NCBI RefSeq assembly: GCF_026151205.1
Contig: NC_087073.1
Location: forward strand, 16,015,837 to 16,079,836
Direction of reading: 5' to 3'
Origin: Bolinopsis microptera
Taxonomy: Eukaryota; Ctenophora; Tentaculata; Lobata; Bolinopsidae
Length of the DNA stretch: 64,000 nucleotides
Shown piece by piece: positions 1 to 64,000 of this stretch. Position 1 is the first letter of the stretch; every line of letters starts with the position of its first letter. The position numbers and the translations under genes are program-made. The notes beneath the pieces were generated by a model. That model had not been told where the DNA came from and did no database searches. It saw only the letters and a list, made by a program, of their open reading frames with translations.

Positions 1-158
1 AGCTCAAAGCAACGTCTTAAATTTTGCCCTAATTTAATTTTTATCACTTATACCAACTCCGATTATAATATCCACCAAGCTTTTCGGACAATTTTTAAAG
101 TCCTATTGGAAGGTCTTTCGCAGATCGAACGATCTTATTCTTATTCCAGGAATTACTG

Positions 159-430
159 GTCATACGTTGTATGACCCGCTGCACATGCACACGAGTGCGC
201 CGCGCGGCTCTCCAGTATCGTAGAAACATCATGCACATGCATTGCATTATAAACAATTAACAATTAAGTGAAACGATAATGGGGGTCACGGCGTGATATA
301 AGGAATTACCTGGGGCCGGGACCTCAGACTATTTTGTCATTATATATAGTTGTGTTTGTATCACGTCGTGACCCCATCGTCGTTTCACTATAGAGTTTCT
401 ACGATACAGGCGGGTCATACAACGTATGAC
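159..430. repeat. Foldback element with nested inverted arms
   Basis: Three nested arm pairs are visible: 159-175 with 414-430 (GTCATACGTTGTATGAC, itself a near palindrome), 215-227 with 395-407, and 267-298 with 359-389 (a few mismatches). The whole stretch can fold into one long hairpin. Related one-sided pieces lie at about 658-766 and 1519-1623, including another exact 17-bp palindrome at 750-766 and a CGCGCACTTCGTGCGCG palindrome near 729-746. This is a MITE or foldback family with no coding capacity. Confidence 0.7.
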
Positions 431-649
431 AACAGACGGGTATATATATAAAACTAAAATGTAAGTATGAACCACAGAATAATCGTTTAATATCATAAAA
501 GAGCAATACAATGGCAGTCTGAACTAATATAATAGCACACCAGTTCACAGTTAGACCTAGGCAAAATTGAAAGAATTGCAAAAAAGAAATTTACATTAGA
601 AGTCGGAAACCACATACGGCAATAACTAAATTATATTACCAATTACTGT

Positions 650-1623
650 TGGATGAATTTGTATCATGTTGCGACCCCCACGGTCGTTTCACTATGGTCC
701 TTTATCGTCCTGACGATACAGGGGGAGCCGCGCACTTCGTGCGCGGCGGGTCATACAACGTATGACAAGGATGAATCGAGGATTCAGAGGTAGTCATGAC
801 ACTCGCATCGCTTTGTAGCGCGATGCGTTACTAGACTGTGCCGCGCCGTGCACTCAATTATGCTTCTCGCTAGATCGGTTCACATATCCATGTGTATACG
901 CGTACTGCGTGACGCGCTTGTTTCACAAGTTCTTTGCCGCCTACGGCGGTCGCGCGCTACTGCAAGCGAGAGGGCTCTGGTTAGAGCAACTAGATCGGCG
1001 AAATGCGCTATACTGTGCCTCGCCGAGCTGAGATGAATTGACATGTCGTCAATTAAGCATCGCTCGATTTTACCACCCAATAATTAAATATGATAATCTA
1101 ACTCACAACTCAGCGCGGCTCTTGTAGCGTATACGTCACTTTTGTAGCGGGATGCCGCACCGAGCTGCGATGAATTGACATCGTCAATTAAACGCGATGT
1201 CACTTCTTTCCAATTGATGAGCAGCAGTTTCTTTGCACTATAGTCCTCGCCTCCTGTGGTGTGTTACCTGGGGAATAGAGATTCGGCGGAATAACAGGCT
1301 GAGCGCGGCCCAGTAAGTGGAGTGTGGCCGGGAGGCGGGCGCGCGCCACTGCAAGCGCAAGGGTTACCTGGGGACCCCAGGCTATTATGTTCATAAACAT
1401 TATATAATATGAATAAAGATTTGGCGGAATGACAGGCTGAGCGCGGCCCAGTAAGCGCAAGGGCTCTGGATAGAGGCAAAGCGAGCCTGTGCACTGTGGT
1501 CTCCAGGTAAATTGTTGATTGTATCACGTCTGACGTAGTGACCCTCATTGTCATTTCATTTAATGAAAGCCATGATATAGATACAGCCGCACATTCGTGC
1601 GCGGTGTGCATACAACGTGAGGC
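650..1623. repeat. Non-coding block of dispersed short repeats
   Basis: No convincing gene. The block holds two further copies of the foldback arms (about 658-766, 1519-1623) and a doubled motif GATGAATTGACAT..CGTCAATTAA at about 1031-1058 and 1169-1192. A direct duplication at about 1273-1317 and 1408-1455 shares GACAGGCTGAGCGCGGCCCA (first copy with one change). The short ORFs here have no protein-like composition and overlap on both strands. Confidence 0.55.
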
Positions 1624-1633
1624 AACTAGTTTA

Positions 1634-2482
1634 TAGTAGAGGCTCTTACGGGCAAAAATACGTGTATTCTGCTAAGAGTTTAGAGACCTAACCGCTAATT
1701 AGACACAATAGTATGATGAAGGATCGATAATATGTTAAGAAGTATAAATTTGGCTTTATTAGTCACATGCTATACCAATGCGCGTTTTAAACTTTGGCAG
1801 TATATTATTCTAAGGCAAATAGAGTAATCATAATCATATTTTGTCAGCAATAAGATCACATTATTTTCTATTTGGTGTGAAAATATGAGCTAGAACGGAC
1901 ATAATCTCGCTGAGTTATAGCTGTTTGAAATTTATGATGAACGCATGGGTGCCAATTGATAACAACTAAATGCTTTTGCGCGTCTAAAATTTGGCAAAAA
2001 CGCTTGCGGAGTGACAATATTCAAACTTCGATAAAGTATATGATGTGGGTACTTCTCAGAAAGGAAAAATTTAGGCAAACACGATGTGACTATTTTTGGG
2101 TTGATTTAATACAACTGCAAAAAATTATTCAAACTTCAAGCAAAAAAGTCAAAATTTTTACCACTTTTTTGGATTTTTACCTGCGCTAAAATAGAGGGAT
2201 TTGTTTTATTTTTATACCATCTTGTGCGGCTGTCTTTTAGCTATCTTTGTGCAAATTTTGCCGACATGCCAACAAAATTAACTTGCTCAAAATATCAAAA
2301 AACATGGTTTTTTGGCCTTTTTTTGGCCCAAAAATCGGGTTTTTGCGATTTTGACCGCACTAACTCAGTCCAATCATCTTGAAACTACTTTTAAACGATT
2401 CTACGGTCAAAAATACGTCTAGTAAGGTGTATCTGGGGTCCCTAGCGTATCATGCAGACAATGCCCGTAAGAGCCTCTACTA
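1634..2482. mobile_element. Non-autonomous DNA transposon, 849 bp, TTA target duplication
   Basis: The element begins TAGTAGAGGCTCTTACGGGC and ends with its reverse complement, giving a 21-bp perfect terminal inverted repeat. It is flanked on both sides by TTA (1631-1633 and 2483-2485), a 3-bp target-site duplication. The interior is AT-rich, with homopolymer runs and no transposase. The 3-bp duplication fits Harbinger, CMC or Academ-type elements. An ORF at 1956-2189 has no recognisable content. Confidence 0.8.
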
Positions 2483-2539
2483 TTAGGGTAACTTAAATTT
2501 CAGTTTTAATTACATACAGCATACATCGCGATCGAGTCT

Positions 2540-3057
2540 AGTTGTTGCTTTGCAGATTGCATACTGTACCTACTTGTTTAAAGATTCCGTTGCGGGTTGC
2601 CAAAATTTGAAAGTTCAAATATTTTAGACCACACCGTACCCATTCAATATTAAAACATTTATATTTTATTTTGTGAACATTGCTAGCTCTATCCAAAGCC
2701 CTTGCGCTTAAGCAGTGGCGCTCGCCAGCCTCCCGCGTGCAAAACAAAAGCGCATGCAGTGGCGCGAAAGCACATGATTAGGTGAATTAACTGTGAACAT
2801 GCTCGACGCCTAATTTTGCAGAGACGGTAAATTATCAAATCATGCGCATAAATATTCCATCTGATCTAAAAATATGATGTGAAACGGATTAGAAATGACA
2901 AAGTTATCATGCATTTTTTGTATCTTATTAGCAAAATTGATTGTGTGACACTAACTGTGACACGCGCGCACGACATTTTAATTGGGCAGCCTCACAACGA
3001 TTAAATTCTCACAATGTTTATAACGGGGTGGTCAACGGGGTTACCTTATACGTATTG
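2540..3057 (-). mobile_element. Fragment of mariner-type MITE (inner/right half), with nested insertion
   Basis: Read in reverse, this stretch matches the interior to near-right part of the complete MITE at 41619-42386: the same blocks around TTGCTTTGCAGAT, ATTCAATATTAAAACA and CGGATTAGAAATGAC. The terminal repeat itself is missing. About 115 bp (roughly 2687-2797) that are absent from the 42-kb copy interrupt it, bounded by near-identical GTGAACATGCT sequences, so a second small insertion sits inside. Confidence 0.7.
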
Positions 3058-3744
3058 AATAAACTCCTTATTATATACTTTGTATTTCGAAGCTACAACT
3101 CTAATTTTTTCGGGACATGATTAAATAAATATGTTAAAAAGTTCGTAGAGGGCTTAATATCCGTATAAATTTAAATTTTGGGAGGTTTTAACAACTAATA
3201 TTTTTATTTAATTGCCCTTTTCTGTAATCCTAAACATTTTTTTCCGTAAATTATTTTTTCTGTAAATTTAAAAATTTGTTTTTTTTTGTTTTTGGTCTGC
3301 ACTCTCCGATCCTGTATCACCCTGGATTCTTCTCGACGTATCTTTGTAAAAGGTATATACCTTCTAGTCAATCTTTTGCTACTCCAAGTCCCCTAAGATA
3401 TCTGATCTAAAGTTCGTGCTAGTTATATATATATATGAAATATATTTTTGTCTGCTTTAATTGATACTAAATAAAATTGTTGTTTTCTTGAAATTGTTGT
3501 TTTCTTGTTTTGATGAAGGATCAAATTTGATATTTTACGATTCTGAATCATTCTTCATATATTATATGTTTTGTTGTTATTTTTGTCGTTATTTCGCTAT
3601 TATGTTATATTTTGTTGATATTTGTTTTGATTTATTATTATTTATTCTTTTGTGTTCAGTAATGGCGTTCAGTAATGTTTTATTAGGTTTCGTAAATTTT
3701 GTTTTCGTATTCATTTTTATTCAGGATGATACTTTGATTGAAAT
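3058..3744. other. AT-rich spacer, no gene seen
   Basis: Very AT-rich, with T-rich runs and a short TATA microsatellite around 3426-3436. The plus-strand ORF at 3461-3754 is low-complexity Phe/Leu-rich, has no family resemblance and runs into the end of the LINE, so I do not call it a gene. Confidence 0.5.
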
Positions 3745-4646
3745 ATTGAAATAAATTTTCGTGCACATACAGAATGAATGGTTTATAATTTAATATATAT
3801 GTAGACCAAGCTCTGTGCACGGGATGCTTCCTGGAAGAATCCCGTTCTTTTAGCGGGGCACCCTACCTAAAGCCAAATTGAGATATGATAATCATATTCC
3901 TAGAGAAATAATCAGAAATCGAATACCAATCAAATAATATGATATATAGGAGTAGTAACCATATTTACTATGCAAAATGCCCCAACCACATAGTGTAAAT
4001 TTATATAAAATTCAAATTCCATATCATCACTAAACCTCAATAGTCAATATAATAGCCCAAGCATAATTAAATAACTTCTTATATACCTTACTGTCATACT
4101 ACAAATTAATTGAACATTTGAAATCTGTTAACCAGAGAATAAATTTCTAAACCTAATGCAAGTGAAATAATTTAGATGCAATAATGAATGCCTAATGTTA
4201 GTATCATCTGTCAATGTCCTTGTAAAACAGTCTGTACAAGAGATATGAGTAACTGATATAGAAGAAAAAAAACAGGAAGTTGTCGTCTGTTGAAAAATAA
4301 ATAAAATATCTAGAATATAAATTAGAATATAAAATAACATTCAGTCAATGTGTCGTCAATAAACTGTACAATTATCAAATGTTAAAACTGGGTGATACAG
4401 TCACCAAAAATAAATACTAAGTATAATAAGTTAATAAATTAAATGTGGTCTATAAAACTACCACTAGGTATAATAGGTCAATAAATTAAACGTGGTTTAT
4501 AAAACTACCACTGTGCGAACCCCTTCTCCAGTTAAAACATGTCAGTCATGTGCAAAATCAATCAGAATGCTAAGGTGGTAAAAAAGGGAATATCCTTTCG
4601 ATACATCAATTATATATGCCTCAGATTTAAAAGAATTAGAAGATAC
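3745..4646 (-). other. LINE 3' UTR of the older copy, with hairpin and tandem repeat
   Basis: Closely similar to the 3' UTR of the inner copy (6841-7741). A hairpin lies near the 3' end (about 3817-3846): ACGGGAT pairs with ATCCCGT and an inner TTCC pairs with GGAA. A roughly 45-bp unit ending TATAAAACTACCACT is present twice at about 4422-4512. The extreme 3' end reads ATTGAAATAAATTTTCG on the plus strand in both copies, so it defines the element terminus. ORFs in this part are shadows. Confidence 0.7.
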
Positions 4647-6840
4647 TTAGTTATCGTCGACTATGATTGCAGTGTAAAATTTGTCATATGAATTGTCGAC
4701 GGTATAATTAGGGTCTGTTGTTATAGATGAGAGTAGCTGTTTCTTATACGAATCACTAAAGCTTTTAACATCGGGCAGATTTCGTAGATCTGTTGGAACA
4801 TTATTCCAACATTTTGCCCCCAAGTATTGAAAGTTTTTATGTGATGTTGATCTATTAACATATAGGTTGCAGCTTTCGCCGCTCCTACTACCTCCTGATA
4901 TGTAACTAAATTTGTTCATAAAGTTTGTAGGACAATTGTCATGGATGATTCTAAACATATAATTTGACAGATGGAGTTGCCGTCTAAGATGGAGTGGTAA
5001 CCATTTCATGTCTCTATAAACATTAAGGCTGCTCTCTGTTTGTGGAACGTTGAGAGCTATTTTGGCTACCTTTTTGTACAGAGTGTCAAGTTCAGCAAGT
5101 TTTGTCTTGCCAGCTCTACAATAGATCGTGTCTAAATAATCGAATTGTGGCAACATGAGTGCATTGGCAAACATTTTCCTATATTTAATGGGTAGCAGTG
5201 CTTTACTTCTATACATGGCACCAATTCTCTTCACGACCTTCCTAATAATATAATCTACATGGCTTTTGAAGTTTAATTTACTATCTAGAATGAGGCCAAG
5301 ATATTTTGTCTCTTTGCACTCCTTGATTGTGAAAGTTACCGCATTACATTCAATAGTTAATTCATCATGTTGATCAACAGAATCAAACAATAGGAATTCA
5401 GTCTTCTTTTCATTGAGTGATAATTTATTAACGCTGAGCCATTTAAAGATTGTCATAAGTTCTATTTTCATGTTTATAAATGTGCTTCTGCAGGTTTGAT
5501 CAAAGAATAGTGCACCATCATCTGCAAATAGAAAGGGCTTAGATAGGTTACAGGCATAAATGATGTCATTTATGAAGATACTAAATAATATAGGCCCAAT
5601 GATGCTTCCTTGTGGTACACCACTAAGAACTTCTAAAAATGAGCTTAGTTTGCCATTGATCCTAGTGCATTGATATCTACAAGATAAGAAGTTTTTAAAC
5701 CAGGTTAAAGCAATGCCACCAATTCCATAATATGCCAATTTTTGAAGCAATATTTCATGATTCACTCTGTCAAAGGCCTTCTTAAGATCAAGAAAGGTGA
5801 TTCCTGGTTTATAAGACTTAGATTTACTCATATATATTTCGTCCATCAGATCGTACATCAAATAAGTTGTGGAGTGATTTTTCCGAAAGCCATATTGATG
5901 CCGGATGAAAAGTTTGTTCTCTTCCATGTAATCAGTGAGTTGCTTGCCGACAAAGTGTTCTATAAGTTTTCCTACAAGTGGAAGGATGGATATTGGCCTG
6001 TAATTATTAGGATCATCTTTCATTCCTGCCTTATGGATGGGAGTTACTCTAGCTTTTTTACAAAGGGTTGGTACAACACCTGTATTAAAGGCTCAAATTG
6101 ACAATATGGGTCAGTGGCTCAACTATGTGTGGTGCAGCTTGCTTAAGTAAAAATAGAGGCACATCGTCATATGAGGCCTTGTCATTCTTGAGCGTTTTGA
6201 CATACATTAGAATATCAGTTTCATTTATTTCTTGGAATCTATCAAATGAGATGTTAGAAGTTCTAGGAGGTAAAAAATCAGTAAAACTAACTCTTTCAAT
6301 ATTGGGGGCCTGATTTTGTAATCTTGATCCAACATTTGCAAAATGAAAGTTAAATAGCTCAGGATCATTCTCATTGATAGTTTGGCAATTAGTTGTACCA
6401 GGGGTCATATTTGATGCCAGTTTGATAGTTTTCCATATCCCTTTAAGATCATTCTTGGCACTTTTAACTTGTAGATCATCGATTACATTAGCCTTTTTGC
6501 AGGTTTTAGCTAATTTATTTCTAATATTTCTCTGAATCTTGTAGCAATCCCAGGCCTCATTACACTTTATACATTTGCTACATGTACCACATTTATTGCA
6601 ATTTCCATTGTCTCTCTTATTCTTCTTTTTACGGAATTTCTTTAGAAGAAAATGTGTATGATTAATGGCATTTAAAAGTTCAGTAGAAGGTTTATGTATA
6701 ATGAACTTTTCATGCCTTTCTATGGTCTTGCAAGGGAAGAAGGTTGCATATGCCTGTTCAATATGATGACAAAGGCCAGCAGTGATAGCTTCAACATCTG
6801 TACTTTCCAATAGTGGACTGTAATCAGAACAGGTATCTAG
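4647..6840 (-). pseudogene. ORF2 reverse transcriptase part of older LINE copy (frameshifted)
   Basis: Two open segments, 6840-6085 and 6023-4647, together match the linker and reverse transcriptase of the intact copy at 7742-10116. A single extra A near 6087 (TATTAAAGG versus TATTAAGG in the other copy) breaks the frame between them. The second segment holds the usual motifs: FLDLKKAFDRVNHEILL, LSGVPQGSIIGPILF and FLFADDGALFF (catalytic FADD), then the thumb and a C-terminal LINE tail with a WNNVPTDLR motif. The upstream segment carries a small cysteine cluster (CNKCGTCSKCIKCNEAWDC). It was once an enzyme for target-primed reverse transcription. Confidence 0.85.
6824..6840. repeat. Left target-site duplication of the inner LINE
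   Basis: TCAGAACAGGTATCTAG occurs here and at 13174-13190, immediately bordering the inner LINE copy. It is the coding sequence of the outer LINE ORF2 at the LDTCSD position, duplicated on insertion. It could be read as 19 bp, because the next two bases (AT) match too. Confidence 0.85.
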
Positions 6841-7741
6841 ATTGAAATAAATTTTCGTGCACATACAGAATGAATGGTTAATAATTTAATATATATGTAG
6901 ACCAAGGTCTGTGCACGGGATGCTTCCTGGAAGAATCCAGTTCTTTTAGCGGGGCACCCTACCTAAAGCCAAATTGAGATATAATAATCATATTCCTAGA
7001 GAAATAATCAGAAATCGAATACCAATCAAATAATATGATATATAGGAGTAGTAACCATATTTACTATGCAAAATGCCCCAACCACATAGTGTAAATTTAT
7101 ATAGAATTCAAATTCCATATCATCATTAAACCTCAATAGTCAATATAATAGCCCAAGCAAAATTAAATAACTTCTTATATATATATACCTTACTGTCATA
7201 CTACAAATTAATTAAACATTTGAAATCTGTTAACCAGAGAATAAATTTCTAAACCTAATGCAAGTGAAATAATTTAGATGCAATAATGAATGCCTAATGT
7301 GAGTATCATCTGTCAATGTCCTTGTAAAAAAGTCTGTAAAAGAGATATGAGTAACTAATATAGAAGAAAAAACAGGAAGTTGTCGTCTGTTGAAAAATAA
7401 ATAAAATATCTAGAATATAAATTAGAATATAAAATAACATTCAGTCAATGTGTCGTTAATAAACTGTACAATTATCAAATGTTAAAACTGGGTGATACAG
7501 TCACCAAAAATAAATACTAAGTATAATAAGTAAATAAATTAAATGTGGTCTATAAAACTACCACTAGGTATAATAGGTCAATAAATTAAAAGTGGTTTAT
7601 AAAACTACCACTGTGCGAACCCTTCCTCCAGTTAAAACATGTCAGTCATGTGCAAAATCAATCAAAAAAAGGTAAAAAAAGGGAAAATCCTTTCGATACA
7701 TCAATTATATATGCCTCAGATTTAAAAGAATTAGAAGATAC
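6841..7741 (-). other. LINE 3' UTR of the inner copy
   Basis: Aligns along its length with 3745-4646. It keeps the terminal sequence ATTGAAATAAATTTTCG (plus strand), the hairpin near 6918-6947 (one stem base changed relative to the older copy) and the doubled unit ending TATAAAACTACCACT at about 7518-7611. No gene is present. Confidence 0.7.
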
Positions 7742-10116
7742 TTAGTTATCGTCGACTATGATTGCAGTGTAAAATTTGTCATATGAATTGTCGACGGTAT
7801 AATTAGGGTCTGTTGTTATAGATGAGAGTAGCTGTTTCTTATACGAATCACTTAAGCTTTTAACATCGGGCAGATTTCGTAGATCTGTTGGAACATTATT
7901 CCAACATTTTGCCCCCAAGTATTGAAAGTTTTTATGTGATGTTGATCTATTAACATATAGGTTGCAGCTTTCGCCGCTCCTACTACCTCCTGATATGTAA
8001 CTAAATTTGTTCATAAAGTTTGTAGGACAATTGTCATGGATGATTCTAAACATATAATTTGACAGATGGAGTTGTCGTCTAAGATGGAGTGGTAACCATT
8101 TCATGTCTCTATAAACATTAAGGCTGCTCTCTGTTTGTGGAACGTTGAGAGCTATTTTGGCTACCTTTTTGTACAGAGTGTCAAGTTCAGCAAGTTTTGT
8201 CTTGCCAGCTCTACAATAGATCGTGTCTAAATAATCGAATTGTGGCAACATGAGTGCATTGGCAAACATTTTCCTATATTTAATGGGTAGCAGTGCTTTA
8301 CTTCTATACATGGCACCAATTCTCTTCATGACCTTCTTAATAATATAATCTACATGGCTTTTGAAGTTTAATTTACTATCTAGAATGAGGCCAAGATATT
8401 TTGTCTCTTTGCACTCCTTGATTGTGAAAGTTACCTCATTACATTCAATGGTTAATTCATCATGTTGATCAACAGAATCAAACAATAGGAATTCAGTCTT
8501 CGTTTCATTGAGTGATAATTTATTTACACTGAGCCATTTAAAGATTGTCATAAGTTCTATTTTCATGTTTATAAATGTGCTTCTGCAGGTTTGATCAAAG
8601 AATAGTGCACCATCATCTGCAAATAGAAAGGGCTTAGATAGGTTACAGGCATAAATGATGTCATTTATGAAGATACTAAATAATATAGGCCCAATGATGC
8701 TTCCTTGTGGTACACCACTCAGAACTTCTAAAAATGAGCTTATTTTGCCATTGATCCTTGTGCATTGATATCTACAAGATAAGAAGTTCTTAAACCAGGT
8801 TAAAGCAATGCCACCAATTCCATAATATGCCAATTTTTGAAGCAATATTTCATGATTCACTGTGTCAAAGGCCTTCTTAAGATCAAGAAAGATGATTCCT
8901 GGTTTATAAGACTTAGATTTACTCATATATATTTCGTCCATCAGATCGTACATCAAATAAGTTGTGGAGTGATTTTTCCGAAAGCCATATTGATGCCGGA
9001 TGAAAAGTTTGTTCTCTTCCATGTAATCGGTGAGTTGCTTGCCGACAAAGTATTCTATAAGTTTTCCTACAAGTGGAAGGATGGATATTGGCCTGTAATT
9101 ATTAGGATCATCTTTCATTCCTGCCTTATGGATGGGAGTTACTCTAGCTTTTTTACAAAGGGTTGGTACAACACCTGTATTAAGGCTCAAATTGACAATA
9201 TGGGTCAGTGGCTCAACTATGTGTGGTACAGCTTGCTTAAGTAAAAATAGAGGCACATCGTCATATGAGGCCTTGTCATTCTTGAGTGTTTCGACATACA
9301 TTAGGATATCAGTTTCATTTATTTCTTGGAATCTATCAAATGAGATGTTAGAAGTTCTAGGAGGTAAAAAATCAGTAAAACTAACTCTTTCAATATTGGG
9401 GGCCTGATTTTGTAATCTTGATCCAACATTTGCAAAATGAAAGTTAAATAGCTCAGGATCATTCTCATTGATAGTTTGACAATTAGTTGTACCAGGGGTC
9501 ATATTTGATGCCAGTTTGATAGTTTTCCATACCCCTTTAAGATCATTCTTGGCACTTTTAACTTGTAGATCATCGATTACATTAGCCTTTTTGCAGGTTT
9601 TAGCTAATTTATTTCTAATATTTCTCTGAATCTTGTAGCAATCCCAGGCCTCATTACACTTTATACATTTGCTACATATACCACATTTATTGCAATTTCC
9701 ATTGTCCCTCTTATCCTTCTTTTTACGGAATTTCTTTAGAAGAAAATGTGTATGATTAATGGCATTTAAAAGTTCAGTAGAAGGTTTATGTATGAACTTT
9801 TCATGCCTTTCTATGGTCTTGCAAGGGAAGCAGGTTGCATATGCCTGTTCAATATGATGACAAAGGCCAGCAGTGATAGCTTCAACATCTGTACTTTCCA
9901 ATAGTGGACTGTAATCAGAACAGGTATCTAGATAGTCTAAGAATTGTTTAACATTACGTTTACAATGATTTCTAATTTCAACCTTTTCAAATTTAGGAGC
10001 TATAGGTACTTGACAATCTATCTCACACATAATAGCTTGATGATCCCCAATACGTTCATCAAGAACAGAAGATTGAACAAAATCTGCATAACAGTTAGTG
10101 AATATTACATCAATAG
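7742..10116 (-). CDS. LINE ORF2, linker and reverse transcriptase (open frame)
   Basis: This is the C-terminal three quarters of the LINE ORF2 polyprotein, which copies element RNA into the nicked target. The endonuclease's last block (IDVIFTN, then GDHQAI) is joined to a linker with a cysteine cluster (CNKCGICSKCIKCNEAWDC) and to the polymerase. Polymerase motifs in order are NYRPISILPLVGKLIE, QYGFRKNHSTTYLMYDLM, FLDLKKAFDTVNHEILL, LSGVPQGSIIGPILF, FLFADDGALFF (metal-binding FADD) and KYLGLILDSKLNF, ending with the thumb and a WNNVPTDLR-containing tail. The frame is open from the MITE junction to the stop. The ATG-initiated reading that starts at 10198 begins inside the MITE and is not the natural start. 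Motifs fit the CR1/L2/Jockey group; I cannot place the clade exactly without a tree. Confidence 0.88.
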
Positions 10117-10699
10117 CAGGCACGTAGCCAGGGGGGGGGCTAGGGGGGCGGCAGCCCCCCCCCGGAAAAAATCGAACCCCAGAAAAAAGATAAGCCACCT
10201 AGTCCCCATGGTCGCCTGGTAACTGGGCTGTGTTTATGACTGCAGTCAGTCAAAGATTTGAACTGTGGATTAGTAAATATATGTCATTAAATCCAAGCAA
10301 ACATTCTAGAAGACTTCTATAATTATAGTCAATAGTGTCCCCTAGACCGTAGGAAATGTAAAAATCTTAAGACGATGAGGCCTGAGTAAGTCGTAAATTC
10401 TGATTGGAGAATGCAGATTGCTGTTGTGAAGTTACCAAATTTACGTGAGTACTTGATTCTTTTCAATCCCAGTTTATTGCTGTCCTACAAATTTCTTTAA
10501 TGCCAAATGTCGTCTAAAACACCCTGTTTCCCAAAAAAATTCCGGGGGGCTGCGCCCCCCTAGCCCCCGCCAAGGGGCTCCGCCCCTGGACCCCTGCCAC
10601 AGCTTGCTCGCTTCGCTCGCTGCGCAGCTTGATTGGACGCGTCGGCTCGCTTCGCTCGCCGACAGCCCCCCTCAAAGAAAAATCCTGGCTACGTCCCTG
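10117..10699. mobile_element. hAT-type MITE inside LINE ORF2
   Basis: Terminal inverted repeats CAGGCACGTAGCCAGG and CCTGGCTACGTCCCTG bound a 583-bp insertion. ATCAATAG is duplicated on both sides (10109-10116 and 10700-10707). The uninterrupted site is visible in the other LINE copy near 13368, where ATCAATAG occurs once. An 8-bp duplication with CAGNG ends is typical of hAT elements. The interior has C/G-rich runs and no transposase. Confidence 0.92.
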
Positions 10700-11310
10700 A
10701 TCAATAGTAGTCTGGGTAAAATTGTCTCCACGTTTAGCAACTCTAGTTATCCCTTGAATGGTTTGAACTAGATTGTAACATCTCAAGGTCATATCTAATT
10801 TTTTGTACTGGGTGGATGAGATATTATTCTGGTCAATGTTTATATCCCCAATCCAGATAACCTTTTTTCCGTTCAATTTTTTCATGCAAAAATGAATGTA
10901 CTCAATAAAGTTATCAACACTGCAATAATTTCCAGAGCGATAGAAGCAGCAAACATTGATCTTGCTATTCTTAAGCTTCACCCATAATGCTTCAATGTTA
11001 TCAAGCTTACTATCCATAACTAATTCTGTGTAAGCTAGTTTTTTGTTTATCATTAAGCCACAACCACCCCTAGAACTGTTTGGCCTGTCGCATCGCATAA
11101 TGTTGAAGGAGGAAGGAATATTTATGGTGTCTGTGTCAATAGTATCATTAAGATTCATCTCATTTAGGGAAAGTATGTCTAGCTTATGATCTCGAATGAG
11201 TTGAGTAAGTTCATTACTTTTAGCTAAATTTAGGAGACCACCTTGAATGTTACAGTGACCAATGCAAAGGTTAAATGAAATTTGTCAGCTGAGTTGTGAA
11301 TATTTGTCAT
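10700..11310 (-). pseudogene. LINE ORF2 N-terminus, APE-type endonuclease (inner copy)
   Basis: Encodes the apurinic/apyrimidinic-type endonuclease that nicks the target. Motifs in order: GHCNIQGGLLNL, DILSLNE, SSRGGCGLMI, VCCFYRSGN, VIWIGDINID and TTIDVIFTN, with GDHQAI across the MITE. The likely start is the ATG at 11310 (MTNIHNSADK). Compared with the older copy, two extra bases near 11271-11275 shift the frame between this start and the first catalytic block. The protein from that start would therefore be lost unless translation begins downstream (for example at 11158). The MITE separates it from the polymerase. Confidence 0.8.
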
Positions 11311-11445
11311 TTCACAAAACGTGTTAGTCGTTGTGTCTGATTAAACTAAAATCAGGTGAAAATTATCTGCCTGTAAATATTTTCAATAGAAAAGTTTTAA
11401 ACTTGAAATCAAAATAAATATTCAGGTGGAAATGTCATGTTGATT

Positions 11446-13047
11446 TCAATGGTGGGCATGGTACTTGATGTGCTTTGCTAGTTTAAAGATACCATCGCTG
11501 TTTAGATGCACATTGTCTTCCCCAAATCTACTAAAACAAGATGATTTCCTAAATCCAGATCTATCACTAAACAAAAATCGATTCATCTCTGTGGGTATAA
11601 AGCTAACAAACGAGTATTTGGAAGGAATCTTAGATAAAAAGATATTGATGTCATTTATCACTTTATTTCTAGCAAAACTTTCTCTTGGTAAAATGTTTAT
11701 GATCTTAATTTTTGCAGCTGGAGCCCACAAGTGAAGTGACTGGATCAGATTATCAATAGAGCGATTGGTGTTATCAAGGGCCTTTGCTTTTCCTGTGAAC
11801 TCATCGGGTGACAATAATCTATTCCTCATGTGTCGAGGACTCTCTAGGATTAAGTCCACATCATTAGTTCCACACATGAGTACGATGGTCTTCACATTAT
11901 TTGCATCAATTGACCTCTTTCTTTCATCTGAGTGGAAGCGTTCATTGATACCGTTTGCAATGCCACCAGGATAGTGAAATACATGTGCTTCTTGATGAGC
12001 AGAGGATAGTTTTGTAGCATCTAACTTGCTTGAGCTAACATACACAGCAAGGGATTTGCTTTTGACTGAAGCAGGGGGTACGGTGCTCTTATGAGTGATT
12101 TTGTTGGGTGATGATTTCCCTTTGATTGAGGGTTCAGTTTCTCTTACAGTAACGAAAGGCTTACTTGAGGTATCGGGTGGAGCAGACAAGGTTGCACTGC
12201 CATCAATCTGGCGCAGAGTAATGCTAATTCTCATGTCATCAGTATGGTCCTGAATAAGGCTGTGTTCAAAGCTGTCCTGAGATTTTCTGGTCATAATCAT
12301 TATGTCGCCATGGGAGAGAGTAAGATTGGCAACGTGGACTTTGCTTTTAGACCTAAAACTGAGGACTCTTGTTGCTCCTAACGATATGGTGGAAATCATG
12401 GAGCCTGGTGATATGGACCTCTCATCATCTGAATGGAATGGTATTCCTTGCTTGCCATTTTCGTACTTGGTGATCATGGCGCTGTTAAATTTCAGACTTG
12501 GGAACTGTGAGCGTAAACGTTCTAAAATAGACTTTAATAAGGGATTGTCATTTAACGGCCTTGTGTTATGGAAGCCTCCATTGTAGGCATATGGGAAATC
12601 CCCATAGTATGCTACAGCCCTATTGTTGAACGTTTGTGTGTATTGTGTTTCCATATCCAACTTGAGAGTATCAACAAACCTGAATACACCTCGACTCAAA
12701 TCATGATATGGATTGATGGACTTACCCACAACGTTAACACTGGTTGAAGATTGTTTGTTAACATCAGAAGAATTCACAAGAGATGGGTTGCTATTAAGTT
12801 CAGTCACACTGCTAACTTCACAGTTTTGAGTTTCTGATTCATGTTCAGAGATAAGAACATTGTCCCTGCAAGAGAATGGAACCGCAATTTTGTCATGGCC
12901 TGAGCCTTGGGTAAGTTTGGTTAGACGAGCAATTTGTCTCCTCAAATTGTCGTTTTCAAGACTTAGTGATATACAGGTAGAACATTTTGCTTTTGCACTG
13001 TTAGGTCTGTCACGAAGGCTGTAATTTCTGATTGGGATACCGGACAT
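11446..13047 (-). CDS. LINE ORF1: AlkB-like dioxygenase fused to SGNH esterase
   Basis: Intact 533-aa ORF1 protein. Residues 1-50 hold a CSTC pair and a short coiled-coil-like stretch. Residues about 108-282 are an AlkB-type Fe(II)/2-oxoglutarate dioxygenase domain: YYGDFPYAYNGGFHNTRP (147-164), MITKYENGKQGIPFHSDDE with iron ligands H205 and D207, ISLGATRVLSFR, distal ligand H262 (FEHSL), and R273/R279 in RISITLR, the 2-oxoglutarate-binding signature. The HSDDER..PGS block is most like ALKBH2/3 and plant-virus AlkB domains. Residues about 330-533 are an SGNH/GDSL-type hydrolase: block III MCGTNDVD (391-398) and block V EDNVHLNSDG (D511, H514). The block I GDS is replaced by VSSS (337-340). 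Esterase domains are known in CR1-type ORF1 proteins; AlkB activity would oxidatively demethylate nucleic acid. That role here is inference. Confidence 0.88.
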   Translation of the reverse strand: MSGIPIRNYSLRDRPNSAKAKCSTCISLSLENDNLRRQIARLTKLTQGSGHDKIAVPFSCRDNVLISEHESETQNCEVSSVTELNSNPSLVNSSDVNKQSSTSVNVVGKSINPYHDLSRGVFRFVDTLKLDMETQYTQTFNNRAVAYYGDFPYAYNGGFHNTRPLNDNPLLKSILERLRSQFPSLKFNSAMITKYENGKQGIPFHSDDERSISPGSMISTISLGATRVLSFRSKSKVHVANLTLSHGDIMIMTRKSQDSFEHSLIQDHTDDMRISITLRQIDGSATLSAPPDTSSKPFVTVRETEPSIKGKSSPNKITHKSTVPPASVKSKSLAVYVSSSKLDATKLSSAHQEAHVFHYPGGIANGINERFHSDERKRSIDANNVKTIVLMCGTNDVDLILESPRHMRNRLLSPDEFTGKAKALDNTNRSIDNLIQSLHLWAPAAKIKIINILPRESFARNKVINDINIFLSKIPSKYSFVSFIPTEMNRFLFSDRSGFRKSSCFSRFGEDNVHLNSDGIFKLAKHIKYHAHH

Positions 13048-13173
13048 AGTTCAAATAAACACAATAATGCAAAGAATTCAGGATAGAGTCTAAAACCGAT
13101 GCTACTGTTTATAGTTATTTAGTTGTTGATTACAGTACCTTTGCAGCAATTCAGAAGATGGGAATGAGTGGTG
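13048..13173 (-). other. 5' UTR of inner LINE
   Basis: Short leader upstream of ORF1. It shares GATGCTACTGTT and GATTACAGTACCTTTG with the leader of the older copy (about 16629-16716), so both copies reach nearly the same 5' end. An apparent ORF reading from the outer copy's endonuclease into this leader (to 13119) is a chimera across the junction. Confidence 0.6.
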
Positions 13174-14068
13174 TCAGAACAGGTATCTAGATAGTCTAAG
13201 AATTGTTTAACATTACGTTTACAATGATTTCTAATTTCAACCTTTTCAAATTTAGGAGCTATAGGTACTTTACAATCTATCTCACACATAATAGCTTGAT
13301 GATCCCCAATACGTTCATCAAGAACAGAAGATTGAACAAAATCTGCATAACAGTTAGTGAATATTACATCAATAGTAGTCTGGGTAAAATTGTCTCCACG
13401 TTTAGCAACTCTAGTTATCCCTTGAATGGTTTGAACTAGATTGTAGCATCTCAAGGTCATATCTAATTTTTTGTATTGGGTGGATGAGATATTATTCTGG
13501 TCAATGTTTATATCCCCAATCCAGATAACCTTTTTCCCATTCAATTTTTTCATGCAAAAATGAATGTACTCAATAAAGTTATCAACACTGCAATAATTTC
13601 CAGAGCGATAGAAGCAGCAAACATTGATCTTGCTATTCTTAAGCTTCACCCATAATGCTTCAATGTTATCAAGCTTACTATCCATAACTAATTCTGTGTA
13701 AGCTAGTTTTTTGTTTATCATTAAGCCACAACCACCCCTAGAACTGTTTGGCCTGTCACATCGCATAAGGTTGAAGGAGGAAGGAATATTTATGGTGTCT
13801 GTGTCAATAGTATCATTAAGATTCATCTCTGAATACAGGTTACATCAAATGTTCAGTAGATATTATGTACTTGGACAGAGTGTAAAACGTGTGTACATCA
13901 CTATTTTCAAAGATTCATCTCATTTAGGGAAAGTATGTCTAATTTATGATCTCTAATAAGTTGGGAAAGTTCATTACTTTTAGCTAAATTAAGAAGCCCT
14001 CCTTGAATGTTACAATGACCAATGCAGAGGTTGTGAAACCTATCAGCTGCATTATTAAAATTTGTCAT
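13174..14068 (-). pseudogene. LINE ORF2 endonuclease of the older copy (interrupted)
   Basis: Starts at ATG 14068 (MTNFNNAADR) and runs in frame through GHCNIQGGLLNL to DILSLNEMNL. An 80-bp insertion (13830-13909) with a 12-bp duplication (AAGATTCATCTC at 13818-13829 and 13910-13921) then brings in a stop. The frame resumes at 13826 (MNLNDTIDTD) with RGGCGLMI, VCCFYRSGN, IWIGDINID, TTIDVIFTN and GDHQAI. It ends at FLDYLDTCSD, where the inner LINE begins. The polymerase half continues at 6840. Confidence 0.85.
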
Positions 14069-15229
14069 CTTGTGAATCTTATTAATTCACAATGGAATGA
14101 ATAAAAGTTGTAAAGTTGTGTTTAAACTAAAAAACAGAATAAAAGCAGGTTGTATTTGTCTGGATGTCGTACTGTAAAAATAAAACTGATGGTAAAAGTG
14201 TTATGTCAGTATTCAGCAGTATTCTAATGGTGTGCATGATACTTCAAGTGCCTTGCTAATTTAACTATGCCATAATCATTGAGATGGACATTATCCTCTC
14301 CATAACTACTAAAAAATGACGATTTTCTAAAGCCTTTCTTATCACTAAACAAGAAACGATTTCTCTCGGTTGAGAGCAGTTTTACATAGGTGTATTTTCT
14401 TTGCAGATTTGACATACATTCATTGATATCTGTTATAACCTTGTTTCTGGAGAAACTCTCCCGAGGTTATAAGTTAACAATTTTAATATCAGCTCCAGGT
14501 GCCCACTTGTGAAGGAAAAGTACAAGTTTTTCAATACAATTGTTTGTAAAGTCAAGAGCTCTAGCATCACCAGAAAAACTATCAGGGCACAGAAGTTTAG
14601 TCCTCATGTTGCGAGGGCTGTTCAGGATAGAGTCCACGTCATTTGTACCACACATAAGTACAATGCTTTTCACATTATTGGTATTAAGAGTGTCTTTTCT
14701 TACATCTGATTGAAACCGTTCATTGATTGCATTGGCTGTGGCGCCAGGGTAGCTGAATACATGTGCCTCATGATGTTTGGACGATAGCTTTTCTTCCTCT
14801 AATTTGGAGAACATACTAGAGCTAATGTCTATGACACACAAAGATTTACCAGAATTTTCTATTGATCTAGTCTTAGGGGCCGAGGGTTCAGTGTTCTTAA
14901 CTTGACTGATGTTCTTGAGGGATGGTTTACATACGATTGAGGGCACAGTTTCTTTAAGATCTATCATGTTGTGTGAAAGTTTACTGGAAACATCAGACAG
15001 AGTAGATAAGGTTGCGCTGCCATCAATTAGGCGCAGAGTAATGCTTATTCTCATGGTTTCAGACTTGTCCTGGATGAGGCTGTGTTCAAAGCTGGTCTGG
15101 GATTGTCTGGTCATATTCATTATGTCTCCATGGGAGAGGGTAAGGTCAGCAATATGAGCTCTAAGTTTGGATCTGAAGCTTAGGACTCTAGTAGCCCCTG
15201 AACTCTAAAGAGATGGTGGATATCATGGA

Positions 15230-15885
15230 CCCAGTGACATAAAGTGAGGAATCTAAGAATCTAATTCCTAGCCATATTAATTTCCATAGCCACGCCGACT
15301 AATTTTTGTCAACAAAATTATTAAATCAACTTTAAAATAGTCGCTCTCGGTTGTTACACACTGTAACGCCGCGCACTGTACTTTAATTCTATATTTATCT
15401 GAGAAGATGTTCGAATCGAGCGCAAATGGCAGATTCCTGTCAGGATCCTAGTTCTTGCGCTTAACTTGCGCGTTACCAAATAATCCAAGATATTTCTGTC
15501 AGGATCCAAGATTTTCCTACTACCAGTATGGTAGTATGGACTGTTTGGTAGTATGGTAGTATGGTAGTTGCAGGAACGCGCGAAGACTTATATGTAAATA
15601 TTACTAAAGCGTACATGGAATCGTATCCTAGTCGGTTAATCCGTCGGTACTATATTAGCAGATCGCGAGTTCGAGACCCGGAAAGGAATTTTTTCACAAT
15701 CTTTTGGCAATTATGAATAACTATACTAATGAATTAATAACTATACTAATGTAAAAGTAAAATGAAATCGTTATCCGGCCGCGGAGCGGCCGAAAAATTT
15801 ATGGTAGTCGTTTTAAAAATATATGGTAGCCGTTTTTTCTTTCCAGACTGGATTCCTAGTCCCTTTTTAAATTTATGTCACTGGG
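15230..15885. mobile_element. 656-bp MITE in older LINE ORF1, 8-bp duplication
   Basis: Begins CCCAGTGACATAAA and ends TTTATGTCACTGGG (14-bp terminal inverted repeat). ATCATGGA is duplicated at 15222-15229 and 15886-15893, and the inner LINE has the site once and uninterrupted. The 8-bp duplication suggests a hAT-, P- or Novosib-like origin; the ends are not classic hAT. It contains a short GGTAGTAT-type tandem (about 15526-15566) and a tRNA-like segment. Confidence 0.85.
15626..15687 (+). other. tRNA-derived-looking segment (possible SINE head)
   Basis: Contains GCGAGTTCGAGACCCGG with an exact Pol III B-box match (GTTCGAGAC to GWTCRANNC). An A-box-like TAGTCGGTTAATCCGTCGG lies about 35 bp upstream. 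The stems of a full cloverleaf do not pair well, so this is a tRNA relic or SINE-type promoter rather than a working tRNA gene. Confidence 0.4.
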
Positions 15886-16716
15886 ATCATGGAGCCTGGT
15901 GAAATTGACCTCTCGTCATCCGAGTGAAAGGGAATTCCTTGCTGACCATTTCTATACTTGGTAATCATAGCACTATTGAATTTCAACTTTGGGAACTGTG
16001 AGCGTAAGCGTTCTAAAATAGACTTTAGGTAGGGATTGTCTGCTACTGGCCTTGTGTTATGAAAGCCTCCATTGTAAGCGTAGGGAAAGTCCCCATAATA
16101 TGCAACTGTCCTATTCTCAAACTCATGATTATAGTGGGTTTCTATATCTAACTTGGCAGTGTCAACAAACTGAAAAACTCCTCGACTCAAATCTTGGTAT
16201 GGATTGATAGAGTTGGTCACACCATTGACACCATTTACAGAGTGTTTGGGATTTTCCGAATTGATAATTTCTGCTGAATGTTCACTGTCTTCTGCTAATT
16301 TGGATAGCTCTTGGGTTAACTCAGAAACAAGATGCGAAGATGAGCTATTACTGAGGGGAACATTGATAGAATGTTCACAGTGATCAGGTACCTGGGGCAA
16401 CACAGGGACAAGTGAACCATCGCTGAGGGGAACTTTGAGTGCACTGTCACTTTCTGATAATTGTTTATAGAGAATAGAAATTTGCCGACAAAGACGATCA
16501 TTCTCTCTTAATAGAGTTAAACAATTTGAACATTTATCAGTAGGACGAGAGCCATTATTGGGGAATTTAACAGCATACCCTCGATATCTCAGATTGTAAT
16601 CTCTTGAGCCAACTGGTATTCTAGACATAGTTTATCACAAAGAGATGCTACTGTTCGAAATTTAGTTAATGATTACAGTACCTTTGTAGCACTCCGGAGG
16701 ATAAGGATAAGTGATG

Positions 16717-16963
16717 TCTGATAATCTTTAGGTGATAGATGGGAGTAAACTGCTTTAAAAATCGATGTCTGATAGTCCTTAGGATGTCTTTAAGATAAAT
16801 TTATCATGCAACAACCATTTACATTGACATACAACCTGTAATGGTCGTTACATTTACCGAGGCATTAGTTCCCACTGGGGGTCCTCAATAAATGTAATAG
16901 ATTTGTAGTGTTGTAATTAGTTTAAAACTCAGGATGATACAGAAGGAATGTATTCATATAATA
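16717..16963. other. Spacer beside LINE, no gene
   Basis: Holds two imperfect copies of GATGTCTGATA(A/G)TC(T/C)TTAGG about 54 bp apart (the first starts at about 16713, at the LINE edge; the second at about 16767). Nothing else is recognised. Confidence 0.4.
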
Positions 16964-17219
16964 TAATTCGAATGGCCAATCACAATTCAATAAAATTTAA
17001 CTCGATGCGACTATCCAAACTATCAAATAAATGCTAAAATGAACCTTCATTAGAAAAAATTATGAATGAATAAGAATATTTTTCTAGTTGACAAATTCTT
17101 CGAACCAGTGGTGGTACTAAGTCATACCAGAAAGAATTTAATCATTTCAATTGGGCATTCAGTGACTGATCTATAATAAAGGCCAACATATTATGGGTAC
17201 CGACTTTTGGCCCACCCTG
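16964..17219 (-). mobile_element. Truncated mariner-type MITE (one end only)
   Basis: Reverse complement of the first third of the complete MITE at 41619-42386. It ends in the terminal repeat ..TTTTGGCCCACCCTG at 17219 and shares TTCGAACCAGTGGTGGTACT and AATTCGAATGGCC blocks. The other end is missing. Confidence 0.75.
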
Positions 17220-17586
17220 GCCCAGGGCCCTGTATAAGTGATAATCTCGTTATTTCAATGCAAAATCTGTGCAAAATACCGACGTTCAACTTAAATCTGA
17301 GAATACAATCTTTTTTAGAAATTACAATTCAATTACATATTATTTATCACCCAATCAATACAATCAATCAATTAATATTAATATGTTGTCCAAATACTTT
17401 TTAGCACTAAATAGTACTATATTCCGTTCCGTTAGATGCACAGTGGTAATGTAAAAAGACTTCAATTTTTATTGATGTACCAGGTACCTTTATAGATAAC
17501 AGCAGGCCATTCCATGGCTCCACTTAAGCTATGAGTATTAGTAGAATCATCCTTGATCCCGAGAGTAATAACTTATAAATTGTGCA

Positions 17587-17851
17587 CAGTAGCGTAACCA
17601 AGGGCCCGCGCCATCTTGGGGGGGGGGGGGGGGGGGGGTCAAATCGTTGTTTTGAATGTGAGACAATTTGGAAAAACTTAACTACGGTGGTAGCAAAACT
17701 GCATGTTTTGCTCTAGAAACATACTTTTTTTAGAGATTTTACTGGCGTATCCTGTAAAAAATGTAATTTGTTCAATTTTTGGGAGGAGCGCCATAGGGGA
17801 GGGGGCACCAACAGGTGGGGGGGGGGGGCAACTGGCATTGTTACGCCACTG
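17587..17851. mobile_element. Small hAT-type MITE, 265 bp
   Basis: Ends CAGTAGCGTAAC and GTTACGCCACTG form the terminal inverted repeat. ATTGTGCA flanks it on both sides (17579-17586 and 17852-17859), an 8-bp target duplication. It contains long G runs at about 17620-17638 and 17816-17828. ORFs overlapping it are Pro/Gly artefacts. Confidence 0.88.
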
Positions 17852-18440
17852 ATTGTGCACTGCCTACAATCGTAGCAAAGGCAGCAGCTGGTGTTTCCGC
17901 TATTCCACTGAGTCTCTGGCGGATTTATCTGTGTTTATGCTTTGCCAGATATGGTACACTTTCTTATTATCTTAACTGCATATTATTTTTCTACAACCAG
18001 TTGTAAACTTTAATTGCAAGCTATAATTGATTCATGCAAAGAGTCACATTTTTGGGCAATTATTTTATATTTTAAGCTGGGGAGATTTTACCAAGTTTAA
18101 AATACAAGGTCTTCAAGAACAGCTGAAAGCTAAAGATTCTGTACTCCATCAGTGAATATTGAGCATAATTTTTATTCCAAAAACCGTAAACATGTACATG
18201 TTGGGTTCATAACATGTATTCAAAACCAGTGTATTGATTTGACCCCGTCTGAACTGAAGATAGCTAAATATTAGCAGAGGTTGGCTTTCAAAGTTCACTT
18301 TTTTGTTGTTATGAAATATTGATGGATTAAAAATTTTTTTGATGAACAATTTTGTAAGGTGAACATTTTGTTATTATACTTTTATGAATTGATTGACTGC
18401 AATAGAATAAAAACAATGTTCTCAACAAAAATCAAGCAGG

Positions 18441-18733
18441 ATGAAAAAGTTTTTCAAAGTTGTTCCCACTGCTAGTAATCCTCTTGGAGGCGGGGTAAAT
18501 AATGCCCAATCACCTGCAGCAGCAAAACCATCTGCTACCTCCATTGAAAAAATTCAAAAGTTGAAGGGGAATGTGGGTGATAGGGAGAAAAAGAAAAGAA
18601 AGATTGGTTTGGACAATGACATATTTGATGCAGATACAACCATGGAGGATTGCCCAGAGGACACTGCATCTCCTGCTGAAGAAATTGTGATATCAGATGA
18701 TGAAGTTGTGATATCAGATAATGATACTGACAA
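18441..18733 (+). CDS. MSH6 exon 1, N-terminal tail
   Basis: Starts [18 protein letters not shown] and ends in an acidic [12 protein letters not shown] stretch, phase 2. The MKKFF could be a worn PCNA-interacting (PIP) motif, which in MSH6 normally ends in FF, but the expected Gln is missing. The ATG directly follows CAAGCAGG, so a short upstream 5' UTR exon is possible. A KKKRK basic run may serve as a nuclear signal. Confidence 0.8.
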
Positions 18734-21700
18734 GTAAGTCGTCTTTGCAAGCTAACGTTTTGTCAACAATGTTTCTTGGTCAAATTACCCATTATGTCTT
18801 TAATTCGATGATTGATGTTGGCTTTATTGGGATTCTTACAGAAAGCATCTTGTAACTTACATAACAGGCACCGTTTTATATATCTAAATTATTAGATATC
18901 CATTTGTGTTGCAAAATTTATAGTTGAATTCAGTTGAATATTTGATCAGTATTTTTTGGACTCAGTATCAGACCAATTTCATTTAATCATACTATGAAAT
19001 GTTGGCCTAATTTACATGAAATGCTCTATTTGATTTTTAGCTGAACATGCGGATTCTACCTACAAACAGTGGCCACACCTATGTTTCACCCATTTGTGTT
19101 CCTCAAAATTTTTGAGAGGCTCAAATAAATTTGTTATGGCTAATGATTCATGTTCGAAATGTGACTCGCAAATGTGACTCGCAAATTTTCTAACCTGATA
19201 ATACTGGTTAATTTCTATTATTTCTTGCGACCTGTGATGTTGGCAAATTATAGTGGTTGTTGCCCTCAGAATCCACATTTTATGAGATATTGAACTGTAA
19301 ATCTCAGAGGATATTTAGTGTAAGCGTACCTTCTGCAATTAAGTTATGGGCCTTAGATTGTTGGTCACTGCTAAGTGCTATATCGAAATCAAGTTTCTAA
19401 AAATTCAGGCTTACCTCCCGTAATTCGAATAAGTATTACCATTTTCAATATTATTTTGTGAAATCATTGGAATCAATGCAATGTAGAATCATATCCAGAA
19501 CTAACGTTTTAAACAGATTCTTGATTTGAATCACCATTCAAATTTGCACATAAGATTTGTGTTATATTAAATCAATGCAATGTAGAATCATATCCAGAAC
19601 TAACGTTTTAAACAGATTCTTGATTTGAATCACCATTCAAATTTGCACATAAGATTTGTGTTATATTAAATCAATATTTGAAGGCTTGATACAAAAATGG
19701 TCAATCACAACCACAAGAATAGATAATGTTAAATGTTGCCACATCGAAATTGTCTCTCATACAGTTGAATACATAATCAAAAGGAGTGGGAGAAACCCTG
19801 ACTGTGGTATATCACTGACCAAAATTAACTTGGTTTGGATGGCTGATACCGGCTAAGGCCTGCCAACATTTGTCCTTTAGTGGTTTTCGCTTTGACCAGT
19901 CTAGGTGTATTAATTTCAGGAGGTTTGGGAGGTCCTGTATTTTCTGACTTAGCCTCTAATCTTTTTTTTTCTTCTTTCTTTTCCGTTTCACGATCACTCC
20001 ATTCCTTTAACAATTGTTCCTCGTCCTTCTTTTCATCTGATACAGTAGTGGTAATGGTGACTTGACTGATGTGAAAGTTTGAGTTTGGAAGGCCCTTAAT
20101 GCCACCCCTGAAAACCAAATAATCTTGGAGCTGGCTGGCCTACTACAATTAGTCAAGTTTTTTGTTGATGAGTGTTAAGTGTGTCTAAAATTACCCAAAA
20201 TCACGTTATACAAGGAGAAAACTATAAAATATCGGATAAGTGTAATAAGGGGTCGTTCACATAGTATTATTTAATCCCCTCCCCCTCCGTAATAACCGTG
20301 ATCAAGACCCTACCCCCCCCCCCCCTCCTGACAATTGTTTTTCAAATATCTTAAATTTAAACTAAACGTTTTGCCTTTCCAAGCTGAAAACAATCCAGTA
20401 AAAATATTTCCGAAGTTCAAAAGTTTCCGAAATTTTCATAAGTCACCACCTCACCCTCGATATACGATCTTGGAGTCGAGGTTCCCCCTTTGTGATGCAA
20501 TCTCCCCTATGCAATACGAGTTCGGAAGCGGGGAGACTGCCTTTCAATGTACGTATCGAGAATGCAGAATGACTCGGGCCGAAAATATTTTAAATATCTA
20601 TGGGGACTCTTCCGGTTGTGATACAAATTTTTGTTTGTTGAGTCATTCATTCTGGCCGTTGGAGCATACAAAACTTTAAGTTTTCGCGATATTTGTCAGA
20701 TGAGGTTTAAATTCCATCGTAAAGTTGCTGATCTACACAGTGTGGCATTTTCCTATTAAGAGTGCAGTGCCCTTGTGAGGGATTATTACTATTATTATTA
20801 TATATTTGTTACGATTAGAATTGGTCATTAGAACCACCCGGGCACCGTCTCGGTTTTACGATATACAATCAGTCAAAAATTTAAAAATTTTTCCTGGAAA
20901 CTACTTTTCTCCACATTTCATGTCACCCTGATCATTATTAGCCGAAAATATTTTTCAGGGCCTAGCCCTCGAGAATTTTTCCTGGAAATTAATGAAATTT
21001 CTGATTGATATCCGAAAATTTTGATTACGTAATCAACGACCAAACCCCTCCCCCCGGCCCGTAATCAACTGTAAGCATTTGGAAACCCCCTCCCCCTCGG
21101 CTGATTACGTAATATGTGAACGACCCCTAAACCAATGCAATGCCCATTATATAAATTACCCATCCCAGGGCCAATATAAAAGATGTAATGATGTTCACTC
21201 TATTTCATGATATTCTTAAGAGCTGATAGCCTTGTAAATTCCTAGGTTGACTTACATCGTTTTTCTGTATATGTTTTGCTGTTATCAGGCTTCGGCGTTT
21301 CGAATGGAGTGTTCGAAAAATTGGTTGTGAAAAAACTTTTTTTGAAAAAGTTAAACATTTTAAACAAAGGAAAGGTTGGAAGCAAAGGGACTATGCTCAG
21401 ATGCATGTGAAAAGTAAAAAGGAACAGAAACGGAGCTCCTTGGGAGTCTAGAACTGTGATGTACCAAATCATCCTCTGAGTAACAAATATTAGACGCCAC
21501 GGGACACTACGTGAAAATACAGGTTCCCAATAATTATAAATGCATATTGCATACCCTAAAGGGTGTGCTATAGATTTTACCACGAGACGGCAGACTGAAT
21601 GTTCTTGGAATGTTCATGTCAATTGCCCAAGACCTGTTCATTACAATTGTCCCAAATGCTGGCTTAATAATCTTTTTGATTTTACCCAAAATTTGTTCTT

Positions 21701-24700
21701 CTCACAACTCAATAAGTAATTCCTTAGAAAAGCAGGATTTAGTAGATCAAAGCTTGGTCTGAGTATTATCTTAATGGGGATAAAGTATATTGTACCACTT
21801 CAAATTTTGATACGTGGCCAAAGTAAAATATTATTGTTTCTAAGCATTGCATTGATCTATTAGAACAAAGGTTATCAAAGAAGTATCAAATCAACAACAT
21901 TAATTTAAAGTAACAAATTGCCTCATTTTCGTCAGCCGGCAGGAACCTCTATAAAACGGTGGCGGCACACTGCGGCATGAGGCTAGACTGAAAACGGTTG
22001 CTGGAGAACTTGAGATTCTCAACCTGTCGATCCATCATCTTCTTTCTCTCCCTATCGGCTATATCCCTTGCCATGTCTCTTGATTCGTGCTCCTCTCTTT
22101 AATTTCGATGAAAGTTTAAATCCGTCCTTTCATAAGCTGATATGGCAGTAAAATTGCAATACTGATAGTTGGATCATATCCGGTGAAATTGCAGTTGTAA
22201 GAATTAATAACGATATTCTGATGATGATCGGCCGAAAAGAAAATTGCATCCTTCTCCTGCATTGGATACGATAAATCACAACTTAAAGTTGAAGAACAGT
22301 TATGGAATTGCTGACTTAGCACTGAATTTGCTGAAGTTAAGCTCAACAAAGGAACATCGGATGAATTTTATTTAGATATTAGTGATAGTGTGCCACAAGG
22401 ATCAAATTTGGAACCGTTGCTCTAATGAACGGATCCAAACTCTAACTACTAAAGGTACAACTTGTAACACAGTGTATTCTGGGCTCACCGAAAAGAATCA
22501 AGTTACAGAAGATCCAAAATAAGGTTTATACTCGATATACACGGCAAAAAGAGGAAGAGTCGATAATGCCTTATCTTAAAAAGCTTCACTTCCTTCCTGT
22601 GAGATGCAGTGTCAAGTTTAAGATCACACATCTTGTATTCAATTGTTTTAAGTACTATAGCACTAGACGACGTGAAAGAACTATTCAATTGAAGAGATAT
22701 TCTTGGAAGAAGTTCAAGATTAGATTGACTTCTATTTATTAAGAGTTCATAAGAAACTTTGATCTAGTAGAGCTGAAGCAGCATTTATTAATTTGGTCAT
22801 AAAATATGGAATGAACTTCAATACTTTATAGGATCTTTATCGAATATTGAGACTTTTAAATCATATCTAAAAACTTTATAATTTTGTATACCTTTTATAG
22901 ATATTAAATGTGCACCATAGTATGTTCTGTCCCTAATATTTTTCTATGTTAAGCTGGTAGGTAGTTAGAATTAGATCTGAATGATTATTTTGTTACAAAT
23001 ATTTTAAATACTTTGTAGACAAATAATTGCGTATAATTTACCTTCCCTGGAAAAGTTGTCGTCGTCACGAGAGTGATACTGTTGTGCTCTGGGGCTGTTT
23101 TGACGCCTCTGTTTTGTTTGACTGTCGAGTCTCTTCCGACTCTTAACTGGTGAATCTACCCTCTTCTTCCTCTCTCTACCTGCCACATCCCTTGCCATAT
23201 CCCTTGCTTGGTGCTGCTCCCTTTGATTTCGGTGAAAGTCGAACACCGTTTTTCTACCAGCTGATGATGTGATTTGTGAGGGATCAAAAAGGTTGAAAAA
23301 GGTTTGAGAAATCGAATTTTTGATACAAATTCGGGATTCACTCGAGCAGGCTGGTGGGAAATTTTGGCTAGGGAAGAAAAATACTTTTGAAAGGTAATGT
23401 TAACAGCAACATTATTTGACAAATAATTGCGTATCGTTTACCTTCTCTGGAAAAGAGATTATTATGAGAGTTATCTCGCAGCAGCGGCAGCAGCAGCTTT
23501 TTCTTTTCAAGCAGCGGCAGCTTCTTCTCTTCAAGTTGAGTCAGATTGTAACCGTGTGCAGTCATGATTAAGGTTCTATTAAAAATTAAAGTATCAATAA
23601 ACTTTTGTAATGGATGTCGGGTGAAGAATAAGCTTATAATCTCGCTCGGCTCTTTTTGAAACTTGCTTGGGAAAGCAAAATTTGGTCTTTAACGTCAAGA
23701 TTCTAACTTGTGACGTGACAATCTTGTCAAGGAAACCAAACTAGCAACTGGTGATTTGGATTCTAGAACTTTAAGTACCTTAGTTCACATTTTGATTACG
23801 CCTTTTTAGACATTGTCCTTATTTGTTCATTTATTTGAAAATAAAAAGCTTGGCACTGTCGTGTAGCTAATTATTTACAATTTAGTTACATCGTCATTTT
23901 GGACACTCAATAAACTGTCTAATTAAATGGTGCTATCCTCTGGATTTTGTATCGATCCTCAAACAATGGCGTTGATGATACAGTGACAAGACAGATTAGT
24001 AAAAAGTATAGATCTATTAAAACAGGCATTAATATGAAAACAAAGATTGTTAAGTAAGTTTTTTAACAGAACTATCAAAAGAAGAACATTTTCAATATGG
24101 AAACAAATTGTGCTAAATAAAAAGTAGTGCAATAAATTGCTCCACTCATTAAAGATTTCACAAATTACAAAAGTCTGAATGATTATTGATTAGTGAGGCA
24201 GATATTTACTAAGGGCACTCGTCATAGTTTGTTTATGTTGGAACTGCTTGCTGGAGAACTTGGGATTCTCAACCGGTCGATCCATCCTCTTCTTTCTCTC
24301 CCTATCTTCCATATCCCTTGATTCACGCTCCTCTCTTTGATTTCGTTGAAAGTTAAACTCAGTTCTTCTATCAGCTGATGATGTGATTTGTGAGGGATCA
24401 AAAAGGTTTGGATAAAATGATCCATACAAAATACAAATAGATCGAGCAATAGTAAAGATACAATTAAAAACCAGTTCATTTAGTGAAGCATTATCAATTA
24501 TGTTGCATTTAATTAATTAATTCTCTTATCTAAAGGCAGCTCAGGACTAGACATTTATTACTAGTTCTTTGAATGGTTACATCATTGACAAATATACCTT
24601 GTCTGGAAAGGGAGTTGTTGTGAGAGTTGTCCTGAAGAGCCCTGGAGGTGTTAGGATATCTCGGTTTTGCTGGGTTGTTGAGTCTCTCCTGTTTCACCTC

Positions 24701-27700
24701 CTCCATTCGTTTCTCTGACCACTGCTGCAGCTTCTTCTCTTCAAGCTTAGTCAGCTTGTAACCGTATGCAGTCATGATGAAGATTTTATCAACAATTTAA
24801 TTATCAATAAACGCTTTGATTAATGTCGGGTGAAGAACAAGCTTGCATGCTTTCTTTTAAACAATTTTTTGAGAAAGCAAACGTTTTTCCATGACGTCAA
24901 GATTCAAACTTATGACGTGATAATCCTGTTGTAGCAACCAAAGTATGACCTGTTTTCTGGATTCTAGGACTTTGAGTAGCTACGTTAACATCCCAATAGC
25001 ACCATTGTGTAGGCCACTCCTTTTCCAGAGAAGGGAAACAATGTGGATAATGTCGTGGAGCTTGGACCTTATTTTATTATTTGTTAATTTACTAGAAAAA
25101 ACAACTTGACACGGACGTGTAGCTTATTATTCAGAATTTAATTATGTCATTGACTTTTTAACTTTTATCAAATAAGATTTTGGGCTTAATAAAAAATCAA
25201 AACCAAATGCTCCTCTCTCTAATAACTTGTAAAAAAACTAAGAAATTTGTCGGCTCTAGTTTAAGAATTCAAAGATCTGTGGTTCAGAAAATGTAATTAA
25301 AAATTTTGTCTTTTTATACAATGACCACTCAACAAACTGTCCAATAAATATGTCGTATTATGAAATCTTGTATGGTAGTGATTCTGGATCAATTATTCTT
25401 TAATTAAAAAAAGTTCCTTTGGTGATAGGATAGATAAGTAACTGAGTTACATTTATCGTGTTTAACCGGTTAAGTTTAAAGTAGTACATAACTCGCGGAA
25501 ATCCAACTATCCACTCCGTAATCGATTGGATGACAATTTAACTGAAGCACGGTTTTCTGCTTTGAGGAACTTGTTTTGTTAGTTCAATAATTGGACATTC
25601 AGATTTCAGGAGTCAGAACACACCCGGATTATTACATTTTGTCGGGAATCCCCGCATTTTGTCGTTTGATTAATGCTTTAAAATCTGAATGTAACCCACT
25701 CAAAATTGATGTGTGAGTGTATCCAGGCTGATAATGTAATATTATTTCAGTGATATCAGAGGAAAGTTGGTTTGGGCTAAGCTGAAAGGTTTCCCATGGT
25801 GGCCGGCCGTGGTGTGTGATGATCCAGATTCCAACAGATACATCAGGACTAACAAAGCAGGCGTTGAGAAGACTCATGTTCAGTTCTTTGACATACCTCC
25901 TTCACGGGCTTGGGTTCCTGCCAAGTTAGTTAGTTTTGTTTAGTTATACTACTTGGGCTCCTGCCAAGTTAGTTAGTTTTATTTAGTTATACTACTTGGG
26001 CTCCTGCCAAGTTAGTTAGTTTTATTAAGTTATACTGCTTAGGCTCCTGCCAAGTTAATTAGTTAAATTAGACTTTAGTTATACTGCTTGGGCTCCTGCC
26101 AAGTTAGTTAGTTTTAGACTTTAGTTATACTGCTGACATTCTGAAAAGTAGATGTTGTAGTTTTAAGGGTTCAATTTAACTGGTTTACTCTATTGAAGTT
26201 AAAGTAGCGGAATTTAAAATAATACGGCAGCAGGGTAAATAGATTGTTCGCCGCTGCTTCTGTAGCTCATTATGTATATTGTACTTGATGAATTTTCATC
26301 GACTCAGGTATTGTAAAGACTACCAAGGTTCCAAAAAAGATAAAAAGTTCCTAGAAGAGGACCCCGAGCAAGAAAAGGCATCCAAAGAGGCTGATACGTA
26401 TCTAGATAAAAGTTTGTCTGCTAGACTTGAGCTGCTCCTTGTAACCAATATCGAAAATAAGGAGAATGTGGAGAGTGTGAATATCAACAAGGAGAATTCT
26501 GCCGAAGAAGAAAAGAAGGAGCCTGTTGAGAAGAGAAACACGGATTCCAGCAAGAGGGTTTGTTACTTTTGAACTTTTAGTCGTCAATTCTTTCTCTACA
26601 TTCAATGTATCAGCTCCATTTTAATTCTTGAAGAAGTAAATGTTTGACCTTAGACGTCATGTTAGTCTAAACTCTTTGAATCTGTAAATTATTCGACCAA
26701 CAAGATATATTTTTGATGAGGTGTTATTATTTAAAAGTGCTTAACCCTACTAAACTGGATACATCGGCTTAGGCTCAAATGAAACGCAAAAATGAGGAGG
26801 AGGACGATGATGAAGAAGACTTGAAACAAAAGATTGTGCAGCCGAAAAAGAGAGCTAAGAAAACGGTTATCAACTCTGATTCTGGTAATTTGTAATCAAG
26901 TAATTCGGGCCTATGTTTATTTTAAAGAAAGGGGGCATATTGTCTAGAAATTACAATACATCTAGACGTGTTTTACCCCTTTAAAGTTTAAGACTAATAT
27001 TTAAATTTAATTTATGATCAGTTTAAATTAACTAAAAATGGAGTTGACCGCACTCCAGGACCATCAGCCAGATCAGATCCGCGGCAGTGGAACCCCTAGT
27101 TCTGTTAGACCCCGTCACTCGACAGGATCTAGCAGAGCTATGAGGCTGGCACGAAGAGCAGGTAGTTTTCTACCTTGCTTCCCCCACTGTGGCACAAGCA
27201 CGACGTGTTGCTTGCCCGACTAAAGCCATTAAAATGGTGTGCTAAAATCCGATTTTTTGTTGTAAAATCAGAGTGTGGTTGTAAAATCCGATGTGTGGTT
27301 GTAAAATCACATCTGTAGTAGTCCCGATTTCCATCTTCCAATCTTTCCGTTTCCGTGAAGGGGTTTCCAATATTTCATGTCCGTGGTAGTGATCATGATG
27401 TGTCTTTCACTCAGTGATGGGGATAACAACATCAGATGAGAGGGCTGGTCGTACCAGCAGCGGTGAGAGGGTGTTAACTCTGCTCATGTCTGCCTGGAGA
27501 GCAACATCCTGTTTACCTATTTCCAAAACGGTGTCTGTCTGTAGTCCTTGTTCTGATGTTCGGTGTGCTTTCCTTTGTGCGAAAACTGTCTTTAGTTTCC
27601 GATTGATCAGCATTTCGAACTCTTTGAACGTTCGCTCATTTACGATGTCCAGCTCTCGGACTTTGTCGATCGTAAATTTGAGTCTGCTACAAGCCAAACG

Positions 27701-30700
27701 ACTGTCCGCTCTCATGGCCCTCACATAATATATGAACAGGCCCAGAAGAGCACTTCCTAGCATCAATATGAAGATCGCCATGATCAGGAGGGTCGAGTCT
27801 TCAATTTCTTTCATTGCTTCAAACTGTGGATTTTCTGGATCAAAGGATCAAGCAGATTACAACGTAAGGTGAGTGTTACAAGCAAATCTGTGCAGACCAT
27901 TAGTTGCTAGGCTATTTATAGCAGCCCACGTGCAGCTTGTTAATTTTTGCTCAACTTCATCTGATCTGCACTTGTATGTGATCTGCAAAGTTATGTTCTT
28001 CATATGTGGGACCATTCTTTAACCATTTCTTATAAGAACAAGGCCGGCGATGGAAGGCAGTTCATTGATTTTGTTCCTGCTGGGAAAAGAAAAGCAGGTA
28101 CAGACGACCGGAAGGAGAGTCGTGGTTTTGGGATCTTGAGTGGGTATCGGGATTGGATAGTGCTGTCAGACCTTGAGGGGCAGCTTAAGTTTCCCAATGA
28201 GATTGTGGAAACACGGCTGAGGCCGGACCTTGTGATATTCTCAAGGTCGGCAAAGACAGTTATTTGGTGGGAGCTAACAGTACCATCTGAAGAGCGGATC
28301 GCTGAATCGCACGAGTACAAGCTCGACCGATACAGCGGTCTGCAGGCTGAGATTCAGGCGAAAGGTTGGTGCTGTTATAATGCCGCAGTCGAAGTTGGAG
28401 CTAGGGGAGTGGTTGCGCAGAGTTTGGAGAGAGCTGCAAGGATGATTGGTTTTAGGGGAAGAGAGCTGAAGAAGCTGGTACGGGACAGCGGGAAAGAGGC
28501 AGCCCACTGTTCCAGATGGATTTACTTGTTATCGAGAAAGAGGGAGTGGGAGTTCAGGAAGGTTGGAGCTTGAGAGTTCACTATAACATCTAGAGGTACC
28601 ATAAACGTTATCTCGTCGCCAATTGCGAGCTCTAACGGGTCTCCTCAAGTGACTCTCGGATCAGATGGTGGTTCAAGGGTGGACTGCTGGGGCGCCTGAC
28701 AGGAAACCGTATTGCGATTAAAGCCCCGAAACGGTGTCAGGTTGGTAACTGATGATTCTGATCCATGCTCCTGTGAGTTTGCTGTTGTATCTCAACTCGC
28801 TAAACTGAGGCATCTCCGCATCTTGGGTGAATATGGGGGTGATGCAACGTCAATTAATGTCAGTATTCCATAAAAACCCCAAACTGACATTGACATTAAT
28901 TGACATTAATTGACATTAATCGACATTAATTGACATTAATTGACATTAATTGACATTAATTTGTCTTGAAATTTGAGATTATCATTATTCGATAAATATT
29001 CAATCTAGGTAAACTATAGGTAAAAATATAATATTAATCATAAGCTAAAATGTACTAATCTTTGTATTCTAAATGGGGAAAAAGAAGAAACATTGTCAGT
29101 CAGTCGAGAAAATTGTCAGTCAGGCTATATGGCAGCTTTGTAGATGTTGTGACTATGCTAGTAGTGGTCCCAGGCTTGCGACTGGAATTGCGGTGTTAAA
29201 TCGATTTAATGGTACCAACGATCCACCTCCCACTTGTTGTTTGGTACTTAGCATTAATAGTGTTAGCTGTAGCCATTTATAGCAAGAATCTTAAAACTAA
29301 AGGGGATGACAAGGAAAAGAGGAAGGAAAAAGAATAACGGGACAAACAATTAATTGAAGTATTCATAGGAGCATTAGATATTGTAATTACAAGCTTCAAT
29401 AATAAATCACTGACTAAAACTTCTAATTAAAATGACACTTGGTACGCTCGCCCATTTTCACTGGTCAGTCTGAACTTCGGTTTAGCACGTTGTACACTTA
29501 TTCACCTAAGTTTCAGAATTTGTTCAGTTTAGCAGAGTTAGTACCCGTGTTTCAATAAATCAAAAGATATCAGGGGAGTTCTTTAATAATGTTACGGTCA
29601 TCTAGAATACCGAACTTCCTGAAAACGTTATCATATTTCCTCAGACAACGTTTAATGCCTTTAATCAGTCTATCACGGCTATATCCTCTATCAATTAGAA
29701 TTTTGAATATTTTGTGAAGATGGGAGGTAAAGATATCCAATCTAGTGCAAACATTACCATATCTAAGAACTTGACTTGAAAAAACGTTGTAGCCAACCTC
29801 GGTTGGGATGTTACTGTGAGGAAATGTAAGGGATACAACATGAAAATTAAAATCATCAGTTTTGTTATACACTGATATTTCTAGTCCTTCTGTGGAAATA
29901 TTAATATTTAAATCAAGGTAGTTAATGATTTTATTATTGGAACCAGCTCGCTCCATCTCCAATGAATTAGGATAAATATCTTTAATCAATTTATGAAAGT
30001 AAAGGTAGTTAATAATAGATAAATCGTCAACATATCGTTTATTATTGGATAATATCTTTGCTAATCCCATTTTCTTTTCCTGAAGTAAACGTTTCATATA
30101 ATTAAATTCCTTTTTGCCAACAGTGAGATCAGCTATAGGGGAACTTGAATTTCCACCCATAGGAATACCCTTGGTTTGTATGAATACAATCCCACCGAAG
30201 ACGACATAAGTGTTATAAATAATAAATTTAACAGCCTCTTTTAGGTCATCTTGACTAAAGCAGGCATGAGAATCATAGGTTTTATTGGAAAAGAAACATG
30301 TATTACTGTCTCTTTTAGAAATACAAATATATCTATTACGGTCTGAAAATATTAAATCAACAACTTCATTAATCATATTCTCTACTTCAATCAAGTCTAA
30401 TCTGGTATAAAGAGTAGTAAAATCATATACTTGTATATTATAAACATCGCTATTTTTGATAGCTTCAAGGAATTCACTTGAGGAATCTATGCTCCAAAAC
30501 ATGTTTATACCGCTGTTGTTGTAGATTGCCTCGCAGTATTTCTTGAAGTATTTCCTCAAAAGTTTCAGACAGCAGTTAACTTGGACGTTAAGTTGTTTCG
30601 TAACGCAAAAACGGGCACCTGCAATGAACCTCGCCTTGTAAGGGTTCTTATGAAGCTTAGGGTTCCAGAAGATGCGTGCTAGTCGCAAGTTTTTATCTTC

Positions 30701-33700
30701 AACTTGTACATTAAATCTCTCCTTTAGACTCTCAGATATTTTATTGACATAATGAGTCTCGTCTTCGCTACAGGGTTTACAAGATATTCACGTCTATGTA
30801 AGTTAGACCGGTTCAAAAAAACAAAATGTCCTTGAATAATTATGAGTATGTTCTTATCTGTTGATCCTTAGCTTCAAAGACCACCAAAAAAAATTTCAGC
30901 TTCCAACTCTTCCATCTTCGGTCCCCACCGGCCACGCCCATATTTTATTGGTTTCTTATACAGGTAAAATATCTAGAATCTGCTTTTTTAGTATGAAGGA
31001 GTAATGTTAACTGTTTAAGATTCGTTATTCAAATATAAATGTCATGAAGGCATTTCGTTTAATGTGGGTTTTAAGTTCTGATGATGTTGAGAACCACGCC
31101 CTTGGATGGCCACGCCCATTTAAGAAAATTTAATTTCGGAAAACCGTATTATTTTAGTTTTATTGTTTAATGATCTGAATTTTTTCACATTTCACATTTC
31201 CATATGTGATAGTAGTGAATAAATTGATGATATAAACGTTCTAAAGTGCTAAAAATATGGTAGAACTACATAATCTCTGGTCGAAAAATATCGTGTCAAT
31301 TAATGTCAGTATTCCAAAATTTTGCAAAACTGACATTGACATTAATTGACATTAATTGACATTAATTGACATTAATTGACATTAATTGACATTAATTGAC
31401 GTTGCATTCCCCCCGTGAATATGCGTACATCTTCATACTAAACCCAGGTGTGGCATGTGTCAGTGAATACGGGCGAGCGGATGCAATAGCGAAGGTGGTG
31501 TGGCAAGGCCTAAAAGACACAGTCAGATAGTTGTCAGCTCCGTATTTCGCTGCTACTGATGCAGTCCTTGATCTGGCAATCAAGGCTTCTCTGTTTTTCG
31601 TCTAACTATGTACCGTTGGGCTTGTGGAACCCGTAGGGGGGACATACATAGGTTAGAATGGTTTTGTGCACCAAGAGGAGTGAGGGAATGAGGGTTGAAG
31701 AGAGAGAGAGCTAGAGAGTTGTTAGGGTGGTTAGGATCAGTGGGTGGAGTGTTTGGTTGGAGCGTTCTGTTTTTGCTGTATAGCATTTTAGTCACTCCGC
31801 AGTTTATTAACTGTGTCTCAACTCTAAAAATAGTTAACATGATAATTTGGAGGGTATTCTGCATACTTGATATATATAATAAATTGATATATATAATAAA
31901 TTCAGCGTTACATGAGTACTGAGAAGGGGTCAGAAAGACGATTTACAATATGGCGCGGTCGACGAATGTCTTTTAGGTGTTAAAACACTAGCGCCTTCAT
32001 CACATTTTACCGCCACGCGCATTATTATATATATACAGGGTGGCCCAAAAGTGACTACCCACACGCAACCTCTTAATAACTCACGTAATTCGTCTCCAAA
32101 TTGCACCCAAATTTCAGAGATTATAGATATGGGTCAAACTTAGATTTCCTGAAAGTTTCGTAAGCCACGCCCAATTACAGTGGGCGTAGCGTGACACTCC
32201 CTCTTTTTCACTATTGTCTTCTTCTTGTATTATATATATACTAGTGTAACCCGGCCTTCGGCCGGGATTTCACTGCCGCAGTTAAAAAGGGTAGGAGTAA
32301 TTACCTGTTGAGTCAAAACCCGCATTTGGTGAGCAATTCTATTCGGAGTGCCCTCACGTCGTATCCAATGGTATCAAGTAAACAATAGAAATTAACCCTT
32401 AACACCATGCACCACACCCGCCTATCATATTTGTGGACATGCATTACAATGTCGTATGAAAGTATGAACTCTCTCTACAGTCCAAACAGACCGTTTGAGC
32501 TCTCCCTCCCCTAATAAGTTTATAATATTACATCACCATGTAATATATTATTATCTAACTTTTAAAACAATCTCGAAATAGTAAAGAAACATCTTAAGAG
32601 ACTGATAAGTGCCCAAAAAAATGTAATATATACGCCATGTAATATATACGCTACATAATATTATGCAGAGAGAGCTAGCCCCGTAACTCTTGCCGTTCAG
32701 CTCAAGCCATTTTATGTAACATTTGTGGTACAAAACCGTCAATTAAACCACTTACCACCGACCGATTTAAAAAACCTTTTTCATTTAACTTCGCCAGAGT
32801 TTTGTCGGCACTTTACCGAAAAAATCAGCCCCGTAACTCTTACCGTTTTCTTGATTAAGCTGCTCGGAAATTACAAACAGACAGACAGAAAACACACATT
32901 CTGGGATTATTAGTTAGATTAATTGATCGTCAATTGAGTGCGCTGCATTGCTTTAATTTATACCTCTGTAATCATGCCATGATTATCCTGATGTGATCAT
33001 CTTGACCAATGAATTATTAATTAATTTAAACTGTATATTTTACTGCTCGATACAGTCGAAAGTTAATTTCTGAATGCATAGCTGACCCGTTCGGTTTTAA
33101 AATTAAGGTTGGGGTTCTAAATCGATTTCCTTTTGTCCTTGGAGGCTGGAGCCACAGAGTAGAGAGGAGAAATCACAAGTAAGCTTAATTTAATAATCCT
33201 CACTCCGTCACCACTCGATCACATGATACAATTCCAGTTCTGCCCTCCCACAAGCTGCTCAACAAACAATTATCTCAAGCTCAAGTTGATAGACCGTGTG
33301 AGACTGGTATTATCTATGAGAAGTTCACAGGAGCAATTAACCTACTCTCCCAGAAGTTCACAGGGCTTGTTAAGAGATTGCCATTAAATTATATATTTTC
33401 TAACATTGAGCAGTTCTTTCTAAATTTGGAATACTTCTTAGTAACAACACAAATTGGTTTAAAAATATACTGAAATTAAATGTGCTCTTAAAACTGTGAA
33501 ACGCTAACACCCGGCCTGCAATTAAGGTTAACACTTCTAATTATAGAAGTCGTATGACAAGATTGTAAAGGACGACTATCATTTATTTAAAATCATATCT
33601 GGCGCTTCGATTTTCCCAGAGCTAGGCGAACTGAATCCGACGGTTATCATTCTTCTCCTACGTGCACATTTACTGACGTTCCCAGATTGAAGTTTATCTC

Positions 33701-36700
33701 TTACATTAACTAAGATGATCATTTGCAGAGAGTGATTACAAACCAGAAGATGACGAAGAAGACCAGGAAAGTTCAGGTGTTGAGGAAGAACAGCTCTCTC
33801 CTAAAACTCCGAAAAGCAAGCCCCATTCCAGTCACGGATCAGCTGATTCTAAAACTCCACTTTCAGTACGGACCCCTGTGACCCCCAGGACCCCTGTTAC
33901 TCCCAGAACTCCAATTACTCCAGCATTTAACTCTAGTAAGGCTGCCGCTAATCTGGCAAAGTTTTCAAGAACACCCAGCAGTGCTAAATCAAAGGTTAGA
34001 TGTATTCTGGGTCATGTTTTGGCCTTATTCAGTAAACGTAATAAGAATCTCAGTTCAGACAGTTTAGAAGCTCTGATAAGACTGGGTCATTTTTGGGTAA
34101 ACTAAATTGTTGTCTAGAATGGTAAAATGTGTTCGCCACCCGCGGAAGTGATAAACTCCACTTTGACGTGCAAGATTGCAACTTCCATGTTAGATGACAA
34201 GTGCAATTTAGGTATCAGTAGTACAGAAATTTTAATTTAAAATATCTCCCAGGTCGGGGAGCCGACTCAGTACTTACACCATACGTTGAAGTGGCTCAAA
34301 CCAGACAATATTAAGGTAAAATATTTATCAACCCATCATTGTGCCATGTAATTTTTCTTGAGAGACTTTTACCAGTGTTACATGCATCACGATTCACGAG
34401 ACTCGACTCGTTTCAAGGAACAAGTCAGGATGTATATTGTATCTTTGTATAATCTACTAACTCCTACAAGGATGGAGCTAAAAAGACACCTGGACATGAG
34501 GATTATAACCCGAGAACTCTCCACGTGCCACCAGACTTCCTCAGTAAATGTAGTCCTGGCATGAGGCAGTGGTGGGAGATCAAGGTCTGGGAAACTAATA
34601 TGAGAATATTTGATACGAAATTTGTCTCTTGTGCGTGACCTTATTAGCAGTATTTTGACGTAGATAATTAGAAAAATGTCTTGTCGATATCTTGCTAAGG
34701 GGAATAGCAGTTGCTTTTTAGCAATTAAACAACAATTAAAGTTCTTATGTGAACAGTTTTATTATTTTATTTCAAAATTGTATCCCTTTTCAGAGCAAAC
34801 ATTTTGATCTGATTTTGTTTTTCAAAGTTGGCAAGTTCTACGAGTTGTACCACATGGATGCTGAGATATCCGTTAAAGAACTAGGCTTAATCTACATGAA
34901 GGGGGCCTTCGCTCACTGCGGCTTTCCTGAGAAGGCTTTTGGGAGATACTCAGAAACATTGGTCCAGAAAGGCTTCAGAGTGGTGAGGCTGTCTGCGAAT
35001 TATACTTAATTGAACAAGGCAGTCATAGTACATTAAATTTTATTCTTGAATTGCTACAGTTTCAGTTTGACAATTAAACGAAGCCTATTACAAGCACTTA
35101 GCAGTTAATTAATTAGTTCAATTCCGGAATAATAGGTCTTTCTGACAGGCCCGCATTGAGCAAACCTCGCGACCAGCCGAGATGAAAGGGAAGCCAGTGA
35201 CCAGGGAGGTCTGTGCTGTTATAACGAAAGGAACGAAGACTCACAGCGTTTTGGAAGGTTAGTTGGTTAAATTTACTGATATTTTAAAGCCATCGTATGT
35301 TGGGGTTGCAGCGAGCGGTGAGAATTTGTCCCAAATTATCTCCGATGACAACCATTTCAGTGATGGTCTTTTATCTAATCCTGACTTCTGAACGTCTTAA
35401 ATTACCCGTACAAGCTCTTTTAGGTGTACATACATACTTTATACTACCAATGATTTAATAAATATGATTAGCCTTATTCATAGATTGATGGTGGGGTGAC
35501 ATGTCCGCTACTGTCCTATTATCTTATTGAGTGTCCAAAAAGGACAAGGAAATTAGCGGACATTGACGGACGTTAGCGAACGTTTTTTTTCCTTAGGCGG
35601 ATAATTTTGGTCCTGCCTTTTTGAACAAGCTAAAATTCTATTGTTACTAATACTGATAATTAAGTATTAACTCCAAAATCGTGTTATTTCTTGATATTAA
35701 ACGAACCTCCTAGCATGCGAATCTATACTGAGAGTGATAATTTGATTGACATTTTACGGCTAGTTAGTCTTCGTGGTATACTCTCAAAGAAATGGCTAGA
35801 ATGTAGAGTAAAGGAAATCAATAATATGCTATTTATGTGTCATCCAATTATCGTGGAGAGCATATGGAAATGGAAGTGTTTAACTGTTCTATAATCTGCG
35901 TGCAATCTGACAAAATTGACATCATATTATTTATAACTGAAAAGACAATATTCTTATTTGACATAAAACTCTGCGTGCACCAGACACCCTTCAAAATTCA
36001 CTGGTTCCAACAACCGGTTCCGACCCAATGGTTGTTTTATATGAGATTTCGCTAACTGGGGTTGTCACTGCTGTTGTCACTGTGACGGGACCTCCTACTG
36101 AGATAGTGAGAACCTTTTAACAAACGGAAACATTTCTCGCTAGGAAATGGCCTTCAGTTCTCGGTAAGAAAATTCATTTGAATTTTGAAGGATAAAATGA
36201 AAATATTTTAAACATTTCATAACTCTCAATGTTTTAAATCAAAAAATAAGTCATATCGTGAAATTTTCACCGTCACTCAATATTCAATCAGCATTTTGAA
36301 TAGCGAAGAAGACAATGAATCTCGTAACTCGTGTGTATCTTTTGACTGAGAAAGTCCTTGATGATGACGAACCTCAATAGCATTGCAAGATCGGACTGTA
36401 TCGTATGAGGCAACTTGCGCTACCTCCTCGGTTCTGGGATAGGGGTCAATTTTATTTTAGACAAAAATGTGTGGTACATTTTAACAACTACTGTAGCAGT
36501 ACATCAATAAATTATTCAACCAACAACAACGAAACTAATTCCGGACGATCACGATTCACTTTGAGATTTCAATCGATCTATCATCCGTTATAACACGTGC
36601 AGGGGGAATCAGAAACACGAGTAAACACAGTAATCAGGCAGGTTTAACGAAGATCATGCGAGCTGTTGCATCATCAGTGCTAGCACATCAACTTTCTACC

Positions 36701-39700
36701 TCAGGAAGGGGGGAGACACAGGTGCTGCTGTGAGCCGTTATACTCCTGCTCGTATCCTTGGGCAGCCTGATCACATGATTTTGTTTTAATAACATCTCAT
36801 TTCTGAGCGTAGAATTCAGCTGAGTAGGTTGCATCTGTATCGAGCGACTGAGATTGTTGATGTAGCTCTGCTTCTTGTAGTTGTAATCGGTAACCTGTAT
36901 CGGTTTGCCTCGTTTGAACTTTGAGGTTGTGTGCCTCATTTCCACCTTACAGAATCCCTCAACCTCCCTGAGTGGGAGCTGTCTGGAGAGTTTAGGGGTG
37001 TAGTAGTTGCGGGACCTGCACTTCATCTGATAGAACTTGGTGGAGTTGGCGGGGGTTTCTGGCGGCGGCGGCGTGGTGTCACTCGGCGTCTTGCTAACGA
37101 GCCTCGCGATCAGATCGTTCAAGTTCATACCTGGTGCAAGAGAAAAACTAGTGTCACTGATAATAGGAGGGTTACCAGCACTGAATATATCTAGACACCA
37201 GGAAAGTAGTGTCTTTATTAAACGTTTAAACTTGTAGCCAATGTGAGCGAGTATCGGTGCTGATTAAAACTATTCACGCTCACAATACTGATCAGATGCA
37301 CACATTAACGTTCCAACGTATACAGCCTCAAAGCAAAACGAGCGAACACCGACAGCTACAGATGAACTTTTTATGTGATATTATGATAATGAGATTTGCT
37401 GACCCAGCAGCGTGGTATAGACCTAATCTCGAATTACATGATATAATGTCGAAATAATATTCAAATCACGCTCTACACGAAGCAGCACCGTGTCAAATAT
37501 ATACGAGATAAACCGTGCCACTTTTGCCAAATTAAACGACGGTCAATTCACACTCCATCTCATTCACAATACACAAGCTACAATATGACATTTTCATTGG
37601 ATATTTAAAACAATTTATCCACATATCCCGGCATATCTTTTGTTGATAATCAGATGTTATTTAAGAAGCTCGATTAAAAAACTTGAAATTTAATTTAGCA
37701 TGGTAGGTCATGGCTCTAAACTGCAGAGCTGAGATTTATAGTAAGTAAAGCCAATCGTAAACCGGTTCATTTCCGGCGTGCTGGGACTAAACAAAGATTC
37801 GAACTTCCGAAACATCATACTGCATATTATGTGAAAAAGTTGGCTGAATATTATGTTGAAAAGCAATGGCACTGGATGGAAATAAGTAGAGTAGAAGTGG
37901 GTGTGTTCGATGTAAGCTAGCGGTAGATATCAATTAGTGAACACTGTCAAAAGCAATCGTATCAGCCCAAAAAATAATATCGGATTTTTACTGTTGCGGA
38001 ATAAATGCGGCTACAGTGTATCCGAATAATAAGAGCTTGCATGATTATTGTGCATACCAAATGATTGAAATCTTCGATTTCTCAAGCAATTAAAGTTTTA
38101 CTTATTATTAGATAACAAAATGCGGACAGCAATAAAAAGTTAAAATGGCTCGGTGGTTTGTGAATTACGGTTACTGGGTTGAAAGATTCAGAAATGAGAT
38201 AGTGCCAACTTCGTCACAATAGCGTTAGAATTAACAAACACGTCTTGAAACCTAATTGCTGAAATCCCTTTTAGAGTCCGGAAATTGGATCAGAAAACTG
38301 ATGTAATTTTATTTTGGAGCAACTGTTTAGTAGATCAAATGTCCTCTGGTCCTCAAACTGGATACCGTGTTAATAAATCCATTTTCCCATGGCTTATAAT
38401 GGTAACATGCATTACGGTGACAAATCGATGGTATTGATCGATTGCCAACCCAAATTGTGTCGTCATAAGTCTCACTTAACAGTTAGGAGCAAGAGTGAGT
38501 CTGCGACAAAGGTTTGTAATTCATTTCGGGTTTTATTGGATAATCTGATAATGACTGCTAATATTAGTTCACGGACAAAAATCATACATTGTAAAAATCC
38601 TTGTACATCTCAAAATATCTCAAATCAATAGGCTGTGGTCATGAACGCGTCAAACCATCCCAAACGACTTCGATCTCAAACAAGAAACTCCAACAAATTA
38701 AAATTAATCCGATCTAACTTGTGCAGGTCAGTCTCCGGAGGTGCAGAACTGTTACTTGATGGGGGTGTGTGAGGGGGAGGGGGAGTATGGTGTGTGCCTG
38801 ATAGATACTTCTGTCGGGGTCTTCACTCTGTCACAGTTCACTGACGACAGACACAGTTCCAGACTACGGACACTCATATCTCACTACAACATCGTTCAGG
38901 TCAGTTTCATGGAGATCGAAAAATCAGCTTTTACCGTTAACAGAATTTAAAATTTATATTTCGACAATGTTATAAAAATGTTGAAGAGTAATATAAGGCG
39001 TGTATCTGCAGAAGATACGCGAAGCACTAATGATTGCTTGCTGATCCAATATTGCAGCTCGTGAATATCACAAATTCTTGCACATAAGCTCCGACTGAGT
39101 TCATTCACATATTTTAGATGATAGTGTAGTAAGGATAGGCGACCTGTCTGCTAGGCTCCCTCTCCTGAGAGTAAGGACCCTGAGAGTAAGGCCGGTGACT
39201 GACAGCTGGGCGCCAGTTATCAGGATTATCAGTGCTCCTAACCAACAACTCAGTGTACTCAGTAAACTGCACTTCTGTCCCTTCCTCCTCTCTCTCACAG
39301 CAACAGCAGCAACCTCCAGTACCTGGTCCTCTTCTTAGGTGTTTAGCGTAACAACAGAACATCAGTACCATCAGGAACATGATCACACACGCAATGATGA
39401 TAAACACAGCAACAGCAGTGTAATCGTGATCCTGGCAGATGGCAGCCCCTCTGATGTCAGTCCCACAGTTGTAGTGACCGTAACAGTGGACGCCATGTCC
39501 CCGCCACTGGTGGAAACTGTCGTCTATCCAGCAGAGAGGGAGTCCGGATCGGTTGAGGGTACAGTAGGAGTAGGAGTTATCACAAGGTATGGAGAAGTTC
39601 TGACCCATGCCGCTACCCCAACATTTGGTGTCGTAGCAGTCATAATCAGCAGAGATTTGGTGGAATAGAAATATTAGGATGAAGGATGGAGTAATAGTCA

Positions 39701-42700
39701 TGACGTCCTGAAACAGTTTTGTTAGATAGCTGCCTTTAACTTTTCCATGGATCTGATAAGTGCATATTTCTGTATCACTAAATTGTATTAGCATTACATA
39801 ATATGAGCATGTTAACAGCAAATATGTTGATATGCATCGATTAGTCTGGAAGGACACAGCGATGTCTCAACAGGAAAATAGCAAAACTCGTCCTTATCTA
39901 ATAAATGACGGGAAACAATCAATAAATATAATAATAGTGCTCAATTCGACAATAATTATAGAAACTAATCAGAAATCTCACTAATCCTAATCTCGATGGT
40001 GTGGGTATCATCTTACATTAGATTAACACATTAAGCTCTTATCACTAGTACATTCACTGCTTTGTTAAAAGAGAAAATAACGTTCGCAGTTAATAATGTA
40101 GATAATGTACAGGTAGATTATGTGCCTATGTGTTCTTCCTGGCTGTTAAATTAGAATTGTAATTATCATCGTAATTTAAGGTCAGTGTAAACTGGAAATA
40201 CACTGTGACAAAACTTAATTTCAATCTAATTCAGATAACTTTACGTGGTTATTCAAAAATCGGCCATCTTTCTTCGATGCACAGTTCAATTATAAATGAG
40301 AAAATGAAATTTCCTTAAAGTTTCTGAATTATCTTCCTCAGGTTCTCTATCCACGAAGAGAGATATCAGACAAGCTGCAGAACGTTCTGAAGATGGAGCT
40401 GGGACAAGCTCTTCAGGAACCACTAACTAAAGAAAAGGAGTTCTGGGGTGCTAACAAGACACTGAATCAGCTAGCCTCGGGAAAATACTTTGTGGAGGAG
40501 GGGCAGGATGATGCTGTGTGGCCGCAACTCTTCTCCGAGATCACAGGTTCGAGCTCACCATCATATATTCTGGTGAAATGTATTCGTTATATTTCCACTC
40601 GGAAACGCTAAATTTATTTAATATTTAAGTTCACAAACTTCACTCCACTATACATACAGTGGGTGAAGAAAGAAGCTTTAACGCGGAACCCAAAGAAGAG
40701 TACTCCCTGGCTGTGTCGTCCCTGGGAGGCTGTATCTGTTACCTGCAGAAGTGCCTGATAGAGCGACCCTTGTTGGCTCTCAAGCAGTTCCAGTTGTTTG
40801 CTCCTGAGCAGTTTCATGTGCGAAGTGGTGGCAACAAGTTCCCGTCTGAGAATCAAAAGCTGGTTTTAGACAACATTTCCATCGCTAACTTAGAGGTAAA
40901 CTCTGAAGCTTTTCCATTATTATTTGTAGGCGTGGCTAGACAATAAACACGCAATATTTATAGTGTTAACTTTTATGCATCCTGAGTGCAAATTATTTGC
41001 TGAAAGTATTAAAAAGTTTGTTTGAATAAAATATGACGCAAAACAAACATGTCCTCTTTTGTGAAATGTGAATTGTATTTGTACCGATTCGTTTTTAAAC
41101 TTTTGCGGCAGCTGCTGGTGTCGCCCGTTTTAAAACTATACGATCGTCCATTGTGCTCTAATGATTTTTGAATGAAAAACGTCTAAAAATATCCGTTGTA
41201 TCATTTAAAAAAAGTTTAAATTGTCCGTATAACTATAATCTAACTATTTTCAGATCTTGTGCACGAGTGAGGGTAAGCAGGAAGGCTCGCTGCTAAGTAT
41301 ACTGGACAGGTGTGTCACTGCAGCAGGGAAAAGGTTGTTGAGACAGTGGGTTTGTGCTCCGCTCTGTAATCCTGCCCAAATAAATCGCAGGTAAGACTTA
41401 CTTACTTCATAAAATAAGAGATTATAATTTCAAATTTGAACACCCTATACTCAGCTAGCTGCTAGTACTGTCAACTCTATCTAGTCTTTGTTCAAAATGC
41501 GACATAATTTTCGCGGATTCAACTACAAATTTCACTGTGTGTGGTTATGAAATACGTACAATGAAACTAATAATACTGAATTATATGCGATGGTCAATGA
41601 AGAATTTACTATTAAGTACAGGGTGGGCCAAAAGTCAGTACCCATACGTTGGCCTTTATAGCTCAGTCACTGAGTGCCCAATTTAAATACTTCTTTCTGG
41701 TATGACTTAGTACCACCACTGGTTCGAGGAATTTGTCAACTCGAAAAATATTCGCGTTCATTTTTTTCAAATGGAGGTTCATTATCACATTTATTTGATA
41801 GTTTGGATAGTCGGATCAAGCTAAATGTTATTGAATTGTGTTTGGCCATTCGAATTACGTTTGTCCTGAAAGAATTAGAACTGTAGCTTCTCAGATGACC
41901 GAGATATGAAGCATAACGAGTTTATTCATTACGTGTGATCAGGTGATTGGTTTACCTAATCACGTGATAAGGTGCCCCCGTTAACTACCCCGTTATACAT
42001 TATGGGAATTGTTAAGGGTGCCCAATTAAGGTGTCGTGTCACGGTGTCACATAATCACCCAGTCAATTTTGTTAACGAGATACAGAAAATGCTTGATAAC
42101 TTCGTCATTTCTAATCCGTTTTGCCTCATGTTTTCAGATCATATGCAACATTTGATAATCTACCGTCTCTGAAAAAAATTAGGCGTTCAGCATGTTCAGA
42201 GAAAACAATATAAGTGTTTTAATATTGAATGGGCGTGGTCTAAAATATTCGAATTTTCAAATTTTGACGACGGAATCCTCGAACCAGTAAGTACAGTATG
42301 CCATCTGCAAAGCAACAGCTCTCAAATATAAAACACGGCGGAGCTATTAAGGCCAACGTATGGGTACTGAATTTTGGCCCACCCTGTATGTTGCCGGAAT
42401 AATGATACTGGAGATTTGAAACATAAAATTAAATTGCTTAACAGGAAAATTAAATAGCTTAAAGTTAATAGTTCAGAATTTAGTGGCTGAGGAAGACTGG
42501 AGTAGAGCTGTAATTTATATTTGATTTATTAACTTCAAATATTATAACTAGAAATACTGTATTAATTCCTCGCTACTATTGCTCTACCCACAAATCTCCA
42601 CAGGTTAGATGCCATAGACAATCTGCTAGCGCATCCCGGCAAAGTGAAGCAAGTCCAGGGTGCTCTGAAGAAAGTTCCCGACTTGGAGCGACTTCTTCGC

Positions 42701-45318
42701 AAGATACACGCGCAGGGTGTAAAGATGCCGAGGGAACATCCCGATTCTAGAGCCGTATTCTTTGATGCTGAGATTTATAGCAAGAAGAAAGTGGTCGATC
42801 TTGTCAACTCGCTTGACGGTAAGTTTCATGTACATCATGATCATCCAAGTTCTTGTTTCTTGAGATCACGTTGAAATAACTGTTCTTTGAACAGCCCCCG
42901 CCCAGTCTCAGAAAGGATCAGCAATTTTAATTTGACTAATCAAATTGCGCAACATTAATTCAATAATCAAATTTAATTTAATAATTGGGCTTATCTGTCA
43001 AGACTGAGTATTTGAGCTGGCTTCGTTTATTTCAACCACTTTCTACAGCTCAATCTAAGTATTGAGGGAGGATCTACCTTACTTACCCGATTTTCCCAGG
43101 TTTTGCAAAGCTGATGAGTATGATGAAACTGTTCGAAGACGTCCAGTTTACTTCAGACTTGCTCAAAGAAATAGCTGAAATCGACGCTGAAAAGGGATTC
43201 CCAGATCTTACTGACTTATTGAAGTTTTACCAGGTTACTTGATTACCATGCCTATAATTCCATGACGACACGATGAGTCATGCTTTGTCTTGAGATAATG
43301 CTCTAAAGTCTAAATAATATATCATTTATCAGTATAATAAGGATATAATACGTTGTAATTGTAGGCTGCCTCGTTGTATTATAAAACCATCATGACGTGT
43401 AAACGTTAAGTGTAATTACCACCACACCTCAACTAAGTTTACAGAGAGCGGGGCAGTGTTATTATGGATTCTCAATTAATGATATTCTGTTTTCAGAACT
43501 GTTTCGACAAAGAAGAAGCTTTAAAGAAGGGTATTATAATTCCCAAGGAGGGGGTCAACGAGGATTTTGATCAGGTTGCATCTGAGATTGAGGCCATTGA
43601 GCAAGAATTTGAGACTTGTCTACGAAAGTACAAATCTCAACTCCAGTGTAACCTAAGCTTCTTCGGGACAGCTAAAAACAGGTAACAGTTAATCTGATGA
43701 AAATTGTGGTATCTTATCGGGACTGTTTATTTTGGACACTATTTTTAAGTTTATGATGTTTTACGTTTTTTGAGAAATTTTTCAACACAATTAACCTAAA
43801 ATAATTAGATTTAGTTTCTGTTGTCGTGGTTAATAGTTATATGGGTGGTAAGTAACAGTGATACTAATGGATACTAAATAAATGACAGCTTCGGTCATGG
43901 CATAAAGAAAGATTTAGAAAACTTAAAATTGTGTAACTGGTCAGTATTTGAACACTTCGAATTTTAATTTCCCCGATCTTCCCTTTTTACAAATCAAGCT
44001 CCAGCCTCCACTGGCTCCAGCCTCCACTGGAAGTGGAGTCCACTGCACAATGAGACAATGCAGCTAAATGTGTGCCAGCACTAAACTGCTCAGACAGATC
44101 GGTATTCGACATAACTCACAATTGATTATGGAACATGCCGACTTTATAGTTTTATAGTTATCTTAGTTATTAAGTTAAGTAATTAAAACTTTAGGGTGGG
44201 GCTGAGCCAGTGTCTCATTCTTGGTGTCTCATTCTTACGTAGTTTCGGTTGCCCGTGGCGCAGTTTTATAATTTATCAGACATATTTCTTACCAGACAAC
44301 GAAAATTAATTGTTTATAAGCATGCAGCAAGATTTATCAGGATAAATTTAGAATTCCTTTATACTAACCAGATTATGGTTAGTCTGCAGAGCTATAAAAT
44401 CAAAGGAGAATTCTGTTTACTTTTGAAGATGAATGAGAAATATGCTATTAGGAATCAGACGACATTTTAGGATTTAGGACACGAAAACGATAAATTGTAT
44501 TTAATAAACGCATTTTCAGGTTCCAGACAGAAGTCCCAGACTCAGCCAGTAAGAGGGTGCCATCATCTTGGGAAGTACAGTCTCAGAGGAAGGGATTCGT
44601 CAGATACTACTTTCCCGAAGCAAAGCAGCTTAAAGTGGACCTGGAAAAAGCTGAGATCAGGTAACTGTTATGTGCGATTTAGCCGTCTATTATAGCATTA
44701 AATGGCAACAAAATCAAGAAGTTTATTCGGTTAATATGCGTTTTAGCGATTATATCAATTAAAACTTAGATTTTCATGAACTGGCCCGGTTGATTACTCG
44801 ATGATCGCAGGAAAGAAGAGGCCCTAAGGGATACAATGAGGGTGCTCTTCCACAAGTTCTCCAAACACTATGACATGTGGAGCAGAGCTGTGAAGTGTAG
44901 CGCACTGCTTGGTAAGATATCATTATTATGTAACGCGATGGAAATACCTGTCCAAACCCAGGATACATAACATGAAGACTTTGTTGTAACTTTGTATGAA
45001 AAGCATTAACATACTCATGAGACACAGCTTAACTGGTTTACCATCATCGCTTATAATTAATATGCGGCGTCAGAGCCTAAGCTCCAAACCGCCGACACTC
45101 CGCCATCTTATGATCCTCTACAATCTACATTCTACAACCCCTCAGACGTGTTACTGTCGCTGGCACTGTACAGCTCCTCTCACGAGACGATAAGACCGGA
45201 GATAGTTGTCTCGGAAGAACCATTTCTTAAGATAGAAGACGGTAGTCACCCCACTCTGATGCCCTCTTTCTCCCCTGGGGAGTTTATCCCTAACGACACA
45301 ACCCTGGGAGGTGACCAG
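18441..45318 (+). CDS. MSH6, DNA mismatch repair protein (19 exons, C-terminus not in window)
   Basis: Exons as read: 18441-18733, 25751-25924, 26308-26557, 26773-26884, 33729-33994, 34253-34315, 34471-34584, 34794-34982, 35149-35257, 38727-38899, 40342-40546, 40660-40895, 41254-41390, 42604-42818, 43100-43233, 43497-43681, 44520-44660, 44811-44911, 45146-45318. All introns are GT..AG and every phase joins, giving 1090 uninterrupted codons. MSH6 pairs with MSH2 as MutSalpha, which recognises base mismatches and small loops in the nucleus. Visible order: PWWP domain, acidic linker, MutS I with mismatch-wedging FYE (439-441; human F432-E434), connector, core/lever, clamp, and the start of domain V ([12 protein letters not shown]). 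The Walker A, Walker B and helix-turn-helix exons are absent from the rest of the window. The PWWP separates it from MSH2-5. Confidence 0.93.
19471..19668. repeat. Perfect-looking 99-bp tandem duplication
   Basis: The 99-bp unit starting AATCAATGCAATGTAGAATC occurs at 19471-19569 and again at 19570-19668 with no difference I can see, followed by the first few bases of a third. It lies in MSH6 intron 1 and the identity suggests a recent duplication or an assembly artefact. Confidence 0.85.
19825..20107 (-). CDS. Possible terminal coding exon, unknown protein
   Basis: Open frame of about 93 codons on the minus strand, preceded by a good acceptor (TTATTTGGTTTTCAG then GGGTGGC). The peptide [14 protein letters not shown] leads into a charged helix ([20 protein letters not shown]), then [14 protein letters not shown] and the stop after SRYQPSKPS. 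The composition is protein-like and it lies antisense in MSH6 intron 1. I do not recognise the family, and no partner exon was identified. Confidence 0.4.
20249..21127. mobile_element. PIF/Harbinger-like MITE, 879 bp, TAA duplication
   Basis: Ends GGGGTCGTTCACATA and TATGTGAACGACCCC form the terminal inverted repeat, flanked by TAA at 20246-20248 and 21128-21130. A 3-bp TWA target with G-rich ends is typical of Harbinger relatives. The interior includes poly-C tracts and several imperfect inverted CCCCTCCCCCTCGG blocks near both ends. The ORF at 20335-20679 is not protein-like. Confidence 0.8.
21949..22137 (-). pseudogene. Third, decayed copy of the intron-1 paralogue exon
   Basis: From the acceptor (CATATCAG then CTTATGAAAG) it reads [12 protein letters not shown], then TAA where the other two copies have CAA (Gln). 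It continues [34 protein letters not shown] to a stop at 21949. It is clearly related to 24190-24374 and 23042-23260. The nonsense codon and the absence of a recognisable first exon nearby suggest a pseudogene. Confidence 0.6.
22360..22885 (+). pseudogene. Fossil LINE reverse transcriptase 3' end
   Basis: Translated pieces in shifting frames recall LINE ORF2: [13 protein letters not shown] (motif SGVPQGSxLGPLLF), [24 protein letters not shown], and at the end [24 protein letters not shown]. Stops and frameshifts are frequent. It is a plus-strand CR1/L2-type remnant that predates the LINEs at 3.7-16.7 kb. Confidence 0.6.
23042..23565 (-). CDS. Intron-1 paralogue 2, small charged protein (partial)
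   Basis: Exon 1 (23565-23442) starts [23 protein letters not shown] and ends FSRE plus one base at a GTAAAC donor. Exon 2 (23260-23042) begins after CATCATCAG and reads [22 protein letters not shown], a [15 protein letters not shown] stretch, and [11 protein letters not shown], again ending in phase 1 at a GTAAAT donor. The end of exon 2 repeats the end of exon 1 with its donor, so an exon was duplicated. A further 3' exon is expected but not identified. The family is unknown: Arg/Lys/Glu-rich and probably coiled-coil or disordered. Confidence 0.5.
24190..24775 (-). CDS. Intron-1 paralogue 1, small two-exon charged protein
   Basis: Exon 1 (24775-24598) encodes [20 protein letters not shown] and on to [10 protein letters not shown]. 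It is joined in phase 1 to exon 2 (24374-24190), [20 protein letters not shown] to a stop after ALSKYLPH, about 121 aa. Donor GTATAT and acceptor CATCATCAG are acceptable. It shares the start (MTA.GY.LT.LEEKKL) and exon-2 block (..FNFQRNQRE..) with the copy at 23042-23565. It is transcribed opposite to MSH6 from inside intron 1. I do not recognise the protein; it is highly charged with no membrane segment. Confidence 0.55.
25751..25924 (+). CDS. MSH6 exon 2, PWWP domain
   Basis: Reads [18 protein letters not shown] and on to [18 protein letters not shown]: the PWWP chromatin-reading fold with its FPWWP core at residues 112-116. In MSH6 this domain binds H3K36me3 and brings MutSalpha to chromatin. 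Two acceptors are possible nine bases apart (25750 and 25759), both in frame; the first has the better pyrimidine tract. The donor GTTAGT at 25925 is the first of five tandem copies. Confidence 0.92.
25909..26116 (+). repeat. 43-bp tandem array duplicating the MSH6 exon 2 splice donor
   Basis: The exon end GGGCTCCTGCCAA followed by GTTAGTTAG is repeated five times, with donor GT at 25925, 25968, 26011, 26054 and 26103 (periods 43, 43, 43, 49). Copies differ by few bases. Only the first donor preserves the frame, because reading past it meets a stop within about 20 bases. Confidence 0.85.
26308..26557 (+). CDS. MSH6 exon 3, end of PWWP and start of linker
   Basis: [20 protein letters not shown] corresponds to the conserved region after the MSH6 PWWP (human ..LLKPYTGSKSKE..). 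[15 protein letters not shown] aligns with human RLELAVCDEP. It then becomes an acidic, disordered linker and ends in phase 0 at SSKR. Confidence 0.88.
26773..26884 (+). CDS. MSH6 exon 4, acidic and basic linker
   Basis: [20 protein letters not shown] then [16 protein letters not shown], matching the human KKRRVISDSES stretch. It carries a likely nuclear localisation signal (PKKRAKK) and ends in phase 1. Confidence 0.85.
27258..27315. repeat. Three copies of a 19-bp unit
   Basis: GTTGTAAAATC with a variable tail recurs three times (TTGTTGTAAAATCAGAG, GTGGTTGTAAAATCCGAT, GTGGTTGTAAAATCACAT). It lies just downstream of the antisense gene at 27407-27814. Confidence 0.6.
27407..27814 (-). CDS. 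Nested single-exon membrane protein, 135 aa, unknown family
   Basis: Starts MKEIEDS with one clear membrane segment (about 9-30, [20 protein letters not shown]), followed by a basic RAMRADSR stop-transfer. A charged helical region ([20 protein letters not shown]) and a C-terminal tail ending VIPITE complete it. This fits a signal-anchor protein with a roughly 105-aa second domain. A TATAAATA box lies 99-106 bp upstream of the ATG on the same strand, with a CACGTG E-box just behind it, supporting a real intronless gene inside MSH6 intron 4, antisense to the host. I do not recognise the family. Confidence 0.65.
   Translation of the reverse strand: MKEIEDSTLLIMAIFILMLGSALLGLFIYYVRAMRADSRLACSRLKFTIDKVRELDIVNERTFKEFEMLINRKLKTVFAQRKAHRTSEQGLQTDTVLEIGKQDVALQADMSRVNTLSPLLVRPALSSDVVIPITE
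27913..27932 (-). promoter_or_regulatory. TATA box and E-box for the nested antisense gene
   Basis: On the minus strand TATAAATA is at 27920-27913, about 100 bp before the ATG at 27814, placing transcription start near 27885. A palindromic CACGTG lies at 27927-27932, upstream of the TATA box. Confidence 0.55.
28004..28573 (+). pseudogene. Retroelement fragment with PD-(D/E)xK nuclease-like domain
   Basis: A 189-aa frame. The core [20 protein letters not shown], then [15 protein letters not shown], KYxGL-like [20 protein letters not shown] and [18 protein letters not shown] matches, from my knowledge of animal genomes, the C-terminal part of many annotated LINE-type reverse transcriptase proteins. 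RPD..(15)..ELT resembles a restriction-endonuclease-like catalytic core. Polymerase and zinc-finger parts are missing upstream, so this is a 5'-truncated copy. About 270 bp after the stop (28574-28848, with GGGGCGCCTGACAGG) looks like its 3' UTR. The exact clade is uncertain. Confidence 0.6.
28849..28960 (+). repeat. Leader plus seven TGACATTAAT units (left copy)
   Basis: GTCAATTAATGTCAGTATTCCA is followed by a short spacer, ACTGACAT and then seven 10-bp units TGACATTAAT (28891-28960, one with CGACATTAAT). The same leader and array recur in direct orientation at 31295-31396, bracketing the reverse transcriptase at 29570-30784. Confidence 0.85.
28961..29569. other. Spacer between repeat array and reverse transcriptase
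   Basis: AT-rich. The ORF at 29073-29282 ([10 protein letters not shown]..) has no recognisable content. It may be the 3' flank or UTR of the minus-strand retroelement. Confidence 0.35.
29570..30784 (-). pseudogene. Penelope-like reverse transcriptase, truncated
   Basis: Open on the minus strand from about 30784 (in-frame stop upstream, no ATG until 30688) to 29570. It reads [19 protein letters not shown], then [47 protein letters not shown], a [12 protein letters not shown] catalytic block and NYLDLNI, and ends with a thumb-like [19 protein letters not shown]. The PKLHK and GxxMG..P..A motif set with YVDD is typical of Penelope-like elements and their relatives. The GIY-YIG endonuclease that usually follows is absent, so the copy is truncated or of an endonuclease-lacking type. 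It sits antisense in MSH6 intron 4. Confidence 0.6.
30785..31294. other. Intron spacer, no gene
   Basis: Contains CCACGCCCA motifs near 30950 and 31100-31120, which often occur in dispersed repeats. No gene or clear element ends seen. Confidence 0.35.
31295..31400 (+). repeat. Leader plus six TGACATTAAT units (right copy)
   Basis: Same leader as 28849-28870, then six TGACATTAAT units (31337-31396), ending ATTGACGTTGCAT. The outermost left ATGCAACGTCAAT (28842-28854) is the inverse of the outermost right ATTGACGTTGCAT, so the whole 28842-31406 block has short inverted ends as well. Confidence 0.85.
31401..33728. other. Rest of MSH6 intron 4, repeat fragments only
   Basis: A lone mariner-type end (ACAGGGTGGCCCAAAAGTGA) is at 32034-32053 with no partner found. 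A perfect hairpin CCCGGCC-TTC-GGCCGGG (32250-32266) opens a likely SINE-like stretch running to ACAGACAGACAG near 32888. TATA runs border both. ORFs at 31392-31922 show no protein-like pattern. Confidence 0.4.
33729..33994 (+). CDS. MSH6 exon 5, linker with TP repeats
   Basis: [17 protein letters not shown] aligns with human ESD..VEFKPDTKEEGSSDE. A run of threonine-proline pairs ([18 protein letters not shown]) follows, a potential proline-directed kinase target, then a Ser/Lys-rich end. Phase 0 at the donor GTTAGA. Confidence 0.85.
34253..34584 (+). CDS. MSH6 exons 6 and 7, entry to MutS core
   Basis: Exon 6 (34253-34315) encodes [16 protein letters not shown], human YHETLEWLK. Exon 7 (34471-34584) encodes [17 protein letters not shown] and [11 protein letters not shown], matching human [22 protein letters not shown]. 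Both start and end in phase 0. Confidence 0.92.
34794..35257 (+). CDS. MSH6 exons 8 and 9, mismatch-binding domain
   Basis: Exon 8 (34794-34982) carries [13 protein letters not shown], in which F439-Y440-E441 is the Phe-x-Glu that wedges into mismatches, followed by [33 protein letters not shown]. Exon 9 (35149-35257) continues [12 protein letters not shown], shorter than human here, then [19 protein letters not shown]. Both match MutS domain I. Confidence 0.95.
35258..36687. other. MSH6 intron 9, first part, no gene
   Basis: AT-rich. Short plus-strand ORFs here lack family features. There is a run of GCGGAC/TTAGCGGACATTGACGGACGTTAG-like direct repetition near 35550-35585. Confidence 0.35.
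36688..37130 (-). CDS. Nested antisense ORF, 146 aa, unknown
   Basis: [20 protein letters not shown], then a proline-rich stretch and a basic region ([17 protein letters not shown]), ending [10 protein letters not shown] strong acceptor (TAGTTTTTCTCTTGCACCAG) sits two bases before the ATG, so this is probably the coding exon of a gene with an upstream non-coding exon. It lies antisense in MSH6 intron 9. No signal peptide or membrane segment is seen and I do not recognise the family. Confidence 0.5.
37131..38726. other. MSH6 intron 9, second part, no gene
   Basis: No element ends or convincing coding stretch seen. A plus-strand ORF at 38389-38631 has no recognisable content. Confidence 0.35.
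38727..38899 (+). CDS. MSH6 exon 10, connector domain
   Basis: [40 protein letters not shown] and [11 protein letters not shown] match human [38 protein letters not shown]. Phase 1 in, phase 0 out. Confidence 0.95.
39114..39707 (-). CDS. Nested cysteine-rich type I membrane protein, about 195 aa
   Basis: The exon begins after acceptor ACTGTTTCAG (exon from 39707) and the likely start is ATG 39701. A signal peptide ([18 protein letters not shown]) is followed by a short ectodomain of about 90 residues with nine cysteines ([40 protein letters not shown]). One membrane helix ([20 protein letters not shown]) follows. The cytoplasmic tail has a CCCCC cluster likely to be palmitoylated and a Tyr/Pro-rich end ([16 protein letters not shown]) that could hold SH2, SH3 or WW ligands. 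The layout recalls Shisa- or CYYR-type proteins, but I cannot assign a family. It lies antisense in MSH6 intron 10. A longer reading from 39857 would run through the acceptor and is less likely. Confidence 0.7.
   Translation of the reverse strand, partial: DVMTITPSFILIFLFHQISADYDCYDTKCWGSGMGQNFSIPCDNSYSYCTLNRSGLPLCWIDDSFHQWRGHGVHCYGHYNCGTDIRGAAICQDHDYTAVAVFIIIACVIMFLMVLMFCCYAKHLRRGPGTGGCCCCCEREEEGTEVQFTEYTELLVRSTDNPDNWRPAVSHRPYSQGPYSQEREPSRQVAYPYYTII
40342..40895 (+). CDS. MSH6 exons 11 and 12, connector to core
   Basis: Exon 11 (40342-40546): [47 protein letters not shown]. Exon 12 (40660-40895): [35 protein letters not shown], matching human ELALSALGGCVFYLKKCL and MVLDAVTLNNLEIF. Phases 0/1 and 1/0 fit. 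Confidence 0.95.
41254..41390 (+). CDS. MSH6 exon 13, core domain
   Basis: [20 protein letters not shown] and [15 protein letters not shown] correspond to human [36 protein letters not shown], the MutS III core. Phase 2 out. Confidence 0.95.
41619..42386. mobile_element. Complete mariner-type MITE, 768 bp, TA duplication
   Basis: Starts CAGGGTGGGCCAAAAGTCAG and ends with the inverted copy; the terminal repeat is about 46 bp with two mismatches, flanked by TA on each side (41617-41618, 42387-42388). No transposase. It sits in MSH6 intron 13 and is the reference copy for fragments at 2540-3057 and 16964-17219. Confidence 0.88.
42604..43233 (+). CDS. MSH6 exons 14 and 15, lever region
   Basis: Exon 14 (42604-42818): [47 protein letters not shown], matching human RLDAIEDL, KKLPDLERLLSKIHNVG, NHPDSRAIMYEE. 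Exon 15 (43100-43233): [33 protein letters not shown] (human EGRFPDLTVELNRW). Confidence 0.95.
43497..43681 (+). CDS. MSH6 exon 16, clamp region
   Basis: [40 protein letters not shown] and FFGTAKNR match human [37 protein letters not shown] and the start of GRNRYQLEIP. This is the MutS IV clamp. Phase 2 out. Confidence 0.94.
44520..44911 (+). CDS. MSH6 exons 17 and 18, lever return helix
   Basis: Exon 17 (44520-44660): [36 protein letters not shown] (human RYQLEIPENF..TKKGCKRYWTKTIEKKL). Exon 18 (44811-44911): [34 protein letters not shown] (human [25 protein letters not shown]). Confidence 0.94.
45146..45318 (+). CDS. MSH6 exon 19, last exon seen, start of ATPase domain
   Basis: [32 protein letters not shown], then [15 protein letters not shown], matching human [31 protein letters not shown]. 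The exon stops in phase 0 at a good donor (GTATGT), just before the Walker A GPNMGGKS expected next. Confidence 0.94.
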
Positions 45319-46662
45319 GTATGTAGTTTTACATTTACCTTGCAATTTTTCAACCTGATATTTAAATTCCATCCTCCCTGAGTGGTATAGTTAATGGTTT
45401 AAAGGTCTATAACATATAAACGACAATTACAAAGCGACATCAAGAGCCTTGTCGCTTTTTACTGACAATCTCGCCAACCGATCAGACAAGCACCCGACTG
45501 TTGCTCAGTAAATATATAATTTCCAACAGTTGAAGTCATAATTAATGCATATTACCACACAAAGCTAAACGATGCAGTAACTTCCTCTGTTTCTAGTTCC
45601 ACTGGCGCTCTATAGTCGCTAGCCGTCCACGCAGACGCTAACAGAACAATTCTAGATCTAATGATTGTCCTGGGATTGGACTGTTGTATCTGGAATGATA
45701 TAAATTACAAGTCTATATTAATGGATTGGCAACATGAACAACTGTAAAGATGTATCGTTACAGCGTATGCCTAGTCGAATAATCAATTTCGAGAAAGTTC
45801 GGGCGATACCTGATATTGAGGATATTACTGCAGAATGTCGAGAAATGAATGGGACCAAATCAATTTCTATGGGAAATAGCGGTATATAAATAGCAAGCAA
45901 ATAAGTCCGAAATTTATACAGTATCCATAGGTTTGGAGCTAGGTAAGTCGTCTTTTTCGTAACCAAATCTCAAATCACGTTTTTCTAGGGCAACAGTTTT
46001 TGGAATAAATCGTTCATAATTTTGATCACCATAAGTCAAATGTTTACGAAAAGTTCTAATTTTGTTGACCAAGAAGGCAGTGCAGTCCGGCCCTAAGTAT
46101 GACCACTGGAGACGTATTTGGCCACATTAGGGTCGACCAAATTGGGGCTCATAAGGTTATTGTGTTACATAGTAACTAAATATTTACGACGTTAAGCTCC
46201 GTCACGCCCTATTTTACATTGCTTACTAAGCATGTGGTCAAGTTGAAACGGAGACCGATGAACAATGTAGATCTTTATCGTCTAGTCAATATTATGGGTT
46301 ATCTGATTATCACCCATATATACCTTACAAGACATCTTACTATATATAAAGCGAGACGATATATATGGTTCCGTGCCATTTTACTGACACCATGGCATCA
46401 ACTTTAACGCGACTTTCCGCAAAAACCGTAAAAGATATACAACTGAAACTTTTTTGACTGGGTCAAATGCTTTAATGGCCTTCAAATCAGCATGAAAAAG
46501 TAAAAAATTGGCCAAGGAATAAGAATTTTAGTGCCCAAAATTTGGACTCCCAAGTGGTGTCAAAAACGCAAATTAAATAGGTAATAATTATTTTAGTCTC
46601 TCGAGTCTTGACACCACTTTAGGGTAGACGGGTTCCTGCTAGTATTTATAACGTACGAAATG

Positions 46663-47160
46663 TGGCGGTTTTCCGAAAATTTCGCCATATTTTCCGAAAA
46701 TTTCGCCATATTTTCGGACCGCCAAAATTTCGCCATATTTTCGGACCGCCAAAATTTCGGTCGTCGTAATAGAATCCGTCGCATTATCTTTTAGCTTATT
46801 TCAATGACTGTGCCTTCACTGCTTTATTTTGTTTCTAAAAAGTAATATCAAGTAAAATAAATAAATAATTCTGGCATCTTGGGACAAATTATCACCACAC
46901 CAATGACGAATTGAATGTCAAGCAATACAGTTTAAATTTGCATTAAAATACATGTATGTGCTAACATGAAAGTCTTACAGTCTTAATACAGACTAAGTTT
47001 GAACATGATTTTACCGATTTTCAGAAATTTCCTTACTGCTTACTGTCACAAAAAATGATGAAAAATACCCTTATTTTCTGTGACGTCCGAAATGTGACGG
47101 TTTTTGTTCAATTTCGCCATATTTTCGGACCGTCAAAATTTCGGTCGTCGCAAATTGGTC
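46663..47160. repeat. Repeated TTTCGCCATATTTTCGG blocks
   Basis: ATTTCGCCATATTTTC recurs three times in tandem at about 46678-46742 and once near 47121, each followed by CGGACCG(C/T)CAAAATTTCG. The two sites (46663-46770 and 47090-47160) share a GTGNCGGTTTT opening, so they look like two copies of one element or its two arms in direct order. Confidence 0.55.
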
Positions 47161-47246
47161 CGCCACAAAAAAGTCTTGTAAGGTATATAATTTCTATAAG
47201 TTATAACTCTGTTCTTGTCCTTAAAGGCTTCGGCCAAATACATGAC

Positions 47247-47426
47247 GACGGGGTATTATTCCTCTGATATTAATTAAACTGTGATTTGTCGGAGCGATGG
47301 TTCCACTTCCAAATAGTTAACCTCTGCTAATAAAGCTCCAAACAGCGATGGTGGACCTATCTTACTTTATCATCTTTGAGGTAGTTTGACTGGGATCATC
47401 TTTGTAAGACATCGTCAAATTGTAAG
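47247..47426 (+). repeat. 180-bp direct repeat, left copy
   Basis: Begins GACGGGGTATTATTCCTCTG and ends near ..CAAATTGTAAG. It matches 48673-48852 base for base except for a few changes. The two copies are 1.43 kb apart in the same orientation. Confidence 0.85.
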
Positions 47427-48672
47427 GGCGTCTTAAAATTAAATCACATTTGAGATGCCGACTGCCTCAGGGAAGATTTGTGCCTCGCAATGTTAAACTT
47501 ATATTTATCTAAATCTTTTCAAACAATACATAATTATACAGAATTGAATGCTTCTAAATAAACCTCTCTCGATAATATAATAACTTGCATACTAAACCTA
47601 AACCTAATAATGAGATGAAAGATGAACTATTGCTTGTATTGACCGAATATGGTATTTTCTATCGTTCTTTCATTCGTCTTAAAATCACATACATATTGCT
47701 TTGGTTTTCACCCTACGCCGAAAAACGACCATTTACGACCGACCATGTGTTCCAAAGTTTTCATGTAACCGATCACCACAATTTAATCGTGGGTTGCTGA
47801 AGCCTTCATATGAAATGTTAGTTTGATAATTTATGTGAAGTCTTTGAGTTAACGTTTTTTGAATTGACTGGCAAACTATCAGATCAAACATTTTGTGCGC
47901 CTTTAATCGCACATTTGTAAACAGAACAATCTCACAATTGTCTTGCGGTCTAAGTGAATAAAATAGATAATTGTAGGAGAGTTGCAAGTCTTGATTAGTC
48001 TACAATCAACTCGTTTAAGTGACGTCACCAAGAAAGTAGGACCGACCACACTTTAAGTTAACTTTTAAGTTTAACAACCACAAAATACATCTAGTAGCTG
48101 TGAATTGACATTACTAATCAATACGTGGAACTGGAAGTTAACATTGGTTATGGAGTCTAGAGAGATCCAGATAGGTGCAAAGTAACTAATGAACAAAATG
48201 AAGTAACAAAATGAGTAACAAAAATGAACAGATTTATATAGCGCAAACACATGTCTTCTTTGGTGGCCTACTCCCAAATCACCTCCACCAAAAGAACAGT
48301 TCTTTCTTCCATTACCACTGGTAATACCAGGACTAAGTTAATGTACATATTATCAAGAGACAAATTATCTGAGATAAATTATCTGATAATATAATTTGAT
48401 GAGGCCTGGACGAAATGTAAAAATAGTTGTAAACCATCCATGCCAGTAAAATAATATAAGTTGCACGTTGTGCCACTACCATAATTGTAAAATAAATCAG
48501 TTACCTGCTAACTAAATATTTACGAGGATTACTATTAGCTCTTGCATCACAATACCACACAGTACGTGAATATAACTATAAGGCCCCAATGGGTATATGA
48601 CAATGAGGCGCTTGACAGGTCTTTTTGGGAGGTTACAGATACTGGGGACAGGGGATCACGTAAACCACGTCT

Positions 48673-48852
48673 GACGGGGTATTATTCCTCTGATATTAAT
48701 TAAACTGTGATTTGTCGGAGCGATGGTTCCACTTCCAGATAGTTAACCTCTGCTAATAAAGCTCCAAACAGCGATGGGGGACCTATCTTACTTTATCATC
48801 TTTGAGGTAGTTTGACTGGGATCATCTTTGTAAGACATCATCAAATTGTAAG
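48673..48852 (+). repeat. 180-bp direct repeat, right copy
   Basis: Second copy of 47247-47426. The intervening sequence has no recognisable gag, pol or transposase, so an LTR origin is not supported; a duplicated MITE or segmental copy is as likely. Confidence 0.85.
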
Positions 48853-49789
48853 ACATCATCAAATCATATTTGAGATGCCTATATATCTTGTATTTCATTT
48901 ATAGATCCAGGAAGATATTTGTGATTTTGAGTTCCTAGTTTGTTAGAAAGAGTTTTCGCAGTAGCTTAAAAGTATCTTTGAGCACAGCACTGAAAACAAA
49001 CATCAAACACTAAAGATAACATCATCTACACGTGGGAAAACAATAGTGAACTCGTAGGACATGAGTATTGAGTATTTAAGGCGGTGTTTAGAAGGAAAAT
49101 CACATGACTTGTATTCATCCAATAATTGTTTAGTTCAGACTACCACCATTAACTTCAGTCAGAGGAAAAATTCAAATTCTATATTATATAATAATACCTT
49201 ATGGCCAATAAATTTGGTTACAAAAATGTTGGTTACCATAATTTTAGACACAAATTTCGCAAATTTTTAGTCCAAAACAATTTTAGTCACATCTTTTCAA
49301 CTGTTCGAGACCATTTTCCAGTCCATTTATTTGATTTTTTCCATTATTTAGCTATGTATTTTTTTTCCGATTTCGCACACAAAGTCATACTCTAAAGTTT
49401 AAAACGTCAGGCATGTTGATTAAATGATTTGTTGCAATAAAGAATTTTTCAAAAATAAACCAGTAGGAACGGTGATGTCATTATATTAATTATAAACAAC
49501 GTAAGCTCAATAATATTCATGTCATAGATGCTCTACTTGAATATTGGTCTGCTTTTAAATTAGTCGCCGAAAAATTTAGTCTCAATAAATCTGGTTTACA
49601 ACAATTTTAGTCGAAATTTTGACTCAATTTATGGTAGACTAAATTTTTCGTAACTATATTGCTATTTTTTGAAGATCGCACAAATATTTAAAATCATAAA
49701 ATGATAACTGCGAAAACATCGTAAATTTCACGATTCAGTCTGTTTGCGTAAAGAATGCTTCAACTATTTTTGAATAATGATTTCCTTAA

Positions 49790-49985
49790 ACTTTCCCCAC
49801 CCGAATAATTTCCTTTCGAAGTTCCTCCTGCTCCTCATTTCAGACGAACAGATGCTGTATTTATGTTTTGTCGACCAATAATTTGGAATGAACTACCTTA
49901 CTCAGTGAGATTATCATCGGTAGAATGTTTCAAAATGCCCTAAAGACATTTTATTTCCGCCTAGCTTTTGATAATATTCCTAATA
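49790..49985 (+). pseudogene. Fossil LINE ORF2 C-terminus
   Basis: Reads RRTDAVFMFCRPIIWNELPY, SVRLSSVECF, then after a one-base loss LKTFYFRLAFDNIPNI. The ..IIWNELP..VR....FK..LK pattern is the usual C-terminal tail of CR1/L2-type ORF2. It is a short plus-strand remnant. Confidence 0.55.
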
Positions 49986-52900
49986 TTTGTCTATAATGTC
50001 TGAGCTGATATGAAAGTGCATAATTTTGGTAATTTTATACCAATATTTGTCCATAATGTCTGAACTGATAAAGAAGTGCATAATCTTGATATTTCCAAGT
50101 CTCGCTTGAATGACTTAAATTTACAACTTTATTGGGTATATTTTAATGTCAAAGCGTGTAATAAATGTTAGAATTTATTTATTTATAACTGAGTGGTACT
50201 CTATTCTATTTTCGCAGTCCCAGAGTTTTGTTATGAAAGGTATTCACTATTCAAGCAGAGCCACTAGTTTTCAGTCACAGCGATTTACCATTTAAACTGT
50301 TCTTCTCTCTGTACGTCTTGATATACCCACTATATAGCCACTGGGAGCCACTATATAGCCACTATTTTCCTGCCATCATAGCCAATAAAACAAATGATTG
50401 CCGTTGTCTTGATTGATTAGTCTGGAGTCAATTTGTCCATGTGACCTCACTACCAATGACACTGACATGACAGGGCATTTAGTCAACTTTAATTCCTGGA
50501 AATTTAGCAAACAAATATCCACCAAATAGTCCACGAAGAATGAGCAATTTTAGTTGGCTGCAATTTGGTGGAACTGGAAGTTGAAGCTGGGTTGGATGCA
50601 AAACGACTGTAATGAACAAGTTTATGTCCAACAAACATTTAAAATAAATCTTTAGATAAATGTAGTTTATAAAGAAAGTGGTCAAACAGTTTTCTTCATA
50701 CGCGAGTCCACGAAGCACGCACCAAAAGCAGACCCCCCTACGACTAAGTATCAGTAGTCAATGACTAGACAGGGTTATTGAAAATTACAAAGAATAAAAT
50801 GGCGTCTGGACTTGGGACCAGCTCATAGTACATTTCATTAATGCCCTCTGAAAACCATTCTGCTAGCTAAAAATGATGATATTGTTAGGTAAAACGTACT
50901 GAAAATTAAAATTAAGATTAAAATTGAAAACGAACTGAACTAACAAAAAGAATGCCACGTCATGCTAAAATAAATATTCCGAATTTAAATTAGTCCCAAA
51001 TTTTCCCCAAATGTTAAAATACTTGTCGAAAAAGATTTCACCCTGAAAAAAAAATGCCCGGCAAATTTCAGAATTTGGCCGCCAAATTTTTTTAAAGGCC
51101 TAACTCAAAATTCTGTCCCAAAACTTAAGGTCGAAATGCGATTCTACGTTGATTCTGAAAATTTCATGTAAAAATATTGAAACCCTATTGAGTTCTATTG
51201 TTTTGAGCGAAGTCAGTTTTGCAAATGTCGCGAACTGAGATATGGGCAGTTTTTTCATTTTTTGCGATTATTTGAACACAGAATCCACAGTTAGGTAGAT
51301 ATTGAGCTGATATTCATAGAGAATGTGTAGAATAGGCTTACCTTCCATATAAAGTTAATTCCATTCAAAAATATTGATATTTGACCAATTTATTGGCCGA
51401 AATCGATCAAAATTGGTGCGTATACCCAAATATGGTCAAATGGTTTTTGGCTCATAACTCAGTCATTTTTTGTCCAATCTTAATGAAAACTCATATACGA
51501 GTTCAAGGGACCACTTGACCACAAGTAGAGCACCTAAAATCTGAAAAATACGGTCTCCGTGGCACTGGTAGTGGAAGTAAACAGGTAGACTCTCTCATTT
51601 AAAACTCTCTCTCTCTTCCTCTCACTGAACTACGGTGAGTTACTCACAGTCTCACACGAATAGTTTGTCGTAGAGCTCTCTGGTTGTGCCTTAACGCTAT
51701 TTCACCACAACAATCTTTGGACAATTATACTTAGTGTCAAATATTTTACAGCTTGAATCACCCCGCTTGTAAGTTTCCAGTTTGTTGGAAGGATTTTGCA
51801 TTGTAGCTACCAAGTTTTTTTTCTAGCCAAAAAAACAACCTACCCCGAAAAAAACCTCAGATAGAAAAACAGTAGTTACTCGTGGGATAAGTATTATAAG
51901 TATAACCGGCGGCATTGTCCACTTCATAATCCACTCTTCAACCGTCTCTGAACGGTGATAATGTTATTTGAGAATTACAGTTTGATTTACCATAATCCCC
52001 CTCACATTGTTTGTAGCGGCTCTCTCCCTGATCCGTGCTAAGTATTGTACCAGTCGTGCTGAATTTGAGACGGGTGTTAGATTTGGTCCCCTTTACTTAC
52101 CGTGTGTGTGACATATTGCACCCCTGATATAATAATAGAGTGCCAACACACCTCTCACTCGTGGCGTATTAAAACCGTAATTTCGTCGTCATCTCTTATT
52201 TCCAATACCACGTATAACGATCACCTCCTTGTCGTCGTATTTAAGCGGTCTCGTATATTATGTTAGATTTACTGATTTACCGGCAGGATCATCCCAGACA
52301 TGCAACATTCAACACGTAATTTGTTTTTCGATTGCTGTGTTATCTTTGTGTGTCGCGATAAAGCGCGTGGGACTAGTCCGCGAGAGAGCTTTTATATTGT
52401 CGGTATCATGTTTTAACACATCTCTGGTATTGGTCATGAGAATTCATTTATCCTTGCACGTAAAGTGAATAGAATTCTGTCTCCGATGTCTGTCCGTGAG
52501 TGGCTGATATCAACGAAGATCTTTGCACCCCATTATTTATTTCTTTGTCGAATATTTTTTATGTTGAACATACAACGGCCAATATTTGGAAATCTTTTGG
52601 GGAGTATTTAAAAAGGCAACTGCAACAGGGAGTGACAAGGTCACATTTTAACTTTTAAAGAGATGGCAGATTGTTCAAGAATAAAGAGCTCTCGCTCAAT
52701 TATTTAAGCATGTCTATTATAGCACTCTTAATTTTGGGCGTTTATCTCCTAACAAAAATGGTGTTTGACGTGTTCCTTCATAACAATAAAAATAGTGTGC
52801 TGTGAGCCTGTGTAAACGGTTCCCGTGAGAAATAAAACTTCAAGTGGTTAAGCTGGGACTGGTATTAGATTGTTGTAATGTTGATGTTTAAGGTTGGGAA

Positions 52901-54633
52901 GGACTGATCCCACCTTTCTGATTGAGATGTCTTGATTTTACAAATATTCAGGTGTATCCAATATCCGTGTCTAGGAATTGACGTTAACTTCAAGATACAA
53001 AATGTTGATATTTTCTAAATTTCTTACTGTAAATATAATTATTTACTCAGGGCATCGTTTTTTACTGTAATATTTTACTAGAAAAAACACGTTTGTTTTT
53101 CTGGGTCCAACCCTTCACCACCTGGTGCCTCGCAAGTTTCCTCTTGTCAAATAACTGTCTTCTCTAGTTTAACTCTTCATAACTGTACTCTAATATAGTA
53201 ATATTGGGCAGTTTTTGCAAAAGCACTGGAAGTTAATTGACCGGTGCAGTGTGTCGGGTAAGCGTCCTAATCCTAGGTATAACCTGACAACCGCAACTAA
53301 ATAGTGCAGATCTACTTGAGAGATAGTGAGAGTTTCTACTTTCTGTTGAGCTTCCTCATTTCCTTTTACGGTGCAGTTCGATGCGACATCTTTAAAGAGG
53401 ACTCATAAACATTAAACATTCTGTCAAGTAAAGCATTTAGATCTCTTTAGCAGATTCCCTCTCAAATTGAACAGTTTACTGATCGAGTCTGCCTGTGGTA
53501 GTCTCGACAAGTTATCATAATATCTCAATGATAGTATGTATGCAATAAAGTGCCTCTGCTTAAAAACACAATATTATTATTACTAAAATGCACTTATGCA
53601 CCAGAATATGAAATTAATAGGTCCTCTCGACTGCACAATTGCTCTCCAAGTTTATTCTCCAAGCTTCATAAGTTCACTGATATTATTGAAATTTAAATTT
53701 CTAGAGGCTAGTTCATTAATCAATAAATTGAATAGATGGCTCACTCCGATATAAACACATGCCCAAACATGGCATATCTACCTTTATTGACTCTCCCTCT
53801 CTCTTACAGTTTTCTAGACACACTATGTTCAAACAGGTTTTTATTACTCATCACTCTTTGACACTGTACTGGTCAGTATTCATTCCGGAAGCCGGAAAGC
53901 CATGTTGTGAAATCAGAAATGAGAATGCGTTTGAACCCTAGGATGATTCCTGTGAGAGAGCTTTACCAATTTGATAGCTGGTGCAGACCAGCTTTTGCTG
54001 TTATATATTATTACGCATTGAAACTATTGGACTACGCGTACGGTGTATGGGGACTTGCCACGCCATAAAAACTACCAATATGTCAAGCAGCTTGACCTTG
54101 GTATTAAGGGTGATCTCACGACTTATATCGTTTAAGCTATATCTGTTAAATGAGGCGTTTCCCGGATGACACCTTAGAGCATTTTAGTCATAGTTACACT
54201 AGTCACTACTTTTTTTAATACTACAAATTAATCATCCCATAGATTAGACGTGTCTTAATTGGACAGGAAACCCTATTTATTCAAAATTTATTAAATAAAT
54301 TATCCATTATTGGTACCACCGACTTCAATAGCATTGAATATCTCTAGAATACTCGACAATTAAATTAACCAGCAGTTTGATGCTGCTTGCTCCGTGATCT
54401 TAACGCTCTTAATGAATTATATCGTTAATGTTCCCATTAATATGTTTTTAGGACGTCGGGATTTAAGCTACTGTAATTCCAATTCTCTACTTTAAATCGT
54501 TAAGATAATTGCTTTCCGAAGGATGTCCAAGAAGATCTCTTTCAAAAACTGCCAACTCAAAATCGAATCGAAGAGTTAATCTGTGATTGAACTTTTATGT
54601 CTAACAGTTTAGAGAGTAGCGAACATATATTTC

Positions 54634-55039
54634 TACTCCAGTAGCAGGGAGGATTTGAGTGTGCACTTCGATGTATAGAGTTTTTTGTTGCTGAATCGGG
54701 TTAAATAGGTCATTAATAACTCAAAAAATCGAGGGCCGCATTTTGTGTCGCTAGTCCCAACCCTGTGGAGCCACGCCTATATTTTATATCAGGCGCGTAT
54801 GTGGGAAATTCGTATCTCAGCTTCCGAAGGATCTAGAGACTCAAACTTGGGCTTAAAATGACCGCAATACGCATGTTTATATTAGCACTATGAAGATGTT
54901 AAAGCCTCCAGAGACTTATTTTTCGCGTAAAATGAAAAAAACTAATTTTCACTGAGGCGCGATGGAGATGACACGTTTTAAGCCACCAAAATTCATAAAA
55001 TTGAGTATATCGTATGTGAAAAGTAGCAAATGTGCTGAC
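54634..55039 (+). repeat. Left 406-bp terminal inverted repeat
   Basis: Inverted match to 61163-61568 with only scattered substitutions (for example GTGTGCACTTCG here against GTATGCACTTCG on the other side). It contains a CCACGCCTATATTTTATATC stretch and no coding. Confidence 0.92.
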
Positions 55040-55343
55040 AGGAGAGTAGCAACTTGTAAAAAAGCTTACAATCTCCAGGTGAAGGGTAAGAATTCTCACT
55101 TTTTTGCTGTATTATGTTACACCGTGAATCATTAATTCTTTATTGTACCGTGCTTACTGCTAAATTACAATTTTCGAGTTATCTTTCACGACCTTTGAGA
55201 TAAATCTTCGAACGTAACTGGATATCACGCTACACCTCTGAAATTCTCAACAATACTCGACATACCTCAACAGTCAACAGCCCTTAACAGTTGTTTTGAA
55301 ACGTGTACCAATCTCGCCTAGTTCGTGGATCCTTGTCGTGAAT

Positions 55344-58300
55344 ATGAATGTGTCGCTTCATGTTTGGATTATTGTTGCAGCAGCTGCTACTCTTTGGGGT
55401 CTTTGTGTGATACTTGGTAAGTACTTTAGCTTTTATATTGTTGCTTGAAGTTAATTCCTAAAATTCTCAGCGTATTTATTGATAAGTTGTGGGCATTTAC
55501 GCAGTTTGTATAATAACGTAATATCGTAGAGCTAAGTGCATCGACTTTCAGGTTGTTTTGAGTTTATATGTTGGTCACGCAAACAGTGGCTTTTGAGAAG
55601 GCAGAGTGCTAGGAGGGTGACATATCATCGTGTTTCAATCAATGCTTTAGATGGTGTAAGTTTGATAGCCGACTCAGTTATTTCAAATTTACTTAAATAT
55701 TAAGAAGTTCAGTATTGCACTATGAATAGCTTTTTCGTGAATTTGATATTTTTGTATTTAATTACTTCGTGATGATGGGTCTAATAAATTTAGGACATAG
55801 AGATTAGTATATCAGAAGATGCTGTCCCCAGAGTGTCTTCACCACCTCCTATTGATGATGGAATTCCAGGACCATCAGGAATAAACGTTAGTAACCTCAG
55901 TTTTCATTTGTTAGTTAATCAGTTGTGCAGGCTAAAAATGTTCTAATCGAAAATTAATTAAATTGTTATGTAGCTTTACTTGTAGAGGGTAGATTCCTCT
56001 AATTTACTTATTCGTCATGTTATTCGGATTTTTTTAACGAGATATGTATCCCTCATTATTTTTTTAGAGAGGAGAAACGGGTCCTGAATCCAAGATCAAA
56101 GGAATTAGCCTCTTACAAGATCAAGAGAGAGCAAAACTTGGAGACGCAACGAATGCAAAGCTAGTATGTGTTCTATGTGAAAAAGAAGAAAAATATCCGG
56201 AGCGTGATTTGCAAGGTAAAATAATAGTTAAGTTAGTTATATTTTAGTTAAATACGAATTAAATTGAATTACTTTTAAGGGACAGGTTTGTTACTATACT
56301 AACAGAGTAACTTGGCGGTTATTTTGAGTGTAACTTTTTTAAACGTGACGAAGCTTAATTCAACAGGAGATGACGATAAACGAAAGCTGGTATACGAAGC
56401 TGCCATAAAAATGGGGGATAGCAAAGTTCTAGACAACATTGCTAAATGTCGTGATACTTTTCGCTTCCACAACCAGTACAAGTATAATAAAATGAAAAAT
56501 CCGAAGCAGTGCTTTAAAACCTATATGAAAAGAACCAAACGATTCAAACCCAAATCAACATCGAAAGATATATCTCAAGAAGAAAAAATGTCCTGTGAAA
56601 CTACAAAGAGAAAACGTGAAAGCACCAGATCTAGATCAGCAAGCGGAGAGGTACCTGACCAACCAAGTAAGAGATCTAAAGCTACAAAATGCTCCGTCTG
56701 TCAAAAGCATCAAACAGGATCATGGCCAAATCAAACCTCACAGTTATACAGAGTATCTGAGATGAAAATGGGATCTACACGGGCTTCAAAATTTTTGAGT
56801 GCAATGGCATTTAACGAGGATCATCTCCACCAGCAGTATATCTATTGCCAGTCCGTAGGTGACATCTTTGCGGCTGACATTTACTATCACAATGCATGCA
56901 TGAGCTCGTACCTGATTTCTTATGAGAGACAAGTTGAAAAACTTATGAACAATTTTCTGAGAGAAAGTGAAGAGAATATTTATGATGACGGATTGAAGGG
57001 GGTATTCGAAAAGCTTGATTTTGAAACCCAAGCTTACAAGCTGACTGATATCACAAAGACTATAAACAATGATCTAGATCTTAATTACAATAATCGAGCT
57101 ACAAAATTCAATCTGATCAAATTCTTAGGAGAGGATATATCATTTTCCTACCCTAAAGACAGATCTGTGTCCCAGATAGTGTTTAAGCCGTCAGTTCCAG
57201 TATCTGGAATTATTGAACATAACCTTAGAGATCGTGATGTAATTATGGAATGTGCAAAAATCTTGTCAGCTGAGATCAGTTCATACAAATTTGAATTGGA
57301 AAACAGTTTGTGCTTGCCCAGTGATTTGGCTATATGTTTAGAGCGATTCAAAGATGCGAGACCGCCTCAGTGGTTGAAGTTTATCTCGAAACTTTTCTCG
57401 GGCAGAAAATGTACGCAGGGAGATTCATGGTTTCTCAAATTCGATGCATCATTTCAGTTCTTCTCAAATTGGATATCTGGGCTTAAGACACCGATGCATT
57501 GTGGCATAACCCAAGCTGTTCATTGTCTGACAAAGTCAAGAGAACTTATTGACATCATCAACAGGTTTGGCTTTGGAATAGGCTACGATTCAATGAAAAG
57601 AGACGACATTGAAATGGCTCAGACAGATATCGATACTGCGGGAAAGGATCGATGCCCAGTGAATAATTCCATAAAACCTGGAATTCCGATCCAAGGAGCT
57701 GTGGATAATTTCAACCACAAGGAAAGAACTGATAGTGGGGGAGATGTCAGCAACGATACTGTACTAGTCATATGGCAGAATGGAAAAGAGGATGATTTGG
57801 AACTAAGGAGCATGAGTAAGCGTGACACGACCAAATACGCTGTAGACAGAAAGCGGAGTCTGCAGCACACATTACCTTGCCAGCAGCTAATGACGTCGCA
57901 GCTTGCTAAAAATTCAGGAGAAATAAACGAGGAGTTCTCGCCAATAACTGCTCACATACACAAGAACTCAATTTTGACTGAAGTGAACGACGATTTCTTT
58001 GCATGGTTTGTATCCAGACTCAAAGGTACAAACGATATCCCCAATTTTACTGCTTTGCTCAGTAAATTAACCTCTAGGGAAGTTAGAATGATGACAGCAA
58101 GATCATTTATCCCGATACTGCCGTATCCTGCCACCTTGATGGACAGCATCTACACATCTATGATGAATTTCAAAGATGTGCTGCATCAGAGAGGCGAAAG
58201 TTCTGGAGCACTATGGTGTGATGAAGGGGTGTACTGTCTGGCAAAAGACATACAACTATTGAAACCGGAATTGTTCGGATCAATTTTTTTAGGTCTTGGC

Positions 58301-61012
58301 CCGTTCCATTGGAGTAAAATAATCATGGGGGCAATCGGAAAGTGGCTGAGTCCTTCAGGAATTGGAGATGCCCTGAAAAAGTCTGGAGTCTTTGCAGCTG
58401 ATGTCGCACTGTCAAGTGTTCTGAAAGGAGGTGATTACATGAAAGCAAAAGACGGCATTAATATGATTGCTGAGTCTATATTACGTCTACAATACGAAGC
58501 TTTTCTTGAAAGCGATGAATTCATTCTATGTAAGGAGGAAATCGATCTTGACGGCATAGAATTTGACATTGAACAAGTATTAACGAAAGTCTATGACAAC
58601 TCTGACGAAAACGACTTTGAAAGCTGTTGGGAGAGTTACAAGGTTTCATTAGACAGATTACACAAAGCGTTTCTTCAGTTCAAAGGATCTAATCACGGAA
58701 ACGAAAACTTTCTCTACTGGGAAATTTTTCTGAGAGACATGTTCCCATGTGCAAGAGACTTTGAGGTATCCGTCCGCACTGGAAACTGGGAACTGTTTCT
58801 TTCTGCAGTGGAAAGGAGCTTAGAAATCTTCTTTGGCACAGGAAAGCCCAATTACAGTAGGTATGGAGCCCTCTTTTATCAAGATTGTTTGGATTTACAG
58901 AGAAAGTTTCCAACTCTACATAAGCACTTCAAAGACGGAAACTTTGTCTGTTACTTATCAGAGCGCAAGGGAAGTGCAATAGGATTTGACCAGGCCCTTG
59001 AAAAGGCGTACAACTTCACGGCTAAGGCAGCAGGTGGTATTATTGGGTCAACTCGCCAAAAAGAAGCAGTGGCTCTTTGGAATATCATTAAGCACCACAA
59101 AGATTTGTTTGTCTCTTTCTTGAAAGAAACTGCAAATATTGGCGAACACCAAGGAGAGCTGAACAATTTACACCACGAGTTTAATCTCAAGTCTGCAGGT
59201 AAGGGCAAGTCCCGAGTTGAAAAACTGGTTGACTACATCAAAACTGTAGGCAATCCCTTTGGAGTTGATAGCCCTGCTATGCTGATCAATCTCACAAGTC
59301 GTGAAGTTGTACTAAACACAGAATACCTTCTAAACTGTGTCGAATTTGGACGAGCAAACTATGATGAATTCGTCCAAGAACGTTTAGTTGAGAAAAGCAA
59401 AAGCTTACACGCCTCCATAAGCTTTAAGTATCAGTCTCCTTATATGTATATTGAATCTAATGTAATGGCTAAACAGAAGAAGGTAAAGGTGCTCACAGAC
59501 GACCAAATGAATACATCAGCGGTAAATTTTATCGAGTATGCAGCATCCAGGGGTTGGGATTTGGAAGAAGTGATAATTTATCCTTTAACTTCACGTCCAG
59601 TGTATCTACTAGAGAAAGATTCCCTGAAGCAAAAAAAAGCCCCAAAATCGGATCTTGCCAAACAATTGTTGCAATTACTTGACAAGGAATCTATTGTGGT
59701 TAACAACACAAACCAGATACCTCATGTAGAAACGACAGCAGTTGTAATTGATTTTATGGCGATTGTCAGGAAATTGACATCAGTCAAGTTAACAGATGTC
59801 AAAACCTTCGGCTCACTTTGTGAGAAAATTCTGAATAACGTGACATCATATGGGCAGCAAAGTGAACAGATACATCTCATTCTAGAAAACTATAAAGATA
59901 TGTCTATCAAAGGAGCAGCACGAGTAACCAGGGCAACCAAAGACGGCAATTTGAATGTAGGAGCGGTTTGTGAAGTGGTGTCTGAGGAACAGTCCTTACC
60001 ATCTCCTTTGGATGATTTCTTCGACAGACAGTCCAACAAAATCAGCTACCAGAACTTTTTTGTACAATATTGCTCTTCTCACTACGTATCAGCAAAGCCA
60101 CTATATTTGGCAGGAGGCTTAAAATCGGACCCAGACAAATGCACAGTGATTTCAGACGGTGTAATAAATGAAGCGATAGAATTTAGGGCATCTCACGAGG
60201 AGGCTGATGATCGTATTATGTTTTCGATCAGTAAGATTCATGCTTTATCAACAGAAAGTTGTTGTGTTTCTGTTGTGTCACCTGACACAGACATTTTCGT
60301 AAACCTTCTTTATTATCTCCAAAGTGCATGGCATGGTCTAAATCTTTACTTGCTCAGGAAGGGTGATTTTAAAGTAAAGACAATACGCCAAAAAGAATTG
60401 CTTCCTCTACACTTGCTACTGGGAAAAGTCGAGTCTAGTCTAGTGAGAAGCCTGCCTGCAGGTCACGCATTAACAGGTTGTGACACTGTTTCAAAAGTTG
60501 GCACAAAGTTGGCTTTGTTAAAAGCTCTTAAGCAGTTCAGTCATTTTATCGAAGATTTTGGATTGGATGTGCTTGACGAGGACATGCTCGAAAAAGCAGA
60601 ACAATTTTTGGTGAAAGTTGTAGCTAACAAGGCCTTCATGAACTGTGCAACTTTTGACGAACTTAGACTAAGAATGCGGCAGCAAACAAGAAACGTAAGG
60701 TTTGTGGATCTTCCCTGCTCGTCTAATGAAGTAAGGCAGCATGTTCGAAGGGCTTATTTCCAAGCAAGGTTGTGGCTTGAAGCTGGAACAGGGGATGCTT
60801 CCCAAATCCTTGATGTGACAGAATATGGATACGACAGCAACTTATCTCCCACTTGGTTTGTGCCTCCACAAAGACCCCTTGATATACCTGAACCATGTAA
60901 ATGTAAATCCTGTGTCAGGATCACGTGCCCATGCAGACAGAAACAATATGCATGCTCTAACTATTGTCAATGTCGTGAAATGTGCAAAAATCCAATCAAC
61001 AATTCGAATTAG
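55344..61012 (+). CDS. Transposon protein with XPG-like nuclease and CXC domains, 5 exons, 1687 aa
   Basis: Exons 55344-55416, 55552-55655, 55794-55886, 56068-56215, 56367-61012; all junctions are GT..AG and all phases join (the ORF start at 56312 is intronic). Residues 8-31 are hydrophobic (VWIIVAAAATLWGLCVIL). A first zinc module has CVLC (C124, C127) and later His/Cys (C167, H174); a second has CSVC (C248, C251) with YYHNAC (H314, C317). The XPG/FEN1-like part carries VVIDFMAIV (D1268), ILENYKDMSIKGAARVTR, HEEADDRI (E1418, D1420), SPDTD (D1446, D1448) and HALTGCDTVSKVGTK (D1512). A Cys-rich tail at about 1650-1681 (CKCKSCVRITCPC, CSNYCQCREMC) resembles CXC/tesmin DNA-binding motifs. The middle 900 residues presumably hold the DDE-type transposase, but I could not point to its triad. 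This is most like Academ proteins. Confidence 0.75.
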
Positions 61013-61162
61013 GAGAGATTTGACTTATTTTGAGTTTTATGGGCAAACATTGATCGGTAATTGTAAAAGTTTGTAAAATAAGAACTGTGCATGTGTTCAG
61101 TAAAAATCAGTTATTTTAAATTGTAAGCTTTTGTAAATATTGTTGCTCTTCTATCAGATTAA

Positions 61163-61568
61163 GTTAGCATATTTGCTACTTTTCACATACGATATACTCA
61201 ATTTTATGAATTTTGGTGGCTTAAAACGTGTCATCTCCATCGCGCCTCAGTGAAAATTAGTTTTTTTCATTTTACGCGAAAAATAAGTCTCTGGAGGCTT
61301 TAACATCTTCATAGTGCTAATATAAACATGCGTATTGCGGTCATTTTAAGCCCAAGTTTGAGTCTCTAGATCCTTCGGAAGCTGAGATACGAATTTCCCA
61401 CATACGCGCCTGATATAAAATATGGGCGTGGCTCCACAGGGTTGGGACTAGCGACACAAAATGCGGCCCTCGATTTTTTAAGTTACCAATGACCTATTTA
61501 ACCCGATTCAGCAACAAAAAACTCTATACATCGAAGTGCATACTCAAATCCTCCCTGCTACTGGAGTA
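61163..61568 (-). repeat. Right 406-bp terminal inverted repeat
   Basis: Reverse complement of 54634-55039. It ends CCCTGCTACTGGAGTA directly before TTC. It starts 150 bp after the gene's stop codon, so the 3' UTR and polyadenylation signal lie in 61013-61162 or in the repeat. Confidence 0.92.
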
Positions 61569-62939
61569 TTCCAGGTATTAATTAGTGCTCTTGTTTCTTT
61601 TTCTGAATAAGAGTTATCTGCAGGAGGCAAAGCCCATTTTTAGTCACGGTTATTCGTCACAGATGTCCAAGAAGATAACCAAAAGTGTTGAACTCGACAA
61701 TGGGTCAAATGGGTTAATTAACAATAACATAATAACACAATGTCTAGACTTCTATTTCGGTAGTTTAGAATTCCAGTCGATGTTAACAGTATTGATAATT
61801 TCCGGATATCGGTTAATTAAGGAGTGGGATGGGGGATGGGGGGGGGGGGGGGCAACCTCATGCCCATTTATTCCTAAGATTTTGATCAGATGGGCATCGA
61901 TTTATCTTTAAACCGCTAAAACGAAAATAAACATCACCATCGTGTTCTCCTTCCTCCAATTAACATGTACAGATACATTTCAGCTCAATACTAAAGTATG
62001 GTATCAGAAATATTTTATTTTTCTATTTGTACCGAAAAATTATGAAAATAATGCTCATTTTGCCCATTTATTTCTCAACTTAACCCCCCCCCCCCCCCCC
62101 CCCCCCTTCGACCGCCTCCCCAACCATTCATTAAATCCCCTCTAACACAATTATTCGTCACGGTTATTTCCACAGAAGTCCAAGAAGATAATTAAAGCTG
62201 TGAACTCAGGTCTCAGATATTGCTCGATTTCGTTTAATTTGTTCGTGTTGACTTTTTGAGTTCACTCAAATCTCAACCTGAGTCATTCCTCAGTTTCCGT
62301 TTATAAAGTTGTAATTCGTCTAGTCACTAGACAGGTTATATGGTAAGTCTCTGGGTCCAATAACCGGATAGTTCGCTGACGCTCATCGTCAGCCACTACA
62401 TAATTCAATTTTCGTAGTTGTCTGTCAGTATCTTAGATCAAATTTTATCGGCAGCAATCTGGGCCATGAGCGCGTCTTATAGTTATATCTAGCTTTGCTT
62501 CAAGTTCAATGTTCTTCCGTCCAGACAACGTTGGAGTTTATACTAATTATTATATGACATCCCTAGCTGCTGATACGGTCTATAAAGCAGCTGAAACTAT
62601 CAGTGACAACCGAGAGCAGCTATCGTGGTTCATTTTTGTCCATTTTTAAAAATTAACTATCGTTCCTAGACTGTTAGATGGTTGTCAGATTATAAGTGTT
62701 CAAAATTTCATGAGCGGTCGAATATTTGAAATGGATATCATTGGTACGGATTTATTCTCCGGTTGAGATGATATGCAGTTAGACGGTCTTGATCTTCTTG
62801 CGGATACGTTCACCTTTAAGTAGTTTCGATATTGCGCCTTTAATACACAAAAGGTCTTTATATAGCACGTTATTCATATATATATATTATATAGAGGCCG
62901 GCTGGAAGGCAGGGTATGGAGAAAAGTTACGCCTTACAG
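61569..62939. other. Spacer with poly-G and poly-C tracts, no gene
   Basis: A G run at about 61838-61852 and a C run at about 62085-62106 face each other about 240 bp apart, each next to TGCCCATTTATT. A repeated TATTCGTCAC..GTCCAAGAAGATAA occurs at about 61649-61680 and 62151-62191. ORFs here are low-complexity. Confidence 0.45.
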
Positions 62940-64000
62940 TGCGGGAGATTGTAGAAAGTGCGGGAGATTACAGAAAGGAGGAAGATTGTACAGAAAGGAG
63001 GGAGATTGTAGAAAGGAGGGAGATTGTAGAAAGGAGGGAGATTGTAGAAAGGAGGGAGATTGTAGAAAGGAGGGAGATTGTAAAAGGAGGGAGATTGTAG
63101 AAAGGAGGGAGATTGTAGAAAGGAGGGAGATTGTAGAAAGTAGGGAGATTGTAGAAAGTAGGGAGGTTGTAGAAAGGATGGAGATTGTAGAAAGGAGGGA
63201 GATTGTAGAAAGGAGGGAGGTTGTAGAAAGGAGTGAGATTGTAGAAAGTAGTGAGATTGTAGAAAGGAGGGAGGTTGTAGAAAGGAGGGAGATTGTAGAA
63301 AGGAGGGAGATTGTAGAAAGGAGGGAGATTGTAGAAAGGAGGAGATTGTAGAAAGGAGGGAGATTGTAGAAAGGAGGAGATTGTAGAAAGTAGGGAGATT
63401 GTAGAAAGTAGGGAGATTGTAGAAAGGAAGGAGATTGTAGAAAGGAGGGAGATTGTAGAAAAGAGGGAGATTGTAGAAAGGAGGGAGGTTGTAGAAAGGA
63501 GGGAGGTTGTAGAAAGGAGGGATATTGTAGAAAGTGCGGGAGATTGTAGAAAGGAGGGAGATTGTAGAAAGGAGGGAGGTTGTAGAAAGGAGGGATATTG
63601 TAGAAAGGAGGGAGGTTGTAGAAAGGAGGGATATTGTAGAAAGGAGGGAGATTGTAGAAAGGAGGGAGATTGTAGAAAGGAGTGAGATTGTAGAAAGTAG
63701 TGAGATTGTAGAAAGGAGGGAGATTGTAGAAAGGAGGGAGATTGTAGAAAGGAGGAAGATTGTAGAAAGGAGGGAGATTGTAGAAAGGAGGGAGATTGTA
63801 GAAAGGAGGGAGATTGTAGAAAGGAGGGAGATTGTAGAAAGGAGGGAGATTGTAGAAAGGAGGGAGGTTGTAGAAAGGAGGGAGATCGTAGAAAGGAGGG
63901 AGATCGTAGAAAGGAGGGAGATTGTAGAAAGGAGGGAGATTGTAGAAAGGAGGGAGATTGTAGAAAGGAGGGAGATTGTAGAAAGGAGGGAGATTGTAGA
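62940..64000 (+). repeat. 18-bp minisatellite, about 59 units, runs off the window
   Basis: Unit GGGAGATTGTAGAAAGGA, with variants (AGTAGG, AGGTTG, GATATTG, GATCG) and a few 17-bp units. Because 18 is a multiple of three, two frames stay open over long stretches (repeating EIVERR and GDCRKE), while the third meets TAG in every unit. This explains the two ORFs here; I do not call them genes. Confidence 0.97.

Follow-up and report, generated by a model that had tools for sequence, protein, structure and literature searches.

A LINE in the ctenophore Bolinopsis microptera carries an ORF1 that fuses an AlkB-type dioxygenase to an SGNH esterase, and sequence, family conservation and predicted structure agree on this fusion, as the original prediction had proposed for the 64,000-nucleotide stretch of DNA analysed here (the window). 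The description of this 533-residue ORF1 as intact holds for its reading frame, which runs uninterrupted along the minus strand with no internal stop, but not for esterase block I, where three residues have been lost. The parts of ORF1 are:

11446-13047, minus strand: ORF1, 533 amino acids, with a probable coiled coil, AlkB domain, linker and SGNH esterase
12907-12981, minus strand: predicted helix, residues 23-47, beginning at a CxxC motif (a single helix in the model, mostly at low confidence)
12196-12723, minus strand: AlkB domain, residues 109-284 (Pfam, PDB matches, predicted structure)
12427-12435, minus strand: iron ligands H205-S-D207 (56 of 56 aligned rows)
12262-12264, minus strand: iron ligand H262 (56 of 56 aligned rows)
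12211-12231, minus strand: RISITLR with the 2-oxoglutarate arginines R273 and R279 (56 of 56 aligned rows)
11449-12060, minus strand: SGNH esterase domain, residues 330-533 (family profile, predicted structure)
12025-12036, minus strand: esterase block I, SSSK in this copy, with three residues (MFS in its relative P0002) missing after the serines

The Pfam domain 2OG-FeII_Oxy_2 matches residues 152-279 (E 4.1e-18), and PDB sequence matches to ALKBH3 and ALKBH2 chains span about residues 142-281 (E 1e-13 to 2e-11), a similarity that we judge to be far beyond chance. The structural model of ORF1 shows the double-stranded beta-helix of an AlkB fold, and the HxD...H iron ligands and both 2-oxoglutarate arginines are invariant in all 56 aligned sequences, a conservation that is partly ascertained since relatives were collected by similarity. 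Neither of the two outcomes that the original prediction named as refuting it, a model lacking the beta-helix or iron ligands that vary among family copies, was observed. H205-x-D207, H262 and R273/R279 within RISITLR sit exactly where the original prediction had placed them, and the HSDDER, ISLGATR, GTND and DNVHLN blocks that it listed are likewise all present.

By Pfam alone the esterase assignment is weak (E 0.079, below the curated cut-off); the family profile matches the esterase of ZfL2-1 ORF1 (PDB 4c1b, E 9.7e-4) and the C-terminal part of ORF1 is predicted to adopt an SGNH fold. Together with the N-terminal helix 23-47, predicted at low confidence, these features place the protein among the type IV (esterase) ORF1s. 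The family keeps the Ser, Gly, Asn and Asp/His blocks of an SGNH hydrolase: with gaps scored as misses, G361 is retained in 53, N395 in 55, D511 in 53 and H514 in 53 of the 56 rows. Block I reads SSSM (49), GDSM (3), HDSM (1) or HDSI (1) in 54 of them, the exceptions being P0035, which ends near that point, and our ORF1 (P0001), in which serines S338-S340 are kept and the next three residues are gone.

The surrounding element is a non-LTR retrotransposon: an ORF2 for endonuclease and reverse transcriptase follows ORF1, and there is a target-site duplication but no LTRs. It lies within an older relative, and the features of the two copies are:

6843-13173, minus strand: LINE copy 1, 6331 bp, bounded by a target-site duplication and including a later 583-bp insertion
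13174-13192, unstranded: target-site duplication, 5' side, a 19-bp perfect direct repeat
6824-6842, unstranded: target-site duplication, 3' side, the second copy of the 19-bp repeat
10708-11284, minus strand: endonuclease portion of ORF2 (Exo_endo_phos, by Pfam), as far as the insertion
7742-10108, minus strand: remainder of ORF2 with the reverse transcriptase (RVT_1, E 2.4e-35)
10117-10699, unstranded: later insertion in the endonuclease region, 583 bp, with the 8-bp duplication ATCAATAG on both sides
13174-16721, minus strand: older LINE copy 2, 5' part, with a broken ORF1 and the start of ORF2
3745-6842, minus strand: older LINE copy 2, 3' part, cut off from the 5' part by copy 1

On the same strand as ORF1 and after it, Pfam places first Exo_endo_phos (E 3.6e-8) and then RVT_1, and among solved structures R2 and LINE-1 match the reverse transcriptase best (E 8e-12 to 5e-11 at best), these two being all that the PDB offers. 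The repeat flanking copy 1 reads TCAGAACAGGTATCTAGAT; up to 5 bp at its 5' boundary may be common to the element's own 5' end, because a 62-nt similarity between the 5' ends of both elements extends to 13178. A BLAST comparison of 7000-13200 with the window returned no repeat shared by the two ends of copy 1, and its last 157 bases (the 3' end), aligned separately, matched copy 2 only. Relative to the neighbouring copy, ORF2 of copy 1 is damaged by the 583-bp insertion and by a frame shift near its start. The insertion has inverted termini CAGG[C/G]ACGTAGCCAGG, its empty site is visible in copy 2 at 13368, and the 8-bp duplication and inverted termini suggest that it is hAT-like.

Copy 1 is inserted into copy 2 and splits it in two halves; the broken ORF1 of copy 2 (14227-16628) contains the same AlkB and esterase domains. 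Copy 2 has two insertions of its own, one at 15233-15885 that splits ORF1 inside the AlkB domain and a shorter one at 13830-13909 in the endonuclease region. Between the two copies, the ORF2 and 3' regions are 97.9% identical over 3104 columns and the endonuclease region 98.7% and 99.0% identical, whereas the ORF1 proteins share only 54-60% of their amino acids and ORF1 nucleotide identity, taken in 100-base steps, ranges from 41 to 84%. The rise from diverged ORF1 to near-identical ORF2 is abrupt, falling between about 11290 and 11190, and this step suggests that the ORF1 module was exchanged between lineages. Recombination inside ORF1 is also likely: P0003 groups with P0001 and P0002 in the AlkB tree but with P0004 in the esterase tree, one of two conflicting pairs between these trees. 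Reticulate ORF1 evolution is known for CR1 and L2 elements, according to the available text of PMC4120745.

Elsewhere in the window, an open frame of 1569 aa whose C-terminus is rich in cysteine (56303-61012, plus strand) has no Pfam match at E 0.01, and a strongly purine-biased 18-bp tandem array of 58.7 copies (62943-64000) runs past the window end. A 405-aa ORF at 29570-30787 on the minus strand, likewise with no Pfam match at E 0.01, has DFTTLYT and YVDD motifs that we take to resemble a Penelope-type reverse transcriptase, and a 202-aa ORF at 27965-28573 on the plus strand, with no Pfam match, contains an RPDLV...WWELTVP stretch that presumably resembles a restriction-type nuclease.

One search returned 57 protein relatives of ORF1, of which 56 have a precomputed AlkB Pfam domain and 11 also a precomputed SGNH/GDSL domain; the esterase blocks are present in the aligned relatives as well. 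An organism is named for only five of the 57, in each case the ctenophore Mnemiopsis leidyi. The closest relative, P0002, is 97% identical to P0001 and its cluster stands for 43 sequences. Our alignment (A1) takes in 55 of the 57 matches, omitting P0037, a gene model whose N-terminus is Gag-like and whose AlkB portion is a repeat of that in P0035, as well as P0039, which is without the AlkB Pfam domain. Mean pairwise identity over 49 of the 56 rows is nearly equal in the AlkB domain (0.432) and the esterase (0.438), whereas the N-terminus reaches 0.216 and the linker 0.145. AlkB and esterase distances correlate (Mantel r 0.845, 49 rows) and the two domain trees have 21 supported splits in common (52 rows), a pattern by which these sequences demonstrate co-divergence of the domains.

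In a tree of 177 AlkB domains (three of 180 rows, P0058 among them, were lost for coverage), all 55 LINE rows and eight further metagenomic rows form one clade with support 0.92, to which neither the bacterial-type AlkBs nor ALKBH2 and ALKBH3 belong. Rooted at its midpoint and with few named animal AlkBs in it, this tree does not point to a donor. The single LINE clade and the shared divergence of the two domains read as one capture of AlkB by LINEs followed by long retention. Among the best 120 of 397 AlkB-protein matches, four proteins of 166-197 aa (P0062, P0063, P0065 and P0066) group with the LINE clade and could represent fragments or further types of retroelement ORF1. Between copies 1 and 2 the AlkB domain has dN 0.126 and dS 1.055 (ratio 0.12), the linker has a ratio of 0.42, and dS is saturated in the N-terminus and esterase; because these values come from one pair with dS about 1 and probable recombination, the low AlkB ratio is supportive and no more.

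Closer inspection of the segment before R143 bears on what the AlkB domain might act upon. A hydrophobic-G-x(3-8)-R pattern is present there in 92 of 112 cellular relatives versus 0 of 56 LINE rows, two of which (P0057 and P0058) begin too late for that segment to be judged; the cellular set excludes ten LINE-like rows (identified by tree, two short ones by eye) and two human fragments. Several LINE rows have FG-x-R, with a hairpin about five residues shorter. The corresponding hairpin of ALKBH2 bears F102, which probes the duplex, and the titles of PDB entries 4mg2 and 4mgt name F102A and R110A. The shortened hairpin suggests that the substrate is more likely single-stranded RNA or cDNA, and the resemblance to ALKBH2/3 argues for m1A/m3C-type lesions rather than m6A, although a conserved ancestral active site does not itself name its substrate. 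Across 51 rows the AlkB domain's median pI is 6.36 and its median net charge -2 (P0001 has pI 9.16); with a median charge this close to neutral, the sequences show no evident surface for general RNA binding. A demethylase role for the element, whether in repair or in erasure of methyl marks, is plausible.

Our preferred reading starts from an ORF1p that combines a probable coiled coil, a complete ALKBH2/3-type Fe(II)/2-oxoglutarate demethylase domain and an esterase; we give about an even chance to a mechanism in which AlkB clears lesions and thereby lets ORF2p copy the entire template. In this model, for which we infer particle formation, catalytic activity, substrate, timing and benefit, ORF1p multimers would coat the element RNA, and the AlkB domain would oxidatively strip m1A/m3C-type base lesions from that RNA, or from single-stranded cDNA while it is exposed, both ahead of and in the course of target-primed reverse transcription, leaving a cleared template for ORF2p to copy at full length. 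Watson-Crick-face lesions, m1A and m3C among them, would hinder reverse transcription, and an eraser in the RNA-coat protein would benefit a LINE that has to copy several kilobases in a single target-primed run. The esterase could give the particle membrane or lipid attachment, as proposed for other esterase ORF1s, and the AlkB domain could also provide RNA contact despite its near-neutral median charge. The available portions of an OTTR study, which used R2 reverse transcriptase, report that m1A and m3C impede reverse transcription, that AlkB treatment removes both, and that it raised the capture of most 3' tRNA halves; counting against this, intact tRNAs changed only modestly (PMC12140624). 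Esterase ORF1s are described in the accessible text of PMC3905857 as having no structural RNA-binding domain, with RNA contact stated as an open question and the esterase part taken to bind lipids or membranes. Damage to esterase block I and to ORF2 counts against the demethylase explanation in copy 1. The fuller account, of a LINE lineage with its own direct-reversal repair in which the AlkB domain of an RNA-coat protein chemically proofreads the RNA template and single-stranded cDNA, clearing alkyl lesions that block the polymerase, and the esterase tethers the particle to membranes, following a single ancient capture, long co-evolution and ORF1 exchange among ORF2 lineages, is one that we put forward tentatively, at somewhat worse than even chances.

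AlkB might alternatively erase host regulatory marks such as m6A on element RNA, which would so escape surveillance, although we regard this as unlikely. In the available text of PMC9289625 the Phalaenopsis Gypsy AlkB demethylates m6A single-stranded RNA in vitro and its H448A mutant still binds RNA, and the active-site residues are likewise conserved in the LINE ORF1 family; the orchid domain nests in ALKBH5 homologues, however, whereas the LINE family scores ALKBH2/3 far above ALKBH5, which is not its closest relative. Furthermore, mammalian L1 is helped by METTL3 and suppressed by ALKBH5 (PMC7873242, in the part available), and for a LINE an eraser of m6A would therefore not necessarily be of benefit.

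We see a similarly low probability that AlkB is directed at DNA, repairing or unmasking alkylated bases either at the target site or in the cDNA/DNA duplex newly formed on integration. Structural comparison of the ORF1 model favours this in that ALKBH2, in entries that are dsDNA complexes, is the best match and ALKBH3, in ssDNA complexes, ties with it within 1 Z, but the hairpin that carries F102 in ALKBH2 is the one shortened in the LINE family. That the AlkB fold serves ORF1p for binding nucleic acid or for assembly, with catalysis unimportant, is more doubtful still: it would suit esterase ORF1s with no recognised RNA-binding domain (PMC3905857, available text) and an orchid protein that keeps binding when catalysis is lost (PMC9289625, available text), yet all five ligands are the same in every one of the 56 rows, in an AlkB domain whose pairwise identity averages 43% and whose median charge is near neutral. 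That a cellular AlkB gene lies beside, or was misassembled into, LINE debris deserves practically no credence and, as far as the fusion itself is concerned, is refuted, for although a single window was examined, both of its copies carry the fusion, as does the family, with AlkB in 56 of 57 relatives, esterase blocks in the aligned ones and a 43-sequence cluster at 97% identity to P0001.

Like ZfL2-1, a zebrafish CR1/L2-type LINE with a type IV ORF1 (PDB 4c1b; PMC3905857), the protein has an N-terminal helix or coiled coil, a poorly conserved linker and a C-terminal SGNH esterase; unlike ZfL2-1-type ORF1, it has an AlkB domain of about 175 residues preceding the esterase. Human ALKBH2 and ALKBH3 are its closest solved structures and sequences, with the same ligands and HSDDE/GATR context, but are cellular single-domain repair proteins, whereas the LINE AlkBs form their own clade with a shortened hairpin. 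The plant viruses of the Flexiviridae are likewise selfish RNA-based replicons that carry an AlkB, for which a preference for RNA is reported, and differ by description in host, gene context and replication mode (PMC8234929, available text). The nearest precedent is the paALKBH5-like ORF of Phalaenopsis Ty3/Gypsy, a retrotransposon-encoded AlkB with the same ligand set; according to the available text (PMC9289625) it is a separate ORF of an LTR element, of the ALKBH5 branch and with m6A activity, whereas ours is an ALKBH2/3-like domain in an ORF1-esterase fusion of a LINE. We rejected assignment to the orchid element type given the LINE architecture and the fusion of AlkB within ORF1.

The open-licence literature that we searched held no LINE with AlkB. 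The accessible text of PMC3905857 describes no RepBase esterase ORF1 with a structural RNA-binding domain, the ORF1 domain table in that of PMC4120745 lists PHD, RRM, CCHC, Tnp22, zf/lz and esterase, and AlkB appears in neither survey. Because of this, and because the orchid AlkB comes from another branch, we regard this as a hitherto undescribed form of a known type, a type IV LINE ORF1 to which a conserved dioxygenase of the repair type has been added; its earlier unnoticed deposition in Repbase is quite possible.

The function of ORF1 proteins ranks among the less well understood aspects of LINE biology. The conservation of a demethylase there suggests that damage to the template, or its modification, holds back retrotransposition strongly enough for an element-borne eraser to be kept, and the AlkB ORF1 is a directly testable enzyme. 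It would extend the finding from one plant LTR element to non-LTR elements and to a different AlkB branch, and therefore probably to a different substrate.
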